The translations under genes and the position numbers were made by a program. This document shows, piece after piece, positions 1 to 64,000 of a stretch of DNA of 64,000 nt; the first letter of the stretch is position 1; each line of letters starts with the position of its first letter. The DNA is taken from positions 1 to 64,000 of the forward strand of contig NZ_JALLPO010000003.1 in the NCBI RefSeq assembly GCF_023276435.1, read 5' to 3'. The stretch comes from Sphaerisporangium perillae (GTDB lineage: Bacteria; Actinomycetota; Actinomycetes; Streptosporangiales; Streptosporangiaceae). Below the pieces are notes generated by a model. It was not told the DNA's origin, ran no database searches, and saw only the letters and a list, made by a program, of their open reading frames with translations.

Positions 1-42
1 TCACAGCCTCGCCCAGGCCCCTCCTCAGGAGGGTTTTCCTGG

Positions 43-700
43 TCACGGTGCTGCCGTGGCCCACGCTCCACTGGGAGTCGAGACGATGCCGAGTATGGCC
101 AGGCGCGCGAGGTTGACCGCGGCGGCCAGCAGCGAGAAGCCGGCATCAATCTTGGTGACGCCTCGGACCCGGGCGCGGCGGCCTCCGTGCCGGCGCCGCA
201 TCAGGTGAGAGATCTTGCGTTCGACCTTGGGCCGGGTGGCCCGGTAGCGGGCCGGCCAGCCTGGATCGGTGCTGTTTGCCCGTCCCCGGGCCAGGTGCTC
301 CTCATGCGGCCCGATCTTGATCTCGCGGCCGTTCCTGGCGGTGGTGCACTGCTCACGCAGCGGGCAGGAGGCGCAGGCAGCGCCGAACGCGGCGACTCCG
401 CCGCCGTCACCATGCCGGCGGATCTCGGTCGTGACCTGGTTCGGGCAGCTCACCTGCCCGCCTCCAGATCGATGGTGAAGACGTCCTTGGAGAACCGCCC
501 GCCCGACGCGCCGGCCGACTGGGTCTTGCGGTGCAGCACCGCATAGATCGAGTTCGGCGCCAGCCGGCCCTCGACGAAACTCACCGTGGAGGACAGCAAC
601 CCCGGCTGCATCGGAGTCTGGCCCACTGCCATCGCTCGATCTCTCCCCACGCCCGGTGACCAACAACGATCACCCTGGCACACAAGGACAGACCACCACG
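43..700 (-). pseudogene. IS1182-family transposase remnant (C-terminal part, frameshifted)
   Basis: The remnant is read in two frames. The upstream frame (about 640 down to 450) gives a piece ending SKDVFTIDLEAG. The downstream frame (about 470 down to the stop at 43) gives CASCPLREQC, ATRPKVERKISHLMRR and HGGRRARVRG followed by a NLARLA helix. This is the usual C-terminal sequence of IS1182-type DDE transposases. A frameshift near 465-475 separates the two parts and the N-terminal half of the enzyme is not visible, so it is inactive. It marks the left edge of an accessory region. No inverted repeats were identified. The family call rests on recognised sequence; the loss of function is inferred from the frameshift and truncation. 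Confidence 0.75.
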
Positions 701-725
701 AGGCCCCGCGAAAAACACCAGCCAC

Positions 726-1565
726 CTAGAGGCGTGTCGCGGTGCGGACGAGGTCGGCGACGGCTTTGGATCTGCTGTGTGGTGGCCAGGCGATGACGGT
801 CGTGACGGCCGGTGCATCCGGCACCGGCACGATGGCGTGGTCGTCGCGTAGCTGGTCTCGGAGCGACTCGGGTACGACGGCGCAGGCCAGTCCGAGCGCG
901 ATCAGTTGGAACAGTTGGGTATGGTCGCGCACCTGCGGGCCGGGGCCGTCCGGATGGCCGCCATCTCGTCCAGGCCAGCGCGGCAGGGGCAGGTCCGTCT
1001 GGGCGTTGACCTCGACTAACGACAGATGCGCCCGGTTGGCGAGGGGATGACCCTTGGGCAGGACCACGACCTGCTGTTCGGTGTGCAGATCCTCGGTGTC
1101 GAATCCGGCTGTCGTGTCGTAAGGCCGGTGGAGCAGAGCAACGTCGGCACGCCCGGTGCGCAGCAGAATTTCCGGCTCGCCCGGCCCGCACAACATCACC
1201 TCGACTGCCACTGAGCCCGGTTCAGCGGCGTAGGCGTCCAGAAGCTTCGACAACAGTTCCCTGGACGCTCCGGCCTTGGCGGCCAGCACCACACCCGGCT
1301 GGTCGCCCGCGGCACGGCGGGTTCGCCGCTCGGCGGCTTCGACCGCGTCGAGCGCGGTCCGGGCCTCCCGCAGCAGCACCGACCCGGCCTCGGTTAAGGC
1401 GATGGCGCGAGCAGTGCGGTGCAGCAGAACGACTCCGAGCCGCCGTTCCAGCTGCTGGATCGCCCGCGACAGTGGTGGTTGCGCCATCGCGAGCCGTTGT
1501 GCCGCCCGCCCGAAGTGCAACTCCTCGGCGACGGCGACGAAGTATCGCAACTCCCGCGTCTCCAC
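726..1565 (-). CDS. LysR-family transcriptional regulator
   Basis: A 279-residue LTTR of typical length. The N-terminal winged HTH (residues about 1-60) reads VETRELRYFVAVAEE, then FGRAAQRLAMAQPPLSRAI and LERRLGVVLLHR. The substrate-binding domain fills the rest, with the usual VVLPKGHPLA segment near residue 185. I start it at the GTG at 1565 because homology begins exactly there and the upstream in-frame extension has no family resemblance. It is divergent from the dehydrogenase at 1671, and a perfect T-N11-A palindrome lies between them at 1598-1612. By the usual LTTR logic it should control the SDR/oxidoreductase pair and itself; the inducer is unknown. Confidence 0.9.
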   Translation of the reverse strand: METRELRYFVAVAEELHFGRAAQRLAMAQPPLSRAIQQLERRLGVVLLHRTARAIALTEAGSVLLREARTALDAVEAAERRTRRAAGDQPGVVLAAKAGASRELLSKLLDAYAAEPGSVAVEVMLCGPGEPEILLRTGRADVALLHRPYDTTAGFDTEDLHTEQQVVVLPKGHPLANRAHLSLVEVNAQTDLPLPRWPGRDGGHPDGPGPQVRDHTQLFQLIALGLACAVVPESLRDQLRDDHAIVPVPDAPAVTTVIAWPPHSRSKAVADLVRTATRL

Positions 1566-1597
1566 CCGCTCATCGTATCCGGCGCTGACCACGACCA

Positions 1598-1612
1598 ATA
1601 CCCGTGCGGTAT
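1598..1612. promoter_or_regulatory. LysR-type operator (T-N11-A palindrome)
   Basis: Perfect inverted repeat ATACC-cgtgc-GGTAT in the 105-bp divergent intergenic region between the LysR gene (start 1565) and the SDR gene (start 1671). T1599 and A1611 are separated by 11 bases, which fits the LTTR box. Its role as the regulator's binding site is inferred from position and symmetry. Confidence 0.6.
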
Positions 1613-1670
1613 CGCCGCCCACCCGACCGGTCTTGGACGCCCCACCCGAGTCCGCAACATGATCGACGGT

Positions 1671-2396
1671 ATGAGTGAACGGACGATTGCGCTGGTGACC
1701 GGCGCGAACAAGGGAATCGGATACGAGATCGCCGCTGGCCTGGGCGCGCTTGGCTGGCGAATCGGTGTGGGCGCGAGGGATCAACAACGCCGCGACACCG
1801 CGGTGGAGAAGCTGCGCGCGGCCGGGACCGATGCGTTCGGTGTGCCGCTCGACGTGACCGACGACGCAAGTGTGGCCGCGGCGGCCGAGCTGATCGCCGG
1901 CCATGCCGGAGGGCTCGATGTTCTGGTCAACAATGCCGCGATCACCGGCGGCGTGCCGCAGACACCTACCACGGTCGATCCCGCGACCGTGCGAGCTGTC
2001 GTGGAAACCAACGTGATCGGGGTCATCCGGGTCACCAACGCGATGCTGCCGATGCTGCGCGACTCGGCATCACCACGGATCGTCAACATGTCCAGCAGCG
2101 TCGGCTCGCTCGCCCTGCAAACCACACCCGGCATCGACATGGGCCAGGTTCCGGCCGCCTACTTGGCCTCGAAGACCTTCCTCAACGCCCTCACTATCCA
2201 ATACGTCAAGGAACTGAGCGACACCAACATCCTGATCAACTCCGGCTGCCCCGGCTTCACCGCCACCGACCTCAACGGCTTCCAAGGCGTCCGCACACCA
2301 CAACAGGGCGCGGCCATCGCGATTCACCTCGCGACCCTGCCCGACGACGGCCCGACCGGCGGATTCTTCAACGACGCCGGAACTGTGCCCTGGTGA
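1671..2396 (+). CDS. Short-chain dehydrogenase/reductase (SDR)
   Basis: A 241-residue classical SDR with a Rossmann fold for NAD(P). Visible motifs are the TGANKGIGYEIA nucleotide-binding loop near residue 10, the LDVTD and NNAA motifs, and the catalytic Ser/Tyr/Lys set (VNMSSSVG, then AAYLASK). The arrangement resembles carbonyl-reductase-like SDRs that reduce small carbonyl compounds; the substrate is not evident. I chose the ATG at 1671; an in-frame ATG at 1659 is possible. It is divergently transcribed from a LysR regulator and followed 72 bp downstream by a quinone-oxidoreductase-like gene on the same strand, so the two may form a small LysR-controlled redox operon. Confidence 0.9.
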   Translation: MSERTIALVTGANKGIGYEIAAGLGALGWRIGVGARDQQRRDTAVEKLRAAGTDAFGVPLDVTDDASVAAAAELIAGHAGGLDVLVNNAAITGGVPQTPTTVDPATVRAVVETNVIGVIRVTNAMLPMLRDSASPRIVNMSSSVGSLALQTTPGIDMGQVPAAYLASKTFLNALTIQYVKELSDTNILINSGCPGFTATDLNGFQGVRTPQQGAAIAIHLATLPDDGPTGGFFNDAGTVPW

Positions 2397-2468
2397 TCAG
2401 CACACCGGTGCCCACCATTCCCGTTCTCGAGGTCGGCCGCGCGTCGTGCATCGAAGGAGAAGCAGACA

Positions 2469-3392
2469 TTGACAAAGGCAGTCAGATACGACGAGTTCGG
2501 CGGAATCGAGGTCTTGCGGGTCGACGATGTCGACCGCCCCGTGCCTGACGATGGGCAGGTCCTGATTCGGGTCAAGGCGGCAGGCATCAACCCCGGTGAG
2601 GCGGCCATTCGAACCGGCGCGATGGCCGACATCTTTCCCTCGACGTTTCCGTCCGGGCAAGGCAGCGATCTCGCCGGGGTCGTCGCCGAGGTCGGCGTCG
2701 GAGTCGACCGATTCTCGGTCGGTGACGAGGTGATCGGGTTCTCCGAGGAGCGGGCCGCCCAGGCCGAGTTGGTCCTGGTCGACGTCAACAACCTCACACC
2801 CAAACCGAACGGCGTCCCCTGGGAGGTGGCTGGCGGCCTGTACGTCGCCGGGGTGACTGCGTGGGGGGCAGTAGATTCCATGCAGCTCGACAAAGGGGAG
2901 ACCGTTATCGTCTCCGCAGCAGCCGGAGGAGTCGGCTCGCTCGCCGTTCAGCTCGCTCGCCGTGCCGGAGCCACGGTCATCGGCCTGGCGAGCCAGCACA
3001 ACCACGAGTGGCTGCAAACACACGGTGTGATCCCGGTCGCATACGGTGACGGCGTCACCGACCGGATCAAGGCCGCCGCACCGAGCGGCATCGATGCCTT
3101 CATCGACACCCACGGCGGCGGGTACGTCGAACTGGCCCTTGCCCTCGGCGTCGCGGTCGAACGGATCGACACGATCGCCGATTTCGCGGCAGCCGCGAAG
3201 TACGGAGTCAAGACCGAACCCGGAACCAACGCCAGACCGGGCGCCGAGGTACTTGCCGAACTGGCCGCCCTGATCGCCGACGGACACCTCGAAGTCCCGA
3301 TCGCCAACGTCTACCCGCTGACGCAGGTCCGCCAGGCCTACACCGAACTCGAACGCCGACACACCCACGGCAAAATCGTGCTCAGACCCTAA
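2469..3392 (+). CDS. NADP-dependent quinone oxidoreductase-like (MDR superfamily) protein
   Basis: A 307-residue medium-chain dehydrogenase/reductase of the zinc-free quinone-oxidoreductase type. The N-terminal GroES-like half has KAAGINPGEAAIRTG and GSDLAGVVAEVG. The Rossmann half has the nucleotide loop SAAAGGVGSLAVQLARRAGA near residue 140. The zinc-ligand cysteines of alcohol dehydrogenases are absent. It starts with TTG at 2469, preceded by a good ribosome site (GAAGGAGA, 8 bases upstream). It probably reduces quinones or enones with NADPH. It lies downstream of the SDR and is likely co-regulated with it. The substrate cannot be deduced. Confidence 0.88.
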   Translation: MTKAVRYDEFGGIEVLRVDDVDRPVPDDGQVLIRVKAAGINPGEAAIRTGAMADIFPSTFPSGQGSDLAGVVAEVGVGVDRFSVGDEVIGFSEERAAQAELVLVDVNNLTPKPNGVPWEVAGGLYVAGVTAWGAVDSMQLDKGETVIVSAAAGGVGSLAVQLARRAGATVIGLASQHNHEWLQTHGVIPVAYGDGVTDRIKAAAPSGIDAFIDTHGGGYVELALALGVAVERIDTIADFAAAAKYGVKTEPGTNARPGAEVLAELAALIADGHLEVPIANVYPLTQVRQAYTELERRHTHGKIVLRP

Positions 3393-3645
3393 CCGGCACC
3401 ATGCAACGCAGCGCGCTCAAGGCTCTGCTCAACCTTCGATCGCCCCCAACCCCGTGTGATGGCCGGCTAAAGCATGGCGATCGTCGTGCTGCATCTGTGC
3501 GGCGGCGCGTCCTGGGGCGGCGGGTGAGGCTTGGTACGGCGGGCGCTGGGTGCGGCGGGCGGCCCGCGTTCCCGCCGCCGGCCGGGACCGGCGTCCACGC
3601 CGCACGCCCGGCCCCGCAAGGCCAGTCATGTTTCCTAGGGCATCC

Positions 3646-3689
3646 GTCAAGCATGTGGTGGGACAGAACTGTCAATCATGTCGTGGTAC
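3646..3689. repeat. Imperfect 19-bp direct repeat in the 309-bp gene-free stretch 3393-3701
   Basis: Two copies, GTCAAGCATGTGGTGGGAC at 3646 and GTCAATCATGTCGTGGTAC at 3671, are 25 bp apart. The pattern resembles the iterated ends of some actinobacterial insertion sequences, so this may be an IS end scar; that is inference only. I see no gene in the rest of 3393-3701. Confidence 0.4.
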
Positions 3690-3701
3690 TAGACACCGCG
3701 G

Positions 3702-4235
3702 TTAGCTGGCCGTCGTTGGGAGTGCGGACAGGGCAAGATGCCAGGGGTAGGTGTCGGTGTGATCCGCTCCGGAGCTTGGGGTGTGGGGTTCGAATTGTCC
3801 GGGGCCGATAAGGACGCGGACGCCTTCGTCGCGTAGGTGGTCGACGCTGCGGCGGAATGGTGCCCGGTCGGCTAGGGCGGCGTTCACGAACGGGAGTATG
3901 ACCACGGGGATGCCGAGGCCGGGGGCCTCAGAGAGAAGGCCGAGGGCGTAGGTGTCGGCGATGCCTTGTGCGAATTTGTTGATGGTGTTGTAAGTGGCGG
4001 GGGCCACGATGATGGCGTCTGCCCTGGGCGACTTCGGCTCCCCCGGCTTGCGGTACTCGCTGCGTACGGGCCGGCCGGTCTGCTTCTCCAGGGCTCGCAC
4101 GTCGATGAAGTCAAGTGCGGGTGGGGTGGCGATGATCTGGACGGTCCATCCGTCGTCTTGGGCTAGGGCGACGAGTTTCCCGACATCTCCGGCGGGGCCG
4201 GCTGCGCACACGATGATGTAGAGGACCTTGCTCAC
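3702..4235 (-). CDS. Flavoprotein (PPC decarboxylase/Dfp-like fold)
   Basis: A 177-residue homolog of the FMN-dependent phosphopantothenoylcysteine decarboxylase/EpiD flavoprotein fold. The first beta strand is LYIIVCAAGPA. The family signature appears as APATYNTINKFAQGIADT, matching the PAxNTxN and GIADT substrate-clamp motifs. The role is unlikely to be coenzyme A synthesis, since there is no CoaB domain and the gene sits in an accessory region. It starts at GTG 4235, overlapping the stop of the preceding TPR gene by GTGA, so the two are translationally coupled. A second flavoprotein/TPR-regulator pair lies at 7493-9260, in the opposite gene order. In actinomycetes such pairs recur; their function is not established. 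Confidence 0.85.
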   Translation of the reverse strand: MSKVLYIIVCAAGPAGDVGKLVALAQDDGWTVQIIATPPALDFIDVRALEKQTGRPVRSEYRKPGEPKSPRADAIIVAPATYNTINKFAQGIADTYALGLLSEAPGLGIPVVILPFVNAALADRAPFRRSVDHLRDEGVRVLIGPGQFEPHTPSSGADHTDTYPWHLALSALPTTAS

Positions 4236-5269
4236 GCGGAGACTCCGAGGGATTCGGCGTATTCGCGGGCGTCGCGCCTCACGGTGATGGGCGCGGTCAC
4301 GAGCAGGTCGCGGACAAGGCGGAGAGTGGCGGGGCGGGCGGTGATCTCTTCTGGCGCGATTTCGCCGGCGGCGCGCAGCACGTAGAGGGCCTGGTCGTGC
4401 TTGTTCCAGGTGAGGAACGCACGGGCGGTATCGAGCAAGAGCGTGGCTTTCCGTTCGTTGATTGGTAGGGCATCGATGTCGACTCGTCGGGCGTAGTCGA
4501 TGGCGGTGCCGGCGTCGCCCATGGTGAGGGCGATGTTGACCCGGTGGCACAGGACGTTGTTCGGGCCGAAGGCGGTCCACATGTGGTTGCCATCGTGGCC
4601 GAGGCGACGGCCTGCCTGGTCGGCTTTATCGAGCAGCTCGACCGCGGTGTGCCTATCGCTGGTCTGGGCGGCAGCGACGGCTCCGGACAGCAGCAGAGAC
4701 CCATAGACGGAAAGGTCATTGTCGTTCGGGCGAGCGAGGTCGGCGTCCATGCGCTGGGCGGCGCCACTGGCGGTGTTGATGGCGGCGCGGTGGTGTTTGC
4801 CGTCCATGAGGGCGCGGGTGATGATCCGGGCGCTGGAGCCGATCATCAGAGGGTTCTCGGAGTCGTGGGCCGCTTGGGTGCTGCGGTCGGCTGCCAGCCA
4901 GGCGAGACCCTTGTCGTCTTGCTTGAGCAAGATGGAGGCGGCGACGTGGTGCGCTTCGGCGGACAGGACGTGGGCGCGGTGGTGGGCGTCCCCGGTCGCC
5001 GTCGCGCATGCGATGCGTACGGATCGCAGCAGGCCAGGAAGCATCGCGGTCACCTCGGCATAGCGGCATGCCTGATAGGTGCTCTTGGCGTCGCCGACGG
5101 CACGGGCCAGTGCGGTGAGGTCGATCGGAGGGTCTGCCGGGGCCGGGTAGTGGACCAGGGCGGCGGCGATGTCTTCGATGCCGTCTGTGGGCTGGCTGGT
5201 GGGGGCGGGCTGAAGTACGGCGCTGAATAGGGCGGCGCCTGTCAGTCCGACGAAGTCGCGGCGTCTCAT
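4232..5269 (-). CDS. TPR-type regulator-like protein lacking its HTH domain
   Basis: About 345 residues, similar to the C-terminal TPR part of the XRE-family regulator at 8043-9260. Shared features are the ADRSTQAAHDSENP segment (there, GDRSLWAAEDAEKP) and MWTAFGPNNVLCHRVN (there, LWTAFGPTNVTIHELS). It begins MRRRDFVGLTGAALF and has no N-terminal helix-turn-helix. An in-frame stop (TAG, near 5310) lies just upstream, so the DNA-binding domain is absent rather than missed. I use the ATG at 5269; a TTG at 5284 is an alternative. It is coupled by a 4-base overlap to the flavoprotein gene. The reading frame ends 73 bp from the element's left att site, so the HTH may have been lost in an integration or deletion event. 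It could still act as a peptide or ligand sensor without DNA binding. Confidence 0.75.
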   Translation of the reverse strand: MRRRDFVGLTGAALFSAVLQPAPTSQPTDGIEDIAAALVHYPAPADPPIDLTALARAVGDAKSTYQACRYAEVTAMLPGLLRSVRIACATATGDAHHRAHVLSAEAHHVAASILLKQDDKGLAWLAADRSTQAAHDSENPLMIGSSARIITRALMDGKHHRAAINTASGAAQRMDADLARPNDNDLSVYGSLLLSGAVAAAQTSDRHTAVELLDKADQAGRRLGHDGNHMWTAFGPNNVLCHRVNIALTMGDAGTAIDYARRVDIDALPINERKATLLLDTARAFLTWNKHDQALYVLRAAGEIAPEEITARPATLRLVRDLLVTAPITVRRDAREYAESLGVSA

Positions 5270-5294
5270 GGCCGAGAGACTCAAGATTCGTACC

Positions 5295-5316
5295 CTAATG
5301 GCACGCTAATGGCACG
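5295..5316. repeat. Two tandem 11-bp repeats (CTAATGGCACG x2), integrase-end fossil
   Basis: CTAATGGCACG occurs at 5295 and 5306, just before a terminator and the tRNA 3'-end copy at 5343. The right end of the element has the same layout with another 11-mer (23723-23745) directly after the integrase stop. This suggests that the left flank is the int end of an older, related element. Function as integrase or excisionase arm sites is inferred. Confidence 0.5.
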
Positions 5317-5318
5317 AG

Positions 5319-5352
5319 ACCCCCGTCAGAAGATCTCTGGCGGGGGTGTTTT
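5319..5352 (+). terminator. Rho-independent terminator, probably of a lost integrase gene
   Basis: Stem ACCCCCG (5319-5325) pairs with CGGGGGT (5341-5347), followed by GTTTT. It would end plus-strand transcripts, but no plus-strand gene remains upstream. The structure mirrors the terminator after the intact integrase at 23746-23779. Confidence 0.6.
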
Positions 5353-5402
5353 GGCTGGTGGGCGCTACTGGGTTCGAACCAGTGACCCCTCGCTTGTAAG
5401 GC
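5343..5402. repeat. attL: 60-bp tRNA-Val 3'-end direct repeat
   Basis: These 60 bases are identical to 23770-23829 (offset 18,427; first mismatches at 5342 and 5403). They contain the 3' half of tRNA-Val, from the CCA end through the T-arm to the anticodon loop, plus part of the terminator next to it. This is the expected left attachment site left by site-specific integration into a tRNA 3' end. Confidence 0.9.
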
Positions 5403-5499
5403 CACAACGATAGGCCCCTGACCTGCCACGAAACCAGCCACGACCTGCGCCAACAGCTCGCCAGCGTTCACCGCCGTCCGGGCTTGTACGGGGGCGTTG

Positions 5500-5817
5500 T
5501 CACTCAGATAGTCGCTCAGTCCGGAACTCCTGGACGACCTCGATCAGGCCAACGATGTTGGCGTTAAACTCGGCCAGTTCGTCAGCGGGCATCCACAGCT
5601 CCAGGATGAGGCCTGCCCACCCGCCTGCTGGACCGGAGACCGCGCCAGAAAATCGCGGCCCCTGGCGATCTTGACGGCGTACTCCTCGTTGAGCACGGGA
5701 TAGAAGATCGGCTCCTCCGGCAGTCGCGGCGGCCACGACCGCCAGCCAGATCGCCGCACCAACTCCAACTCCTCCGGCCCCGTGGGACGCCCACAACGTC
5801 GTCGCCTGGAACGACAC
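5500..5817 (-). pseudogene. Frameshifted remnant of a small hypothetical protein
   Basis: No single frame gives a sensible protein, but three pieces in two frames join well. They are MSFQATTLWASHG (start near 5817), then in the next frame PIFYPVLNEEYAVKIARGRD, then back in the first frame ILELWMPADELAEFNANIVG to the stop at 5500. The assembled order resembles a small family of actinobacterial hypothetical proteins that I recall without a known function. At least two frameshifts are needed, so it is probably dead. It is the first feature inside the left end of the element. Confidence 0.5.
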
Positions 5818-6016
5818 GATCCCCTCCTCGTTCGAGGGCTAACCTAATCGGCCCGCCGGGGCTGAGCGTCCCACGACATCCCGATGAGAAGTGGAGCACG
5901 CCCATCCAGAACCGAGGGCCGCGACGTGTCCGTTCAGACCGTCCTTCCTAATCCCGCTTCTGCTAGTCGGACGGATAGCACTGAAGCGGCAGATGTGCTT
6001 CGAGTGGATGCGCCGC

Positions 6017-6772
6017 CTACCTGGCTAGATCGATGTCGTGCAGTGATGCCCAGTTGTCCACGCTCGCAAGAATGATCTTCTTGAGCTGAACCTTTCCTTC
6101 GGCCTTTACTACATCAACAAAGCAAGCACAGTGCCCGAGATCATATCCTTGAATAAAGCAAACACCCATTCCGATGATTTGCAATCCGCGAGCCGTCGCA
6201 GCCATCTTTTCATCGAAAATAGGCAAGGGGACCCGCTTAGCGATCTCATCGGCCAACGTACGCTCTAACGATGAGCCGTTGAAGATCCCCACGACATAAC
6301 TGGCGATCTTTCCCACCCCGGCATGGATCTGATCCTTGCCCTCCAAGATATCTCGAGCGATCTGTGCCAGTGTCTCACACCGGCTACCACTCCAGCTCTT
6401 GGTGAGTCGCTTCCACGTCTTCTCACTGACATGATCGGCCACACGATCAGTAGCCGCGACTAGCGCGCCATCCTTGATCGCATCCTCGCAGTAGCCGATG
6501 GCCTCCTCGACAATGCGTCTTTCGCGTTCCAGGGATCTCTGCGCCCGATCATCACGCCGCTTCGGGGCGGTCGGCACACGAGAACTCGCATAGCTGTTGC
6601 GAGGCGAAGGCTTCTTCGGCGGCTTCCTACCTCGTTCACCTATCGCCAGTGCCGATAAACCTTTATGGCGGTGGCAGCGCTGATTTGGCCCAGACACTAG
6701 AGTCTTGCAGGGAGTGCCATCAGCGGTCGGCGCTCGACATCTAACTTTAGGCGATTTCCTGGACGATGCCAC
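6017..6772 (-). CDS. Hypothetical protein with N-terminal zinc-finger-like motif
   Basis: 251 residues, no recognised family over most of its length. The N-terminus (residues 12-36) shows RCRAPTADGTPCKTLV and then RCHRHKG, a C-x9-C...C-x2-H pattern seen in small zinc-binding modules of many phage and mobile-element proteins. A basic, proline-rich linker (RGRKPPKKPSPRN) and a charged helical segment follow (residues about 70-100). The rest looks globular, with a hydrophobic stretch GLQIIGMGVCFIQGYDLGH. Codon use is less GC-biased than in the core genes, consistent with transfer. It stands alone on the minus strand. Nucleic-acid binding is a guess from the motif. Confidence 0.65.
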   Translation of the reverse strand: MASSRKSPKVRCRAPTADGTPCKTLVSGPNQRCHRHKGLSALAIGERGRKPPKKPSPRNSYASSRVPTAPKRRDDRAQRSLERERRIVEEAIGYCEDAIKDGALVAATDRVADHVSEKTWKRLTKSWSGSRCETLAQIARDILEGKDQIHAGVGKIASYVVGIFNGSSLERTLADEIAKRVPLPIFDEKMAATARGLQIIGMGVCFIQGYDLGHCACFVDVVKAEGKVQLKKIILASVDNWASLHDIDLAR

Positions 6773-7299
6773 GATTCTGTATCGTGAAGGCTGTAACCGA
6801 ACTGGTCAATATGGCATACAGCTCTGTATCTCTTCAGTCATCCGCCCACCGGTATTGAGGTCCATGATCTTATACGCTTATCGCGTCATCCAAAAAGTTG
6901 ACTACCTTCAATATCGTTGGTCGCTTCGTTCACTGGCGTCACATCAGATGCGACGGCGCTCTCCGGATTGCGGTGACATCCAGGGGATGGTGTTGTGGCT
7001 TTGCGTAGCATCACTCCTGCTACTACCTGAGGATCTCCTTATCTCGCGCGGCAAGGTCGGCGTCAGCATCGAGAGAAGCGAGGACGGGAGGTGCCGCTCA
7101 ACTGAGTCCTGCTCATTCACATCGTCGCGGTTCGGCTCGATGTAGGGCACGCCCGCGCAGCTTCCCCGGCAACGCGGGATTTCGAGGGGCTCGTCCCACA
7201 ACCCTGAGGTCGAAGGGGGCCAGAGGCTCCCCTGGGAGAGACACCTCCCGAGCCGAAAACTAGGACCTTGACCAATGCCGGGCATCGGCACCGACCCCG
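6773..7299. other. Gene-free, AT-richer stretch
   Basis: This 0.5-kb stretch has distinctly lower GC than its surroundings. I see no convincing coding sequence: an open plus-strand frame at 6705-7145 has no coding character or ribosome site. It may include the promoter of the minus-strand gene at 6017-6772. It ends at the degenerate att copy at 7300. Confidence 0.4.
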
Positions 7300-7343
7300 T
7301 GGTGGGCACTACTAAATTCGAACAAGCGCCTCGCCTGTAAGGC
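7300..7343. repeat. Degenerate third copy of the tRNA-Val att sequence
   Basis: TGGTGGGCACTACTAAATTC followed by GAACAAGCGCCTCGCCTGT and AAGGC aligns with the att core (TGGTGGGCGCTACTGGGTTC, GAACCAGTGACCCCTCGC, TTGTAAGGC). There are several substitutions and a short deletion. The orientation matches attL and attR. It looks like an old attachment-site relic inside the present element. Confidence 0.6.
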
Positions 7344-7492
7344 CCCAGCAGAGCGTTCACCTGCCCTGGGACTACCGATGACCTGCGGCTGCGGCCCTCT
7401 CATGTGCGCGCTGATCCATGGCAGTACGAGGTCGTTGGCGCTCAGTCGATCACTCATGGATCGGTTTGGCTTCGCCTGAATAGGATCACAAC

Positions 7493-8056
7493 ATGCAGGT
7501 GGAAGCGGTGTCGCGGGGCGTGCTGTACGTCGTTGCCTGCGCTGCTCCGGCGGCGGCTTCCGTTCAGCGCCTCGTGCTCCTGGCCCAAGAGGCCGACTGG
7601 ACCGTGCGCGTGATCACCACGCCGATGGGGATGCAGTTTGTCCACGCGGCCGAGCTGGAGAGCCTGACCGGAGATCGCGTTCGCAGCGGCTACCGGATGC
7701 CCGGCGAGGCGAACGAGCTTCCTTCGGCTGACGCGGTGTTGGTCGCTCCTGCCACGTTCAACACGATCAACAAATGGGCCGGCGGCATCGCTGACACGTT
7801 CGCGGTCGGGCTGCTGTGCGAGTTGATGGGCTTCGGCGTCCCGATCGTGGCAGTCCCCCTGCTGAAGGATGCTCTGGCTCGGCACCTGGCGTTCGGTCGT
7901 AGCCTCGACGCGCTTCGCGAGATGGGCGTGCACGTGCTGTTCGATCCCGATGCGCCCGCGCACGCTCGCATGCCACCCTGGGAACACGTGCTAGATGAAC
8001 TTCACCGAGTCTGCGGAAACGAACAGCCGCGGGGGTACCGGCATGGAAGCCCGTAA
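7493..8056 (+). CDS. Flavoprotein (PPC decarboxylase/Dfp-like fold)
   Basis: A 187-residue paralog of the protein at 3702-4235, with the same fold and signature. It opens LYVVACAAPAAASVQRLVLL, then has VLVAPATFNTINKWAGGIAD (PAxNTxN-GIAD clamp) near residue 90. A single Dfp-type domain without the CoaB synthetase part argues against a housekeeping CoA role. It is followed by, and overlaps by 14 bases, an XRE-TPR regulator gene, so the pair is probably co-translated. The substrate is unknown; family members decarboxylate cysteine-containing pantetheine or peptide C-termini with FMN. Confidence 0.85.
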   Translation: MQVEAVSRGVLYVVACAAPAAASVQRLVLLAQEADWTVRVITTPMGMQFVHAAELESLTGDRVRSGYRMPGEANELPSADAVLVAPATFNTINKWAGGIADTFAVGLLCELMGFGVPIVAVPLLKDALARHLAFGRSLDALREMGVHVLFDPDAPAHARMPPWEHVLDELHRVCGNEQPRGYRHGSP

Positions 8057-9260
8057 GGAGATCGGTCAGCGAATCGCGCGTGCACGCAAACGCCGTGGCC
8101 TGTCTCAGCGTGTTCTCGCCGAGCTGATCGGTAGATCCGAGAGCTGGCTCAGCCAGGTCGAACGCGGGCAGCGCGGCGTGGACAGTCATGCCGTACTCGG
8201 CAACCTGGCCAGCATCCTAGGCGTGCCGGTCGCGAACCTCACCGCAAGCGAGGCGGGGAACACCATGGCGGAGTACTCAGCTGCAGCCAAGATCCGGCAG
8301 GCCATGATGGGCTACGACGGCTTGGCCTCCCTGATCGACCCTCGGCACATTGAAGCGACTCACGAAAGCCTCACGTGGTTGAGCGACGAGTTGCGGACCG
8401 TCAACCGGCTCTACCAGGCAACCCGGTACGACGAAGCAGGAAACCGGCTACCCGGACTGATCATCACCACCGAGATCGCCAGCCGAAATGCCCCTGTCAG
8501 CCAACGCCGAGCTTGCAACACCTTGCGGGCACTGACCTACCACTCCACGGCCACCACGTTGAGCAGAGTGGGGGAAGCCGAGCTTGCCTGGACAGCCGGC
8601 GATCGGTCGCTGTGGGCTGCCGAGGATGCGGAAAAGCCTGTCCTCGCCGCGGTGAGCGCCTACCGTCTCGGGTACATCTTCGTGCGGCTGAACGAGCCAG
8701 AGAAAGCGCTGCAGATAGCCGTACGCGCGGCCGAGGCGCTCGAACGCTCGTTCAAGCGCTCCGACCCCGAACACCTGTCGGTGCTCGGCGGCCTGTACCT
8801 GGTCGCCGTGACCGCTGCGGCAACGCGATTCGATCGTGCGGCCGTGGACGCCCTCCTTCGACAGGCCCGGCGCGTAGCGGATCTCCTCGGTGGAGATCGC
8901 AACGACCTCTGGACGGCTTTCGGGCCGACGAACGTGACGATTCATGAGCTGTCGGCGGCGGTTACCTTCGCGGATGCCAAGCAGGCGATCAGCATCGGAG
9001 AACGCATGGACGTCTCGCATCTGGCTTCCGGCCTTCTCGGCCGGCGCACTCAGGTCCATCTCGACCTGGCACGGGCGTACGCCGTCCAACGTAAGGACGC
9101 CGCTTCGGTGAACACACTGCTTGCAGCGGAACGGACATCACCCGAACTCGTCCGCTACGACACGCGAACTGCCGAACTTCTGGCCCAGCTCGTCAAGCGC
9201 GAGCACCGTCCGAGCACTCCAGAACTTCGGGGCCTGGCCCACCGAGCGGGCGTGATTTAA
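8043..9260 (+). CDS. XRE-family regulator with C-terminal TPR-like domain
   Basis: About 405 residues. The N-terminal HTH (residues about 5-60) reads EIGQRIARARKRRGLSQRVL then GRSESWLSQVERGQRGVDSH. The remainder is alpha-helical TPR-like (LSWTAGDRS-type repeats, ALQIAVRAAEALERS, LWTAFGPTNVTIHE). I start at the ATG at 8043 because the HTH family usually begins there; an in-frame ATG at 7995 would add 16 residues. It overlaps the upstream flavoprotein gene. The TPR part matches the HTH-less protein at 4232-5269. It may control the pair's expression, with the TPR half sensing a ligand or partner; that role is inferred. Confidence 0.85.
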   Translation: MEARKEIGQRIARARKRRGLSQRVLAELIGRSESWLSQVERGQRGVDSHAVLGNLASILGVPVANLTASEAGNTMAEYSAAAKIRQAMMGYDGLASLIDPRHIEATHESLTWLSDELRTVNRLYQATRYDEAGNRLPGLIITTEIASRNAPVSQRRACNTLRALTYHSTATTLSRVGEAELAWTAGDRSLWAAEDAEKPVLAAVSAYRLGYIFVRLNEPEKALQIAVRAAEALERSFKRSDPEHLSVLGGLYLVAVTAAATRFDRAAVDALLRQARRVADLLGGDRNDLWTAFGPTNVTIHELSAAVTFADAKQAISIGERMDVSHLASGLLGRRTQVHLDLARAYAVQRKDAASVNTLLAAERTSPELVRYDTRTAELLAQLVKREHRPSTPELRGLAHRAGVI

Positions 9261-9389
9261 CGCGCACTTTCGTGCGGGTTATTTACCTTCACAGACGTAC
9301 GACTTCTCTTAATGGGCGGCATCTAGCTTTCCCTCTACACGCTGAGTGATCAGCGTGACCGTTAGCGTCAACAGAGGGGAACGACGGTG

Positions 9390-9830
9390 ATGCCTACTAC
9401 TCGCAGCTCTGCTCGCGCCGATCAGCACAGCGCCCACCTCGGTGAGCTGGCTCGTCTTCTCCGAGAGCGCGGCGTGCCGAACCTGCTAAGCAAGCGAATC
9501 AGGCTCAAGGTCCACACTGCCGCTTACGGACCGAGATCGTCAGTGACCTACGACTCCCCCGAGCTGGACGTGTGGACCACGGATGGCACGCCCGTCGCCA
9601 TCATCACCGTCGATGACGGTCGGAAAGAAGCGGCCTACTCGATGCGTCCCCTGGGCGAGGCACCTCAGCCGCTATGCCCGGTCGCCGCGCCCGCCGAAGG
9701 GGCCGACATCGTCGCTGCTATGGTCCGCATGGCGAACAACGAAACCCCTGATGCTCTATCCCCCTACGATCCCGCCTCCCTGCCCGAAGATCAGCGCCGC
9801 GCGAACCCTGAGCCTGGATCCACCGCGTGA
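9390..9830 (+). CDS. Hypothetical protein, 3' end replaced by IS1380
   Basis: 146 residues from ATG 9390 (a GTG at 9387 is also possible); a good ribosome site AGAGGGGA lies just upstream. I recognise no family. The middle (YDSPELDVWTTDGTPVAIIT) looks like a compact beta-rich fold of the kind seen in small proteins next to XRE-TPR regulators. The last codons come from the left inverted repeat of the IS1380 element beginning at 9807, which supplies the residues EPGSTA and the stop. The native C-terminus is therefore missing. It lies 129 bp downstream of the XRE gene on the same strand. Confidence 0.6.
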   Translation: MPTTRSSARADQHSAHLGELARLLRERGVPNLLSKRIRLKVHTAAYGPRSSVTYDSPELDVWTTDGTPVAIITVDDGRKEAAYSMRPLGEAPQPLCPVAAPAEGADIVAAMVRMANNETPDALSPYDPASLPEDQRRANPEPGSTA

Positions 9831-11560
9831 TTTCCGATGACGATTTCGGGTCCAATTCCTCCTCGAGGACCGTTTCGCCTGGTAGAACGCTGTTTCGGGC
9901 GTGGGAGGGCCGCCGCTCGCGGGGTCTGCGGTCCGTCCAGGTGTTGCGGGTCGGGGGCGGGGTGATGGCGGTCTCGCCGGTGGCTCGTGGGCCGTCAGGT
10001 GGTACCGGGGTGGGCTGGATCGGCCCGGACTCAGGCTGCTTTGGCAGGTGGTGGCCAGTAGACGGCATCGAAGGTGTTCATCCAGGCGGGTTGCCAGCGC
10101 CAGTGCTCGGGCAGGTGCAGGGTGATGTGGCCGCGGCCGTGGCGGGCGATCCGGGCCGGGACGCAGATCAGGTGGCGGCGCAGGGTGGACACGCGGGCAC
10201 GGGCGTGGAAGGCTCCAGCCAGGCAACCGGTCGTACGCAGCAGATTGTGGGCGATCGCTGCGCAGGTCAGCCACGCGGCGTTGGCGTTGAAGTCGCCTGA
10301 GGGCATGTGTGCGAGCGGGCCGCAGGTCAGGTCGGCGAAGACCTGCTCGATGATGGCGTGGGCACGGTGCTGGCCTTCGGCTTGGACCAGGCCGAAGGGG
10401 CTGTCGGTGAACACCGCGTGGTAGCGGTAGGTGGTGAACAGTTCGTTCTGGCCGATCTTTGCCTGCTCGTTGAGGCGTTTGACCCGGCGGACGATCAGGC
10501 GGGCGGTGACGGCCTGGCCCTTCTTGGACGCGAAAGCGGTGTAGGTGATCTCCGCGATCTCGGCGTCGGAGATCCAGGTGCGGGACTCCTCGTCGAAGAC
10601 GGCGTTCGGGTACTTGATCGCGATCCACGCGGTCTGTGGGATCGCCGCGATCGCCCTTTTGACCTTCGGGTCCATCTTCACCGTGACCGAGAAGCGCACG
10701 TCGTGGTCGCAGCAGGCGTTGATGACGGCCGCGTTGTAGACCGCCGAGTCGCCGCGGGCGATGAGGATCCCGGTGCAGCCCGCCCCGCGTGCGGTCCCGA
10801 TGGACTCGCGGATGAGGGAGGCGGCGCCGCGGGCCGACCCCGCCTTGCCGCCGCGCAGCCGGGTGGTGGCCACGACCGGAGCGGCGAGCGGGGTGGAGAT
10901 CGCCGAGGCGAGCACGTTCAACCCGCGGACCAGCACGCTCTTACCCTGGATCTTGGTGTGGCCGAACCCCGCGCCCTGCTTGTCGGGCCCGTAGATCCGT
11001 TTCTGCATCGAGTCCAGGTCGAGGAAGGCGAGTACGTCCGCGCCGGGCAGTAGCGGCGTGTTCGCGGCGAGCCGGGCCAGCAGTACTCGGTGGACCTTGC
11101 CGAGCTGGCGGACGTTGCCCCAGTTCAGGCAGCGCAGGAACGAGCCGAGCGTGGACGGGGCGCGGATTCCGGAAAACAGCTTGCTCATGCCGCCATGCCG
11201 CAGCGCGTCCAGATCGTCGATGGAGTCGGCTCCGGCGAGCATCCCGGCCACGATCGACCCGATTTTCAGCGGCGCGTTCACCCCGAGAAGGTCGGCGATC
11301 GCCACGTGCTCGTCCACCAGCCCCAGGTCGCACCGCTCGGCCAGACGCATCGCCGGCACCAGCCCCGCGTACGCGACCAGGTGCTCCTCATTGAAGATCG
11401 CATGAGTCTTGGCCGGGGCATGAGAAACTAGCACTTGAGAGGTGTCCTCTCGATTTGGTTGACGGAAGCCTGAAGAACTCCCATCATCCCAGGTCGGAGG
11501 GCACCTCCTCTCATTTCAGGCCATTCGGTTCAGATTTGGCTCGGTGGATCCAGGCTGAGG
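9807..11560. mobile_element. IS1380-family insertion sequence
   Basis: Terminal inverted repeats CCTGAGCCTGGATCCACCG (9807-9825) and, reversed, CCTCAGCCTGGATCCACCG (11542-11560) match at 18 of 19 positions and enclose one transposase gene, 1.75 kb in all. No 4-bp target duplication is visible (left flank GAAC, right flank AGTT). The two flanks belong to different sequences: a truncated hypothetical gene on the left and the middle of an IS3 transposase on the right. Recombination or deletion after insertion is therefore likely. Confidence 0.85.
10031..11434 (-). CDS. IS1380-family transposase
   Basis: A 467-residue, full-length DDE transposase. Characteristic segments are DVLAFLDLDSMQKRIYGPDK near residue 140, IARGDSAVYNAAVINACCDH near residue 235, RFSVTVKMDPKVKRAIAAIP, and the C-terminal QAEGQHRAHAIIEQVFADL followed by NAAWLTCAAIAHNLLR. 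It starts with GTG at 11434. With intact reading frame and terminal repeats, the IS could still be active. It is the only complete transposase in the window. Confidence 0.92.
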   Translation of the reverse strand: MLVSHAPAKTHAIFNEEHLVAYAGLVPAMRLAERCDLGLVDEHVAIADLLGVNAPLKIGSIVAGMLAGADSIDDLDALRHGGMSKLFSGIRAPSTLGSFLRCLNWGNVRQLGKVHRVLLARLAANTPLLPGADVLAFLDLDSMQKRIYGPDKQGAGFGHTKIQGKSVLVRGLNVLASAISTPLAAPVVATTRLRGGKAGSARGAASLIRESIGTARGAGCTGILIARGDSAVYNAAVINACCDHDVRFSVTVKMDPKVKRAIAAIPQTAWIAIKYPNAVFDEESRTWISDAEIAEITYTAFASKKGQAVTARLIVRRVKRLNEQAKIGQNELFTTYRYHAVFTDSPFGLVQAEGQHRAHAIIEQVFADLTCGPLAHMPSGDFNANAAWLTCAAIAHNLLRTTGCLAGAFHARARVSTLRRHLICVPARIARHGRGHITLHLPEHWRWQPAWMNTFDAVYWPPPAKAA

Positions 11561-11799
11561 AGTTGACGGATCGGGATAACGCGATCACCGAAAGCTTCTT
11601 CGCCTCTCTGGAGTGCGAATTGATCGACCGGCGCACCTTCCGCACCAGGTCAGAAGCCGAGCGAGCCCTGTTCAGCTATATCGAAGGGTTCTACAACCCA
11701 CGTCGGCGCCGTTCCGCCAACGGCCAGCTCAGCCCTGCCGAATACGAACGCCGACACGCGCTCAAGAACACCCAAACCCTCGACTATGCTGCCGCGTAG
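11561..11799 (+). pseudogene. IS3-family transposase C-terminal fragment
   Basis: The reading frame through DRDNAITESFFASLECELID, then FIEG-like YIEGFYNPRRRRSANGQLSP ending at 11799, is the C-terminal end of an IS3-family OrfB integrase domain, with the catalytic Glu in ESFF. The usual GDxYDN context is interrupted at 11561, exactly where the IS1380 element begins. Only about 80 residues survive, so it is inactive. Confidence 0.85.
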
Positions 11800-11934
11800 T
11801 CGCAAGCCATGGCTAGAACCAGCCATGCACCGCGCCTCCGCCGGTTAGGCTGCTGAGTGCTGGATTGTCCTATTGGTTGGGAGCATCGATTGGTTTCATT
11901 TTGGTTGCTGAGATTCTCGGTGAGTGATCATGAG

Positions 11935-12282
11935 ATGCCTCGCGTGCTGACGGCACGCGCCCGGATCAAGACGCGAGAACTCCTCGTCAGTTGTGGTGGA
12001 ATACTCAGAGCATGGTCGAGCGACCAGTCCAGGGTCTTCTCCATCGCGTTCGAGCTCACGGATGGATGTTCGATCTCCCCGCAGGAGATGCCCGACCTGA
12101 TTCTTGAAGCACTCGGGCTCGAATCCCGTGCTACCTCGATCAATCCGGTTGCCGAGGACGAGGTCGACGCCATCGAGAAGTCTTCCGATACCCGTGCATT
12201 CAGCCGCCCGGGTTCGCTCTGCCGCCTCTGTCAGGGCTTAGATGGACACCACAGGGAATCATGTCCGAATCGCCGGACCTAG
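11935..12282 (+). CDS. Hypothetical protein with C-terminal CxxC...H...C motif
   Basis: 115 residues from ATG 11935, with a weak ribosome site (GGTGAG). An in-frame start at 11857 exists, but the extra segment is AT-rich and non-coding in character. I recognise no family. The body reads LTARARIKTRELLVSCGG, then FSIAFELTDGCSISPQEMPD. The end has LCRLCQGLDGHHRESCPNR, a small zinc-knuckle-like pattern. It sits 15 bp upstream of a membrane protein gene on the same strand and may form an operon with it. Existence is moderately supported; function is unknown. Confidence 0.5.
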   Translation: MPRVLTARARIKTRELLVSCGGILRAWSSDQSRVFSIAFELTDGCSISPQEMPDLILEALGLESRATSINPVAEDEVDAIEKSSDTRAFSRPGSLCRLCQGLDGHHRESCPNRRT

Positions 12283-12297
12283 CGGGAGCCGTGGTCG

Positions 12298-13221
12298 ATG
12301 AACCGTAGGAAGCCGTCGCCGGGTACGAGCGACTGGAATCCGCCTATTCCTCTCGGATACCCAGCCAGCATCCAGGCACTCGGAGGATTCTCCGCTCCCT
12401 TGTTAGCGGCCACGAGTTTCACCATGACCGCTCTTCTGCTGCCTTCGCTGTCCAAGGGGGCACAGACCTTCGCTCGTTGGCCCGACGCCGCTCTCACACT
12501 CTTCGTGGCCGCCGGACTCGCCATGATTGCGACCATTCAGGGAGCCATGTGGGCTCGCCGGTACGATGTCACTCCGAGTGAGCTGACCGAATGGTGGCCT
12601 GACCAGGTACGCAACGGGAAGCCTAATCGTTTTCTGAGGGAAGTGCAGCGGAGTCATCTGGAGCGGAGCAAGGTCTGGGCTGGCAGGACACGTCACACGT
12701 ACCATGCCGGGATAGTGCTTATGCTGACAGGGATGGTGGTCACGGTGGTGCCACCAGGACCGATCCAGATCTCCCGCTGGTTTCTCATCGTCACCGCGCT
12801 CGTCGGGCTGGCCTGGGAATTGGGGTGGGTCCTCGCCAGCGAGTTCATGGACGTGCTCCGCCGACGCTCTGCTCTTTCACACGCGGCGCTTGGGCTTCTT
12901 TCTGGTGTGGCGGTCGTCGCCGGCACGCAGGGGGGGAGATGGTTCGCCCTTGGCGTCTTCTCTGGTGTGGCGGCGGGTCACGTCTGCTGGACATTTCGCG
13001 CGACTGATCGCTGGGCGGAACCCGTGATGATCCGAGGAGTCCGCGTGGTTCATGTGGTCGTCGTGGTCGTCGGAGCCGGCGTAAGCGCGCTGTTCTTCCT
13101 AGTCGCGGCGCCCACCCTGTGGCTACGCGCGGTCGCGGCCTCCTTTGGTGTGGTGAGCCTCCTCGTGGAGACAGGGTCGATCATCATTCTTCTGAAGGGG
13201 GAGCGGCGTGCTCAATCCTGA
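12298..13221 (+). CDS. Multi-pass membrane protein of unknown function
   Basis: 307 residues with about eight predicted hydrophobic segments: around 38-56 (LLAATSFTMTALLLPSL), 66-84 (LTLFVAAGLAMIATIQG), 138-155, 160-180, 193-208, 215-230, 250-270 and 280-300. The cytoplasmic-looking loop at about residues 88-135 is rich in Arg and Trp. No transporter signature was recognised. Its 3' end overlaps by 10 bp the 3' end of the convergent CHAT-domain gene (stop at 13212). Both genes lie between IS scars and may have arrived together. It could be a membrane partner or target of the CHAT protein, but only position supports this. Confidence 0.7.
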   Translation: MNRRKPSPGTSDWNPPIPLGYPASIQALGGFSAPLLAATSFTMTALLLPSLSKGAQTFARWPDAALTLFVAAGLAMIATIQGAMWARRYDVTPSELTEWWPDQVRNGKPNRFLREVQRSHLERSKVWAGRTRHTYHAGIVLMLTGMVVTVVPPGPIQISRWFLIVTALVGLAWELGWVLASEFMDVLRRRSALSHAALGLLSGVAVVAGTQGGRWFALGVFSGVAAGHVCWTFRATDRWAEPVMIRGVRVVHVVVVVVGAGVSALFFLVAAPTLWLRAVAASFGVVSLLVETGSIIILLKGERRAQS

Positions 13222-16200
13222 GGCGCACGGCTCATCACTCGCCGGATGAATGGATCCTCCTGGTCCGAGGCGGACCATGGTGTCGGGGAGAACAAGGGCC
13301 GTCGGGTATCTCTGAGCAGAGTTCTGCGGAACGACGGTCGCGAGCGCAGTCTTAGCACGTTCAGAAGAAGGCGTCCGTCAGGACAAGGAGCTGAGAGGAG
13401 TTCGAGCATTAGGTGCTCGGGCAACGTGATGGTGCTGCCCATCCGCTGCGCTGTCCCTTGTGCGTCCCGCACGAGCCGCCGGAGGGCGTGGCTGGGAATC
13501 CGGTCCTCCGTGCTTCCTTCGGATCCCCGTTCCCTACGCAGAATCTTCAGCATCGCGGCGCCGCCGATGGTGAACAGACCCTCTTTGAGGAGATGCGTCT
13601 CAAAACCATCGTAGGAGGATTCGAGATACGTGAAAGCGAAGTGCCCGGTCGTCACCACGTTCTGGCGAAGTTCTTTGGCCATACGAGCGGCGCCCTTCAG
13701 TTCGCCTATCAACAAGTCCGACGGCGGAGGCGGAGGGGTCTCCGAGGCCGCCAGTTCCAGTTCCCGGTTCGTGCCATCGCCGCTGACCCACCGCCCCAGC
13801 AGGGAATGCCCCGCCCAGTAAACGGGACTGTACTCCACACCATAGGTTCTCCATCCCACCAGGCACGCGCGTTGCCACTGCGACAGCGCGGTTCGAAGGT
13901 CGGCCCCGCTCTCGAGATGTTCCAGAAGTTCTGCCTCCACGGACACTTCGTCGAAGATGGGGTGAAGGGTGACCAGGGCTTCGTCAGCTCCAGCCCAGAG
14001 GAGGGCGGGGCCGAGGGTGAGCCATTCGCCGCCGGAGGCACCAGAGACGTCTGCGGACTCACAGCCGAGCGCGATGACCGTCCTGGGGAGGGGAAAGACA
14101 CGGTGTGACCGGTCCTCCGCGAGCAGTTCCGCCGCGGTGAGGTAGCCCTGTTCTTGGTCGTCGTCGATGAGGCGAAGGGCGCTGCTGGAAGGCCGTCCTT
14201 GGACGGCCCGGACCGCGTGGCAGGCGAAAACCACCGTGGAGTCGCGACCGAGCCCGCGGAGCGCCTGGGCTAGGTTTGTGCGCGTGGCCGGGGTCCCGGA
14301 AGCTCCGGTGTCAAGCAGCCGGGCCGACTGGGGGATGAAGTATCTGAGATCGTGCGACGCCTGTTGTTCTGAGGCGGGGATCAGCACTGCCAGACGGATC
14401 GGGCCTGACGGGGTGAGCGGACGGTCCGAGAGAGCCTGGATGAGTGCGGCGCTGGGTGCGAGGGTGATGTCGGCGACTTCGACCAGCCTGATGTCCCGGC
14501 CGGGTTCCTCGAACACGCACAGGGTCGCCCAGGGAAGTTGCGCCAAAGCCTCTGCCGGCGCGATAGCGAGGGGCAGCCGTTCCCGCTCTGAGCGGCTGCG
14601 CAATGCTCGGCGCAGGGCCTGGGGTACCAGGCACCTGCCCAACGCGTGCATAAGTGCGCTTTCGGTGGCCCAGTCACCCAAGGCCCCATTCCGTACTCTG
14701 GCTGCCCTTTCGGCTCCGGTCTCGGCTCCCTGCTGGATCGGAAGCGCCGCGGTGAGGCTTAGGAGGAGGTCGGCGAACTCCGATCCCGGCGCGCAATCGA
14801 TCCAGCCGCAAGTTACGTCGCCCTGGGGCGGAACGACACACCAGTAAATGCCTTCTCCGTCGATGCTTGACCACTGCCCCCACCACCACGCGCCCGGTCC
14901 CGCCGCGAGGGCGGCCGTGCGTTCGATGTCGAGGGCCGCCGGACGCTCACCGGCATGGGGCCCGAGGAGACGTGCCTCGCCCCGCACCCTGATAACCGGC
15001 GGCGGTTGCAGCGGAAGGTCGCCCTGCAGCAGGGAGTCCACCGAGTCCTGAGGCACTCCCTGAAGCCGGGCGGCTTCCATCACCTGAGCAGCCGCCCGCG
15101 AATCGCCCACTGCTACGGCGCATGCCAGCGCGCCTTCGACGGCTTCGTTGTAGCGCCGGGCCCAGGAGATCCTGGCGGTCTGGGAACGGAGACGATATCG
15201 CTGCTCGTCAAGTGCCCCGACCGCGGCCATCCGATGGACGAGTGCCTCCGCCGCCTTGCCTTCCCGCTCCAACCGACGGGCGGTCAGCCCGAGGCATTCT
15301 GCCTGCTCGAAGGTCTGGTCGAGGACCTCGAACATCGCAGTGATGCCCGTATCGGGTCCCAGCCAGTCCAGGAGTTCTTGGGTGTCCTCGTCGGTGTCGA
15401 TAGTGACCCGAGCCCTGTCCAGGCTGATGAGGGCGTACTCCCGGATCCCCGCTCGGGCACGCGCGGGGATATCCGTGTCGAACATCTCCCTACGCCAGAG
15501 CAGGACAAAGTTGAGTGCGATCCGCTCGGCGTCCGACCGCAGAACTCTCGCGGTGTCCAGGGAGCCGCTCTGCTGATGTGCGCTGGCACGTCCCCGCACA
15601 CACCGTGCGAGATCGACGAATCGGGAGTGCAACACATACTGCTCGGACGCCGCAAGGAAACACTTCTCCGCATCCGCGGCCCGTCCCACCGCCAGCAACG
15701 CCTCGCCCAAAGCCGCCTGCGCGTCCGCCCGAATCAGACCGTCCTCGCGCTTAAACGACAATTGAGCCGCATAATGGAGCGCAGCCAGGGCCCCGTCGGC
15801 GTTCCCCGATCGCAGGAGCGCCTGTCCTTCGAGCATGGCAAACTTCACCTGGTCGTCGAGCGGCCGACCCCAGACGTTGTCGCCCGGATCACTTCGGACG
15901 AGCCGAAGCCAATGCAACGACTCCTGGAAATCGCCTGCCCGCAGAGCTGCGTCCGCCGTACTTATCCGGAGATCGTGGCGCGCCCCGGCAGGCGCCTGTG
16001 AGGCCAGCTCTCTGAGCAGGCTCAGTGCGTCCTGCGGATAGTCCAGGCGTATGAGCCGACGGGCGCGAAGCAGATTCAGGGCCCTGTCCGGCCGCAGGAG
16101 CCACAGATGGAAGCGGACCCGGAAAGGACGGCGGCGTCCGTAGGAGACCGAGAAAACTCGTCGTCCCACATAGGCGACCACCGCTGCGACAGCAAAAGCA

Positions 16201-16982
16201 GGAAGCGCAATCCATCCGGCGTCGAAGACGAGCGCTAATACCCCTACCGCGATGGTCACCACGGCCAGCCGCTGGCCGAAGAACCCGACGAGAAGGAAGA
16301 AAAACAGAAGCGATCTGAGCAGCGGAGTGTGCGCGACCATCAGCATGGTCGCTTCAGCTGTCCACATCAGGATCCGGCGCTCGCGAAGTCGGATCTTTTC
16401 CAGCACCCGCGCGGCATAGTCGTACTGAGACGGTAGCTGATTCTCCGCAGCTGAATTACTTGTCCGGGTTCCGGCGGCAGCTCGTACGTCCTCCCGACTA
16501 GAGGGACTCTCGCGTGGAGAGTAAAACTCCGACACGATCTCGTTGTGGCCCTCCAATCGTCCACCAAGAAATGCGTCAGAGAGGATCTCTACCGGAGACT
16601 CGTCGCAGCCCCTAACTGCCTCCCCCGCGAAACTTCCGGGAACGATCACGCTGGCGAGCACCACTAAGGCGGAGGGGCAGGAGGGGAAGCCGTACCGACC
16701 GGCCAGGTGGATCGCTAGCCGTATCGCCTCCTCGAGTTGCCGGGAAACCTGTATGCCGCTCACGTCGACCGCAGACGGGTACCCTTCAGCCGCAGTCGGG
16801 CTTCGCCGGTTCAGGGCCTCATTGGTCAACTCCAGCCGGATCAGCGCACGCAGCCAGCTCTCGGGATCATCACGCGAGACGGCCATCAGTACGTCCAGAG
16901 TGTCGACCGGTCGATGTCCCGCCGAACTCATCGCGATCCGCAGCAACCGATAAGCCGAATCCGCGAGCACGACAGAAGTCAT
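13212..16982 (-). CDS. CHAT-domain protease with Clp-N-like repeats, TM segments and TPRs
   Basis: 1256 residues. I start at ATG 16982 after the ribosome site GAGGAG. Domain order by eye: residues 1-143, a two-repeat Clp-N-like region (LADSAYRLLRIAMSSAGHRP-VDTLDVLMAVS; LEEAIRLAIHLAGRYG); 203-275, two or three TM segments (LLFFFLLVGFFG; VVTIAVGVLALVF); 295-640, TPR-like helices; about 700-1065, a CHAT caspase-like domain with LPWATL, His922 in VVFACHA and Cys974 in VIALGCESAD, so the catalytic dyad is present; 1093-1215, two further Clp-N-like repeats (AARMAKELRQN-VVTTGHFAFTYL; ITLPEHLMLELL). CHAT proteins are cysteine peptidases used in bacterial immunity and other switches. Clp-N modules normally bind Clp adaptors and substrates. 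The combination suggests a membrane-anchored, protein-sensing protease carried by the element. The Clp-N assignments are pattern-based and less certain than CHAT. The gene is convergent with the membrane protein at 12298. Confidence 0.82.
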   Translation of the reverse strand: MTSVVLADSAYRLLRIAMSSAGHRPVDTLDVLMAVSRDDPESWLRALIRLELTNEALNRRSPTAAEGYPSAVDVSGIQVSRQLEEAIRLAIHLAGRYGFPSCPSALVVLASVIVPGSFAGEAVRGCDESPVEILSDAFLGGRLEGHNEIVSEFYSPRESPSSREDVRAAAGTRTSNSAAENQLPSQYDYAARVLEKIRLRERRILMWTAEATMLMVAHTPLLRSLLFFFLLVGFFGQRLAVVTIAVGVLALVFDAGWIALPAFAVAAVVAYVGRRVFSVSYGRRRPFRVRFHLWLLRPDRALNLLRARRLIRLDYPQDALSLLRELASQAPAGARHDLRISTADAALRAGDFQESLHWLRLVRSDPGDNVWGRPLDDQVKFAMLEGQALLRSGNADGALAALHYAAQLSFKREDGLIRADAQAALGEALLAVGRAADAEKCFLAASEQYVLHSRFVDLARCVRGRASAHQQSGSLDTARVLRSDAERIALNFVLLWRREMFDTDIPARARAGIREYALISLDRARVTIDTDEDTQELLDWLGPDTGITAMFEVLDQTFEQAECLGLTARRLEREGKAAEALVHRMAAVGALDEQRYRLRSQTARISWARRYNEAVEGALACAVAVGDSRAAAQVMEAARLQGVPQDSVDSLLQGDLPLQPPPVIRVRGEARLLGPHAGERPAALDIERTAALAAGPGAWWWGQWSSIDGEGIYWCVVPPQGDVTCGWIDCAPGSEFADLLLSLTAALPIQQGAETGAERAARVRNGALGDWATESALMHALGRCLVPQALRRALRSRSERERLPLAIAPAEALAQLPWATLCVFEEPGRDIRLVEVADITLAPSAALIQALSDRPLTPSGPIRLAVLIPASEQQASHDLRYFIPQSARLLDTGASGTPATRTNLAQALRGLGRDSTVVFACHAVRAVQGRPSSSALRLIDDDQEQGYLTAAELLAEDRSHRVFPLPRTVIALGCESADVSGASGGEWLTLGPALLWAGADEALVTLHPIFDEVSVEAELLEHLESGADLRTALSQWQRACLVGWRTYGVEYSPVYWAGHSLLGRWVSGDGTNRELELAASETPPPPPSDLLIGELKGAARMAKELRQNVVTTGHFAFTYLESSYDGFETHLLKEGLFTIGGAAMLKILRRERGSEGSTEDRIPSHALRRLVRDAQGTAQRMGSTITLPEHLMLELLSAPCPDGRLLLNVLRLRSRPSFRRTLLRDTRRPLFSPTPWSASDQEDPFIRRVMSRAPQD

Positions 16983-17363
16983 GATCACTCCTCGGCTCGT
17001 TGGAAAGATCGGCTGAAAGCCAACCTTCGGTACTCATGGGTCGGTCCACACAGAACTTGCTCAGGTCGAGATGTTAAGCGCAGTCGGTTCTTGCGATGGC
17101 CCGAATGAAGGAAAACGCTATGACACAATCGGATAACGCAAAAATCTACATAGATACATGAATATTTCCGTTCCCATAAGATCCAGAAAGAACGGCCGAA
17201 ATTGCCTGCCGGGCGCCGAGGTGGAGCAGATCCGCAGGGCAAGTTACGGCGAGGGTCCGATGTTGCGAGTGCCGGAGATTCATCCGTGCAGGTCGCAGGG
17301 ATGATGGGTGATCGCGTGCTCCCGTCCTGGGAATCGCGATGACTGCGCTGATCGGTCGTGTTG
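16983..17363. other. Gene-free upstream region of the CHAT gene
   Basis: About 380 bp between the CHAT gene start and the IS scar. It is AT-richer than average around 17100-17180 and should contain the CHAT promoter. I see no convincing palindrome, RNA or gene in it. Confidence 0.4.
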
Positions 17364-17709
17364 CTGCGCATGGCCTACCTGACGATGACGAGCACCTTCT
17401 CATTCCTGCGACTGCTGCCCCCGACTGATCTTGACAAAGAGGTCAAGATTTTGGTGCTGCGGCATCAACTGGAGATCTTGCAGAGGCAGGTGGCCAGACC
17501 GGCGTTCACGCCGGAGGACCGGTTCCTCCTCGCCCGCCTGCTGTACCGTCTGCCGCTGGCCAAGCTCCGACACCTCTGGTGGTCCGGACACCATCTTGCA
17601 CTGGCACCGCAATCTGCTTCGGCGCCCTAACCTTGGGGCCCGTGCACCTCGTGGGCGTGGACGCCCGCGAACCGTCCGTTCCATTCGGGTGTTGGTGCTG
17701 CGGTTGTCG
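17364..17709 (+). pseudogene. N-terminal fragment of an integrase-core IS transposase
   Basis: The plus strand encodes LLPPTDLDKEVKILVLRHQL, then FTPEDRFLLARLLYRLP, the typical start of an actinobacterial integrase-core transposase. After about 17580 the homology continues in another frame (GPDTILHWHRNLLRR, then GRPRTVRSIRVLVLRL), so there is a frameshift. Homology stops near 17709, where a fragment of a different IS in opposite orientation begins. Inactive. Confidence 0.75.
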
Positions 17710-18380
17710 TTGCTTGTCTTGGGACGGCTGTGCGACTTGGCCACGCCCAGGTCGATGAGCAGCTCGGTGACGGTCTTGGACTTCATCGACGAGCCGCGAT
17801 CGGCGTGCAGGGTCAGCGTGCCGGTGTCGATGGCCTGCTTGTCCGCGGTGGCCTTGATGAGCCGCTTGACTGGCTCGGCGGACTCGCAGGAGGCGACCTT
17901 CCAGCCGGCGACGCAGCGGCTGTAGATGTCGATGATCGTGTACAGGTGGTACCAGACGCCTTTGCCCGGGCCGCGCAGCTTGGTGATGTCCCAGGCCCAC
18001 ACCCGGTTGGGGGCATCGGCGAGCAGTTCGGGAATCGTCTTGGGCGGATGGGTGGCATGACGGCGGCGATCACGGCCGATCTCGCCGTGCTCGCGCAAGA
18101 TCCGGTACATCGTGGAGGTCGACGCCAGGTAGGTGCCCTCGTCCAGCAATGTGAAGTACGCCGTGGCCGGTGCCGCGTCAGCGAACCGCTCGTTGAGCAC
18201 GGTGCGGACGCGGTCGCGCTCGCCCCGCGACAGCGCCGCGGGGTGCGGCTTGCGCGGGGTGAGCGGGCGTGCCGGAGCGGGGCTCCTGCGGTTCGTGCGG
18301 TACCAGTTGGCCTGTGGCACCCCGGCGGCTGCACATGCCTTGCGACGTCCGAGCAGCGGGGTCAGCTTCGAAGGAACGCA
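17710..18380 (-). pseudogene. IS3-family OrfB fragment
   Basis: Read on the minus strand: KLTPLLGRRKACAAAGVPQA, then TYLASTSTMYRILREHGE, then WAWDITKLRGPGKGVWYHLY with the first catalytic Asp, LTLHADRGSSMKSKT with the second Asp, and SHSRPKTSNDN. The C-terminal part carrying the catalytic Glu is missing: the frame runs into the opposite-strand IS fragment near 17710. Together the two pieces form a chimeric IS scar between the CHAT gene and the rest of the element. Confidence 0.8.
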
Positions 18381-18474
18381 TCCACGACCGATCTAACGAT
18401 CAACCCCCAAACGAGTCGCGGTCAAGGCCGGATGCACCGCCGCGCCGACGCCTGACAGCCCCACCGTGAGTGCC

Positions 18475-18753
18475 TCATAGCTTTGTCCGCTGGGTTCGCC
18501 TCAGGAAGTCCTCTCCTCCCGCACCGCTGCCGACCGTCACCCTGTCGACCGTCGACGCCTCCCCGGCCTCATCTGCCAGCAGCCATAGCAGAAGCCTTCG
18601 CCCCACCTGCCGCAGGCAGGAACCAAATCGCCGGAGCCGACTTTCGATGACTTGCATGAGCCGTTTCCCCTGGCGTATATACCAAGCGAGCATCGGTAGG
18701 GCGAGTACGGCATGAAGTCCGTACTGATGGATTAGTTCATCTGCAAACGTCAC
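18475..18753 (-). CDS. Small hypothetical protein
   Basis: 92 residues from GTG 18753, preceded by a good ribosome site (GAAGGAG, 6 bases away). The N-terminal half has a possible membrane-contacting helix (HAVLALPMLAWYI) followed by a basic amphipathic region (QGKRLMQVIESRLRRFGSC). No family was recognised. It stands 46 bp downstream of the gene at 18800-19513 on the same strand, possibly in one transcript. Confidence 0.5.
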   Translation of the reverse strand: MTFADELIHQYGLHAVLALPMLAWYIRQGKRLMQVIESRLRRFGSCLRQVGRRLLLWLLADEAGEASTVDRVTVGSGAGGEDFLRRTQRTKL

Positions 18754-18799
18754 TCTCCACTCCTTCGTGGTTCGGCTCGAATCTCCCGATTGGATTCGA

Positions 18800-19513
18800 T
18801 CATGCGCAGGCAGGTAGGGAGCATGGGGTGGGGTCTGCGCGGAAAGGCCACCCTGGCATTACAGCGATCCCCGACGGGACGTAGAACGAGGTGCTGGAGT
18901 CTGGAATCTGGATCATTGAGGGTGCTTGGATCGGTTCATCATCCAGCATGATCCACTTGGCTCCATTGGAGCCTTTGGCAAGTTCGACACGGATTGCTCT
19001 GACTACCCCTGACGGAGCAACCTGCAGGCCGTACAGATGGTGCGCGGCGATTAGTTCAGGACATGCATCACGGTAGGTCGCATTCCATGGAATAGGACCT
19101 CCGCCGGGCCAACTCCCACCCTGCCTGAGAGGCCCAGGCCAACCTGCCCGCATGTATGAGTAGCGAGCCACCGCAAGTTCGAGGCCTACACCGCGGTTTG
19201 GGCTAGTAGCAGCCTCAACGAAAGTACGGTGATAAGTCAGATCATCGGTCGCTAGGGTCACCCTTGCCCGACGTCCGCGCTTATCTCTTACTGTGCAATG
19301 AAGTAGCCCCCACCCAAGTGGCGTGGGGATCAGGCTGGACGCACCGCAGAACTGATCGTAAGTCGTACCCGCATCACGCGCGGTGGAAGGCGAAACCTCA
19401 GAGTACTCCTTCAGATCCGTCTCCTTCAGGGCTGAATTCATGTACAGGCCCCGCTTCTCCCATACCGGATTCCGCGGAGAGCTGTAGCCGGCCTTGGATC
19501 GCTTTCTCGTCAT
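18800..19513 (-). CDS. Hypothetical protein
   Basis: 237 residues from ATG 19513. No family was recognised. The first about 45 residues are basic and polar. The body is rich in Gly, Pro, Trp and Tyr (YMRAGWPGPLRQGGSWPGG). It ends in a Pro/Cys-containing tail (RADPTPCSLPACA). There is no signal peptide or TM segment. GC and codon bias are weaker than in the core genes, consistent with element cargo. The small gene at 18475 follows on the same strand. Confidence 0.5.
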   Translation of the reverse strand: MTRKRSKAGYSSPRNPVWEKRGLYMNSALKETDLKEYSEVSPSTARDAGTTYDQFCGASSLIPTPLGWGLLHCTVRDKRGRRARVTLATDDLTYHRTFVEAATSPNRGVGLELAVARYSYMRAGWPGPLRQGGSWPGGGPIPWNATYRDACPELIAAHHLYGLQVAPSGVVRAIRVELAKGSNGAKWIMLDDEPIQAPSMIQIPDSSTSFYVPSGIAVMPGWPFRADPTPCSLPACA

Positions 19514-19905
19514 ACCGAGAATGCTGCCGCCATGGAGAAGGCTGCGCTACCGGTCACATTCCAGCGCTCTTCAATCTCCTTGAGATGGCTACGAGCTGGG
19601 CGGATGCTCGCCCACAAGCCCTCCAACTCGTGCGCCAACCAAACGCACGCCCCATACTGTTGCCAACTCGTTACCATCCACCACGTGGCAAGCGCGATCG
19701 CGTCATCTGCGAAGCGGGCCAGCGGTTCAGGCAGCCAGTCGAAGCCTTAGGTGCTTAAGTGGTGGCTTCTGCCAGCCTCTCGGGCGCGCGGGCGGTGCGT
19801 GCCCGGACCGGCCGGAGAGCCGCAGCCGGGCACGCAGACCGGCCGACGCGCCCGGCGGGCCGCGCAGCGGGCCGCCTTTAAACCAGTAAAGAAAATCTGA
19901 GCCCA
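19514..19905. other. Gene-free stretch with a GC-rich inverted-repeat zone
   Basis: No supported gene. Around 19775-19880 the sequence is extremely GC-rich with nested inverted repeats: GGCGGGCCGCGCAGCGGGCC, and GGACCGGCCGG with related arms. It is followed abruptly by an A-rich segment (TTTAAACCAGTAAAGAAAAT). It lies at the 3' side of the GntR gene. It could be a terminator or a replication-related structured site for the element's Rep; this is speculation. Confidence 0.35.
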
Positions 19906-20742
19906 CTACACGCGCAGAGCGACGTGGCCGTCTGACTGACCGGTGTCGCTGGTGATGGCTGAGGCCTCGAAGCGATCGCCGGGTGCTTCGATCTCGGTGA
20001 ATTCGAGTGGCCGGCCGTCGTAGCTGAGGGTGACGCGTCTAATGATCAGGAGGGGTGTTCCTACCGGCTCCATGGACAGGTCAGCGTACGTGTCGCCGTA
20101 GGGCATGCGGGTGTAGACCGAGGTGGCCCAGCGGAGGGGACCGTGGGTGGCCTCCAGGTGGGCGTAGTAGTTGTCCGGCTCGACGTGCAGGTCTATGTCT
20201 CGGTCGGCGCCTTCGCCTTTCACTGTGCCGATGTGGTCTGCGATGACGTAAGAGTCCAGGTGTATGCGGTGGCGAGTCTTGGCGTGCTGCCAGTAGGCGT
20301 AGCGGTAGACCACAACCCGGCCGCGGCGAATGCCCAAGACTTCGGCGTCTTCGCCTTCGGCGGTCATGGGAGCTGGTTGGTTGTGGGGCAGCTTGTTGCC
20401 GCGTTCGATGTCACTGGGCACGGTGACGTGTTCCCACCCTTGTGCGCCGGGGTCGTAGGCAGGGCTGAGTAGGTCTTCTGCTGGTGAGCTACCGAAGGTG
20501 ATCAATCGACGGTCAGGTCGGGCTCGGACGAAGGTTCCTCGTCCATGGGCGACGGTGAGCAGGCCTTCGCTGACGAGTTGCGCGATGGCTTTGCGGATGG
20601 TGGGTCGTGAGGTGGCGTACTCGTCCGCCATGAAAGCTTCGCCGGGGAGTGCCTGTCCGGGCTGGTAGTGGCCTTGCAAGATGTCGGTTCGCAGGAAGCC
20701 GGTGATCTCCCGCCATCGGGCGGTGCCCTTCTCCTCGATCAT
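19906..20742 (-). CDS. GntR-family repressor (KorSA-like)
   Basis: About 278 residues. The N-terminal winged HTH (residues about 8-75) contains TDILQGHYQPGQALPGEAFM, RPTIRKAIAQLVSEGLLTV and HGRGTFV. The C-terminal UTRA/HutC-like effector domain includes LHVEPDNYYAHLEATHGPLRW and LEFTEIEAPGDRFE. I use ATG 20742, which has GGGAG upstream; ATG 20757 is an alternative. It is divergent from the replication initiator, with two palindromic sites in the 105-bp gap. In pSAM2, KorSA of this family represses replication and transfer activation, so this protein probably keeps the element silent. Confidence 0.88.
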   Translation of the reverse strand: MIEEKGTARWREITGFLRTDILQGHYQPGQALPGEAFMADEYATSRPTIRKAIAQLVSEGLLTVAHGRGTFVRARPDRRLITFGSSPAEDLLSPAYDPGAQGWEHVTVPSDIERGNKLPHNQPAPMTAEGEDAEVLGIRRGRVVVYRYAYWQHAKTRHRIHLDSYVIADHIGTVKGEGADRDIDLHVEPDNYYAHLEATHGPLRWATSVYTRMPYGDTYADLSMEPVGTPLLIIRRVTLSYDGRPLEFTEIEAPGDRFEASAITSDTGQSDGHVALRV

Positions 20743-20773
20743 TCGCTCTCCCGTCATTCATTCACTCTTTACA

Positions 20774-20827
20774 AGACGTAGCACGTGTTGGCTACCATGT
20801 CGATGTAGGCCCAGACGTAGCACGTCT
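20774..20827. promoter_or_regulatory. Two GntR operator palindromes
   Basis: Site 2 (20813-20827) is the perfect palindrome AGACGT-AGC-ACGTCT. Site 1 (20774-20788) is AGACGT-AGC-ACGTGT with one mismatch. The copies are 39 bp apart in the divergent gntR/rep intergenic region. Spacing and symmetry fit binding by the adjacent GntR repressor to both promoters (inference). Confidence 0.7.
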
Positions 20828-20862
20828 CCGGGCATGTCGGAACCGAGGCGAAGGAGGTCCCC

Positions 20863-22563
20863 ATGGATGAGAAGGAGGAAGACCGACCCACCGCCAGCCA
20901 GCACCCGGAATGGCTGGTCGATCTCACAGACGTGATCAACGCGTCCGGCTACGAGCGATGGCGCGCGATGGTCGCCGCAACCGGCGGGTGCGCCAACCCG
21001 GTACATCTGGCCGGCGAGTCGCACATCGTCGCTACGGCTACCGGTGAGGTCCTGCACTCCTACCGGACCGCTGACGAACCCTCAGGGCATCTGCTGGTTC
21101 CCTGCGGCAACCGGCGCGCCTCGGTCTGTGCGGCCTGCTCGGAGCTCTATCGGGCCGACACCTTCCAGCTGATCCGCGCGGGCCTGTCCGGCGGTAAGGG
21201 CATCCCTGAGCAGGTCAGCATGCATCCTCGGGTGTTCCTGACCTTGACCGCCCCCTCCTTCGGGCCGGTCCACAGCCGGCGCGAGCACAACGGAACGGTG
21301 CGGCCCTGCCGGCCGCGTGCTCGCTGCAGGGTGTGTGAGCACGGGCAGCCAGTCGGCTGCCACATACGGCATGAGCCCCAGGATGCCGAGCTCGGGCAAC
21401 CGATCTGCATGGGGTGTTACGACTATGTGGGCGCGGTGCTGTGGCAGGCGCACGCGGGCGTGTTGTGGCACCGGTTCACTCTCGAAGTGCGGCGCGAGCT
21501 TGCCAAGCAGGCGGGGATGAGCCGCCGCGCGTTCGGCAAGCTGGTCCGGGTCTCCTTCGCCAAGGTCGCCGAGTATCAACGGCGCGGCCTCGTCCACTTT
21601 CATGCCGTCGTCCGGCTGGATGGTCCCGAGGGCGGCACCGACCTTCCCCCGGACTGGGCCGATCACGGACTGTTGGTGGGGGCCATCCCGGCGGCGGTCC
21701 GGCGCGTGGAGGTCACCTCTGCCAAGAGCGAGCTTGGCCGGCGGCGGCTGGTCTGGGGCGATCAGCTCGACATCCGGCCCATCCTGCTCAGCGCCTCGCT
21801 GGACGGGGTCAGCGAGCAAGCGGTGGCCGGTTACATCGCCAAGTACGCCACCAAGGGTGCTGAGGCGTCGGGCACCGTCGATAACCGTCTGTCCTGCTCG
21901 GCCTGCCGAGGGAAGGGACGGCTCGGTCCGGCTGCCTCGTGCGCGGGCTGTCAGGGCACAGGACTCAAGCCGGGCTTTTTGCTAGATCTGCTTCCGGTGA
22001 CCGAGCATGCCCGGTGCATGATCCGCACGTGCTGGGAGCTGGGCGCACGGTCGGAGCTCGCGCATCTGAGGTTGCGTCCTTGGGCGCACATGCTGGGGTT
22101 TCGCGGTCACTTCGCCACCAAGTCGCGCCGTTACTCCACCACCATGGGCGCTCTCCGGCAGGCACGCGACGATCACCGTGCCGCCGAGGCGCGCGACCGC
22201 AACGGGCTTCCCGTACTCGGGGACGGCTCAACGCTCGTGCTCGGCCACTGGCGATTCGCCGGAAGCGGCCACTCCCCCGGTGAAGCCATCTTGGCCGAGG
22301 AGATCCGGCACAGCATCCAGCACCCGCACGATCCCGGCCCAGCGGGCGGCCGAATGATGCGAGCCGACCGAAGCGACGGCAAGCGGCTCTATCGCGTCAG
22401 CGACGCCATGCACCTGCTCAGCATGAGCCGCACCGTGATCTACGAGCAGATCAGGACCGGACGGCTCCGCTCCGTTACTCAAGGCCGTACCCGGCTGATC
22501 CCGGCCTCGGCTATCTCGGACTACATCGCACTCCTCGAACAGGAAGCGAGGGCAGCCTCATGA
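20863..22563 (+). CDS. RepSA-type replication initiator fused to an excisionase-like HTH
   Basis: 566 residues. Residues about 1-500 are a rolling-circle (HUH) initiator of the AICE RepSA type. They include RVFLTLTAPSFGPVH, the HUH motif RGLVHFHAVVRLDG near residue 245, a catalytic Tyr region VAGYIAKYATKGAE, and a zinc-binding-like CSACRGKGRLGPA with CAGCQGTG. The last about 60 residues (KRLYRVSDAMHLLSMSRTVI then YEQIRTGRLRSVTQGRTRLI) are a MerR/excisionase-type HTH that in pSAM2 is encoded by a separate xis gene. A strong ribosome site (AAGGAGGT) precedes ATG 20863. Its stop overlaps the integrase start (ATGA). It nicks the element's origin during replicative excision and transfer; the fusion would also couple it to excision. 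Confidence 0.9.
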   Translation: MDEKEEDRPTASQHPEWLVDLTDVINASGYERWRAMVAATGGCANPVHLAGESHIVATATGEVLHSYRTADEPSGHLLVPCGNRRASVCAACSELYRADTFQLIRAGLSGGKGIPEQVSMHPRVFLTLTAPSFGPVHSRREHNGTVRPCRPRARCRVCEHGQPVGCHIRHEPQDAELGQPICMGCYDYVGAVLWQAHAGVLWHRFTLEVRRELAKQAGMSRRAFGKLVRVSFAKVAEYQRRGLVHFHAVVRLDGPEGGTDLPPDWADHGLLVGAIPAAVRRVEVTSAKSELGRRRLVWGDQLDIRPILLSASLDGVSEQAVAGYIAKYATKGAEASGTVDNRLSCSACRGKGRLGPAASCAGCQGTGLKPGFLLDLLPVTEHARCMIRTCWELGARSELAHLRLRPWAHMLGFRGHFATKSRRYSTTMGALRQARDDHRAAEARDRNGLPVLGDGSTLVLGHWRFAGSGHSPGEAILAEEIRHSIQHPHDPGPAGGRMMRADRSDGKRLYRVSDAMHLLSMSRTVIYEQIRTGRLRSVTQGRTRLIPASAISDYIALLEQEARAAS

Positions 22564-23726
22564 CCGCACGACGCAGCCGCGGAGATGGCGGCCTGCACTG
22601 GGACGAAGCACGTCAACGCTGGATCGCGACCGCAAGCCTCGGCTTCGACGCACGCGGCAAGCGGATCACGAAGAAGGCCAGCGGCAAGACCAAGACCGAG
22701 GCCAAGGAGAAGCTGAAGGAGATGCTTCGCGATTACGAGGACGGGCTCGCGGCGGTCCCGGCCAGCTACACGGTGGCAGAGGCAGTGAAGTACTGGCTCA
22801 CCTATGGCCTTAGCGGTCGCGCCGACACAACGATCACGATGTACACGACGTATGCGGAAACCCACATCGTGCCGGAGTTGGGTGCGCGGAAGCTGCGTGA
22901 ACTGACGGCCGAAGACGTGGACAAGTGGCTCGCTGCGAAGTCGTCAACGCTGAGCACCCGCTCGCTCAAGATTCTCCATGGGATCATGAACCGTGCCGTG
23001 AGCAATGCTCAGAAGCGCGACAAGGTGCGCCGTAACGTGGTCGCGCTCTGTGAGATCCCGGAAGGGCGGGCCGGTCGACCGTCCAAGGCACTCTCTCTCG
23101 ACCAAGCGGAAGCCGTGCTGACGGCGGCTGCGGGAACATCGATTCACGCCTACCTCGTGCTGTCCCTGCTCATCGGCGCTCGTACCGAAGAGCTACGGGC
23201 GCTCACCTGGTCGCATGTGGACCTGGAGGGCAAGCCCGACGTCACTCCTGCCATACCGCCGCACATCATGGTCTGGCGCTCGGTGCGCCTCAACGGGGAC
23301 ACCAAGACCAGGAAGTCCCGTCGCACACTGGCGATGCCCGCTCGCTGCGTGGACGCGCTCCGCGCGCATAAAGAGCGTCAGGAGATCGCTCGACAGGCGG
23401 CCGACGGCAAATGGCGGGAGAACGATCTCGTGTTCGCCTCGCAGGTCGGCACGGAACTGGACGCGCACAACGTACGACGTGTCTTCCGGAAGGTGGTCGA
23501 GAAAGCGGGGCTCAACCCGAAGGAGTGGACGCCGCGCGAGACACGGCACAGTTTCGTGTCTCTGCTCTCCGACTCGGGGATCCCGTTGGAGAACATCTCG
23601 CGCCTGGTCGGCCACAGCAACACTGTGGTGACCGAGACGGTCTATCGGAAGCAGCTCCGCCCGGTGATGCAGGAAGGGGCGACGGCCATGGACCTGATCT
23701 TTCCCCGTCGGGCCTCTGAGGGTTAG
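22560..23726 (+). CDS. int: Tyrosine recombinase (site-specific integrase)
   Basis: A 388-residue, full-length phage/AICE-type integrase. An arm-binding region lies at the N-terminus, a SAM-like core-binding domain at residues about 60-150, and the catalytic domain after it. The first Arg is in IGARTEELRALTW. The box II motif reads TPRETRHSFVSLLSDSG, as usual in actinobacterial integrases. The final segment is RLVGHSNTVVTETVYRKQ with the His and the nucleophilic Tyr. It overlaps the Rep-HTH stop by 4 bp. The 3' end is followed by tandem 11-mers, a terminator and the attR/tRNA-Val, so it acts on the 60-bp att repeat. Confidence 0.95.
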   Translation: MTARRSRGDGGLHWDEARQRWIATASLGFDARGKRITKKASGKTKTEAKEKLKEMLRDYEDGLAAVPASYTVAEAVKYWLTYGLSGRADTTITMYTTYAETHIVPELGARKLRELTAEDVDKWLAAKSSTLSTRSLKILHGIMNRAVSNAQKRDKVRRNVVALCEIPEGRAGRPSKALSLDQAEAVLTAAAGTSIHAYLVLSLLIGARTEELRALTWSHVDLEGKPDVTPAIPPHIMVWRSVRLNGDTKTRKSRRTLAMPARCVDALRAHKERQEIARQAADGKWRENDLVFASQVGTELDAHNVRRVFRKVVEKAGLNPKEWTPRETRHSFVSLLSDSGIPLENISRLVGHSNTVVTETVYRKQLRPVMQEGATAMDLIFPRRASEG

Positions 23727-23745
23727 TCACTCATTTAGTCACTCA
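23723..23745. repeat. Two tandem 11-bp repeats (TTAGTCACTCA x2) at the integrase 3' end
   Basis: TTAGTCACTCA occurs at 23723 (containing the int stop TAG) and 23735. The location between int and attR suits arm-type binding sites for integrase or excisionase. It parallels the different 11-mer pair at 5295-5316. Confidence 0.55.
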
Positions 23746-23779
23746 CACCCCGTTCCGAAGATCAGGGACGGGGTGTTTT
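23746..23779 (+). terminator. Rho-independent terminator of int
   Basis: Stem CACCCCGT (23746-23753) pairs with ACGGGGTG (23768-23775), followed by TTTT at 23776-23779. It ends plus-strand int transcripts. Its right arm and T-run belong to the 60-bp att repeat. Confidence 0.8.
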
Positions 23780-23829
23780 GGCTGGTGGGCGCTACTGGGT
23801 TCGAACCAGTGACCCCTCGCTTGTAAGGC
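23770..23829. repeat. attR: 60-bp direct repeat overlapping tRNA-Val
   Basis: Identical to 5343-5402. It covers the 3' half of the tRNA from the CCA end to the anticodon loop. The element therefore restores an intact tRNA at its right end. Confidence 0.9.
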
Positions 23830-23857
23830 GAGTGCTCTACCGCTGAGCTAAGCGCCC
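23783..23857 (-). tRNA. tRNA-Val (anticodon TAC)
   Basis: 75 nt including an encoded CCA. Acceptor stem GGGCGCT pairs with AGCGCCC. The D-arm contains AGCTCAGCGGTAGAGC. The anticodon stem-loop is CTCGC-CTTACAA-GCGAG, with TAC as anticodon. The T-arm is CTGGTTCGAACCCAG. No intron. Its 3' half is the att core of the integrated element, and partial copies lie at 5356-5402 and 7300-7343. Confidence 0.95.
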
Positions 23858-23892
23858 CGGACGCTCTCCGCAGAGCGCGGGTGGGGTACACC

Positions 23893-25188
23893 CTACGGTA
23901 CAGAGGGCGACCTCAGCACATCGATCGCCCAGGTGGACCCCGCGTCGGGGATGCCGGCCGCCTGCCAGCCGAGCAGTGCGGCGCCGAGCATGCCCGCGTT
24001 CACGCCGAGGGCCGCGTGCCGCAGTGGAGGGGCCGCGCGGAAGGTGAGCCGGCTTTGCAGACGTTCGGCAAGGGGCTCGAAGAGCGCCTCGCCGGCCTCT
24101 GCCAGGCCGCCGCCGATGACGATGGAGGATGGGTCGAGGAGGAGGGTGTAGGAGGCCAGGGCCAGCGAGAGGGCCTCCAGCGCCTCGTCCCAGACGGCGG
24201 AGGCGTGCGGGTCGCCCCGCATGGCCAGGGCCACGACGTCCTCGGCGGAGACGTGGGTGATTGTGGAAGAGGCGCCGGGGAGGCCGGTCGGGCTCGTCCC
24301 GGACGTCCGACCGGCGGGGGCTGCCGCCGGGGCGGCGGACGCCCCCATGGAGTTGGCAGGGGTTCCCATGGAGGTGGCGGGCGCCCCCGTGGAGGCCGCG
24401 GAGGCTGCTCCTCCGTAAGTGGCGGGGGCTCCCATGGGGGCTCTCGCGGGGGCCGCGGGGGCTCCCACGGAGGCGGCGCGGCTGAGTCTTTCCGTGTAAC
24501 GGCGGGCGACCGAGGCGGCGGAGGCGTAGGTCTCCAGGCAGCCGATCTGGCCGCAGGCGCAGCGTTCGCCGCCGGGGAAGACCGGGATGTGGCCGATCTC
24601 GCCGCCCCATCCTGACGATCCGCCGTACGGCTCGCCGTAGATGATCATTGCTCCGGCGATCCCGGTGCCGATCGGGAGGAACAGGAAGTCGGGCTCGGCT
24701 CGGCCGGCGCCCAGGATCCGCTCGGCCAGGCCTCCGGTTCGCACGTCGTGACCGAGCCGGACGGGCACGTCCAACGAGGTGAAGTCGGCGGCGGGGACGT
24801 CCCTCCAGCCGATGTTCGCGGAGTAGACGGCGGTGTCGGAGGTGACCAGTCCCGGCACGGCGAGCCCGACGCCGGACGGCACGCCGTCGCCCGAGGGCAT
24901 GCCGCTACGGGGGTCCTGCGAACCGAAGGCGGACGGCATACCGCTGCCGCTACGGGAGGCCTGTGAGCCGAAGGCGGATGGCGTGCCCTTGCCGGAGAGG
25001 AGGTTGCGGCCGGCTTCGGCGAGGTCGTCGATGAAGGCGCGGATCGTCTCGATGACGCGCAGGGGGCCTTCGTCGCGCGGGGTCGGACGGCGGTCGGTGA
25101 GGAGGACCTCGCCGTTGGAGCCGACCAGGCCGCCTTTCATAGAGGTGCCGCCGACGTCGAGGGCGACGACGTAGGTCTTCGTGCTCAT
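23893..25188 (-). CDS. ROK-family sugar kinase (glucokinase-like) with low-complexity insertions
   Basis: 431 residues; typical ROK kinases have about 310-320. The actin-like ATPase fold shows ALDVGGTSMKGGLV at residue 9, the sugar site VRLGHDVRTGGLAE, GEIGHIPVFPGG, the ROK zinc motif CACGQIGCLETYAS, and DPSSIVIGGGLAEAG near the end. Two repetitive insertions explain the extra length: a Ser/Gly stretch with repeated PSAFGSQ near residue 75, and an Ala/Pro/Gly stretch with repeats such as GAPATSMG at about 245-300. Both lie in surface loops. It starts at ATG 25188. It probably phosphorylates glucose or a related sugar with ATP and is the first core gene right of the element. Confidence 0.88.
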   Translation of the reverse strand: MSTKTYVVALDVGGTSMKGGLVGSNGEVLLTDRRPTPRDEGPLRVIETIRAFIDDLAEAGRNLLSGKGTPSAFGSQASRSGSGMPSAFGSQDPRSGMPSGDGVPSGVGLAVPGLVTSDTAVYSANIGWRDVPAADFTSLDVPVRLGHDVRTGGLAERILGAGRAEPDFLFLPIGTGIAGAMIIYGEPYGGSSGWGGEIGHIPVFPGGERCACGQIGCLETYASAASVARRYTERLSRAASVGAPAAPARAPMGAPATYGGAASAASTGAPATSMGTPANSMGASAAPAAAPAGRTSGTSPTGLPGASSTITHVSAEDVVALAMRGDPHASAVWDEALEALSLALASYTLLLDPSSIVIGGGLAEAGEALFEPLAERLQSRLTFRAAPPLRHAALGVNAGMLGAALLGWQAAGIPDAGSTWAIDVLRSPSVP

Positions 25189-25388
25189 GCCGTCGCTCCG
25201 GTGGACGAACTCGCGTGGTTGGACTCGTGCACCGGGTTCTTCCCCTCTTCCACGTTCTTCAAGGCCCGGCGGGTTGCGCATTCCCGCGCAGTTTTGCCCA
25301 TATGTATGCATGAGTCAAAACCGGAGGACGGCGAGGGTGGTGGCCGACCCACGGGAGGTGCGGGCACCTGCCGAGGGCGGCCGGCCGG

Positions 25389-25733
25389 TCAGGAGGTGGG
25401 GTGTCGGCCGAGGACGCGGCTGAGGGCGGCTTCGACCTCTTCCGACAGGCCCGGGGCGCCTGCCCGCACCAGTGACGGCCCGTCCTCGGCCTCGCCGGAG
25501 TTGGCGAGCCGTACCGCGCCGCACGTGCGGCACTCGACCTCGCCGAGCCTGCAGATCAGCATGGTGGAGCCGCAGGATCGGCAGTGGTCGAGGTCGTGCT
25601 CGCGCTGGCAGGCCGGGCAGATGAGCACCTGGGTCTCGCGGCGCACGCCGCGCCGCCACGGGCTCGCGCCGCGCACCGGGTCCGTCTGCCGGACCCCGCA
25701 CCGATAGCAGGGCATCGTCGCCACCGCCTTCAT
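25389..25733 (-). CDS. Zinc-ribbon protein
   Basis: 114 residues with four CxxC knuckles: MPCYRCGVRQ, LICPACQREH, HCRSCGSTML and VECRTCGAVR. These make two zinc ribbons, followed by an acidic C-terminal tail. Such small proteins are common and uncharacterised in actinomycetes; nucleic-acid or protein binding is likely. It is upstream of the ROK kinase and downstream of ahpE on the same strand. No enzyme domain is present. Confidence 0.75.
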   Translation of the reverse strand: MKAVATMPCYRCGVRQTDPVRGASPWRRGVRRETQVLICPACQREHDLDHCRSCGSTMLICRLGEVECRTCGAVRLANSGEAEDGPSLVRAGAPGLSEEVEAALSRVLGRHPTS

Positions 25734-25763
25734 CTTCGCCGGGCCCGCGCCCGGCGCACATCA

Positions 25764-26222
25764 CTAGGAGACTTGCTCGAGCACCTTGTGGTACTCGGAG
25801 ATGTCGCGCGCCGAGGGGATCGGGTTCACTGCCTTCCAGCGAACCACGCCCTCACCGTCGATGACGAAGGTGCCGCGCAGCGCGAGACCCCTCTGCTCAT
25901 CGAAGACACCGTACGCCCGGGCCACCTCGCCGTGCGGCCAGAAGTCCGACAGCATCGAGAAGGTGAAGCCTTCCTTGTCGGCCCACGCCCGCTGGCTGAA
26001 CACCGAGTCGACGGACACGGTGAGGACCCGCACGTCTTCGGGGACCGAGGTGACGAACTCGTCGCGGATGGCGCAGAGCTCGCCCTGGCAGATGCCGCTG
26101 AAGGCCAGCGGGTAGAACACGAGCACGACCCGGTTGCCGCGCAGCTCGCTCAGCCTCACGGGCGTGCCGTGCTGGTCCTTCAACTCGAAGTCCGGGGCCT
26201 TGTCCCCCACCTCGACAGCCAT
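25764..26222 (-). CDS. ahpE: AhpE-type peroxiredoxin
   Basis: A 152-residue thioredoxin-fold peroxidase. The active site YPLAFSGICQGEL carries the peroxidatic Cys (residue about 45), with the conserved Pro and Thr/Ser replaced as in mycobacterial AhpE. The N-terminal GDKAPDFELKDQHG and the later SDFWPHGEVARAYGVFDEQR are typical. It reduces peroxides and peroxynitrite in the cytoplasm. An additional Cys lies five residues after the peroxidatic one. It starts at ATG 26222 with a GGAAAGG-type ribosome site upstream. In other actinomycetes it is often near the DUF3052 gene, as here. Confidence 0.92.
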   Translation of the reverse strand: MAVEVGDKAPDFELKDQHGTPVRLSELRGNRVVLVFYPLAFSGICQGELCAIRDEFVTSVPEDVRVLTVSVDSVFSQRAWADKEGFTFSMLSDFWPHGEVARAYGVFDEQRGLALRGTFVIDGEGVVRWKAVNPIPSARDISEYHKVLEQVS

Positions 26223-26370
26223 GTCGGTCCTTTCCCCACAGAGAACGCCTGGACGGTGCCCAAAAGATGAACGATGGACAATCGGCGCGCATCAATCCTG
26301 CCGTACGGCCTGTGTCAGCCGTACGGCAGGGAAGCGATCGTGGAGCTTCGGCGACGCCCTCGGGTGACGA

Positions 26371-26799
26371 CTAGCGGCGGCCCTTGGGAGCGACGAGTCG
26401 CGTGCCCGACCAGTCGCGGGCCGCGCTGACGCTGCTGGTCTGAGAGAGGCCGGCCGTGGTGGCGTCCTCCCCGATGTCGCTCGGCTCGACGTGGCCATCC
26501 CGTCCCACCTTGGGAGTCAGCAGCCAGATCTGGCCACCGTCGGCCAGCCCGGCCATCGCATCACTCAAGGCGTCGAACAGGTCTCCGTCCCCGTCACGCC
26601 ACCACAGCAGCACGACGTCGATGACCTCTTCGGAGTCCTCGTCGACCAGTTCGTTGCCGGTCAGCTCCTCGATCGACTGGCGAAGCTCCTCGTCGGAGTC
26701 CTCGTCCCAGCCGATCTCCTGCACCACCTGACCCGGCTTCAGACCGAGTCGCTCGGCCAGGCCGCGCTCGCCCTGCGCCTGACCCGCGGTCGCGCTCAC
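26371..26799 (-). CDS. DUF3052-family protein
   Basis: 142 residues, starting GTG 26799 after the ribosome site GGAGGG. The characteristic segments are LAERLGLKPGQVVQEIGWDE, VIDVVLLWWRDGDGDLFDAL, and WLLTPKVGRDGHVEPSDIGE followed by TTAGL. This is the conserved actinobacterial DUF3052 core, whose function is unknown. In Streptomyces the DUF3052 gene lies next to aceE; here about 7 kb of other genes separate them. Confidence 0.9.
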   Translation of the reverse strand: MSATAGQAQGERGLAERLGLKPGQVVQEIGWDEDSDEELRQSIEELTGNELVDEDSEEVIDVVLLWWRDGDGDLFDALSDAMAGLADGGQIWLLTPKVGRDGHVEPSDIGEDATTAGLSQTSSVSAARDWSGTRLVAPKGRR

Positions 26800-26933
26800 G
26801 TTTATCCCTCCTGCTTGGATGGCCCCGCCCTATGCGGTTTACCGGCCCCTGCGAGGCCGCTTCGGCACAGTCCACACGCTGTGACCCATCGTCGTCAACG
26901 GTCGCCACGACCGGTGACCCGCACCGTTATCTG

Positions 26934-27338
26934 TTAGTCCGACAAAAACGACAAACGAACACGCCGTTCCGGGTTGTCGACGTTGAGGTCGACGATCGCG
27001 ACCGACTGCCATGTTCCCAGTGCCAGCCGCCCGTCCAGGACGGGAACGGTCGCGTACGGCGGGATCAGCGCCGGCATCACATGCGACCTGCCGTGACCGC
27101 GCGAGCCGTGGGCGTGGCGCCACCGGTCGTCGGCCGGCAGCAGGTCGCTGAGCAGACTGAGGAGATCTTCGTCGCTGCCGGAGCCGAGCTCCAGCAGCGC
27201 CACCCCCGCCGTCGCGTGCGGGACGAAGACGTGCAGCAGCCCGTCTCCCCCACACGAGCGCGCGAACTCCTCGCACTGCCGGGTGATGTCGTGCACCCGT
27301 TCTCTGTCCCCGGTCCTCACCTCGAACGTCTGAGATCT
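26934..27338 (-). CDS. YjbQ-family protein (secondary thiamine-phosphate synthase fold, UPF0047)
   Basis: 134 residues from GTG 27338; an in-frame ATG at 27386 would overlap the upstream gene. YjbQ signatures are LHVFVPHATAGVALLELGSG, SHVMPALIPPYATVPVLDGR and LGTWQSVAIVDLNVDNPERR with a pair of active-site His residues. Proteins of this fold show weak thiamine-phosphate synthase activity, but the physiological role is unsettled. It lies 13 bp downstream of a DUF1918 gene and is probably co-transcribed with it. Confidence 0.88.
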   Translation of the reverse strand, partial: RSQTFEVRTGDRERVHDITRQCEEFARSCGGDGLLHVFVPHATAGVALLELGSGSDEDLLSLLSDLLPADDRWRHAHGSRGHGRSHVMPALIPPYATVPVLDGRLALGTWQSVAIVDLNVDNPERRVRLSFLSD

Positions 27339-27351
27339 CACCTGACGGATC

Positions 27352-27546
27352 TTATGATCCCCGCTGAACTGGGACGACAATCGCATCCGGACCGGGAAAC
27401 ACCAATCCGGTGTGTCCGTCGTCGAAGCGAACGACGTACGGAGGGCAGCCGTCGGGTCCCCGGACTTCGATGATCAAGCCCGGCCGATCTCTGTCACCCA
27501 CCGTCGTCCCGTGCACGAGCAGCCGATCGCCTATGGTCGCGTACAC
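27352..27546 (-). CDS. DUF1918 small protein
   Basis: 64 residues from GTG 27546 (ribosome site GGAGGG). The whole protein matches the DUF1918 pattern: VYATIGDRLLVHGTTVGDRD, then RPGLIIEVRGPDGCPPYVVR and DDGHTGLVFPGPD. It is an SH3-like small barrel found widely in actinomycetes, with no known function. It is divergent from the histidine kinase at 27669. Confidence 0.88.
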   Translation of the reverse strand: MYATIGDRLLVHGTTVGDRDRPGLIIEVRGPDGCPPYVVRFDDGHTGLVFPGPDAIVVPVQRGS

Positions 27547-27668
27547 GCCGATCCCTCCTTCTTCGAGGTCCCTTCCAGGTTCATACGGCTCGTGCCCGGC
27601 GAAAAGAGGGAGAGACCCTCCCCCGACGGAGGGAGGGGAAATAAACACCGAAACGTTACTCTGCCAAG

Positions 27669-29405
27669 ATGTGGCGCTTCGGGCTCCGCGCACGGACGGC
27701 GGCGTCCTACGTTCTGGTCACCGCGGCGGCCGTGCTCATCGTGGAAGCGGTACTCCTGGGCTTCGTGATCTCCTCGGCGAGCGGCTTGGATCTCTTCGCA
27801 CGCCTGCAGAACCAGGCCGGCAAGGACGCGAAGATCATGAGTGCGACGGCCACGAAGCTGTCCATGATCTCGCCGAGCCTCGATCAGCGCACTCTGCTCT
27901 CCGTGGCGATGAAGTCCTCCTCCAGCGAGACGGGCTTCGGGGGTTCCGCGGGGACCGGAGCGCAGGAGGTGCCGGTCACGCTCGTGCGGGGAAAGACCAT
28001 GGACGTTCCGGTCGAGGTGCTGCTCGACACCGACGGGCAGATCCTCACGAGCACGTCCATCGATTCCTACCCGGCCGGCGCTCGGCTGGTGGACACCCTG
28101 CCCTGGGGCGGCCCGGGACGCGGAGGGGAGGGCACGACACCGGGGGGCTTGGCGAGCTGGTGGATCAGCCCGATCCTCGTCCCGGCGGCCGGCGGTCTCC
28201 CCGCCACCCAGAAGGTTCCCGACGGGGTCGCCCCTACTGCCGGCGGCCGGGAGTCCGCCGAGCCCGGCGCCACGAAGGGTTCCGGCAAGGGCGACAAGGG
28301 GCTGCGGACGGTCGGATACATCTACCTGCAGGCACCCGCCGACTTCCCGGTCATGGCCTCGTTCGCCGACTCCGCCACCCCCCTGCTCGCGCCGGGCGCC
28401 CTGGTCCTGGCGCTGGTCGTCCCGGTCGGCCTGGTGTTCGGCATGCTCAGCACGCGACGGCTGACCGGCCGGATCACCCGGCTCGCCGAGGTGACGACGG
28501 CCGTGGCGGGGGGCGACTTCGCGCCCAGGGTCACCGTGTCCGGACGCGACGAGGTGAGCCTGCTCGAGGACGGCTTCAACCGGATGACCGGGCAGCTCGG
28601 GGCCGCGGTGGAGGCCATACGGCTCTCCGCGCGGGCCGACGCCCGCCATACCGAACGGTCCAGGATCGCCCGCGAGCTGCACGACTCGATCTCGCAGGAC
28701 CTGTTCTCCCTGAGCCTGCTCGCCGCGGGCATGCGGCGGGCCGCGCCCAAGGAGCTCCGGCGCGAGGCCGAGACCATGGAGCGGACGGCCGCCAGGACGA
28801 TGCGGGAGATGCAGGCGCTTCTGCTGGAGCTGCGCCCGGTGGCGCTGGAGGACGCGGGGCTGGTCCCGGCGGTCGAGGAGCTGTGCCACGCCTACGAGAC
28901 CCGTCTCGGCATCACGGTGCGCACGTCCTTGGAGGAGGTGCCGCTGACGCCGCCGGCCGAGCACGCCGTGCTGCGGCTGACCCAGGAAGCCCTCGGCAAC
29001 GCCATCAAGCACGCGGAACCGCAGAGCATCGACGTGCGGCTGAGCCGTACCGGTCAGGAGGTCGACGTCCGGATCGCCGATGACGGCCGCGGGTTCGACC
29101 CGTCCTGCGCCCCGCTGAGCCATGGGATGGGCCTCGGGCTCATGCGGGAGCGGGTGGAGGAGCTCGGCGGCCGGTTCTCGGTGACCAGCGAACCCGGCGC
29201 CGGCACGGTGGTGTCCGCGTCGCTCCCCATCGCCCCGTCAGCCCACGCCGCGTCGCTCCCCCTCGCCCCATCAGCCCACGCCGCCCCGTCAGCCCAAGCG
29301 GCCCCCTCAGCCCTGGAACCGGCTCCGTCGGCGCGGCGGGCGGCCCCGGCCTTGCCCGCCGGGACTCCCCCCGCCGAGGACCTGCGGCCGGTGGAGGCGT
29401 CGTGA
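27669..29405 (+). CDS. Membrane sensor histidine kinase (NarX/LiaS type)
   Basis: 578 residues. TM1 is at about 12-35, an extracytoplasmic sensor region with a Gly/Ser-rich insertion at 36-235, and TM2 at about 238-262. HAMP spans 262-315 (RRLTGRITRLAEVTTAVAGG). HisKA_3 carries the phospho-acceptor His338 in RIARELHDSISQDLF. The HATPase_c domain has LTQEALGNAIKHAEPQ and IADDGRGFDPSC, GLGLMRERV. The last about 60 residues are a low-complexity tail with PSAHA repeats (DNA 29221-29340) outside the catalytic fold. The gene overlaps the response-regulator gene by 4 bp. The stimulus is unknown; the neighbouring ABC efflux operon suggests envelope stress or a toxic compound. Confidence 0.92.
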   Translation: MWRFGLRARTAASYVLVTAAAVLIVEAVLLGFVISSASGLDLFARLQNQAGKDAKIMSATATKLSMISPSLDQRTLLSVAMKSSSSETGFGGSAGTGAQEVPVTLVRGKTMDVPVEVLLDTDGQILTSTSIDSYPAGARLVDTLPWGGPGRGGEGTTPGGLASWWISPILVPAAGGLPATQKVPDGVAPTAGGRESAEPGATKGSGKGDKGLRTVGYIYLQAPADFPVMASFADSATPLLAPGALVLALVVPVGLVFGMLSTRRLTGRITRLAEVTTAVAGGDFAPRVTVSGRDEVSLLEDGFNRMTGQLGAAVEAIRLSARADARHTERSRIARELHDSISQDLFSLSLLAAGMRRAAPKELRREAETMERTAARTMREMQALLLELRPVALEDAGLVPAVEELCHAYETRLGITVRTSLEEVPLTPPAEHAVLRLTQEALGNAIKHAEPQSIDVRLSRTGQEVDVRIADDGRGFDPSCAPLSHGMGLGLMRERVEELGGRFSVTSEPGAGTVVSASLPIAPSAHAASLPLAPSAHAAPSAQAAPSALEPAPSARRAAPALPAGTPPAEDLRPVEAS

Positions 29406-30064
29406 TCCGCGTGATGATCGTGGACGACCACGAGGTCGTCCGGCAGGGTCTGCGTTTCGTCCTCGACCAGGAGGAGGGCATCGAGGTCGTCGGGGAGTGC
29501 GCCGACGGGGCGCGGGCCCTCGCCGCGGTACGGGCGCTGCGGCCGGCCGTCATGCTGCTGGACATGGTGATGCCCGGCATGGACGGCCTGGACGTGCTCC
29601 GTGAACTCGGCCCGCACCGGCCCGCCGTGATCGTCCTGACCTCCTTCCAGGAAGACGAGCGGGTCGTCGCGGCCGTACGCCTGGGTGCGCTCTCCTACCT
29701 GCCGAAGACCACGGCGGTGGACCGGGTGGTCGAGGCCGTCCGGGCCGCCGCGCACGGTGGCAGCGTCCTGGAGCCGGGGATCGCGGCGCTCCTGCTGCGC
29801 CAGGTGCGGCGGGGAGAGCGGCGCACCCCGCTGGACTCGCTGACCCCCCGGGAACGCGAAGTGCTGACCGCGCTCGCGCGGGGCCGGTCGAACGGCGAGA
29901 TCGCCCGGTCGCTCTCGCTGGGCAAGGAGACGGTGAAGACCCACGTGTCCAGCATCCTCGCCAAGCTCGGCGTCGCCGACCGCACCCAGGCCGCCATCTT
30001 CGCTCTGCAGCAGGGTCTCGTCCCGTTGGAGGAGGCACTGGACCCGGACGAACCGGGGGAATGA
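29402..30064 (+). CDS. NarL/LuxR-family response regulator
   Basis: 220 residues starting with GTG 29402 inside the kinase stop (GTGA). The receiver domain has VMIVDDHEVVRQGL, phospho-acceptor Asp54 in MLLDMVMPGMDG, and Lys in YLPKT. The LuxR-type HTH (about 148-210) reads LTPREREVLTALARGRSNGE then KETVKTHVSSILAKLGVADR. It is the cognate partner of the kinase and probably activates target promoters, plausibly the convergent ABC operon at 30152-33672 (inference). Confidence 0.94.
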   Translation: MIRVMIVDDHEVVRQGLRFVLDQEEGIEVVGECADGARALAAVRALRPAVMLLDMVMPGMDGLDVLRELGPHRPAVIVLTSFQEDERVVAAVRLGALSYLPKTTAVDRVVEAVRAAAHGGSVLEPGIAALLLRQVRRGERRTPLDSLTPREREVLTALARGRSNGEIARSLSLGKETVKTHVSSILAKLGVADRTQAAIFALQQGLVPLEEALDPDEPGE

Positions 30065-30151
30065 GCGGGTACCGCCGAACGGGCGGCTCCCCGGCAGAGG
30101 AGCCGCCCATCAGGTCGGAGAACTCGTGCGAGCAGCGCGCCGGCCCTGGGG

Positions 30152-31351
30152 TCAGACCGTGCGGAGGGCCTCCGTCGGGGGCAGGCGCGCGGCGCGCAGG
30201 GCCGGATACAGGCCTGCCAGGGCTCCGACGATCACGGCGACCGCGAACCCGCCCCACAGCCCTTCCACCGGGATGAGCACCGTCCAGCCCCGGGAGCGTG
30301 CCAGGGCGAGCGTGACCGCGCAGCCGATCAGCACTCCCCCGGCGCCGCCGAAGGCCGCCAGTACGAGCGACTCGGTCAGGAACTGCCCGGCCACGTGCCG
30401 CCGGGTCGCCCCGAGGGCACGGCGCAGGCCGATCTCGCCGCGCCGCTCCAGCACCGAGATGACCATGATGTTGCCGATGCCGATGCCGCCGACCAGCAGC
30501 GCGATGGCTCCGAGACCGAGAAAGAGCGCCGCGGACGACTCGGCGACGGCGACGCGCGCGGTGAGGGCGTCCGAGGGGCGGGCCACGTCGACCTGGTCGG
30601 GGTGGGCGGGGTTGGTGGTGGCCCCGAGCAGGCCCGCCACGGCGTCCACCCGCTCCTGCCGCGCGCGGACGTACAGCCGGCTGGGGTGGCCGTCGTAGCC
30701 GAGGAGCTTCTCGGCCACCGGGAATCCGACCAGGGCGGACCGGTCGATCTCCGGGGCCAGGACCAGCGGATCGAGGATCCCGGACACGGTGTACCAGTGG
30801 TCGCCGATCCAGACCCGCGTCGCGGCGTCGACCCGGCTGATCCCGAGGATCCGGGCCGCCTGGTAGCCGAGCACGACGACCGGGTTGCGGGCGGTGGCGG
30901 CGTCGAGGAAGCGGCCCTGCCGCACCTTGCCGTCAAGGGTCGTGAGCAGCGCGGCGTCGCAGGCTCGTACGGCCAGGCCCCCGGTCTGGCCCACGGGCAC
31001 GTGCTCGTTGCGGTAGACGTTCTTCGAGGTCAGCTGAGTGGTGGGGGCGACTCCGGCAACGCCGTCTACGCGGCGGATCATGCGTGTGGCGTCGGCCGGC
31101 AGCGGGGCCTCCGCGCCGCCGAGGTCCCTGCCGCTGGCCACGGTCAGCAGGTTGGTGCCGAGCAGGTCGATCTGCTGGAGGAGCGCCGCCTGGCTGGACC
31201 GCGTGACCCCGAGGACGGCGACGATCGCGGCGATCCCGATGGCGATGCCGAGCGCCGACAGCACGGCCCGCGTCCGGCGGGCGCGCAGCCCGAGCGTCCC
31301 CACGGCGAGCAGGTCGGCGGCGCGCAGCCGGCTGAGCGTACCGGCGCTCAT
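30152..31351 (-). CDS. MacB/FtsX-type ABC transporter permease
   Basis: 399 residues. One N-terminal TM helix (about 24-50, [20 protein letters not shown]) is followed by a large extracytoplasmic MacB_PCD domain (50-270). Three C-terminal TM helices follow ([53 protein letters not shown]), with the final [12 protein letters not shown] typical of the family. It overlaps the ATPase gene by 4 bp. With the ATPase and the adaptor it should form a tripartite-like export or mechanotransmission system. Confidence 0.92.
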
Positions 31352-32106
31352 CGCCGGTCCGCCGTGGCAGCGGGCGTCACGGCGCCGGACACGCGATGCT
31401 CTCCGACGACCTGGCCGTCGCGGATGTCCACCCTGCGGCGGCAGGCGGCGGCGATCTCGGAGTCGTGGGTGACGATCACCAGAGTGGTCCCCTGTCCGTT
31501 CAGCTCCCGGAGGAGGGAAATGATCTCTGTTCCGTTCGCCGAGTCGAGGTTGCCGGTGGGCTCGTCGGCGAAGACGATGGAGGGGCGTCCGACGAGGGCG
31601 CGGGCGATGGCCACCCTCTGGCGCTCGCCGCCCGACAGTTTGGCCGACCGATGCCCGGTCCGGTGCGCGAGCCCTACCCTGGCGAGCGCGTCGGCCGCGA
31701 GGCGGCGGCGCTCGGCGGCGGGCACGCCGCGGTAGAGCAGCCCGGTGGCCACGTTCTCCAGCGCCGTCAGGCTTTCCAGCAGGAAGAACTGCTGGAAGAC
31801 CACGCCGACGTGGTGGGCGCGCAGCCCGGCGAGCCGCCGGTCCCCGTACGCCGCCACGGCGTGGCCCGCGATCCGCACGGATCCGGAGGTGGGACGGTCG
31901 AGCGCGGCCATGAGGTGGAGCAGAGTGGACTTCCCCGAGCCGGAGGGCCCGAGCATGGCCACCATCTCCCCAGCCTCGACGGTGAGCGTGACGCCGCGGA
32001 CCGACTCGACGGGCGGCTCGCCCGGGTACATCTTGCGGACCTCTTCGAGCTCCAGCACCGCGCTTCCCGGCCGGCCGGATGGTCTTTCCTCGGGTGAACC
32101 GGTCAT
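31348..32106 (-). CDS. MacB/LolD-type ABC transporter ATPase
   Basis: 252 residues. Walker A is in [18 protein letters not shown], the signature is [16 protein letters not shown], Walker B is [14 protein letters not shown], and the H-loop is in [11 protein letters not shown]. The N-terminal [20 protein letters not shown] is typical of export subfamily members that pair with FtsX-like permeases. Four-base overlaps on both sides tie it to the permease and the adaptor. Confidence 0.95.
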
Positions 32107-33155
32107 TCGTCCGGCACCTCCACCTGGGCGCCTTCAGGGACGCCGGTCACCTCGACCGTTCCCGCGGACTCGTCGAACAGCCCGGTCTCGACCGGGACGG
32201 TGGTGTGGCGGTTCCCGGCGACCGTCACGACCGCGAACGTGCCGCCGGGCCGGGCGAGCAGGGCGAGGATCGGCACGGTGAGCACGTTCTTGTGCTGCTC
32301 CGAGGTGATCTCGACCTGGACGAGGGCCTGGTCGAGCGTCCGGCCGGGCTTTCCCGAGAGCGTGATGGTGATCGGGACCGAGGACTGCGGCGGGCCGCCG
32401 TCCTGCTGCCCGGAAGCCGCCGTCACCGCGACCGTGCTGACCGTGGCGACCTTGCCCTTGCGCGTGCGGCCGTCGGGGAGGGTCACCATCACCTTGTCGC
32501 CCTTGCGGATGGACGGCGCCATGCTCGGGTCAAGCTCGACCGACACGACGGGCACCGCGCTCGTCCCGTGAAGGACGCGCCCGCTCGCCGGGTCGCCGGC
32601 CGAGGCGTCGTGGCCGGTCACGCGGAGCGGCCGTGGCAGGAAGACCACCTGTCCCAGCGGCACGGCGCCGGTGACGGGAAGGCGCGCGTCGTGCTGCCAC
32701 CTGCGCACGGCGTAGTAGGTGGACAGGCTGTAGCTCCGGTCCACGGTGAACCCGGTGTAGCCGAGGGCCCGCAGGTTGCGCTCGAGCTGCTCGACGTCCG
32801 GGCCGGGGGTCATGCCGAGGGCGAACGCGCGCCAGGCGGGACGCGAGCCGTACATCAGGGGCACCTTCCTGCCGTCGGCCTCGTAGAGGGCGTGCCCGCG
32901 GGTGATCGTCGTCCCGATCTTCGGCAGCCGCGTGACGACGCCTCCGGCGCCGTTGACCCTGTAGGCGCCGTCGTAGGTCAGGGTGCCGTTCACCTGCAGC
33001 CGGTCGGCCACGTCCCCCAGGGTCACCGGGACGGTGCCGGTGGTGACGGGTCCTGCGGCGGGGGCCGGGGGTTCGGCACGGAGCAGGGCCCAGCCGCCTC
33101 CGGCCAGCGCGAGGACGGCGACCCCCGCGAGCGAGGCGCCCACCGCCCTAGCCAC
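32103..33155 (-). CDS. HlyD/MacA-like adaptor with a peptidoglycan-binding domain
   Basis: 350 residues. An N-terminal TM or signal anchor ([20 protein letters not shown]) precedes a biotinyl-lipoyl-like and beta-barrel region. A PG_binding_1 motif lies at about residues 110-165 ([20 protein letters not shown], then [15 protein letters not shown]). The C-terminal barrel includes [20 protein letters not shown]. This is the usual actinobacterial partner of MacB-like exporters, placed outside the membrane and linking to the cell wall. It overlaps the ATPase gene by 4 bp and the lipoprotein gene by 8 bp. Confidence 0.88.
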
Positions 33156-33672
33156 CGGAACCCGCCGGGTCTTTCACCGAGATGCCCTTCTCGGGGAAGT
33201 ACTGCCGGCAGGCCTCCAGTTGGCTGCGCATGGCCCTCTTGCCGAGGTCCCTCAGCCGCTTCGGCATCGGGAAGTCGCCCTGGGCGTCGGGGTCGGGCCA
33301 GTCGCGCAGCCCGTTGTCGCGCATGCACCGCGCCAGCCGGCGGAGCCGGTCCAGTTCGGCCGGCGTCGCCGGCCTGCCCTTGTCGGAGGCCGGGATGCGG
33401 TCGACGATGGACTGGCACGCCCGCATGACGCTCTCGCTGGGCTTGGCGGTGCCGGGCGGGATGTCCACCTTGCCGGTACGCGAGTTGAGCACCGGGTCGG
33501 GGAAGTTCGGCACCCCGTGGGTCCTGATGCACTGGGCGAGCTCCCGGTAGACGGCCGGGATTCCGCCGGCCGTCGCGCTCGGGGTCGGGGTGGACGCCGG
33601 GGCGCCCGCCGCGGGGCCGCATCCCACCAGCGCGGCGGCGAGGGCGAGCAGTGCCGTGGTTCTTCGGATCAT
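33148..33672 (-). CDS. Putative lipoprotein
   Basis: 174 residues from ATG 33672. The signal peptide MIRRTTALLALAAALVGCGP ends in a lipobox (LVGC), so it should be anchored outside the membrane. The mature part has paired Cys motifs in similar contexts (AQCIRTHGVPNFPDP and ARCMRDNGLRDWPDPDAQG), suggesting an internal duplication with disulfides. Such lipoproteins often precede the adaptor in actinobacterial MacB-like operons. The ligand is unknown. It is the first gene of the four-gene operon. Confidence 0.85.
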   Translation of the reverse strand: MIRRTTALLALAAALVGCGPAAGAPASTPTPSATAGGIPAVYRELAQCIRTHGVPNFPDPVLNSRTGKVDIPPGTAKPSESVMRACQSIVDRIPASDKGRPATPAELDRLRRLARCMRDNGLRDWPDPDAQGDFPMPKRLRDLGKRAMRSQLEACRQYFPEKGISVKDPAGSGG

Positions 33673-33989
33673 GGGTTCCCTACCTGTGCCGAGGGATGAG
33701 GCCGATCTTGCGGCTCGGAAGCCGTGCGTCTTAGGCTTCCGCCTCCGGCCTGTTCGCACATCGCGCCCGAGCGGGGTTGGAACTCCCTCCCGAGGGGGAG
33801 GGTGCGGAGTGCGGGACCCCTGAGGGGCCCCGATCAGGTCACCAACGGACCCCCCGGTTCTGTGCGGAATGTTGCGTGCTGGAAGAATCGTCCTACCATC
33901 GGTGGTCTAGGCCATGATTCCGCCCCTGCCAGCAGGGACATCTTGGTTACCGGACGGTAGAGATGCACTTTCCGGAGTAAGCGGCCAGG
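33673..33989. promoter_or_regulatory. Divergent promoter region between the lipoprotein operon and aceE
   Basis: 317 bp without a gene. It should contain both promoters. Two GC-rich inverted repeats are visible: around 33785-33805 (CTCCCTCCCGAGGGGGAGGG) and around 33815-33830 (GACCCCTGAGGGGCCCC). I could not assign a specific operator or riboswitch. Confidence 0.45.
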
Positions 33990-36809
33990 ATGGAAGGCGA
34001 CCTAGACATCGAAGAAGAGGCTTACCAGTCCATCCTCGGAAGGCGAGACCCAGTGGCTTCCGGACGCCAGCGTTTCTCGATCATCAGCGACGGCCTACCC
34101 AGCCAGCTGCCTGATGTCGATCCCAGCGAGACCCAGGAATGGCTCGAGTCGCTTGACACCGTCGTCAAGACGGAGGGTCGTAGCCGAGCCCGCTATCTGA
34201 TGCTGCGCCTGCTCGAGCGCGCGCGCGAGCATCAGGTGGGGGTGCCAGGGCTGCGGAGCACCGACTACATCAACACCATCCCGCCAGAGCGGGAGCCCTG
34301 GTTCCCGGGCGACGAGTACGTCGAGCGCCGCATCAGGGCCTACACCCGGTGGAACGCCGCCGTCATGGTGACCCGGGCCAACGCCCGCACCAACGTCGGC
34401 GGCCACATCGCCACCTACGCCTCGGCCGCGTCGCTGTACGAAGTGGGCTTCAACCACTTCTTCCGCGGCAAGGACCACGGCGAGTCGGGTGACCAGGTGT
34501 TCATCCAGGGTCACGCCGCTCCGGGCATCTACGCCCGGGCGTTCCTGGAAGGCCGCCTGAACGAGTCGCAGCTCGACGCCTTCCGGCAGGAGCTCTCCCA
34601 CGGCTTCAAGGGCCTGCCGTCCTACCCGCACCCGCGCCTGATGCCCGACTTCTGGGAGTTCCCCACGGTCTCCATGGGCCTCGGCGCGATCGGCGCGATC
34701 TACCAGGCGCGGTTCAACCGCTATCTGCTGAACCGGAAGATCAAGGACACCAGCCGCAGCCACGTGTGGTGCTTCCTCGGCGACGGCGAGATGGACGAGC
34801 CCGAGTCGCTCGGCGCCATCGGCCTCGCCTCCCGCGAGGAGCTCGACAACCTCACGTTCGTCATCAACTGCAACCTGCAGCGGCTCGACGGGCCTGTACG
34901 CGGCAACGGCAAGATCATCCAGGAGCTCGAGTCGTTCTTCCGGGGCGCCGGCTGGAACGTCATCAAGGTCGTCTGGGGCCGCGAGTGGGACCAGCTCCTC
35001 GCCGCCGACGTCGACGGCGTGCTCGTCAACAAGATGAACACCACCCCCGACGGTCAGTTCCAGACCTACTCCGTCGAGTCCGGTGAGTACATCCGGGAGA
35101 ACTTCTTCGGCGACGACCCTCGGCTGCGCAAGATGGTCGAGCACCTCTCCGACGACGACATCCGCAAGCTGTCGCGCGGCGGCCACGACTACCGCAAGGT
35201 CTACGCGGCATTCAAGGCGGCACGCGAGCACGTCGGCCAGCCCACGGTCATCCTCGCCCAGACCATCAAGGGATGGACTCTCGGCAAGGACTTCGAGGCG
35301 CGCAACGCCACGCACCAGATGAAGAAGATGACCAAGGCCGAGCTGAAGGAGTTCCGCGACCGGCTCTACCTCCCGATCCCCGACAAGGACCTCGAGGGCG
35401 AGATGCCCCCGTACTTCCACCCGGGCGAGAACGACGAGGAGATCGCCTACATGCGGGAGCGCCGCGCGGCGCTCGGCGGGTACCTGCCGAAGCGCGTCAC
35501 GCGGGCCAAGCCGCTCAAGCTCCCCGGCGACAAGGTCTACGCCGACCTGAAGAAGGGCTCGGGCAAGCAGAACGTCGCCACGACCATGGCGTTCGTCCGC
35601 CTGCTCAAGGACCTCATGCGCGACAAGGAGATCGGCGCGCGGTTCGTGCCGATCATCCCCGATGAGGCCCGCACCTTCGGCATCGACGCGATGTTCCCGA
35701 CCGCCAAGATCTACTCCCCGCACGGGCAGACCTACGACGCGGTCGACCGCAACCTGCTGCTGTCGTACAAGGAGTCGGTCGAGGGCCAGATCCTGCATGA
35801 GGGCATCAGCGAGTCGGGCTCCATGGGCTCGACCATCGCCGCCGGCACCGCATACGCCACCCACGGCGAGCACATGATCCCGATCTACATCTTCTACTCG
35901 ATGTTCGGGTTCCAGCGCACCGCCGACCAGATGTGGCAGCTCGGCGACCAGATGGGCCGGGGCTTCCTGCTCGGCGCGACCGCCGGTCGCACCACGCTCA
36001 ACGGCGAGGGCCTCCAGCACGAGGACGGCCACACGCCGCTGATCGCCTCGACGAACCCCGCCGCCGTGTCGTACGACCCGGCGTGGGCGTTCGAGATCGC
36101 CCACATCGTGCAGGACGGCCTGCGCCGCATGTACGGCGAGAAGCCCGAGGACATCTTCTACTACCTCACCGTCTACAACGAGCCCTACCCGCAGCCGGCC
36201 GAGCCGGAGGACCTCGACGTCGAGGGAGTGCTCAAGGGCCTCTACCGGTTCGCCCCGGCCCCCGACATCGAGGGCCCCCGGGCGAACATCCTCGCCTCCG
36301 GCGTGGCCGGCCGCTGGGCCCTCGAGGCGCAGCGCCTGCTCGCCGAGGAGTGGGGCGTCGCGGCCGAGGTGTGGTCCGCGCCCTCGTGGTCGGAGCTGCG
36401 CCGCGACGCGCTCGCCTGCGACGAGCACAACCTGCTCAACCCCGAGTCCGAGCAGCGCGTCCCCTACGTCACGAAGGTGCTGTCGAAGGTCAGGGGTCCC
36501 TTCGTGGGCGTCAGCGACTACATGCGGGCCGTTCCCGACCAGATCGCCCGCTGGGTCCCCGGTGACTGGGCCTCGCTCGGCACCGATGGCTTCGGCCTGT
36601 CGGACACCCGCTCGGCGCTGCGCCGCCACTTCCACGTGGACGCCGCGTCGATCACCCTGGCGGTGCTCACCGAGCTGGCCAAGCGCGGCGAGGTCAAGCA
36701 GGAGGTCCTGCGCGAAGCCATCGCGCGCTACCACCTGAAGAACGGCGTCACCGAGGTCGTCGCCCAGCCGACCCCTGAGAGCAACGAGACGCAGTCCATG
36801 GGAGTCTGA
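33990..36809 (+). CDS. aceE: Pyruvate dehydrogenase E1 component (homodimeric)
   Basis: 939 residues; the family is about 900-920 residues. It is the thiamine-diphosphate-dependent E1 that decarboxylates pyruvate and acetylates E2 in the pyruvate dehydrogenase complex. Diagnostic segments are [20 protein letters not shown], the TPP motif [12 protein letters not shown] with [36 protein letters not shown], and [16 protein letters not shown]. Homology to Streptomyces AceE starts near GTG 34053 (VASGRQRF), so the first 21 residues from ATG 33990 may not be translated. A terminator follows at 36826-36868. Confidence 0.95.
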
Positions 36810-36825
36810 TCCTCCCGGGTTCTCT

Positions 36826-36868
36826 CGACGGGCCTCCGCGCGACCGCGCGGGGGCCCGCCGTCGTTTC
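36826..36868 (+). terminator. Terminator after aceE
   Basis: A long GC-rich hairpin with arms CGACGGGCCTCCGCGCG and CGCGCGGGGGCCCGCCGTCG, a 2-nt loop and a short TTT tail. Confidence 0.7.
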
Positions 36869-36938
36869 ACCGTCGGTCGGCAGTCGTGCCAAGTCAGTCA
36901 CAAGCCATGGACAAGCCGCGTGTCCCACGATTGCCAGC

Positions 36939-38618
36939 GTGAACGGAAACATCAGGAAAAAGCTCACGATGGTCGCCGCAGTGGCGTCGGTCGCCATGAG
37001 CATGTCGGCGGTGGCCGCGCCCGCCATGGCCGACGGTGAGAGCACCGTGCCCGTCGGCACCCGTCTGGCCGCCCAAGCGCATCCGGCCGTCCAGCTGACC
37101 AGCCTGACCTACAGCGGCCAGGTCGTCGTCCCCACTCCCGAGATCAAGCAGTCGGCGCTCCAGGCGCTGGCACAGCAGGCCGCGTCCGCCGCCATCTCCG
37201 GCAAGATCGCGCAGGACGAGCGCAGCATCGCCAAGTACATCTTCCAGCACATGGCCGCCAACCCCAACGCCTACCTGCGCGGCGTCGCCCCGAACCGGTC
37301 GGTCGACGCCGAGGTCGGCGGGCTGTGCACCGGCTGGTGGATCACGCCCGACGGCTACATGGTCACCGGCGCCCACTGTGTCGAGACGGGCGAGGAAGAG
37401 CTCGGCCAGCTCTTCGCCCGGCAGGCGCTGACCAAGTTCAACAAGGAGGACGCCCAGTCGGTCGTCCAGAGCCTTGGTGACTACCAGACCGACGAAGAGA
37501 TCGTGAAGCTCGCGACGCAGCTCTTCGTCACCTTCAACAGCACCCACCTGAAGATCCAGGGACTGCAGAAGAGCCTGTCGGTCCTGCAGAGCCTGCCCGG
37601 CGGCGGCGTCGACAAGACCGCCAAGCCCGTCCCCGCGGAGCTCGTGTCGGTCGGCGAGAGCTACCCCGGCAAGGACTTCGCCCTGCTCAAGGTCAACGGG
37701 CAGCAGAACCTGCCGACCGTGCCCCTGGGCGAGGACAGCGACGTGCAGACCGGCGACACCCTCTACATCAGCGGGTTCCCCGGCCTGGTCACCAACACCG
37801 CCTTCTTCAGCCTGGAGTCCAAGCTGGACCCCGCCCTCACCGAGGGCCCGTACAACGCCAAGCGCACCACCCAGACCGGCGTGCCGTACATCCAGACGCA
37901 GGCGCCGGCGTACCACGGCAACTCCGGAGGACCGGTCTTCAGCAAGGACGGCAAGGTCATCGGCATGCTGATCGCCGGCTCCGTCACCGACGGCGGCGAG
38001 AACACCGAGAGCCAGACCTTCGTCCTTCCGGTCAGCATCATCAAGGAGAAGCTGAACGAGAAGAACGTCAAGCCCTCGCAGGCGATCACCTCGACCAGGT
38101 ACAACGAGGCGCTGGACGACTACTTCAAGCACTACTACTCGCAGGCGCTGCCGAAGTTCCGCGAGGTGCAGGCGCTGTTCCCCAACCACCCCTACGTCGC
38201 CAAGTACATCAGCGACACCCAGCAGGCGATCTCCTCGGGGAAGGACGAGACCCCCTCGTCGATCCTGCCGTGGATCCTGATCGGCGGCGGCGTGGTCATC
38301 GGCATCATCATCGTCGTGGTGCTGGTCATGTCGGTCGGCCGGCGCCGCAGGCAGTCGGAGCACGTGTCGCCCTTCCCGGCCCAGCCCGGGTACGGGGGCG
38401 CCGTGCCGCCGCCGCCGTGGGCGCAGCAGCAGCCGGCGCTCCCGTACGGCGCGCAGCCCGGCCACGGGCCTAGTCAGCAGGGCTACGCCGGACCGCAGGG
38501 CCCCGGCGGCTACCCGGGACAGCCCGCGCCGCAGGGTCAGCAGCCGCAGATCGCCGATCTGGAGCGCGAGCTCGCCGAGCTGCGCCGCCAGCTCGGGAAC
38601 CGGCCCTCTGGCCAGTGA
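36939..38618 (+). CDS. Membrane-anchored trypsin-like serine protease
   Basis: 559 residues from GTG 36939. A signal peptide (residues 1-31, ending AVAAPAMA) puts the protease domain outside the cell. The catalytic triad is His146 in VTGAHCVE, Asp246 in GKDFALLKV and Ser329 in YHGNSGGPVF. An inserted helical segment separates His and Asp. A TPR-like stretch (YYSQALPKFREVQALFPNHP) precedes a TM helix at about 443-466 (ILIGGGVVIGIIIVVVLVM). The cytoplasmic tail is Pro/Gly/Gln-rich and ends in a short coiled coil (IADLERELAELRRQLG). The layout is DegP/MarP-like in logic but without PDZ. The substrate is unknown. A terminator follows. Confidence 0.9.
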   Translation: MNGNIRKKLTMVAAVASVAMSMSAVAAPAMADGESTVPVGTRLAAQAHPAVQLTSLTYSGQVVVPTPEIKQSALQALAQQAASAAISGKIAQDERSIAKYIFQHMAANPNAYLRGVAPNRSVDAEVGGLCTGWWITPDGYMVTGAHCVETGEEELGQLFARQALTKFNKEDAQSVVQSLGDYQTDEEIVKLATQLFVTFNSTHLKIQGLQKSLSVLQSLPGGGVDKTAKPVPAELVSVGESYPGKDFALLKVNGQQNLPTVPLGEDSDVQTGDTLYISGFPGLVTNTAFFSLESKLDPALTEGPYNAKRTTQTGVPYIQTQAPAYHGNSGGPVFSKDGKVIGMLIAGSVTDGGENTESQTFVLPVSIIKEKLNEKNVKPSQAITSTRYNEALDDYFKHYYSQALPKFREVQALFPNHPYVAKYISDTQQAISSGKDETPSSILPWILIGGGVVIGIIIVVVLVMSVGRRRRQSEHVSPFPAQPGYGGAVPPPPWAQQQPALPYGAQPGHGPSQQGYAGPQGPGGYPGQPAPQGQQPQIADLERELAELRRQLGNRPSGQ

Positions 38619-38643
38619 CCTGGCCCCCTCCACAGTCCATCCC

Positions 38644-38677
38644 AAGGCCCGCCACGCGACCGCGTGGCGGGCCTTTC
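38644..38677. terminator. Bidirectional terminator after the trypsin-like protease gene
   Basis: A perfect 15-bp stem, AAGGCCCGCCACGCG (38644-38658) with CGCGTGGCGGGCCTT (38661-38675), and a 2-nt loop. It is flanked by A and T residues so that it can act in both directions. Confidence 0.85.
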
Positions 38678-38723
38678 ACCCGTCGGTCTCAGGCGGACAC
38701 TCTGAGACGGATGCTCTGCGGCG

Positions 38724-38872
38724 GACGTCCTCCGTGGGCGTCCTCCGTGGGCGTCCTCCGTGGGCGTCCTCCGTGGGCGTCCTCCGTGGGCGTCCTCCGT
38801 GGGCGTCCTCCGTGGGCGTCCTCAGGCGGGCGTCCTCCGTGGGCGTCCTCAGGCGGGCGTCCTCAGGCGGAC
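38724..38872. repeat. 13-bp minisatellite array (about 11 units)
   Basis: The unit GTGGGCGTCCTCC is repeated seven times in tandem. It is followed by variant units with GTCCTCAGGCGGGC at 38817, 38844 and 38858 and one more canonical unit at 38831. The array fills the gap between the protease terminator and the VOC gene and runs into the VOC stop codon. Confidence 0.9.
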
Positions 38873-39246
38873 GGCGCGAAGATGCCGAAGAGGTTGCCCG
38901 AGGTGTCGCGCAGGTAGGCGAAGTCGGGCCCCTGGGCGTTGCCGATCATCTTGAACTGCGTCTTCCCGCCGAGCCGCTCGACCTCCTCGCAGGTGGCAGC
39001 CACGTCGGCGACCACGACGGTGAAGATGCCGTGACCGGGGAACTCCCCCTTGGTGCCGTAGAGGCCGCCCTTCACCCCCTCGACGCCGGGATAGGTGATC
39101 ATGCGGTAGTCCATGCCCTCTCCGGCGGGCTCCTTGTCGGTCTCGAAGGACCAGCCGAACAACTCGCCGTAGAAGCGCTGCGCGCCCTCGGGGTCGTCGG
39201 TGGCGATCTCGAACCAGGCCACGGTGTTGAACGGCGGCGTGCTCAT
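38863..39246 (-). CDS. VOC-family (glyoxalase/bleomycin-resistance fold) protein
   Basis: 127 residues from ATG 39246 (GGAGA upstream). A single VOC unit: NTVAWFEIATDDPEGAQRFY, then GIFTVVVADVAATCEEVERL and FAYLRDTSGNLFGIFAPS. Metal-ligand positions (Glu in WFEIA, Glu in VER region) are partly conserved. The reaction is unknown. The last codons are formed by the adjacent minisatellite. It is divergently arranged relative to no clear partner; the WYL regulator at 39414 is on the same strand upstream. Confidence 0.88.
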   Translation of the reverse strand: MSTPPFNTVAWFEIATDDPEGAQRFYGELFGWSFETDKEPAGEGMDYRMITYPGVEGVKGGLYGTKGEFPGHGIFTVVVADVAATCEEVERLGGKTQFKMIGNAQGPDFAYLRDTSGNLFGIFAPSA

Positions 39247-39413
39247 GACTGGGTTGTCTCCTCTGGATGTGCTGAAGGTCGCGAGTACACGGATCGGTCC
39301 GTGCGAACACATCTACGATCGCCGACCTGTGCGACAACGTCATGTCGGTGTTTTCGACCGGATTTTCGAGCGACGCATTCCGGGCGTCGGCGCGGCCACG
39401 AACGATCCGAGGG

Positions 39414-40139
39414 TCAGTCCAGAGCGGGATTGCGGACGATCAGGTCGGGGATGTTCGGAACGTACTCGTCCAGCCGCCGCCGCGCGGGCGCGGGCTCCCC
39501 TGTGAGCGCCGCGCTGACGATGCGGTCGAGCCGGAACACCCGGACGTCCTCGCGGAGCCTGCACCACCCCGCGAGGTACCAGGCTTCGCCGCGCCCGCCC
39601 AGGAACATGCCCGGCTCGACATCGCGTTCGGTGGACACGTGCGAGCGGTCGTCGTAGGAGATGCGCAGCACCCGCCGGCGCCGCAGGGCCTCCTCGATCA
39701 CGCGGGTGATCGCGGCTCGCGTGTGTGAGGCGGTCCCGGGATCGCCCGTGTCGCCGAGCAAGTGGACCCGGGAGGCGAGCTCCCTGGCGCGCTCCCCGTC
39801 GGGCATGGGCATGGCGGCCACCAGCTTGCGCAGCGCGCTGCGGGCGTGGGCGGCGAAGGGCTGCTCCCCCGCGCGGCTCAGCGCGACCGCGACGGCCACC
39901 GCCTCGGCGGGGGTGAAGTTGAGCGACGGCAGCGACATCGCCTTGTCGATCGCATAGCCCCCACGCCTGCCGGCTTCGGCGTAGATGGGCACTCCCGCCT
40001 GCTGGAGGGCCGCGATGTCCCTCTCGACGGTGCGGACGCTCACCTCGAACCGGGCGCTCAGCTCTCGTGCGGATCGGCACCGGGGGGAGATCGCGCGCAG
40101 CTCCTCGACCAGAGCGTAGAGCCGATCGGTACGGTTCAC
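39414..40139 (-). CDS. YafY-type regulator with WYL domain (copy 1)
   Basis: 241 residues. The N-terminal HTH reads MNRTDRLYALVEELRAISPR then SARELSARFEVSVRTVERDI and GVPIYAEAGRRGGYAI. The WYL domain lies at about 135-230 and contains RRVLRISYDDRS and AWYLAGWCRLREDVRVFRLD. Such proteins sense ligands, often nucleotides, and repress or activate neighbouring genes. It is a close paralog of the protein at 40283-41068, and the two share an almost identical 45-bp upstream segment. It may control the VOC gene (same strand, 167 bp downstream), which is a common pairing. Confidence 0.9.
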   Translation of the reverse strand: MNRTDRLYALVEELRAISPRCRSARELSARFEVSVRTVERDIAALQQAGVPIYAEAGRRGGYAIDKAMSLPSLNFTPAEAVAVAVALSRAGEQPFAAHARSALRKLVAAMPMPDGERARELASRVHLLGDTGDPGTASHTRAAITRVIEEALRRRRVLRISYDDRSHVSTERDVEPGMFLGGRGEAWYLAGWCRLREDVRVFRLDRIVSAALTGEPAPARRRLDEYVPNIPDLIVRNPALD

Positions 40140-40194
40140 GCCCCGAAGCTACGCCGCACCACCGACATTCGCCGTCACCGGCGTCAGCCGCGGG

Positions 40195-40312
40195 CCCGGT
40201 CGCGGGCGATCAGGTCGCCGGGATCAGGTCACCCGGTCGCTGGGATCAGGTCGCCGGGATCAGGTCGCCTGGTCTCGGGCGATCAGGTCGCCTGGTCTCG
40301 GGCGATCAGGTC
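40195..40312. repeat. Direct repeats duplicating the 3' end of the second WYL gene
   Basis: Variants of GATCAGGTCGCC(T/G)GG recur about seven times between the two WYL genes and into the 3' end of the second one. A 23-bp unit beginning GGCGATCAGGTCGCCTGGTC is repeated twice. The units match the codons for the final residues LIARDQAT of copy 2, so the array arose from its end. Confidence 0.7.
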
Positions 40313-41068
40313 GGGGATGTGCGGGGCGTACTCGTCGAGCCTGCGGCGCGCCTCCGCCCGCTCGTCCGTGAGGGCGGCGCTGACGATGCGGTCGAGCCGG
40401 AACACCCGGACGTCCTCGCGGAGCCGGCACCAGCCCACGAGGTACCAGAAGCCGCCACGCCCGCCGATGAAGACACCGGGCTCGACCTCGCGCTCGGTCA
40501 TCGCGCCGGAACGCGCCTCGTACACGATGCGCAGCACCCGCCGGTGGAGCAGCGCCTCCTCGATGACCCGCGCGACGGCGGCCCGCGCGCCGGGGCCCTC
40601 CTCCACCTCCCCCGGATCCACCGCCTTGCCGGCCGCTCCGCCCTCTCCACGGGCACTCTCTGGACCGGGCGCCCCGCCGTCTCCACGGGCACTCTCTGGA
40701 CCGGACGGCGCGCCGGCCGGCGGGCGGTCCAGGACGGGCATGGTGGCCACCAGCTTGCGCAGCGCGCTGCGGGCGCCACCGGCCAGGGGACGCCTCCCCG
40801 CGCGGCTCAGCGCGACCGCCACGGCCACCGCCTCGTCCGGGGTGAGGTCGAGCCTGGACGGGGACCCCGTCTCGTCGAGGGTGTAGCCCTCCTGCCCGCC
40901 GTCCGCCGCGCGTACGGGCACCCCCGCCTGCTGGAGGGCCGCGATGTCGCGCTCGACGGTGCGGACGCCCACCTGTAATCGCTCGCTCAACTCCCATGCG
41001 GACCGGCACCCGGGGGAGATCGCGCGCAACTCCTCGATGAGTGCGTAGAGCCGATCGGTACGGTTCAC
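40283..41068 (-). CDS. YafY-type regulator with WYL domain (copy 2)
   Basis: 261 residues with the same architecture as copy 1: HTH with MNRTDRLYALIEELRAISPG and LQVGVRTVERDIAALQQAGV, and a C-terminal WYL domain with FWYLVGWCRLREDVRVFRLD. It differs by a Gly/Glu/Pro-rich insertion of about 35 residues (repeated GPESARG) between HTH and WYL, encoded by a short DNA repeat at 40630-40710. The promoter-proximal 45 bp is shared with copy 1, indicating a recent tandem duplication. The two may bind the same operator. Confidence 0.9.
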   Translation of the reverse strand: MNRTDRLYALIEELRAISPGCRSAWELSERLQVGVRTVERDIAALQQAGVPVRAADGGQEGYTLDETGSPSRLDLTPDEAVAVAVALSRAGRRPLAGGARSALRKLVATMPVLDRPPAGAPSGPESARGDGGAPGPESARGEGGAAGKAVDPGEVEEGPGARAAVARVIEEALLHRRVLRIVYEARSGAMTEREVEPGVFIGGRGGFWYLVGWCRLREDVRVFRLDRIVSAALTDERAEARRRLDEYAPHIPDLIARDQAT

Positions 41069-41102
41069 ACCCCGAAGCTACGCCGCACCACCGACATTCG
41101 CG

Positions 41103-41256
41103 CCGATGCCGCGAGCGCGGCATCTAGGAAGCCTTCGCCGGGTTGTTCCACGTAGGTGGCGCCGGCATCGCCGTATCCCCCTCGCGCCGTCGCGGCGCCT
41201 GATGGACAAGCACCACACGAGGCGGCGAGTGGGAGCGGCGCCCCACAAAAGCAGGG
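41103..41256. other. Gene-free spacer before the 51-bp repeats
   Basis: Together with the repeats at 41257-41425 this makes a 323-bp gap between the WYL and PHP genes. Apart from the conserved upstream segment shared by both WYL genes (up to about 41102), I see no gene, hairpin or known motif. Confidence 0.35.
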
Positions 41257-41460
41257 CACCACCGGAGCCGGATCAACCAGCCGGGGGCGGCGGTCCAAGT
41301 GAGGAGACACCACCGGAGCCGGATCAACCAGCCGGGGGCGGCGGTCCAAGTGAGGAGACACCACCGGAGCCGGATCAACCAGCCGGGGGCGGCGGTCCAA
41401 GTGAGGAGACACCACCGGAGCCGGATCAACCAGCCGGGGCGGTGGTCCAGGTCAGGAGGG
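41257..41460. repeat. 51-bp tandem repeat (4 units) at the 3' end of the PHP gene
   Basis: The unit begins CACCACCGGAGCCGGATCAA and recurs at 41257, 41308, 41359 and 41410, exactly 51 bp apart. The first three units are nearly identical, while the last is diverged and lies partly in the PHP coding sequence. Since 51 is a multiple of three, all units stay in frame. The array appears to be a duplication of the gene's terminal segment and stop region. Confidence 0.92.
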
Positions 41461-42457
41461 TCTCCGCGGGCCAGGTGTTGATGACGCGGGCGGGCTCGAT
41501 GCCGCAGCGGGCGGCTCGTTCGCAGCCGAGGTGCTGCCATTCGAGTTGCCCGGGCGCGTGGGCGTCGGAGTCGATCGAGAACAGGCATCCCATCTCGTAC
41601 GCGAGCCGCAGCAGGCGTTTGGGGGGATCGAGCCGGTCGGGACGGGAGTTGATCTCCACGGCGACGCCGAACCGGCGGCAGGCCTCGAAGACGATCTCGG
41701 CGTCGAACGCCGACTCCGGCCGCAGCCGCCCACGCCTGCCCCCCGCCTGGACGATGCGCCCGGTGCAGTGGCCGAGCACGTCCACGCGCGGGTCGGCGAT
41801 GGCCCTGACCATCCTCCGGGTCATGTCGCCGGCGTCCATGCGCAGCTTGGAGTGGACGCTGGCGACCACCACGTCGAGCCGGTCGAGCAGTTCGGGCTCC
41901 TGGTCGAGCGACCCGTCGTCCAGGATGTCCACCTCGACGCCGCTCAGGATCCGGAACGGCGCGAGCTTCTCGTTGAGCTCGGCGACGACGTCGAGTTGTT
42001 CGCGGAGCCGGGCCGGGGACAGCCCGCCGGCGACGGTCAGGCGCGGCGAGTGGTCGGTGAGGGCGAGGTAGCCGTGGCCGATCCCCCGGGCCGCCACGGC
42101 CATCTCCTCGATGGGCGACCCGCCGTCGGACCAGTCGGAGTGGCTGTGCAGGTCGCCTTTGAGCGCGGCGCGCAGGGCCGCGGTCGCCTCGTCCAGGTCC
42201 AGATCGGCGGTGTCCTCCAGGCGCCGCAGGTAGGTGGGCACGTCCCCGTCCAGCGCCTCGGTGATCGCGAGGGCGGTGACCTTGCCGATGCCCTTGAGGC
42301 CGGACAGGCCTCCGGAGCGCGCGAGCCGCAGGAGTTCGTCGCGGGGGATCTCGGCGATGGTCGCGGCGGCGCCGCGGAAGGCGCGCACCCGGTAGGTGGG
42401 CTCGCCCGCCCGTTCGAGGAGGAAGGCGATCCTTTTCAGCGCTTCGACCGGTTCCAC
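41426..42457 (-). CDS. PHP-domain phosphoesterase with HhH domain (PolX C-terminal-like)
   Basis: 343 residues from GTG 42457. Residues about 1-100 form a PolX-like helix-hairpin-helix region (ALKRIAFLLERAGEPTYRVR; SGLKGIGKVTALAI). The PHP domain shows the metal-binding motifs GDLHSHSDWSDGG, ALTDHSPRLTV, ILSGVEVDILDDG, DVVVASVHSKLRM, DVLGHCTGR and FSIDSDAHAPGQLEW, so the trinuclear metal site is complete. No polymerase domain is present. It is a probable phosphoesterase or 3'-5' exonuclease in DNA repair; the substrate is not proven. The C-terminus lies in the 51-bp repeat. Confidence 0.9.
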   Translation of the reverse strand: MEPVEALKRIAFLLERAGEPTYRVRAFRGAAATIAEIPRDELLRLARSGGLSGLKGIGKVTALAITEALDGDVPTYLRRLEDTADLDLDEATAALRAALKGDLHSHSDWSDGGSPIEEMAVAARGIGHGYLALTDHSPRLTVAGGLSPARLREQLDVVAELNEKLAPFRILSGVEVDILDDGSLDQEPELLDRLDVVVASVHSKLRMDAGDMTRRMVRAIADPRVDVLGHCTGRIVQAGGRRGRLRPESAFDAEIVFEACRRFGVAVEINSRPDRLDPPKRLLRLAYEMGCLFSIDSDAHAPGQLEWQHLGCERAARCGIEPARVINTWPAETLLTWTTAPAG

Positions 42458-42618
42458 AGGTGCGAATCTACCCAGCGTCCCTTCCCCGCACGTCAGACCG
42501 CCCGATAAGCAGCGAAATCTCCACTTATTCCACGACTTAGAAACTTTGTGGCCGATCACTCCGTTGATCGGTCCAAACGGTACGCTGTGCTGACTTTTCG
42601 AGAGATGGAATTAGATAG

Positions 42619-43077
42619 ATGGCGAACCCCCGGCCCGAGCGCGCGCTACCACCCCACCCGCTGGCGCAGAACGGGCCCGGGAAGGCGGCCGCCCCACCGG
42701 GCGACGGCAAGAAGCTGTCCTCCAGCGTGATCACCCTTGGCGCGATGGGCCTGCTGTCCACCCTGGTCATCGGGTTCTGCGCCGCCCAGGACACCTTCGC
42801 CGAACGGGTCACCGCCGACTGTGTGGACCTCTCCAGCGGCCAGTCCGACGGGTCGTACCAGGTCGTGGACGAGAACAACTGCGACGACGACGATGACGGC
42901 GGCCACGGCTACTACGGCTCGCACGGAGCCTACGGCTGGTACTACGGAGGCGTCAGGCAGGCGGGCCGGGTGCTGCGCGGCACCACCATCAGGCCGGCGA
43001 GCGCCCACGTCGACAGCCGGTCGGGCACCGTGCTCCAGCGCGGCGGCTTCGGCGGCCGCGGCTCAGGGGGGAGCTGA
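42619..43077 (+). CDS. Membrane/secreted protein with acidic and Gly/Tyr-rich tail (YgiB-like position)
   Basis: 152 residues. One hydrophobic segment at about 38-55 (SVITLGAMGLLSTLVIGFCA) follows a proline-rich N-terminus. Then come a TADCVDLSSG region, an acidic DDDDD stretch and a Gly/Tyr-rich stretch (GGHGYYGSHGAYGWYYGG). It precedes, by one base, a YgiC-like ATP-grasp gene and then a DUF350 gene. This order matches ygiB-ygiC-yjfL of proteobacteria. Sequence similarity to YgiB itself is weak, so the assignment is by position and general features. Confidence 0.75.
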   Translation: MANPRPERALPPHPLAQNGPGKAAAPPGDGKKLSSSVITLGAMGLLSTLVIGFCAAQDTFAERVTADCVDLSSGQSDGSYQVVDENNCDDDDDGGHGYYGSHGAYGWYYGGVRQAGRVLRGTTIRPASAHVDSRSGTVLQRGGFGGRGSGGS

Positions 43078-43078
43078 C

Positions 43079-44233
43079 GTGCGCAGGCAGGCGTCCACGC
43101 GGCGGGACGGCTGGGAGAAGATCATCGAGGAGCAGGGGCTCGCCTACCACCGCTCCGCGCACCCGGTCCACCTGACCCGGCCCTACTGGGACGAGGGCGT
43201 GGAGTACGTCTTCACCATGGAGGAGGTCCTCGACCTGGAGAGCCAGGTCGAGGAGCTGCACGGCATGTGCCTCGCGGCCGTCGAGCACGTGCTCGCCGCC
43301 GGCCGCCACCGCGACTTCGCGATCCCCGAGTGGGCGGCGCCGGAGGTCGAGGCGTCCTGGCGGCGCCGGGACCCGCACCTCTACGGCCGCTTCGACCTGC
43401 GCTACGACGGGAACGGTCCGGCCAAGTTGCTGGAGTACAACGCCGACACCCCGACCAGCCTCGTCGAGAGCTCGCTGATCCAGTGGTTCTGGCTCAAGGA
43501 CGTCCATCCGGACGACGACCAGTGGAACTCCCTCCACGAGCGGCTGATCGAGCGCTGGGCGGCGCTGCCGCTGCAGAGCGGCCCCGCCCACTTCGCCTGG
43601 ACCAACATGGACGAGACCGGCGAAGAGGTGATGACGCTCGGCTACCTGCAGGAGACGGCCGAGCAGGCGGGCCGGAAGACCGTCGCCGTCGCCATGGAGG
43701 ACATCGGGTGGGACGCCCGCGCGCAGCGCTTCGTCGACATGGAGCAGCGGGTGATCCGCACGCTGTGCAAGCTCTACCCGTGGGAATGGGCCGTCGCCGA
43801 CCCGTTCGGGCCGCAGGCGGTCAGGCAGCAGGTCTCCATGACCTGGATCGAGCCGCTGTGGAAGATGCTGCTGTCCAACAAGGCGCTGCTGGCCGTCCTG
43901 TGGGAGCTGTACCCCGGCCACCCCAACCTGCTGCCCGCCTACCTGGACGGCCCCCGGGACCTGCCCGCCCACATCGAGAAGCCGCTGCTCGGCCGGGAGG
44001 GCGCGAGCATGCGCATCGTGACCCCCGAGGGCACGCAGAGCACCGACGGCGGCTACGGCGCCGAGGGCTACGTCTACCAGGAGTTCCAGGCGCTGCCCGA
44101 CTTCGACGGCTGGCGTCCCGTGCTCGGCGCGTGGGTCGTCGGGGACGAGGCCGCCGGGCTCGGCATCCGGGAGACCTCGGGCCTGATCACCGATGACTCC
44201 TCCTCCTTCGTCCCCCACCGCATCGAGACGTGA
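43079..44233 (+). CDS. Glutathionylspermidine synthase-like ATP-grasp protein (YgiC-like)
   Basis: 384 residues from GTG 43079. ATP-grasp ligase of the GSP-synthase C-terminal type. Signatures are LAYHRSAHPVHLTRPYWDEG, KLLEYNADTPTSLVESSLIQ, FAWTNMDETGEEVMTLGYLQ, WEWAVADPFG and the metal/nucleotide segment SMRIVTPEGTQSTDGGYGAE. Family members ligate a carboxylate to an amine; in most bacteria the substrate of YgiC-like proteins is unknown, and actinomycetes do not make glutathione as a main thiol. It is the middle gene of a YgiB/YgiC/DUF350-like trio. Confidence 0.9.
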   Translation: MRRQASTRRDGWEKIIEEQGLAYHRSAHPVHLTRPYWDEGVEYVFTMEEVLDLESQVEELHGMCLAAVEHVLAAGRHRDFAIPEWAAPEVEASWRRRDPHLYGRFDLRYDGNGPAKLLEYNADTPTSLVESSLIQWFWLKDVHPDDDQWNSLHERLIERWAALPLQSGPAHFAWTNMDETGEEVMTLGYLQETAEQAGRKTVAVAMEDIGWDARAQRFVDMEQRVIRTLCKLYPWEWAVADPFGPQAVRQQVSMTWIEPLWKMLLSNKALLAVLWELYPGHPNLLPAYLDGPRDLPAHIEKPLLGREGASMRIVTPEGTQSTDGGYGAEGYVYQEFQALPDFDGWRPVLGAWVVGDEAAGLGIRETSGLITDDSSSFVPHRIET

Positions 44234-44332
44234 TCCCATGATCCCGCGTGATCCCGTGATGCCGGCGACACGCGTACCCGTGATCCGTCCCGTTCTTCCC
44301 ACCCCCCACCGAGCACGCCCAAGGAGCACCAC

Positions 44333-44782
44333 ATGACCATCGCGCTCGCCGGTCCCCTCGGAGAAGCGCTCGGACGAGGAGCCATGGCGATCCTCGCCTA
44401 CGCGGTCCTGGGCGTCCTGCTGCTGATCGCCGGCTTCTACGTCATCGACCTGGCCACCCCCGGCCGGCTCAGCAAGGTGATCCAGGAGGACCGCAACCCC
44501 AACGCGGCGCTGCTCACCGCGTCCGGGCTCGCGGCCGTCGGCCTGATCGTCGCCGCCTCCATCTGGTCCTCGGGAGGCGTGCTCCAGGAAGGGCTGCTCG
44601 CCACCCTGGTCTTCGGCGTCACGGGCATCGTCGTGCAGGCCCTCGGGATGCTGCTCTTCGACCGGGTGGCCGGCATCTCGGTCCGCGATCTGGTCCGCGA
44701 GCCCGGGCTGCAACCCGCCGCCGTCCTGCTCGCCGTGACCCACCTGGCGATCGGGGTGATCACCGCCGTAGCGGTGATATAG
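44333..44782 (+). CDS. DUF350 (YjfL-type) membrane protein
   Basis: 149 residues from ATG 44333 (AAGGAG 8 bases upstream). Four TM helices in two pseudo-repeats: about 18-42, 55-78, 85-106 and 122-145 (LAYAVLGVLLLIAGFYVIDL; ASGLAAVGLIVAASIWSSG; TGIVVQALGMLLF; LLAVTHLAIGVITAVAVI). DUF350 proteins are associated with ATP-grasp YgiC-like enzymes in many bacteria. It may anchor or export the enzyme's product. It is the third gene of the trio. Confidence 0.88.
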   Translation: MTIALAGPLGEALGRGAMAILAYAVLGVLLLIAGFYVIDLATPGRLSKVIQEDRNPNAALLTASGLAAVGLIVAASIWSSGGVLQEGLLATLVFGVTGIVVQALGMLLFDRVAGISVRDLVREPGLQPAAVLLAVTHLAIGVITAVAVI

Positions 44783-44828
44783 CGCACCTAGGGCTTTCGC
44801 ACTCGTGCTGACCTGGCACCCTAGGGAT

Positions 44829-45986
44829 GTGAATGACCGGGTACGCGAGGACACCGCACGACGGCTCGAACGGGCGATGGGGACTCTCGGCACCGCCGCG
44901 ATGACCCGGATGGACGAACGGCTGCCGTGGTACCGGGCGCTGTCGGCCGAGGACCGCTCGTGGGTCGGGCTGGTGGCCCAGGCCGGCATCGCCGCCTTCG
45001 TCGAGTGGTTCCAGCACGCCGACGAGGGCAGGCCGACCCCCAGCATCGAGATATTCGGCACCGCCCCGCGCGAGCTGAAGCGCTCTGTCTCGCTGCAGCA
45101 GACGGTCGACCTGGTACGCGTCGTCGTCGAGGTGGTGGAGGCGGAGGTCCAGGATCTCGCGGCGCCCGGCGGCGAGGAGTTGCTCAAGCAGGCGATGCTG
45201 CGCTACACCCGCGACGTGGCGTTCGCCGCCGCCCACGTCTACGCTCGCGAGGCCGAGGTGCGCGGCGCGTGGGACGCGCGCCTGGAGGCCCTGATCGTGG
45301 ACGCGCTGGTCCGCGGCGAGGTGGACGACGGGCTGCACTCGTGGGCGGCGGCGCTCGGCTGGACGTCCTCACCGGTCGTGGTGCTCGCCGGGTACGCGCC
45401 GGACGCCGACCCGCAGACCGTCATCGACGGGATGCGCGACAAGGGACGGCGTCTCGGCCACGACCTGCTCGCCGGTGTGCAGGGCGACCGCCTGATCGTC
45501 ATCGTGGGCGGCGCCGACAGCATCAAGGACGCCTCCAGGCACGTGGTGCCGCGCTTCGGGCCCGGCCCGATCGTCATCGGCCCCGAGGTCCCCGACCTGC
45601 ACGCGGCGGCCAACTCGGCCCGCGCCGCCGTGGCGGGCCTGCGGGCGGCACAGGGATGGCCGGACGCCCCCCGGCCCGTGCTGGCGGAGGACCTGCTCGC
45701 CGAGCGGGCCATCGACGGCGACGAGGACGCCCGCGAGCAGCTCATCGAGAACGTCTACGAGCCCCTGGAGGGCACTCCGCTGCTCGACACACTGGCGACC
45801 TACCTGGAGCAGGGCACATCTTTGGAAGCCACGGCGCGTCTGTTGTTCGTCCACCCGAACACCGTGCGTTACCGTTTGAAGAAGATCACAGAACTGACGG
45901 GCTACCAGCCCACCGAGGGCCGGTCCGCCTTCACATTGCAGGTCGGCCTGATTCTCGGAAGGTTGTCGCGAGCAACCGTAACCTGA
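44829..45986 (+). CDS. fasR: Fatty-acid synthesis regulator FasR (PucR/CdaR-like)
   Basis: 385 residues from GTG 44829; 44805 is possible. Strong similarity to Streptomyces FasR: ARMDERLPWYRALSAEDRSW VGLVAQAGIAAF (a continuous block), the GTAPRELKRSVSLQQTVDLV stretch, and the C-terminal PucR-type HTH DTLATYLEQGTSLEATARLL followed by FVHPNTVRYRLKKITELTGY. It sits directly upstream of fabD-fabH-acpP-fabF, as in Streptomyces, where FasR activates this operon. A near-perfect 30-bp palindrome overlaps its stop codon. Confidence 0.93.
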   Translation: MNDRVREDTARRLERAMGTLGTAAMTRMDERLPWYRALSAEDRSWVGLVAQAGIAAFVEWFQHADEGRPTPSIEIFGTAPRELKRSVSLQQTVDLVRVVVEVVEAEVQDLAAPGGEELLKQAMLRYTRDVAFAAAHVYAREAEVRGAWDARLEALIVDALVRGEVDDGLHSWAAALGWTSSPVVVLAGYAPDADPQTVIDGMRDKGRRLGHDLLAGVQGDRLIVIVGGADSIKDASRHVVPRFGPGPIVIGPEVPDLHAAANSARAAVAGLRAAQGWPDAPRPVLAEDLLAERAIDGDEDAREQLIENVYEPLEGTPLLDTLATYLEQGTSLEATARLLFVHPNTVRYRLKKITELTGYQPTEGRSAFTLQVGLILGRLSRATVT

Positions 45987-46004
45987 CCATGGTTCGGTAA
46001 CGGT
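45975..46004. promoter_or_regulatory. 30-bp near-perfect palindrome, candidate FasR operator
   Basis: Arms ACCGTAACC-tg-ACCA and TGGT-tc-GGTAACGGT are complementary except for the central dinucleotides and one base. It covers the fasR stop codon (45984-45986) and lies 100 bp upstream of fabD. No U-run follows, which argues against a simple terminator. Operator function is inferred from symmetry and position. Confidence 0.6.
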
Positions 46005-46006
46005 CC

Positions 46007-46029
46007 GGAAACCTCCACTAGAGGGTTCC
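46007..46029. promoter_or_regulatory. Second inverted repeat in the fasR-fabD gap
   Basis: GGAAACCTC (46007-46015) and GAGGGTTCC (46021-46029) are complementary except for one pair, with a 5-nt loop. It may be a weak attenuator or part of the regulatory region upstream of fabD. Confidence 0.4.
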
Positions 46030-46103
46030 TACAAAGACCCACCGACAAAGTTCGTACGGATCATTAGCAGTGTGGTGAACTCCTACAGGGCATGGTGGAT
46101 TTT

Positions 46104-47054
46104 GTGCTCGTCATCGTCGCTCCCGGGCAAGGCGCCCAGACTCCAGGCTTCCTGTCCCCGTGGCTTGAGATCCCCGGTCTTCGTGACCGGCTGTCGGCAT
46201 GGTCCGATGTCGCCGGCCTCGATCTGATCTCCTACGGGACCACGGCCGGCGCGGACGAGATCCGTGACACCGCGGTCGCGCAGCCACTCTTGGTAGCCGC
46301 CGGCCTCGCCGTCGCCGAGGTCCTGCTCTCCCCCGCCGGCGCCGGCTCCGCCGGAGACGGCGGTGCCGTCACCCCCGGCGTGGTCGCCGGGCACAGCGTC
46401 GGAGAGTTCACCGCCGCCGCCCTCGCCGGCGTCCTCACCCCCGAACAGGCCGTCGCCCTCGTGGGGCAGCGCGGCCAGGCCATGGCCAAGGCCGCCGCCA
46501 TCACCCAGACCGGCATGACGGCCGTGCTCGGCGGCGACGAGGAAGAGGTGCTCGGCGCGATCGAGCGTCACGGCCTCACCCCGGCCAACATCAACGGAGC
46601 CGGTCAGATCGTCGCGGCCGGCACGGCCGAGCAGCTCGCCGCCTTCGCGGCCGACCCGCCCGCTCGCGCCCGGCTGAGATCCCTCTCCGTGGCGGGAGCG
46701 TTCCACACCCACCACATGGCCCCCGCGGTCGAGCACCTGCGTTCCGAGGCCGCCGGGGTCACCCCGGGCGACCCGCGCGTGACCCTGCTGTCCAACGCGG
46801 ACGGCCAGGCCGTCGCGAGCGGCGCCGAGTTCGTCGAGCGGCTGATCGCCCAGGTGGCCCGCCCGGTCAGGTGGGATCTGTGCATGGCCACGATGGCCGG
46901 CCTCGGTGTCACCGCCATGATCGAGCTGCTTCCGGGAGGCACGCTGACCGGCCTGGCCAAGCGGGCGCTCCCCGGCATCGAGACGGTCCCGCTCAAGACC
47001 CCCGACGACCTCGCGGCCGCCGGCACCGTGATCAGCAAGGAGACCGCCCAGTGA
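46104..47054 (+). CDS. fabD: Malonyl-CoA:ACP transacylase
   Basis: 316 residues from GTG 46104, where homology to Streptomyces FabD begins (VLVIVAPGQGAQTPGF); ATG 46092 is an alternative. The active-site Ser is in GVVAGHSVGEFTAAALAGV. The Arg is in VGQRGQAMAK and the catalytic His in AFHTHHMAPA. It loads malonate from CoA onto AcpP for the type II fatty acid synthase. It is coupled to fabH by a 4-base overlap (GTGA). First gene of the FAS II operon downstream of fasR. Confidence 0.95.
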   Translation: MLVIVAPGQGAQTPGFLSPWLEIPGLRDRLSAWSDVAGLDLISYGTTAGADEIRDTAVAQPLLVAAGLAVAEVLLSPAGAGSAGDGGAVTPGVVAGHSVGEFTAAALAGVLTPEQAVALVGQRGQAMAKAAAITQTGMTAVLGGDEEEVLGAIERHGLTPANINGAGQIVAAGTAEQLAAFAADPPARARLRSLSVAGAFHTHHMAPAVEHLRSEAAGVTPGDPRVTLLSNADGQAVASGAEFVERLIAQVARPVRWDLCMATMAGLGVTAMIELLPGGTLTGLAKRALPGIETVPLKTPDDLAAAGTVISKETAQ

Positions 47055-48007
47055 GGATCATGCGAGGCTCCCCGGGCGCCAAGGTGCTCGCGTTCGGCGG
47101 TTACCAGCCCGCCGGTGTCGTCACCAACGACGACCTGGCGAAGACCATCGACACCAACGACGCCTGGATCCAGAGCCGCGTCGGCATCAAGGAGCGCCGG
47201 ATCGCCGGCCCCGAGGAGTCCGACGTCGACATCGCCGTGCAGGCCGGGGGCAAGGCCCTGGCCGCGAGCGGGTTGTCGGCCGCCGACATCGACCTGGTCG
47301 TCGTCGCCACCTGCACGCTCGAGGCGCAGATCCCGAACGCCGCCGCCCGCGTCGCCCACCGGCTCGGCATCCAGGCTCCGGGCGCCTTCGACGTCAACGC
47401 CGCCTGCGCCGGCTTCTGCTACGCCCTGGCGGCCGCTGGTGACGCCGTCCGGGCCGGGTCCGCGACCAACGTGCTGGTGATCGGCACCGAGAAGCTCTCC
47501 CAGTGGGTCGACTGGACCGACCGGGCCACCTGCGTGATCTTCGCCGATGGCGCCGGAGCCGCCGTGGTCGGGCCGTCCGAGACGCCCGGCATCGGCCCGG
47601 TCGTGTGGGGCAGCGCCGGCGACAAGTACGACGCGATCATCATCAAGGACCGCGACTCCTTCCTCCACCAGGAAGGCCAGACGGTGTTCCGCTGGGCCAC
47701 GACCGCGCTTCACCCGGTCGCCAAGGAAGCCTGCGACCGTGCGGGGGTGGACCCCTCCGAGCTGGCCGCCTTCGTCCCCCACCAGGCCAACCTGCGCATC
47801 ATCGAGTCCATCGCCCGTAAGCTCGGCGCCGACAAGGCGGTCATCGCCAAGGACATCGTCCTGGCCGGCAACACCTCGGCCGCGTCGATCCCGCTCGCGC
47901 TGAGCCGCATGATCGAGCGCGGCGAGGTCCAGTCGGGCGACCTGGCCCTCCTGCTCGGCTTCGGCGCCGGCCTCACCTACGCCGGCCAAGTGGTGGAGAT
48001 CCCCTGA
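47051..48007 (+). CDS. fabH: 3-oxoacyl-ACP synthase III
   Basis: 318 residues from GTG 47051. The thiolase-fold initiation condensing enzyme has the triad Cys in DVNAACAGFCYAL, His in FVPHQANLRI and Asn in LAGNTSAASIPLAL. RVGIKERRIA near residue 40 is the family's CoA-binding start. It condenses acyl-CoA primers with malonyl-ACP to begin chains; in actinomycetes it usually prefers branched primers (inference). It overlaps fabD by 4 bp and lies 72 bp before acpP. Confidence 0.95.
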   Translation: MRIMRGSPGAKVLAFGGYQPAGVVTNDDLAKTIDTNDAWIQSRVGIKERRIAGPEESDVDIAVQAGGKALAASGLSAADIDLVVVATCTLEAQIPNAAARVAHRLGIQAPGAFDVNAACAGFCYALAAAGDAVRAGSATNVLVIGTEKLSQWVDWTDRATCVIFADGAGAAVVGPSETPGIGPVVWGSAGDKYDAIIIKDRDSFLHQEGQTVFRWATTALHPVAKEACDRAGVDPSELAAFVPHQANLRIIESIARKLGADKAVIAKDIVLAGNTSAASIPLALSRMIERGEVQSGDLALLLGFGAGLTYAGQVVEIP

Positions 48008-48079
48008 ACCTGTACGACCGGCCCGCACGGCTCGCCGTACACACCAAGAGAAGCACCCGATCCAAGGAGAAATCGCGAC

Positions 48080-48319
48080 ATGGCAGTGACCGAGCAGGAG
48101 ATCCTCGCGGGCCTCGGCAAGATCATCAACGAGATCACCGGCATCCCGGCCGCCGAGGTCACCCCGGAGAAGAACTTCGTGGACGACCTCGACATCGACT
48201 CGCTCTCCATGGTCGAGATCGCCGTCGCCGCCCAGGACGAGTTCGGCGTCGAGATCCCCGACGACCAGCTCAAGCACCTGAAGACCGTCAAGGACGTCGT
48301 CAACTTCATCCAGAACTAG
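48080..48319 (+). CDS. acpP: Acyl carrier protein
   Basis: 79 residues; four-helix ACP with the phosphopantetheine Ser in DDLDIDSLSMVEIAVAAQDE. It is acidic, with a correct length for AcpP. An AAGGAG ribosome site precedes the ATG at 48080. It carries growing acyl chains for FabD, FabH and FabF, its operon neighbours. Confidence 0.96.
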   Translation: MAVTEQEILAGLGKIINEITGIPAAEVTPEKNFVDDLDIDSLSMVEIAVAAQDEFGVEIPDDQLKHLKTVKDVVNFIQN

Positions 48320-48395
48320 CTCGACTCAGGCGTCCGGTGCGGCCGGGCGCCTGAGCCCCCCCATGCTTCGCGTCGATTCACAAGGAGCGCATCAA

Positions 48396-49628
48396 GTGAG
48401 CAGAGATCGGGTACGTGTCGTTGTCACCGGGCTCGGCGTGACAACGCCCCTCGGTGGAGACGTCGCCTCGACCTGGTCGGCGCTCCTCGCCGGACAGTCG
48501 GGCGTCCACACCCTCACCGAAGACTGGGCCGACCTCCTGCCGGTGAAGTTCGCCGCCAAGGCGGCCGTCGAGCCGACCGAGGTCCTGCCCAGGCCGGAGT
48601 CACGCCGCCTGGACCGTGCCGAGCAGTTCGCGCTCATCGCGGCCCGCGAGGCCTGGCAGGACGCCGGGACGCCGAAGGTCGCCCCCGACCGGCTGGGGGT
48701 CGTCGTCGGCAGCGGCATCGGCGGTATCACCACGATCCTCGCCGCCTACGACGTCTTCAAGGAGAAGGGCTGGCAGCGGCTGTCGCCCTACACCGTCCCC
48801 ATGCTGATGCCGAACGGCTCGGCCGGATGGATCGGCATCGAACTCGGCGCGACGGCCGGCGTCCACGCCACCGTCAGCGCCTGCGCCACCGGCGCCGAGT
48901 CCATCGGCTACGCCATGGAGATGATCAGGTCGGGGCGGGCGGACGTCGTCGTGGCGGGCGGCACCGAGGCCGCCATCCACCCGCTGAACCTCGGGTCCTT
49001 CGCGGCGATGCGGGCGATGTCCACCCGCAACGACGAGCCCCAGCTGGCCTCCCGGCCCTGGGACGTCGACCGTGACGGGTTCGTCCTCGGCGAGGGAGCG
49101 GGCATCATCGTCCTCGAGTCCGAGGAGCACGCCCTCGCCCGCGGGGCCCGCATCTACGCCGAGGCGGCCGGCGTCGGCTACTCCGGCGACGCCCACCACA
49201 TCGCCCAGCCCGAGCCGACGGGCGCGGGCCTGCGCAGCGCCGCCCGCAGGGTCCTTGCGGACGCCGGTCTGACCGGCGAGGACATCCGGCACGTCAACGC
49301 GCACGCCACCTCCACCCCCGCGGGGGACGTCGTGGAGGCGGTGGCGATCCAGGAGATCATCGGCGACCACCCGCTCGTGACGGCGACCAAGTCGATGACC
49401 GGTCACCTGCTCGGCGGGGCCGGCGGCATCGAGTCGGTCTTCACGATCAAGGCCCTGTACGACCGGGTCGTGCCGGCCACCATCAACGTGGACAACCTCG
49501 ACCCGGCGGTCGAGGTGGACATCGTGCGCGGCGAGCCGCGCAAGCTCCCCGACGGCCAGATCGCCGCGATCAACAACTCGTTCGGCTTCGGCGGCCACAA
49601 CGTCTCCGTCGCCTTCGCCAGCATTTGA
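48396..49628 (+). CDS. fabF: 3-oxoacyl-ACP synthase II
   Basis: 410 residues from GTG 48396 (AAGGAG 8 bases upstream). KAS II catalytic residues: Cys in TVSACATGAESIGYA, His in VNAHATSTPAGD, Lys/His in TKSMTGHLLGGAGG. The N-terminal VVVTGLGVTTPLGGDV is typical. It elongates acyl-ACP with malonyl-ACP. It is followed after 13 bp by the carboxyltransferase gene. Confidence 0.96.
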   Translation: MSRDRVRVVVTGLGVTTPLGGDVASTWSALLAGQSGVHTLTEDWADLLPVKFAAKAAVEPTEVLPRPESRRLDRAEQFALIAAREAWQDAGTPKVAPDRLGVVVGSGIGGITTILAAYDVFKEKGWQRLSPYTVPMLMPNGSAGWIGIELGATAGVHATVSACATGAESIGYAMEMIRSGRADVVVAGGTEAAIHPLNLGSFAAMRAMSTRNDEPQLASRPWDVDRDGFVLGEGAGIIVLESEEHALARGARIYAEAAGVGYSGDAHHIAQPEPTGAGLRSAARRVLADAGLTGEDIRHVNAHATSTPAGDVVEAVAIQEIIGDHPLVTATKSMTGHLLGGAGGIESVFTIKALYDRVVPATINVDNLDPAVEVDIVRGEPRKLPDGQIAAINNSFGFGGHNVSVAFASI

Positions 49629-49641
49629 TTTTGGAGCGCCT

Positions 49642-51066
49642 GTGACTGTGCTCGACAAGGGGGTGGTGACCGGGGCCTCCGAAGAGGAGGCTCCTGATCC
49701 CCGCGACCCGCGACCACGCCTGTCCGCCCTGTTCGACGAGGGCACCATCCACTTGCTCTCCCCCGAAGACCGCAGCGGCGTGCTCGCCGCCATGGGCCGC
49801 GTGGAGGGCGTGCCGGTGGTGGCCTTCTCCAGCGACGCGCGCGTCCAGGGCGGCGCGATGGGCAGCGAGGGCTGCGAGCACATCGTGCACGCCTACGACA
49901 TCGCCGTCCGCGAACGCGTCCCGATCGTCGGCCTGTGGCACTCCGGCGGCGCCCGCCTGGCCGAGGGCGTCGAGTCCCTGCACGCCGTCGGCCGCGTGTT
50001 CGCGGCGATGACCAGGGCCTCCGGCGTGGTCCCGCAGATCTCCGTGGTCCTCGGCCCGGCGGCCGGCGGAGCCGCGTACGGTCCGGCCCTGACCGACCTG
50101 GTGATCCTTTCCGACAAGGGCCGCATCTTCGTCACCGGGCCCGACGTCGTCCGCAGCGTCACCGGCGAGAAGATCGACATGGCCGCTCTGGGCGGCCCGG
50201 AGCCGCACAGCAAGCGCAGCGGCGTGGTCCACGTCGTCACCAAGTCCGACACCGAGGCGGTGCTGAACGCCCGGCGCCTTGCCGTGCTGCTCGGCCACCA
50301 GGGGCGCGTCCGCCTCGAATCGGTGGAGGACGTCGACTTCTCCGGCCTGCTCCCCGAGGAGGTCCGCCGGGCGTACTCCGTGCACCCGCTGGTCAACGGG
50401 CTGCTCGACGAGCCCGGCGTCGAACTGCACCCCAAGTGGGCGCCCAACATCGTCACCACGCTCGGCCGCCTCGGCGGCCGCACGGTCGGCATCATCGCCA
50501 ACAACCCGATGCGGCTCGCCGGCTGCCTCGACTCAACGTCCGCCGAGAAGGCCGCCCGGTTCGTGCGCATGTGCGATGCCTTCGGGGTGCCGCTGGTCGT
50601 CCTGGTGGACGTCCCCGGCTACCTTCCCGGCGTCGGCCAGGAGCACGACGGCGTCGTCCGGCGCGGGGCCAAGCTCCTGCACGCCTTCGCCGAGGCCTCC
50701 GTGCCCCGCGTCACCCTGGTGACGCGCAAGGCCTACGGCGGCGCGTACATCGCGATGAACTCCCGGTCCCTGGGCGCCACCAAGGTGTTCGCCTGGCCGA
50801 CCGCCGAGGTCGCCGTCATGGGCGCGCTCGCCGCCATCCGCGTCCTGAAGCGCCGCGAGATCGCCGCCGCCCCCGAGGAGGAGCGTTCCGCCCTGGAGTC
50901 GCGGCTGGCCGAGGAGCACGAGAAGGTCGCCGGCGGCCTCGACCGCGCGATCCAGCTCGGCGTCGTCGACGAGGTCATCAAGCCCGAAGAGACCCGCGGC
51001 GCCATCGCCAAGGTCCTCGCCCAGGCCACCCCCGCCCGCGGCGCCCACGGCAACATCCCGCTGTAG
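49642..51066 (+). CDS. accD: Acyl-CoA carboxylase carboxyltransferase beta subunit (AccD6-like)
   Basis: 474 residues. The carboxyltransferase core has GCEHIVHAYDIAVRERVPIV, GLWHSGGARLAEGVESLHAV, VVLGPAAGGAAYGPALTDLV, FVTGPDVVRSVTGEKIDMAA and LVDVPGYLPGVGQEHDGVVR, then TRKAYGGAYIAMNSRSLGA. It transfers carboxyl from biotin on an AccA-type alpha subunit (not in the window) to acetyl-CoA or propionyl-CoA, providing malonyl-CoA for the operon. The position after fabF is like accD6 in mycobacteria. A terminator follows at 51085. Confidence 0.93.
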   Translation: MTVLDKGVVTGASEEEAPDPRDPRPRLSALFDEGTIHLLSPEDRSGVLAAMGRVEGVPVVAFSSDARVQGGAMGSEGCEHIVHAYDIAVRERVPIVGLWHSGGARLAEGVESLHAVGRVFAAMTRASGVVPQISVVLGPAAGGAAYGPALTDLVILSDKGRIFVTGPDVVRSVTGEKIDMAALGGPEPHSKRSGVVHVVTKSDTEAVLNARRLAVLLGHQGRVRLESVEDVDFSGLLPEEVRRAYSVHPLVNGLLDEPGVELHPKWAPNIVTTLGRLGGRTVGIIANNPMRLAGCLDSTSAEKAARFVRMCDAFGVPLVVLVDVPGYLPGVGQEHDGVVRRGAKLLHAFAEASVPRVTLVTRKAYGGAYIAMNSRSLGATKVFAWPTAEVAVMGALAAIRVLKRREIAAAPEEERSALESRLAEEHEKVAGGLDRAIQLGVVDEVIKPEETRGAIAKVLAQATPARGAHGNIPL

Positions 51067-51084
51067 GTCATCCGTTCAGCAGGT

Positions 51085-51117
51085 GAGGCCCCGCACCGGA
51101 CGCCGGTGCGGGGCCTC
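51085..51117 (+). terminator. Terminator of the FAS II operon
   Basis: A perfect 15-bp stem GAGGCCCCGCACCGG with CCGGTGCGGGGCCTC and a 3-nt loop, 18 bp after accD. A distinct U-run is lacking, as is common in actinomycetes. Confidence 0.8.
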
Positions 51118-51434
51118 GCCGTCTTGTCGGCGGTGCGGCGTCGCCCGTGGAGCCCTGCCGGGTTCAATCGGCCGGTGGCCAGGTACGGAAGCGCGCCCGC
51201 CGACCGGTCGCGGGACAGCTCCAGCATCTTCGGACCGAGGGCCGCCAGCATCCTCCGGCCGGCCGGGACTCCGGCGCCGTCCAGCGATACCCCAGGTCAT
51301 CGAAGCCGCGGAGCGGGAGACGAACGCCCGTCCCGCTCCTGACGCGGGAACCATACCCGCGAACCCTGGCGCCGCCTCCGGGCGGTCCGGAGCGGCCGTG
51401 GCGTGAAAGGTCGCTTCTTGCGGCGTAACGGCGG
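51118..51434. other. Gene-free spacer between the FAS II terminator and DUF3145
   Basis: 317 bp in which I see no gene, repeat or regulatory motif that I can support. Open frames here lack starts, ribosome sites and family resemblance. Confidence 0.4.
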
Positions 51435-51929
51435 TCAGACGGCGGCGTGGAGCCAGCGGACGGGTGCGCCGTCGCCGGCGTAGCGGAAGGGTTCGAGCTC
51501 TTCGTCCCACTGCTTGCCGAGCAGCTTGTCCAACTCCTCTTCCAGCACGACCCGGCCCTGCGCGGCCATCAGCATCACATTGCGCAGCCGGTCCTCGGGG
51601 ATCATGATGTCGCCGGACACGCCGACCACGGCCGTAAAGGCGCCGAGCGTCGGCGTGTAGGCATGCCGGGAGCCGTCCACACCCGGGGACGCGTCCTCGG
51701 TGATCTCAAAACGGATGCGCTGCCAGCCCATGAGGGACGACGTGATCGCCGCCGCCGTGCCGGGACGGCCCTCATACTCGGCCTGGGTCCGCACGGTGCC
51801 AGGCTGGGCCGGCTGAGGAGTCCACGACAGGTCGACGGGTATGCCAAGGACACCCGCGACGGCCCATTCGATGTGCGGGCACAGCGCGGGTTGAGCCGAG
51901 TGGACGTACAGCACGCCACGAGCAGACAC
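51435..51929 (-). CDS. DUF3145-family protein
   Basis: 164 residues matching DUF3145 along the whole length: MSARGVLYVHSAQPALCPHI, EWAVAGVLGIPVDLSWTPQP, WQRIRFEITEDASPGVDGSR and ALLGK-like KLLGKQWDEELEPFRYAGDG. Members are found only in actinobacteria, typically beside the fab operon as here; their function is unknown but the constant link suggests a role in lipid metabolism. It is convergent with accD and divergent from the S8 peptidase gene. Confidence 0.92.
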   Translation of the reverse strand: MSARGVLYVHSAQPALCPHIEWAVAGVLGIPVDLSWTPQPAQPGTVRTQAEYEGRPGTAAAITSSLMGWQRIRFEITEDASPGVDGSRHAYTPTLGAFTAVVGVSGDIMIPEDRLRNVMLMAAQGRVVLEEELDKLLGKQWDEELEPFRYAGDGAPVRWLHAAV

Positions 51930-52120
51930 CGGACCTCCCGTTTCGTACGAGGTGCGCCTTCCCCAACGTCCTCATACTGGGATGATCACAAGTGACTGAG
52001 GGAGAGACTACCGTCCGTCGTGGCGGGGCACCAGAGCCGGGTCATACCTAATCACGCTTGACAACTCTCCGTATGGGGAAAGATGCATTCCGTGTTTACC
52101 GCCCCTATAGGGAGCCGCCC

Positions 52121-53152
52121 GTGAACGTGCAGGCAGTTGAGCACATTCCGGGCCGCCACGCCTTCATCCGGCCCGGCGTCCTGCTCGCACGGTCTCCCGG
52201 CGTGGCGGCGCGCTGGACCCAGTCGGCCGAGTACATGGACGGGCTCTTCCTGCTGCGGCTCTCGCCCGGAGCCGACCCCTGCGAGATCGCCGCCACGCTC
52301 GTGGCGCGGGGCCAGGAGGTCTGCCCCAACCATGTCGTCATGGGGCAGCCGCTGTTCTTCGGGGGTCCGTCCGGAGCCCCGCTGCCCGCGTCGGCCCCCG
52401 CGTACGACCCGGGCGAACCCTCACGGGTGACGGTCGGGCTGCTCGACACCGGTGTGGCCCCGCACCCGTGGTTCAGGGACGCCGACTGGTTCCGCGGCCA
52501 GCCGGAGGAGATCCTCGACGCCGACGGCGACGGGCTTCTCGACGGCCAGGCCGGCCACGGCACCTTCATCGCGGGGCTGCTGCTGCGCCAGGCGCCCGGC
52601 GCGCGGCTGCGCGTGGTCCGGGTGCTCGACAGCCATGGGGTCGGCGACGAGGCAGGCGTGCTGCGGGCGCTCGGCATCCTGCGCGACGCGCGCATCGACG
52701 TGCTCGTGCTGCCCTTCGGCTGCTTCACCTACGACGACCGGCCCTCCCCTCTGCTGGAACGCGCGCTCGCCGCCTTCCCCGACACCGTGATCGTCGCCTG
52801 CGCGGGCAACACGACCTCCTCACGGCCGTTCTGGCCCGCCGCGATGCCTCGCGTGATCGCCGTCGGAGCTCTCGATTCACCAGAAACCGGACGCGCCGGG
52901 TTCTCCGCCTACGGCCCCTGGGTGGACGCCTGCGCCCGTGGCGAAGCGTTGACCAGCAGTTTCGTGGACTTTGACCCGTACGACGGCTACGCCGTGTGGA
53001 GCGGCACGTCGTTCGCCACCGCCGTCGTGGCCGGGGCCATCGCCGCCGCCGCCCGCCACATGTCCCCTGGTGAGGCGGCCCATCACGTGCTCCACCCAGA
53101 CGGCGCCAGGCGATTTCCCGATCTCGGCGTACGCGTGCCCGCACCCCGCTAG
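52121..53152 (+). CDS. Intracellular S8 (subtilisin-like) serine peptidase
   Basis: 343 residues from GTG 52121 (AGGGAG 6 bases upstream). The triad is intact: Asp109 in VGLLDTGV, His146 in GHGTFIAGLLL, Ser297 in WSGTSFATAVVAG, with the oxyanion Asn230 in ACAGNTTS. There is no signal peptide or TM segment, so it should be cytoplasmic, which is unusual for actinobacterial subtilases. About 95 residues precede the catalytic core and could act as a propeptide or recognition domain. It is the first gene of a cluster with an ECF sigma factor and a CHAT protease. A TTGACA hexamer at 52058 could be a -35 box, but no clear -10 follows. Confidence 0.9.
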   Translation: MNVQAVEHIPGRHAFIRPGVLLARSPGVAARWTQSAEYMDGLFLLRLSPGADPCEIAATLVARGQEVCPNHVVMGQPLFFGGPSGAPLPASAPAYDPGEPSRVTVGLLDTGVAPHPWFRDADWFRGQPEEILDADGDGLLDGQAGHGTFIAGLLLRQAPGARLRVVRVLDSHGVGDEAGVLRALGILRDARIDVLVLPFGCFTYDDRPSPLLERALAAFPDTVIVACAGNTTSSRPFWPAAMPRVIAVGALDSPETGRAGFSAYGPWVDACARGEALTSSFVDFDPYDGYAVWSGTSFATAVVAGAIAAAARHMSPGEAAHHVLHPDGARRFPDLGVRVPAPR

Positions 53153-53195
53153 GGTGCTCACCGAAAGCGTTCCCCCCACCACGCGAAGTCATCAC

Positions 53196-53714
53196 ATGCC
53201 ATACGACCTCGACCTCCTCGACGAGACGGCCTGGCGCGACCTGGTCGCCCGGCACGGCTACCGCATGTGGGCCGTCGCCCGCGCCTTCGGCCTCGACGCC
53301 GCGGACGCCGCCGACGCCGTGCAGGCCGCGTGGCTCCGCCTGCTCGAGAGCATGCACACGATCCGCGACCCCGAACGCGTCGGCGCCTGGCTGGTCACCA
53401 CGACCCGCCACGAGGCCGCGCGCATCGGCCGGCGGCGGACCGGCGACCGGCTGACCGACCTGCCCGCCGAGATCCCGGCGCCCGACGGCGACCCCACCGC
53501 GGCCATGCTCACCGAGGAGGACGGGCGGCGGCTCTGGGCGGCCGTCGACAGGCTTCCCCACCCCTGCCGCATGCTGCTGCGCCTGATCGTCACGGTCCCC
53601 GAGGCGAGTTACGCCCAGCTGTCACGGCGGCTCGACATGCCCATCGGCAGCATCGGACCCACCCGCGGCCGCTGCCTCAAGCGCCTGCGGTCCCTCATGG
53701 AGGACGAGCGGTGA
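53196..53714 (+). CDS. ECF-type RNA polymerase sigma factor
   Basis: 172 residues from ATG 53196. Region 2 has WRDLVARHGYRMWAVARAFG, then DAADAVQAAWLRLLESMHTI and RVGAWLVTTTRHEAARIGRR. Region 4 has LPHPCRMLLRLIVTVPEASY and LDMPIGSIGPTRGRCLKRL. It overlaps the next gene by 4 bases (GTGA). No obvious anti-sigma factor gene is present; the 161-residue protein downstream has no TM segment or zinc-binding anti-sigma motif. It probably directs transcription of the protease cluster. Confidence 0.92.
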   Translation: MPYDLDLLDETAWRDLVARHGYRMWAVARAFGLDAADAADAVQAAWLRLLESMHTIRDPERVGAWLVTTTRHEAARIGRRRTGDRLTDLPAEIPAPDGDPTAAMLTEEDGRRLWAAVDRLPHPCRMLLRLIVTVPEASYAQLSRRLDMPIGSIGPTRGRCLKRLRSLMEDER

Positions 53715-54196
53715 ACGACGACGAATATCTCCTGGCGGCCCTGCGGATCGCCGCGGGCGCCGACCCCGTCCCTGCCCGGGTCGCCTCCGAAGCGCACGCC
53801 GTGTACGGGCTGCGCCTCCCCGGCGCCGTGACCGCGAGCCTGGTCGCGCCGTCCCCGGACACCGCCATCGGCGCCAGGCCGCTGCCGGGCGTCCGGTCCA
53901 ACGGCAGCACGGCCGGGACTGAGCCGCGCCTGCTGCGCTTCGCCGCCGAGGGGCTGACCATCGACGTGGAGATCACGGTGTGCGACTCCCATCTCGACCT
54001 CGCCGGCCAGGTGCATCCCGCGCCGGGCAAGGGCGCCCGGGTCGAGATCAGGACGCCGCACGTGGCCAAGATCCGCTTCCCGTCCGAGAGCGGGGAGTTC
54101 GCCACCACGGGGCTGCCCCACGGGTGGCTGAGCATCGTCTGCCACCGCGTCGGCGATCCCCCGGTGGCCACCCGCTGGCAGTGCATCCGGCGCTGA
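53711..54196 (+). CDS. Hypothetical protein of the S8-sigma-CHAT cluster
   Basis: 161 residues from GTG 53711, translationally coupled to the sigma gene. No family name was recognised. The N-terminal helix (NDDEYLLAALRIAAGADPVP) is followed by a beta-rich part: LLRFAAEGLTIDVEITVCDS, LDLAGQVHPAPGKGARVEIR, FATTGLPHGWLSIVCHRVGD. It ends with a Trp-containing strand. It lacks signal peptide and TM segments. By position it could be a sigma-factor partner, an adaptor or a substrate of the proteases; I cannot choose between these. Confidence 0.75.
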   Translation: MNDDEYLLAALRIAAGADPVPARVASEAHAVYGLRLPGAVTASLVAPSPDTAIGARPLPGVRSNGSTAGTEPRLLRFAAEGLTIDVEITVCDSHLDLAGQVHPAPGKGARVEIRTPHVAKIRFPSESGEFATTGLPHGWLSIVCHRVGDPPVATRWQCIRR

Positions 54197-54202
54197 CCTC
54201 TC

Positions 54203-57067
54203 GTGGACCAGCCCACCGCACCAGCGGAAACGCCAAAACCACCTCCCACGACCACCACCGGCCCGCCCCTCGTTGAGGCCACCCCGCCGCTCCCCGCACC
54301 ACCTCCCGGGTGGGCCGTCCCTCCGCTCACCGCGGAGATCGCCGAGCTGGTGGCGGAGGCGGAGGCGGCCGTGGTGGCCTCCGGCGTCGATCCCGGATGG
54401 GCGCGCGAGCGGGCGCGAGCCGTGCTGGCCGAGGCGCGGGCACGCGACTGCCAGGAAGCCGTCTCCGTGGCCCACCGCGCGCTGGCACTCGCCGCGCGCG
54501 AGTTCGGGCTGCTCGAACTCGCGGCGGACCACCTGCACGAGGCCGTCACCGCGGCCCGCCACCTTCCCGAACGTGCCGCCCAGGCGCGCCTGTCGCTGGT
54601 CGCCGTCCGCGCCGACCTGGGCGACCCCGTGGGCGCGCTATGCGTCGCCGACCTCGCGGAAGGGCACCTGACGGGCCTGGACGCGGCACGGCTCGGCGTC
54701 CAGCGGTCCGTCGCGCTGGTCAGGCTCGGCAGGATCGAAGAGGCGGTGGCCTGCTGCGACCTGGCCGTTCAACGACTCACCGGCGCGGGTGACCCGCGTT
54801 TCCTGGCCGGAGCCCTGCTCAACCGGGGCCTCGCCCACACCTACCTCGAAGACTATGACGCGGCCTCCCACGATCTGTCGGCCTGCGTCACCGTCGCCCG
54901 CGACGCCGGTCTCGATCACATCGCCACCCTCGCTGAGGCCAACCTGCCGTTCGTCGCCACGCGACGCGGCGACATCCCGGCCGCATTCACCGGATACCAG
55001 GCCGCCGAGAAGACCCTGGCCGGCTATCCCGAACGGCTCGCCGCGATGCGGGCCGACTTCGCCGGCGCCCTGCTCGCCGCGTACCTGCCCGGAGAGGCCA
55101 GGGCGCTGCTCGGGCAGGCCGTCCCCGATCTGGCCGCCGCCGGCGCCCTCGTCACCCTGGCCGAGTCGCGCCTGCTCCTGGCACAGGCCGAACTACTCGT
55201 CGGCGACCCGTACCAGGCTCGGGCCAGCGCCGAGCGGGCGGCGGCGGAACTGGCCGGGCAGGGACGCCACGCGTGGGTGCCACTCGCGGAGGAGGTGACC
55301 CTCCGGGCCCGGATCGCCGTCGAGGAGCCGACGCGGCACCTTCTCGACGAGGTACGGATGCTCGCGGGCCGTCTCGCCGCGCACGGATGGGCCGGCCCAG
55401 CCGCCGCCCTCCGACTGACCGCCGCCGAACTCGCTCTCACCATCCCCGCCCAAACCACCGAGCCAGTGCCCGGACAGGCCAAGCCAGCATCCGGACGAGC
55501 CGAGCCGATCCCCGCCGAACATGCCGAGGCGGTACCCGGACGAGCCGAGGCGGGGTCCGGATGGGCCGGGGGTGGATCGCCGGTGCCGGCCACTCGTGAC
55601 GCGGTGGAAGCCGATCTTGAGCTGGTCATCGAAGGGCCTGCCGCCACCGGACGGGCGCATCGCGTCGTACGCCACCACGCGACAGCGCTGCGGCGAAGCC
55701 TGCGAGGAGACCTGCCGGGGGCGTTCGCGGCGCTGCGGACGGGCCTGGAGGAGGCCACAGCGGGACACGAGCGCCTTGAAGACCCCGGCGTACGGGCTCA
55801 CGCCGTACGGGCGGGCGAGCGGCTCGCGGACTTCGGCCTGTCGCTGGCGCTGCGCGACGGGCGGCCCGAGGCCGTCCTGGGCTGGGCCGAGCATTGGCGC
55901 GCGGTGGCGCGGGGACACTCCAGGGAGCCCTTGTCGATCGACGGCCTGCGCGCCGCGCTCGGCGGTACGGCTCTGGTCGAGATGGTCCGGCACGGTGACC
56001 GGCTCGCCGCCGTGGTGGTCACGGCCGACGGCTGCGTCCTACGCGTGCTCGGCTCCTACACCGCCGCAGCCGAGGCGACGATCCGGTTGCGGTACGGCCT
56101 GCGGAGAGCGGGCCTGCGGGACACCGGCACCCCTGCCTCCGGGATCGCGGGAGAAGCGGCGGCGCTCGCCACACGGTTGCTCGACCCGCTGGCCGCCGAC
56201 ATCGGTGACCGTCCGGTGGTGATCGGGCCGACCGGCGCGCTCCACACCCTGCCGTGGGGGACGCTGCCCGCGTTCAGGGGACGCGCCATCTGCGTGGCCG
56301 CGAGCGCGAGCGCCTGGCTGGCCACCGCCGCCCTCCGCCCGGGGACACGGCGGCGTGCGGGACCTCTGGTGGCCGCCGTCGCAGGCCCCGGTCTGGAACA
56401 CGCCGGCACCGAGGCTGCGATGGTCGTCCGCACCTACCAGAAGACCACCCGCCGGACACCCCCTCACCAAGAGTCCGCCCACCGAACACCCCAGACCCAG
56501 GAAGCCATCCCCCAAGGTCTCCCTCACCCGGAATCGGCTCCCCTGAGGGAACCTGATGACCGAGCCGCTGATGGGCCGGGCGTGGTGGCGGCACGGATCG
56601 CCCCCGAGACCGCCGGGGTCCTCGACGCGCTCGGGCAGGCCGAGATCGTGCACATCGCCGCCCACGGATTCTTCTCCGCACAGAGCCCCCTGCTGTCGAG
56701 CATCACCCTGGACGACGGCCGCCTGATGGCCTACGACCTGCTCGGGCTCGGCCGGACGCCATGGCTCGTGGTGCTGTCGGCCTGTGACGCCGGCATGGCC
56801 CATGCCCCTGTAGACGGGACCACCCTGGGGCTCGCGGGCGCCTTCCTCGAACGGGGCACGGCATGTGTGATCGCCGGACTCATCCCGGTACGCGATGACG
56901 AAGCCCTGACCTTGATGACGCTCGTGCACGCACTACTGGTCTCAGGACAGACCCCGGCGCAGGCTCTCGCCACGGCCGCCGAGAAGACGGGCGTCCAGGG
57001 ATTCGCCTGCTTCGGCTCCCTGGGCCACCCGATCCCCCTCCACGATCACGAACCACACCGCCCATGA
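54203..57067 (+). CDS. TPR-CHAT protease
   Basis: 954 residues from GTG 54203. A proline-rich N-terminus (1-40) precedes TPR-like repeats at about 45-400 (QEAVSVAHRALALAAREFGL; ALLNRGLAHTYLEDYDAASH). A repetitive Pro/Ala/Glu linker (415-455) follows, then the CHAT domain at about 590-945. LPWGTLPAF, His821 in VHIAAHGFFSAQ and Cys861 in LVVLSACDAGMAH give a complete dyad. There is no membrane anchor. Similar TPR-CHAT proteins act as caspase-like proteases in bacterial signalling and immunity. It closes a four-gene cluster with a cytoplasmic subtilase, an ECF sigma factor and a small protein. Confidence 0.9.
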   Translation: MDQPTAPAETPKPPPTTTTGPPLVEATPPLPAPPPGWAVPPLTAEIAELVAEAEAAVVASGVDPGWARERARAVLAEARARDCQEAVSVAHRALALAAREFGLLELAADHLHEAVTAARHLPERAAQARLSLVAVRADLGDPVGALCVADLAEGHLTGLDAARLGVQRSVALVRLGRIEEAVACCDLAVQRLTGAGDPRFLAGALLNRGLAHTYLEDYDAASHDLSACVTVARDAGLDHIATLAEANLPFVATRRGDIPAAFTGYQAAEKTLAGYPERLAAMRADFAGALLAAYLPGEARALLGQAVPDLAAAGALVTLAESRLLLAQAELLVGDPYQARASAERAAAELAGQGRHAWVPLAEEVTLRARIAVEEPTRHLLDEVRMLAGRLAAHGWAGPAAALRLTAAELALTIPAQTTEPVPGQAKPASGRAEPIPAEHAEAVPGRAEAGSGWAGGGSPVPATRDAVEADLELVIEGPAATGRAHRVVRHHATALRRSLRGDLPGAFAALRTGLEEATAGHERLEDPGVRAHAVRAGERLADFGLSLALRDGRPEAVLGWAEHWRAVARGHSREPLSIDGLRAALGGTALVEMVRHGDRLAAVVVTADGCVLRVLGSYTAAAEATIRLRYGLRRAGLRDTGTPASGIAGEAAALATRLLDPLAADIGDRPVVIGPTGALHTLPWGTLPAFRGRAICVAASASAWLATAALRPGTRRRAGPLVAAVAGPGLEHAGTEAAMVVRTYQKTTRRTPPHQESAHRTPQTQEAIPQGLPHPESAPLREPDDRAADGPGVVAARIAPETAGVLDALGQAEIVHIAAHGFFSAQSPLLSSITLDDGRLMAYDLLGLGRTPWLVVLSACDAGMAHAPVDGTTLGLAGAFLERGTACVIAGLIPVRDDEALTLMTLVHALLVSGQTPAQALATAAEKTGVQGFACFGSLGHPIPLHDHEPHRP

Positions 57068-57183
57068 ACATCGGGCAAGCCGCGATCGCGGAGCGCACCG
57101 CCCATGAACGTCCAGCGGGCCGCAGTCGCGCGCGGTACCACCCGTGAGCGTTCACCGGGTCACCCGCCGTACGACGGCGCCGC

Positions 57184-57440
57184 TACCGCCGCACCACACC
57201 CCACCGCCCCGGCGCCCAACCCCCAAGACCAGCGGCCCGTACAGATCACACCTCACCGTGCGGAGGATTCTGTACCGCCGCACCACACCCCACCGCCCCG
57301 GCGCCCAACCCCCAAGACCAGCGGCCCGTACAGATCACACCTCACCGTGCGGAGGATTCTGTACCGCCGCAGCGCACCCCACCGCCCCGGCGCCCAACCC
57401 CCGTGACGGCGGCTGGTACAGGTCACATTCCGCCGTGCGG
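57184..57440. repeat. 89-bp tandem repeat with hairpins, about 2.9 units
   Basis: The unit starts TACCGCCGCACCACACCCCA and recurs at 57184, 57273 and (diverged) 57362. Inside it, GTACAGA and TCTGTAC form a 7-bp stem around an inner CCTC...GAGG (57239-57275 and 57328-57364). The array occupies the 445-bp gap 57068-57512 between convergent genes and may serve as terminator for both. Nothing else was seen in the gap. Confidence 0.85.
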
Positions 57441-57512
57441 GGGTTTCGGGGGCCGCCGCATCCGGTGGGGGCGCGCTGGGTGGGGCCGGTGCGTTGGGTG
57501 GGGGAAGCGGGA

Positions 57513-58313
57513 TCAGGATTTGGCTGTGGGGCGGGTGGGGTCGGTGATCCAGTTGGACCAGGAGCCTACGTAGAGGGCGGCGTGGACGCCCGCGAGTTCC
57601 ATTGCCAGCACTTCGTGGGCGGCGGTCACCCCTGAGCCGCAGTAGGCCCCGACCGGGACCTCCGGCAGGGCGCCGAAGGAGATGAACCGCTCCCTGAGGA
57701 ACTCGGCCGGGTGGAAACGCCCGGCGGGGTCGACGTTCTCCATCGTGGGCGCGCTGACGGCTCCGGGAATGTGCCCGGCCACCGGGTCGATCGGCTCGAC
57801 CTCGCCCCGGTAACGCTCGGCGCCCCGCGCGTCGAGCAGCACGCCTTCCTGGGCGAGGGCGCCCGCCTGCGCGGCGTCCAGGACCGGCATCCCGCCCGGG
57901 CGGGCGGTGAAGTCGCCCGGCTCGGTGACCGGCTCCTCCTTGGACACCGGGTGCCCTTCGTCGGCCCACCTGCGGTAGCCGCCGTCGAGCACGCGCACGT
58001 CCGGATGCCCGAAGTAGCGCAGCGTCCACCAGGCACGGGCGGCGGCCGTGGAGTCGGCCTCGTCGTAGACCACGACCGGCCGGGATCCGGACACGCCGAG
58101 CCGGCGCATCGCTTCCTGGAACGCGCCGGCGTCGGGCAGCGGATGCCGGCCTCCCTCTCCGGGCGGTGCGGCGAGGTCGCGGTCCAGGTCGCAGAACACC
58201 GCACCGGGGAGATGACCCTCCCGGTAGGACTCGGGGTCGGCTGCCATCCGCCGCCAACGGACATCGAGGATCGTGGCGTCGCCAAGGTCACCGGGATTGA
58301 TCAACGGGCTCAT
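57513..58313 (-). CDS. sseA: Thiosulfate/3-mercaptopyruvate sulfurtransferase (double rhodanese)
   Basis: 266 residues with two rhodanese domains. The first is inactive (DEADSTAAARAWWTLRYFGH, Asp at the active-site position). The second carries the catalytic Cys in AYCGSGVTAAHEVLAM. HLPGAVFCDLDRDLA and GHIPGAVSAPTMENVD are the typical domain starts. The CGSGVTA loop is closer to mercaptopyruvate sulfurtransferases. It transfers sulfane sulfur to cyanide or thiols. Probable stress or sulfur-metabolism enzyme; monocistronic. Confidence 0.9.
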   Translation of the reverse strand: MSPLINPGDLGDATILDVRWRRMAADPESYREGHLPGAVFCDLDRDLAAPPGEGGRHPLPDAGAFQEAMRRLGVSGSRPVVVYDEADSTAAARAWWTLRYFGHPDVRVLDGGYRRWADEGHPVSKEEPVTEPGDFTARPGGMPVLDAAQAGALAQEGVLLDARGAERYRGEVEPIDPVAGHIPGAVSAPTMENVDPAGRFHPAEFLRERFISFGALPEVPVGAYCGSGVTAAHEVLAMELAGVHAALYVGSWSNWITDPTRPTAKS

Positions 58314-58605
58314 CGGAATTCCGGGGCGGACGCCCTGCGCTCTCCGCCTTGGGAGGCAGCCCCTTCCCTCCTTCGTCTTCGAATAGTGGCCAGTGTTCGC
58401 CTGCCGGAGTCAACCACGCTCCGCGCCACGGACACCAGTTGATGCGCGTGTTGTCTATGGCACCCCTATGGCCGGGCGCCCGCGACGCCGGATGGTGCCG
58501 CCGCGCGGCTCCGTCCCTGATCCGCCCGTTGGAGAGGCCCTCAGCGAGGCGCGCTCCCCCAACGGTCGGGCCGGCCGGCGCGGCGCCCGGCCGGTTCGCG
58601 ACGGG

Positions 58606-59196
58606 TCAGCTCGCCGAGCGGGCGGTCGCCTCGGAGAGGGCCTTGGCGAAGGCGAGGACGTTGCTCACGGCTTCGGGCCCGTCGGCGGCCTCGCTGACGC
58701 GCAGCGACAGATCGTCGGCGGTGATCGCGCCGGTGTAGCCGTGGTCGGCTTCGCAGTTCTCGTCTCCGCACGTGGCGGGCTCGAGGTCGACGTGAGAGAT
58801 GGCGCCCCAGCCGATGGTGAGCGTCACTTCGGTCGGCGGAACCCCGGGCACGTACGCCGCGGGGTCGGGGACCACCCGGGTGACCGCGACGGACTGGACG
58901 CGGCTCAGGCGCACCGCCTCGGTGGTCGTGGACGCGTGTGAGGTGGGCATGCCGTCGGCGGGCGGGTGCTCGTCGGTGTGGCAAACCAGCAGCCTGGTGG
59001 GTGAGAGGACCACCACGGTGACGTGCCTGCGCACCTCCATCGCCGGGTCGAAAGTGGCCTCATGGTGGACGACGTACGCCGTCACCTGCTCCTTGCCCAG
59101 CGCGGATTCCGCCGCGTCGGCCACGAGATCGGGGTAGTAGCCGCTGCGTTCGATAGCCTCGCGCAAACCAGCGGCCGAGACTCGGGTTTCCCTCAT
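58606..59196 (-). CDS. DUF5998-family protein
   Basis: 196 residues from ATG 59196. Conserved along its length with a family found only in actinobacteria: LREAIERSGYYPDLVADAAE, RRHVTVVVLSPTRLLVCHTD, TVTRVV-like VAVTRVVPDPAAYVPG and LTIGWGAISHVDLEPATCGD ENCEADHGYTG. The CGDENCEADHGY stretch could bind a metal. The function is unknown. It lies between sseA and the PatA-like gene on the same strand. Confidence 0.88.
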   Translation of the reverse strand: MRETRVSAAGLREAIERSGYYPDLVADAAESALGKEQVTAYVVHHEATFDPAMEVRRHVTVVVLSPTRLLVCHTDEHPPADGMPTSHASTTTEAVRLSRVQSVAVTRVVPDPAAYVPGVPPTEVTLTIGWGAISHVDLEPATCGDENCEADHGYTGAITADDLSLRVSEAADGPEAVSNVLAFAKALSEATARSAS

Positions 59197-59434
59197 GGGT
59201 CCATCCTGCCCTGTCTCGGCACGCTGTTTCACCTCATAGCCGCCCGCCTTGGGCGCACGCGCGCGGGAGGGAGGGGACGAAGGGCGCGGCACGCCGGACG
59301 ATCCGTCCCTGGGACCACTCGGGATGCCTGCGGTCGCACCCACCCCAGGTGTTTTTACGCTTCTGGCGAGCACGCTCCTGATCGTCCAGGGATGAGATGT
59401 CCGCCTGAAGCACCTCGGGACTCCGCCGCCCGGC
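59197..59434. other. Gene-free spacer
   Basis: With the following array this makes a 317-bp gap upstream of the DUF5998 gene, whose promoter it should hold. No other feature was recognised. Confidence 0.35.
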
Positions 59435-59510
59435 CTCCCGGCAAGGGGGCGGGCTCCCGGCAAGGGGGCGGGCTCCCGGCAAGGGGGCGGGCTCCCGGCA
59501 AGGGGGCGGG
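59435..59510. repeat. 19-bp minisatellite (4 units)
   Basis: The unit CTCCCGGCAAGGGGGCGGG is repeated perfectly at 59435, 59454, 59473 and 59492, directly after the 3' end of the PatA-like gene (stop at 59514). Confidence 0.92.
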
Positions 59511-59513
59511 CCC

Positions 59514-62288
59514 TCAGCGCAGGCGCCTCGGGCCTCTGTCGGGGCGGGGGCCGACGGTGTCGCGGATCAGGGCCCTCGCCCCGAGGACGCTGACCCCGGA
59601 CTCTCCGACCAGGATCGGGTCGAGGTCCAGCCGCGCCACCCCGGAAAGCTCGTCGGCCAGCCGTCCCACCCGGATGAGCAGATCCTCCAGCGCCTCCACC
59701 GCCACGGGCGGGTACCCGTACTCGCCGAACAGCAGGGGCGCGGTACGGACGGAGCGCACCAGCGCGGCGGCATCCTCGGCGGTCAGCGGCGCGAGGCGGA
59801 AGGCCTCGTCGCCGAGCAGCCGGGCGGTGATCTCCCCGAGCCCGAACGACACCACGGCGCCGAAGTCGGGGTCGTCCACGAACCGGACCACCGTCGGCAC
59901 CGCCGGCTGCGGAGCCATCCGCTGCACCGACAGCGTCACCTCCGGTCCGAGCCGCGCCGCCAGGTCCTCGTAGGCGCGGCGCACGCCGTCGGGGTCGGAC
60001 AGGCCGAGCCGCACCGTGCCCGCCCGGTGGGACACCTCAGGGTCGGCCGCCCGCACGACCGCGGGCCGGCCGAGCTTCTCGGCGGCGGCGACGGCCTCGT
60101 CAGGCGAGGCCACCGGCTCCGACGCCCACACCTCGAGCCCGTAACACGCGAGCAGTTCGGTGGCGTCCACCTCGATCTCCCCGCCAGACGGCGGCACCTC
60201 CCAGGTGTCCCGCTCCTCTCCGGCGGCCGAGCCGGTCTCCGCGGGACCCGGTTCCACCGGCTCCACCGGGTGCCGCCCCGCCTCCGCGGACGCGAGCATC
60301 CTTTCCACGACGGCCCTCGCCGCCGTGGTGTCCACACCCTCGATCTCCGGCGGCGTGCCGTGCGGGGTCCGGCGCCAGCGAGCGTGCCGTACCACGTGGG
60401 CGAGGGCCCGTACGGCCTCCTCCGCGGCCGCGTAGGAGGGGATCGCCCCCTTGCCGGGATCGCCGCCCTGGCCGGGGACGCGCAGCTCCGGCGGCATGCC
60501 GAGGTGTCCCTCGAAGGTGGCGAGGACGGGCTTGCCGGTCTCCCGCGCCACCCGCACGAGCTCGGCCGCGACCTCGGCGGCGTTGCCCGGCACCGGCGGC
60601 ATGTAGATCGCGACGACGGCGTCCACCTCGCAGTCCATGGCCGCCAGCGCCTCGCGGTACTCCCGGGCTCCGGCGCGGGCGCCGAGGTTGGCGGGCGGGC
60701 ACGGCTCCAGCCCCGCCGCCACGCAGGCGTCCACCGCGAGCAGCGCCATGGCGTCGGAGTTGCTGACGACGCCGACCCTCGGCCCGGCGGGGAGCGGCTG
60801 GTAGGCCAGCAGCTGGGCCACGTCGAAGAGCTGGGCGAGGTCGTCCACACGGATCACCCCGGCCTGCTCGAACAGCGCGGTGAGCGCGGTGTCCGGCAGT
60901 CCGAGCACCGGTGCGGCGTGCCCGACGGGCACCCCCTGGGTGGCGCCGCCGCTCTTGACGACGACGATGGGCTTCTTGCGGGAGGTGCGCCGGGCCAGCC
61001 GGGCGAACTTGCGCGGGTTTCCGAGCGACTCGAGATAGAGCAGGATCACGTCGGTCGCCGGGTCCTCCTCCCAGTACTGCAGGAGGTCGTTGCCGGACAC
61101 GTCGGCCCGGTTGCCGGCGGACACGAACGTCGAGATGCCCATGCCCCGCTGTGCGACCCGCTGGAGCAGCGCGGTGCCGAGCGCGCCGGACTGGCTGAAG
61201 AACCCCACCCGTCCCCGTCCGGGCAGCCGGGCGGCCAGGGTGGCGTTCAGGCGGACCGCCGGGTCGGTGTTGGCGATGCCGAGGCAGTTGGGCCCGACCA
61301 CCCGCAGCCCGTACGCGCGGGCGATGCGCACCAGTTCGTCCTGGCGGGCCCGCCCTTCGAGCCCGGTCTCCCCGAAACCGGACGAGACGACCACCAGGCC
61401 CTTGACACCCTTCTCCGCGCACTCCTTGACCACGTCGAGCACGGCGTCGGCCGGCACGGCGACCACGGCCAGGTCCACGTCCCCGTCGATGGCCGAGACG
61501 CTCTTGTACGCGCGGACGCCGGCGACCGCGCGCACCTCGCGGTGGACCGGGTACACCGGCCCGTTGAAGTCGGCTCCGAGGAGGTTGCGCAGCACGGTCT
61601 GGCCGATGCCGCCCGCCTCGCGTCCCGCGCCGACCACGACCACCGAGGCCGGGGTGAGGAGCCTTTCGATCGAACGCGCCTCGGCCCGGTGCTCGCGCGC
61701 CATCGTGACCTCGCGCGAGGTCTCGGTGGTCGCGAGGTCCAAGGTCATCCGTACGACGCCGTCCTCGAACTGGCTCTGCGCGGTGTACCCGGCGTTGCGG
61801 AAGAACGCCATCATGCGGGTGTTGGACGGCAGCACGTCGGCGATGAAGCGCTTGATCCCGCGTTCCCGCGCCGCCGCGCGCAGATGCTCCATGAGCACCG
61901 ATGCCACACCCCGGCCCTGGTGCGCGTCCTCGACGAGAAACGCCACCTCGGCGCTGTCCTGCTGCTCCAGGCGGTCGAAGCGGACGACCGCCAGCATCTC
62001 GGTGCCGAGCGTCGCGATCAGCGCCACCCGGTTCACGTAGTCGACCGTGGTGAACCGGGCCACCTCGCGGTCCGACAGTCGGGGACGCGGGCCGAAGAAG
62101 CGGAAGTAGATCGACTGGTCGGACAGCCGGGAGTAGAAGCCGCGGAGGATGTCGGCGTCCTCCGGCCGGATGGGGCGCAGGTGCGCGGTGCCCCCGTCGG
62201 CGAGGACGACGTCGGCCTCCCAATGGGCGGGGTAGTGAAGTTCCACATTGATGAGGGTAAGCGGCTTTCTGTCTGATTCGTTGGGCAA
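59514..62288 (-). CDS. GNAT acetyltransferase fused to ADP-forming acyl-CoA synthetase-like domains (PatA/Pat type)
   Basis: 924 residues. Residues about 20-190 are a GNAT domain (HLRPIRPEDADILRGFYSRL; VEDAHQGRGVASVLMEHLRA). From about 205 on there is an NDP-forming acyl-CoA synthetase: CoA-binding LTPASVVVVGAGREAGGIGQ and VVGPNCLGIANTDP, the succinyl-CoA ligase-like FFSQSGALGTALLQRVAQRG, and a C-terminal ATP-grasp part (LACYGLEVWASEPVASPDEA). The usual catalytic His of active synthetases is hard to place. Fusions of this type in actinomycetes acetylate Acs and other enzymes. It starts with TTG 62288; the alternative GTG 62246 lacks a ribosome site too. Divergent from the PfkB gene. Confidence 0.9.
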   Translation of the reverse strand: MPNESDRKPLTLINVELHYPAHWEADVVLADGGTAHLRPIRPEDADILRGFYSRLSDQSIYFRFFGPRPRLSDREVARFTTVDYVNRVALIATLGTEMLAVVRFDRLEQQDSAEVAFLVEDAHQGRGVASVLMEHLRAAARERGIKRFIADVLPSNTRMMAFFRNAGYTAQSQFEDGVVRMTLDLATTETSREVTMAREHRAEARSIERLLTPASVVVVGAGREAGGIGQTVLRNLLGADFNGPVYPVHREVRAVAGVRAYKSVSAIDGDVDLAVVAVPADAVLDVVKECAEKGVKGLVVVSSGFGETGLEGRARQDELVRIARAYGLRVVGPNCLGIANTDPAVRLNATLAARLPGRGRVGFFSQSGALGTALLQRVAQRGMGISTFVSAGNRADVSGNDLLQYWEEDPATDVILLYLESLGNPRKFARLARRTSRKKPIVVVKSGGATQGVPVGHAAPVLGLPDTALTALFEQAGVIRVDDLAQLFDVAQLLAYQPLPAGPRVGVVSNSDAMALLAVDACVAAGLEPCPPANLGARAGAREYREALAAMDCEVDAVVAIYMPPVPGNAAEVAAELVRVARETGKPVLATFEGHLGMPPELRVPGQGGDPGKGAIPSYAAAEEAVRALAHVVRHARWRRTPHGTPPEIEGVDTTAARAVVERMLASAEAGRHPVEPVEPGPAETGSAAGEERDTWEVPPSGGEIEVDATELLACYGLEVWASEPVASPDEAVAAAEKLGRPAVVRAADPEVSHRAGTVRLGLSDPDGVRRAYEDLAARLGPEVTLSVQRMAPQPAVPTVVRFVDDPDFGAVVSFGLGEITARLLGDEAFRLAPLTAEDAAALVRSVRTAPLLFGEYGYPPVAVEALEDLLIRVGRLADELSGVARLDLDPILVGESGVSVLGARALIRDTVGPRPDRGPRRLR

Positions 62289-62399
62289 CGCTTGTGCATC
62301 GACTGTGCACGGGTGTCCGCTCTATGCCCCACGCCCCGGCTTGAAGCTGTTAGGTTTTCTGTCAGCAGCCTCCTGTAGTGCCAGCAAGGTGGTGACATC

Positions 62400-63293
62400 A
62401 TGACGCGGGTTGTCGTGGTGGGCGATCTGATGACCGATGCGGTCGCACGCGCCCGCTACCCTCTCGCCAGGGCGAGCGACACTCCGGCCGTCGTCACCAT
62501 GCATGGTGGCGGCTCCGGGGCGAACATCGCTTCCTGGCTTGCCGTCGAGGGTGCGGAGGTGGCCTTCGTCGGCCGCCGAGGCGCCGACATCACAGGTCGT
62601 AACCGTGACATGGAGCTCATGGGATACGGCGTGGACGCCCGCCTGGTCATGGATCCCGAGCGACCTACGGGCACCTGTGTGGTCCTGGTGACCCACAAGG
62701 GCGAGCGCACTCTGCTCTCCGACCCGGGAGCCAACGCCGCCCTCTCCCCCGAAGACCTGCCGCGCGACCTGTTCTCCCAGGGCGGGCACCTGCACGTCTC
62801 CGGATACACCCTGCTCAACGAGGGCTCGCGTGACGCCGGGCTGGCCGCGATCGATCACGCGCGCCGCGCCGGCATGTCCATCTCGGTCGACTGCGCCTCG
62901 GCGGCGCCGCTGGAGCGCACCGGCGCCGAGCCGTTCCTCGAGTGGACCGGCAGCGCCAAGCTGCTGTTCGCCAACGACGCGCAGGCCAAGGTGCTCACCG
63001 GGCGTGACGACCCGGCCTCCGCCGCCAAGGTGCTCACGGCCTGGTTCCCGCAGGTCGTGATCAAGCTGGGCGCCGAAGGGGCCCTGTGGTACACCAACAA
63101 CCGGCCCGAGCCCGTCCGCGCCCCGGCCGACCACATCGAGCGGAGCGTCGACGGCACCGGCGCGGGTGACGCCTTCACGGCGGGCTTCCTGCAGCCGTGG
63201 CTGGAGGGCAAGCAGCCGGCCGACGCGCTCGCCGCGGGCAACGCCCTGGCCGCCAAGGCCATCAGCAACCTGGGCGCCCGCCCCCGCCTCTGA
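62400..63293 (+). CDS. PfkB-family carbohydrate kinase
   Basis: 297 residues from ATG 62400 (AAGGTGG upstream). Ribokinase fold: GDLMTDAVARARYPLARASD, the substrate-side motif MHGGGSGANIASWLAVEG, and the catalytic signature DGTGAGDAFTAGFLQPWLEG with the base Asp. It phosphorylates a sugar or nucleoside with ATP; the substrate is not evident. Divergent from the PatA-like gene. Confidence 0.93.
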   Translation: MTRVVVVGDLMTDAVARARYPLARASDTPAVVTMHGGGSGANIASWLAVEGAEVAFVGRRGADITGRNRDMELMGYGVDARLVMDPERPTGTCVVLVTHKGERTLLSDPGANAALSPEDLPRDLFSQGGHLHVSGYTLLNEGSRDAGLAAIDHARRAGMSISVDCASAAPLERTGAEPFLEWTGSAKLLFANDAQAKVLTGRDDPASAAKVLTAWFPQVVIKLGAEGALWYTNNRPEPVRAPADHIERSVDGTGAGDAFTAGFLQPWLEGKQPADALAAGNALAAKAISNLGARPRL

Positions 63294-63472
63294 CCCCGCC
63301 GCACATACACGCGCCACGGAGCCTCTAGCCGCGCCGCCCGGACGTTCATCGGGACCTCCAGCCCTGCCCGTATACGGATGCCGGCCGGGGCCGACCACCA
63401 ATGTGCGCGCGACAGCCAGCACCTCGTCATCTGGCCCCGGGGCTCTGCATGTGCTCAGGGGGCGGCGGGTCG

Positions 63473-64000
63473 TCAGTTCGTGGTGGCGAGGGCTAGGGGG
63501 AGGACGGCGGGGGCGCCGGCCTGGCGGAGCAGGGACGCGGCCATGGTCATGGTCCAGCCGGTGTCGATGCGGTCGTCCACCAGCAGCACCGGCCCCGCGG
63601 AGACGTCGGCGGCGGGCGGCGCCAGGGTGGCCCGCAGGGCGCGCACCCGCTGGGCGCTGTTGTACTGGCGGCCGGGAGGGCCGTGCAGGTAGCCCAGGGA
63701 ACCGAGATGGGCCAGCCTGCCGATGGCGGCCAGCCGCTCCCCCAGCGTCGAGATCAGCACCGGCCGGGTCGCGGAGGGCATTGTGACCACCGACACCGGA
63801 CGCTCGGCCCAGCGCCATGAGCTCAGCACCTTGACCACCGCGTCGAACACCTCGTCGGGCACCGGACCGTCGGGGGCATCCTCGGCCAGCAGCCGCCGCA
63901 GGGTGTTCCCCCAGCCGATGTCGGTGAGCCGGCCGAGGGCACGCCCCGGCTCCGCCGCCACCTCGGGGCGGATGCGGCCGGACAGGCCCAGCTCCTTAAG
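63473..64000 (-). CDS. RecQ-like helicase, C-terminal phosphoribosyltransferase-type domain (partial)
   Basis: The frame is open to the right window edge, so the 5' part of this gene (helicase core) lies outside. The 175 visible residues include GRALGRLTDIGWGNTLRRLL, WRWAERPVSVVTMPSATRPV, and the PRTase-like loop GPVLLVDDRIDTGWTMTMAA. This is the C-terminus of the actinobacterial RecQ-family DEAD/DEAH helicase with a phosphoribosyltransferase-like end. A DNA repair or recombination role is inferred from the family. Confidence 0.8.
   Translation of the reverse strand, partial: LKELGLSGRIRPEVAAEPGRALGRLTDIGWGNTLRRLLAEDAPDGPVPDEVFDAVVKVLSSWRWAERPVSVVTMPSATRPVLISTLGERLAAIGRLAHLGSLGYLHGPPGRQYNSAQRVRALRATLAPPAADVSAGPVLLVDDRIDTGWTMTMAASLLRQAGAPAVLPLALATTN

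What the first reader, a model, noticed from the sequence alone, without database searches (positions are those of the whole stretch)
12298..16982. Element-borne CHAT protease with Clp-N-like repeats at both ends, plus a convergent membrane protein
The 1256-residue protein joins a complete CHAT dyad (His922, Cys974) to TPRs, TM helices and what look like double Clp-N repeats at residues 1-143 and 1093-1215. I know of CHAT-TPR proteins, and of Clp-N as a substrate-docking module of Clp ATPases, but not of this sandwich. It sits on an integrative element between IS scars and next to a multi-pass membrane protein of unknown family. A membrane-tethered protease that senses unfolded, phage or conjugation-related proteins through Clp-N modules and is activated to cleave a target would be a new type of conflict or stress system. 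The cleavage target is not evident.
Basis: partly seen in the sequence, partly recalled or inferred. Interest (0 to 1): 0.78.

Follow-up and report, generated by a model that had tools for sequence, protein, structure and literature searches.

The report
Caspase-like protease with Clp-N ends
A mobile element in an actinobacterium carries a membrane-anchored caspase-like protease with chaperone-type (Clp-N) domains at both ends; relatives of it sit beside membrane-acting partner genes, some of them gasdermin-like, so it is probably a bacterial cell-suicide or defence switch with an unusual sensor.

Summary
Window 13212-16982(-) encodes 1256 aa: CHAT protease (Pfam E 1.2e-23), TM helices, weak TPRs, and Clp-N-like double repeats at both ends. 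The C-terminal module is firmly Clp-N (profile search of PDB, ClpC E 9e-7); the N-terminal one is likely (ClpC E 0.024; low-confidence model matches Clp proteins first). Six homologues (Actinomadura, Actinoallomurus, Paractinoplanes, Mycobacterium, two Streptomyces) align end to end; His922 and Cys974 are invariant in 7 of 7. The gene is cargo of a pSAM2-like element with perfect 60-bp att repeats at tRNA-Val. The convergent membrane protein accompanies none of the six homologues, though two of nine relatives lie beside another CHAT gene. Three homologues instead follow a ~258-aa gene whose seven-row profile's only PDB match is a bacterial gasdermin (E 0.15); a profile with that fragment added finds only bacterial gasdermins. 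Two follow a DUF6338 membrane gene. Best reading: a Clp-N-sensing CHAT protease that cleaves a neighbouring, exchangeable membrane effector. Trigger, cleavage, killing and the window's own substrate are inferred.

The parts
13212..16982 (-). Clp-N / TM / TPR-like / CHAT / Clp-N protease, 1256 aa
   Evidence: Shine-Dalgarno AGGAG upstream
16554..16982 (-). N-terminal Clp-N-like double repeat (residues 1-143)
16209..16343 (-). two predicted TM helices (residues about 214-258)
   Evidence: hydropathy; the six other members have 3-6 hydrophobic stretches, most of them between residues about 170 and 410
13794..14654 (-). CHAT protease domain
   Evidence: PF12770
14217..14219 (-). catalytic His922 codon (VFACHAV)
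   Evidence: invariant in 7 of 7
14061..14063 (-). catalytic Cys974 codon (IALGCESAD)
   Evidence: invariant in 7 of 7
13338..13706 (-). C-terminal Clp-N-like double repeat (residues about 1093-1215)
   Evidence: hmmsearch of A6 vs PDB: ClpC N-domain E 9e-7, two stretches, 57 of 60 listed rows Clp/Hsp100, 75 matched in all; hhalign vs own-genome Clp-N set 92%
12298..13221 (+). convergent multi-pass membrane protein, 307 aa, candidate effector
   Evidence: 5 hydrophobic stretches; in 9 of 149 related genomes incl. own; two relatives directly beside CHAT genes
5343..5402 (.). att repeat, left end of the integrative element
   Evidence: 60 of 60 identical to 23770-23829
23770..23829 (.). att repeat overlapping the 3' part of tRNA-Val, right end of element
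20863..22563 (+). pSAM2-type replication initiator RepSA
   Evidence: PF20199 E 1.3e-162
22560..23726 (+). tyrosine integrase of the element
   Evidence: PF00589 E 3.3e-19

Best explanation
A membrane-anchored, caspase-like (CHAT) protease that is the switch of a protease-plus-membrane-effector conflict module. The Clp-N modules at both ends are the likely input: in Clp ATPases this domain docks clients and adaptors (established for that family), so here they probably bind an unfolded, phage or element protein, or a Clp adaptor. Binding would reposition the CHAT domain and switch on its Cys-His dyad. The protease then cleaves a membrane-acting partner encoded next to it. In relatives that partner is a gasdermin-like protein or a DUF6338 membrane protein; in the window the best candidate is the convergent 307-aa membrane protein. 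The outcome would be membrane permeabilisation and growth arrest. Shown here: architecture, invariant dyad, element location, partner linkage in relatives, and gasdermin similarity at profile level. Inferred: sensing, activation, cleavage, killing, and the window's own substrate.
For: CHAT domain with dyad invariant in 7 of 7. Clp-N at the C-terminus, probably at the N-terminus. Upstream partners: gasdermin-like in L005, L007, L008; DUF6338 in L004 and L009. The gasdermin-like family, searched on its own in plasmids, gave four relatives: two adjacent to a CHAT gene (L032, L055), one 2.5 kb from one (L034), one with none recognised within 8 kb (L033). The first three plasmids have a single CHAT match each. 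The family's seven-row profile has one PDB match, bacterial gasdermin 7n50 (E 0.15); with that fragment added there are three matches in all, every one a bacterial gasdermin (9v2s E 0.010, 7n52 E 0.013), against E 0.50 and 0.63 for the fragment alone. Relatives of the window's membrane protein lie 66 and 111 bases downstream of CHAT genes in G132 and G134, genomes with 2 CHAT matches each. Literature: bacterial gasdermins cluster with and are cut by caspase-like proteases (PMC9079055, whole text); a fungal TPR-CHAT protease activates a gasdermin (PMC12881547, passages); CHAT substrates are commonly encoded nearby (PMC9729208, passages).
Against: No biochemical data. The window's genome has no gasdermin-like homologue at the thresholds used (E 1e-8 and 1e-5), nor the window at E 0.01. 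The convergent membrane protein is at none of the six homologues, and is convergent, not co-directional. The N-terminal Clp-N match is sub-significant by sequence, and its first PDB row is not ClpC. The three-row profile of the gasdermin-like family found no gasdermin (one match, 3ke2, E 1.2); only the seven-row one did. Its model is poor (pLDDT 43.6); two gasdermin pores are among the Foldseek rows (ranks 1 and 5) but with TM about 0.1, and the VIA list shows none. The family lacks the N-terminal Cys reported for most bacterial gasdermins. Gemmatirosa's copy has no CHAT gene nearby, and the Mycobacterium homologue no recognisable partner.
Confidence: 0.55

Rival explanations
1. Protein quality-control or stress protease: the Clp-N ends bind Clp adaptors or aberrant host proteins, and the CHAT domain cuts a regulatory protein; no suicide and no neighbour as substrate.
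For: Clp-N is a client- and adaptor-docking module in ClpA/B/C (established for those families). L004, L005 and L008 lie on large contigs among genes that by eye look metabolic (no search of these neighbours).
Against: Rarity (3 of 341 genomes of the family), a place on a mobile element (TraG-like neighbour in L011), and linkage to membrane or gasdermin-like partners are not expected of housekeeping quality control.
Confidence: 0.2
2. The CHAT protein is a conflict protease (this is compatible with the best explanation), but the window's convergent membrane protein is an unrelated passenger; the true partner gene was lost, perhaps to the IS-like insertion upstream.
For: In five of six homologues the partner is directly upstream; in the window I see no credible gene there up to an IS-like scar at about 17400. 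The membrane protein is absent at the homologues.
Against: Its relatives lie beside other CHAT genes in 2 of 9 places; no remnant of a gasdermin-like or DUF6338 gene was found in the window by tblastn at E 0.01.
Confidence: 0.35
3. The terminal modules are generic helical bundles that only resemble Clp-N.
Against: At the C-terminus both repeats match in a profile search of all PDB sequences (E 9e-7), L005 matches Pfam Clp_N at E 0.0031 (below the curated cut-off), and four other segments of the same proteins scored 0.1-0.2% against 92% and 11.7% for the ends.
Confidence: 0.08

Closest known systems
Bacterial gasdermin / caspase-like protease systems (Johnson et al. 2022; not held here, known through PMC9079055, whole text, and passages of PMC10989679)
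   Same: Caspase-like protease with His/Cys dyad next to a small gasdermin-like protein in three sandwich loci and two plasmid loci, near it in a third plasmid
   Different: Clp-N modules at both ends and TM helices on the sandwich protease; the gasdermin-like family lacks the N-terminal Cys and is detected only at profile level; no such gene at the window
Craspase TPR-CHAT (type III-E CRISPR; PMC9729208, passages)
   Same: CHAT domain behind TPR-like repeats; dyad spacing similar (52 residues here, 42 for H585/C627); substrate encoded nearby
   Different: Clp-N ends and membrane anchor; no CRISPR partner was noted beside the gene (no CRISPR search was made)
Fungal TPR-CHAT protease with gasdermin (PMC12881547 and PMC10989679, passages)
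   Same: CHAT protease paired with a gasdermin
   Different: Fungal; Clp-N ends are not mentioned in the passages seen
ClpC/ClpA/ClpB N-domain
   Same: Double repeat at the C-terminus, probably at the N-terminus
   Different: No AAA+ ATPase matched; fused to a caspase-like protease

Membership tests
CHAT protease (PF12770) | CHAT profile above curated cut-off | tested here: met
   84.4 bits against 24
CHAT protease (PF12770) | His/Cys catalytic dyad | tested here: met
   H922, C974 invariant in 7 of 7
CHAT protease (PF12770) | Proteolytic activity | not testable with these tools
   needs biochemistry
Clp N-domain (PF02861), C-terminal module | profile similarity over both repeats | tested here: met
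   E 9e-7; 92%; Pfam's own model is below cut-off in L004 and L005 and silent for the window protein
Clp N-domain (PF02861), N-terminal module | profile similarity and fold | tested here: inconclusive
   (E 0.024), searches point to Clp-N; only 11.7%; model pLDDT 52.8
Bacterial gasdermin (partner family of the relatives) | sequence-profile similarity to solved bacterial gasdermins | tested here: inconclusive
   positive but E 0.15 and 0.010; the three-row profile found none; Pfam names no gasdermin for the family nor for the known gasdermin fragment
Bacterial gasdermin (partner family of the relatives) | N-terminal palmitoylated Cys (most members) | tested here: not met
   no Cys in the first 15 residues of the 7 rows of A7; L055 has one at residue 18
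Bacterial gasdermin system | adjacent protease | tested here: met
   adjacent CHAT gene in 5 of 7 places, a sixth 2.5 kb away; three of the five defined the family
Bacterial gasdermin system, at the window locus | gasdermin gene present | tested here: not met
pSAM2-like integrative element | RepSA, integrase, att repeats at a tRNA | tested here: met
Known defence systems of PADLOC-DB 2.0.0 | a matching model | tested here: not met
   0 families at E<=1 for the 6 proteins tested

The most novel reading that the evidence does not exclude
A bacterial counterpart of an inflammasome in which a Clp-type substrate receptor, not an NLR, is built twice into a membrane-anchored caspase-like protease: it detects foreign or unfolded protein and fires exchangeable membrane effectors, one of which is a second lineage of bacterial gasdermins without the palmitoylated N-terminal Cys.
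Probability: 0.4. Interest if true: 0.87.

Novelty: new variant of a known kind. Interest (0 to 1): 0.74.

Why it matters
How bacterial caspase-like proteases sense infection is largely open. A conserved protease with client-docking Clp-N modules at both ends gives a concrete, testable input. The same protease family beside three different membrane-acting partners would let one compare effectors under one switch, and would extend gasdermin-type killing to a divergent family that Pfam does not name.

Tried and rejected
Direct Pfam support for Clp_N in the window protein: none. NCBIfam and PADLOC: nothing informative. Genome-contig scan with the window protein alone: no relative. Plasmid tblastn with the window CHAT and with L007's CHAT: none. 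Viral contigs: no relatives of the CHAT or the gasdermin-like family. PDB search with the three-row gasdermin-like profile: no gasdermin. Structure of the gasdermin-like protein: too poor to use; the VIA list shows no gasdermin. tblastn of the gasdermin fragment in plasmids: none. PDB search with the window membrane-protein family (A8): 17 matches, best E 0.13, no consistent family. Remnant of a gasdermin-like or DUF6338 gene in the window: none. Tree of seven proteases: the three with gasdermin-like partners group with support of only 0.646, so exchange of partners is not shown by it. Two weaker hits in the order-level search (G286 E 1.5e-29; G086 E 1.7e-16, one stop) were not examined. Papers: none hold 'CHAT domain' with 'Clp-N', 'Clp-N' with 'conflict system', or 'CHAT domain' with 'Streptomyces' and 'defence' (open-licence PMC only), so absence in print is not shown.

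Full report
What is there. Positions 13212-16982 on the minus strand encode a 1256-residue protein; AGGAG stands five bases before its ATG. Pfam gives CHAT at E 1.2e-23 and only sub-threshold TPRs. Two hydrophobic helices lie at about 214-258. Tail to tail, with a 10-base overlap, follows a 307-residue multi-pass protein without a Pfam, NCBIfam or PADLOC match at E<=1.

Where it lies. A 60-base perfect direct repeat at 5343-5402 and 23770-23829 overlaps the 3' part of tRNA-Val at 23783-23857(-). RepSA and a tyrosine integrase adjoin the right-hand copy. This is the layout of a pSAM2-like integrative element of 18.5 kb, and both genes are cargo inside it. A DDE transposase lies to the left (10031-11434); the IS3-like pieces on both sides are named by recall.

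Relatives. Within the taxonomic family 3 of 341 genomes have the protein, own genome included. A scan of genome contigs with the window protein alone found no relative; one with the three-row alignment, by two peptide patterns, gave 6 loci. Such a scan misses divergent members. All seven proteins align end to end, 27.5-34.2% identical to the window's over the C-terminal half, with both dyad residues invariant. An order-level profile search gave 5 of 345 genomes, two of them weak and not examined. Class- and genus-level searches for the protease did not complete, so its true spread is unknown.

Partners of the homologues. In L005, L007 and L008 the gene directly upstream codes for 257-260 residues, 47-64% identical to one another. 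In L004 and L009 it is a DUF6338 membrane protein (Pfam E 2.4e-43 and 7.3e-33). In L011 the upstream gene is a TraG/VirD4-like coupling protein and no partner is evident. None of the six stretches held (12-20 kb) has a relative of the window's membrane protein at E 1e-3.

The 257-residue family. A three-row profile of it found no gasdermin in PDB (one match, 3ke2, E 1.2). From the sequence I noted a gasdermin-like look before the test with more rows. In the class 1 of 394 genomes has it, G542, on a contig of the length of L008's; in the phylum 0 of 296. tblastn of plasmids gave four distant relatives. Embleya's is adjacent to a CHAT-TPR gene (L032). That of Streptomyces avidinii (E 4e-4 and 8e-5) is divergent from and adjacent to a CHAT-TPR gene (L055). 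Mesorhizobium's has a CHAT gene 2.5 kb away (L034). Gemmatirosa's has none within 8 kb (L033). The first three plasmids have one CHAT match each, Gemmatirosa's three, so chance adjacency is unlikely. These four are the independent test, since the three sandwich loci defined the family. The seven-row profile has one PDB match at E<=10: bacterial gasdermin 7n50, E 0.15, collinear over 110 positions. As a yardstick, the matched 7n50 fragment alone finds the other solved bacterial gasdermin only at E 0.50 and 0.63, mixed with PCNA chains. With the family added to that fragment, the only matches at E<=10 are 7n50 (by construction) and 9v2s and 7n52 at E 0.010 and 0.013; judging by their aligned letters these two are one protein. 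No control with unrelated rows added was run. Pfam names no gasdermin for the family (one chance-level match, E 0.23) nor for the known fragment, so its silence says little. The model of this protein is too poor to decide (pLDDT 43.6; Foldseek ranks 1 and 5 are gasdermin pores but with TM about 0.1), and no row of A7 has a Cys in its first 15 residues. I put the gasdermin assignment at about 0.75.

The window's membrane protein. Nine of 149 related genomes, own included, have a relative, and one plasmid, so nine relatives. In their surroundings, about 8 kb on each side where the contig allows, two (G132, G134) lie 66 and 111 bases downstream of a CHAT gene on the same strand, whose NTPase-like second part matches Pfam only below cut-off. 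Pfam was run on chosen neighbours, not on all. Those genomes have 2 CHAT matches each in 6-7 Mb, and they belong to one family, so this may be one event. One other relative has an AAA protein about 1.4 kb away, one a Fic protein next door, one a Clp-N protein next door. So the pairing with CHAT proteases recurs, but not with this subfamily.

How it most likely works. In Craspase the CHAT protease is autoinhibited until its guide complex binds target, and CHAT substrates are said to be commonly encoded nearby (PMC9729208, passages). Bacterial gasdermins are cut by neighbouring caspase-like proteases, and mutation of the protease's catalytic residues (H796 and C840 in the Runella system) abolishes toxicity (PMC9079055, whole text). 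I therefore propose that the Clp-N modules take the input, the CHAT domain is the switch, and the adjacent membrane-acting protein is the output. At the window the output would be the 307-residue protein (about 0.4) or a gene since lost (about 0.35). Sensing, cleavage and killing are inference.

Novelty. CHAT proteases, CHAT/gasdermin pairs and Clp-N domains are known. I found no paper joining Clp-N and CHAT in three searches of the open library, which is weak evidence. I file it as a new variant of a known kind.

Noticed in passing
window 54203-57067 (+): A second CHAT protein in the window, 954 aa with N-terminal TPR-like repeats (PF12770 E 8.9e-30); one of 6 CHAT matches in the genome.
   Followed up: partly
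window 5343-23829: pSAM2-like integrative element with perfect 60-bp att repeats at tRNA-Val.
   Followed up: yes
L004 6233-6493 and L009 6601-6834: A small acidic protein (86 and 77 aa) precedes DUF6338 in both loci, with a similar stretch RFRSY / QFRGY seen by eye.
   Followed up: no
L033 5208-7970: Gemmatirosa's gasdermin-like gene follows an ORF whose C-terminal part looks TIR-like (YFSHSYRD; by eye, no search).
   Followed up: no
L034 5382-14350: Mesorhizobium plasmid: gasdermin-like gene among genes annotated SUMF1/EgtB-like, ASCH and CHAT, and a QueC-like one; it looks like a defence locus.
   Followed up: no
L049 8669-12436, L050 4054-7812: CHAT domain in the N-terminal part of 1252-1255-aa proteins with a weak NB-ARC/AAA-like match behind it, each followed by a relative of the window's membrane protein.
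   Followed up: partly
G000 C46:84699-85208, C37:11084-11455, C74:5118-5486: Clp-N repeats in short frames (251-421 codons), too short for a full Clp ATPase, in the same genome.
   Followed up: no
window 18800-19513 (-): 237-aa protein of the element with no Pfam or NCBIfam match.
   Followed up: no
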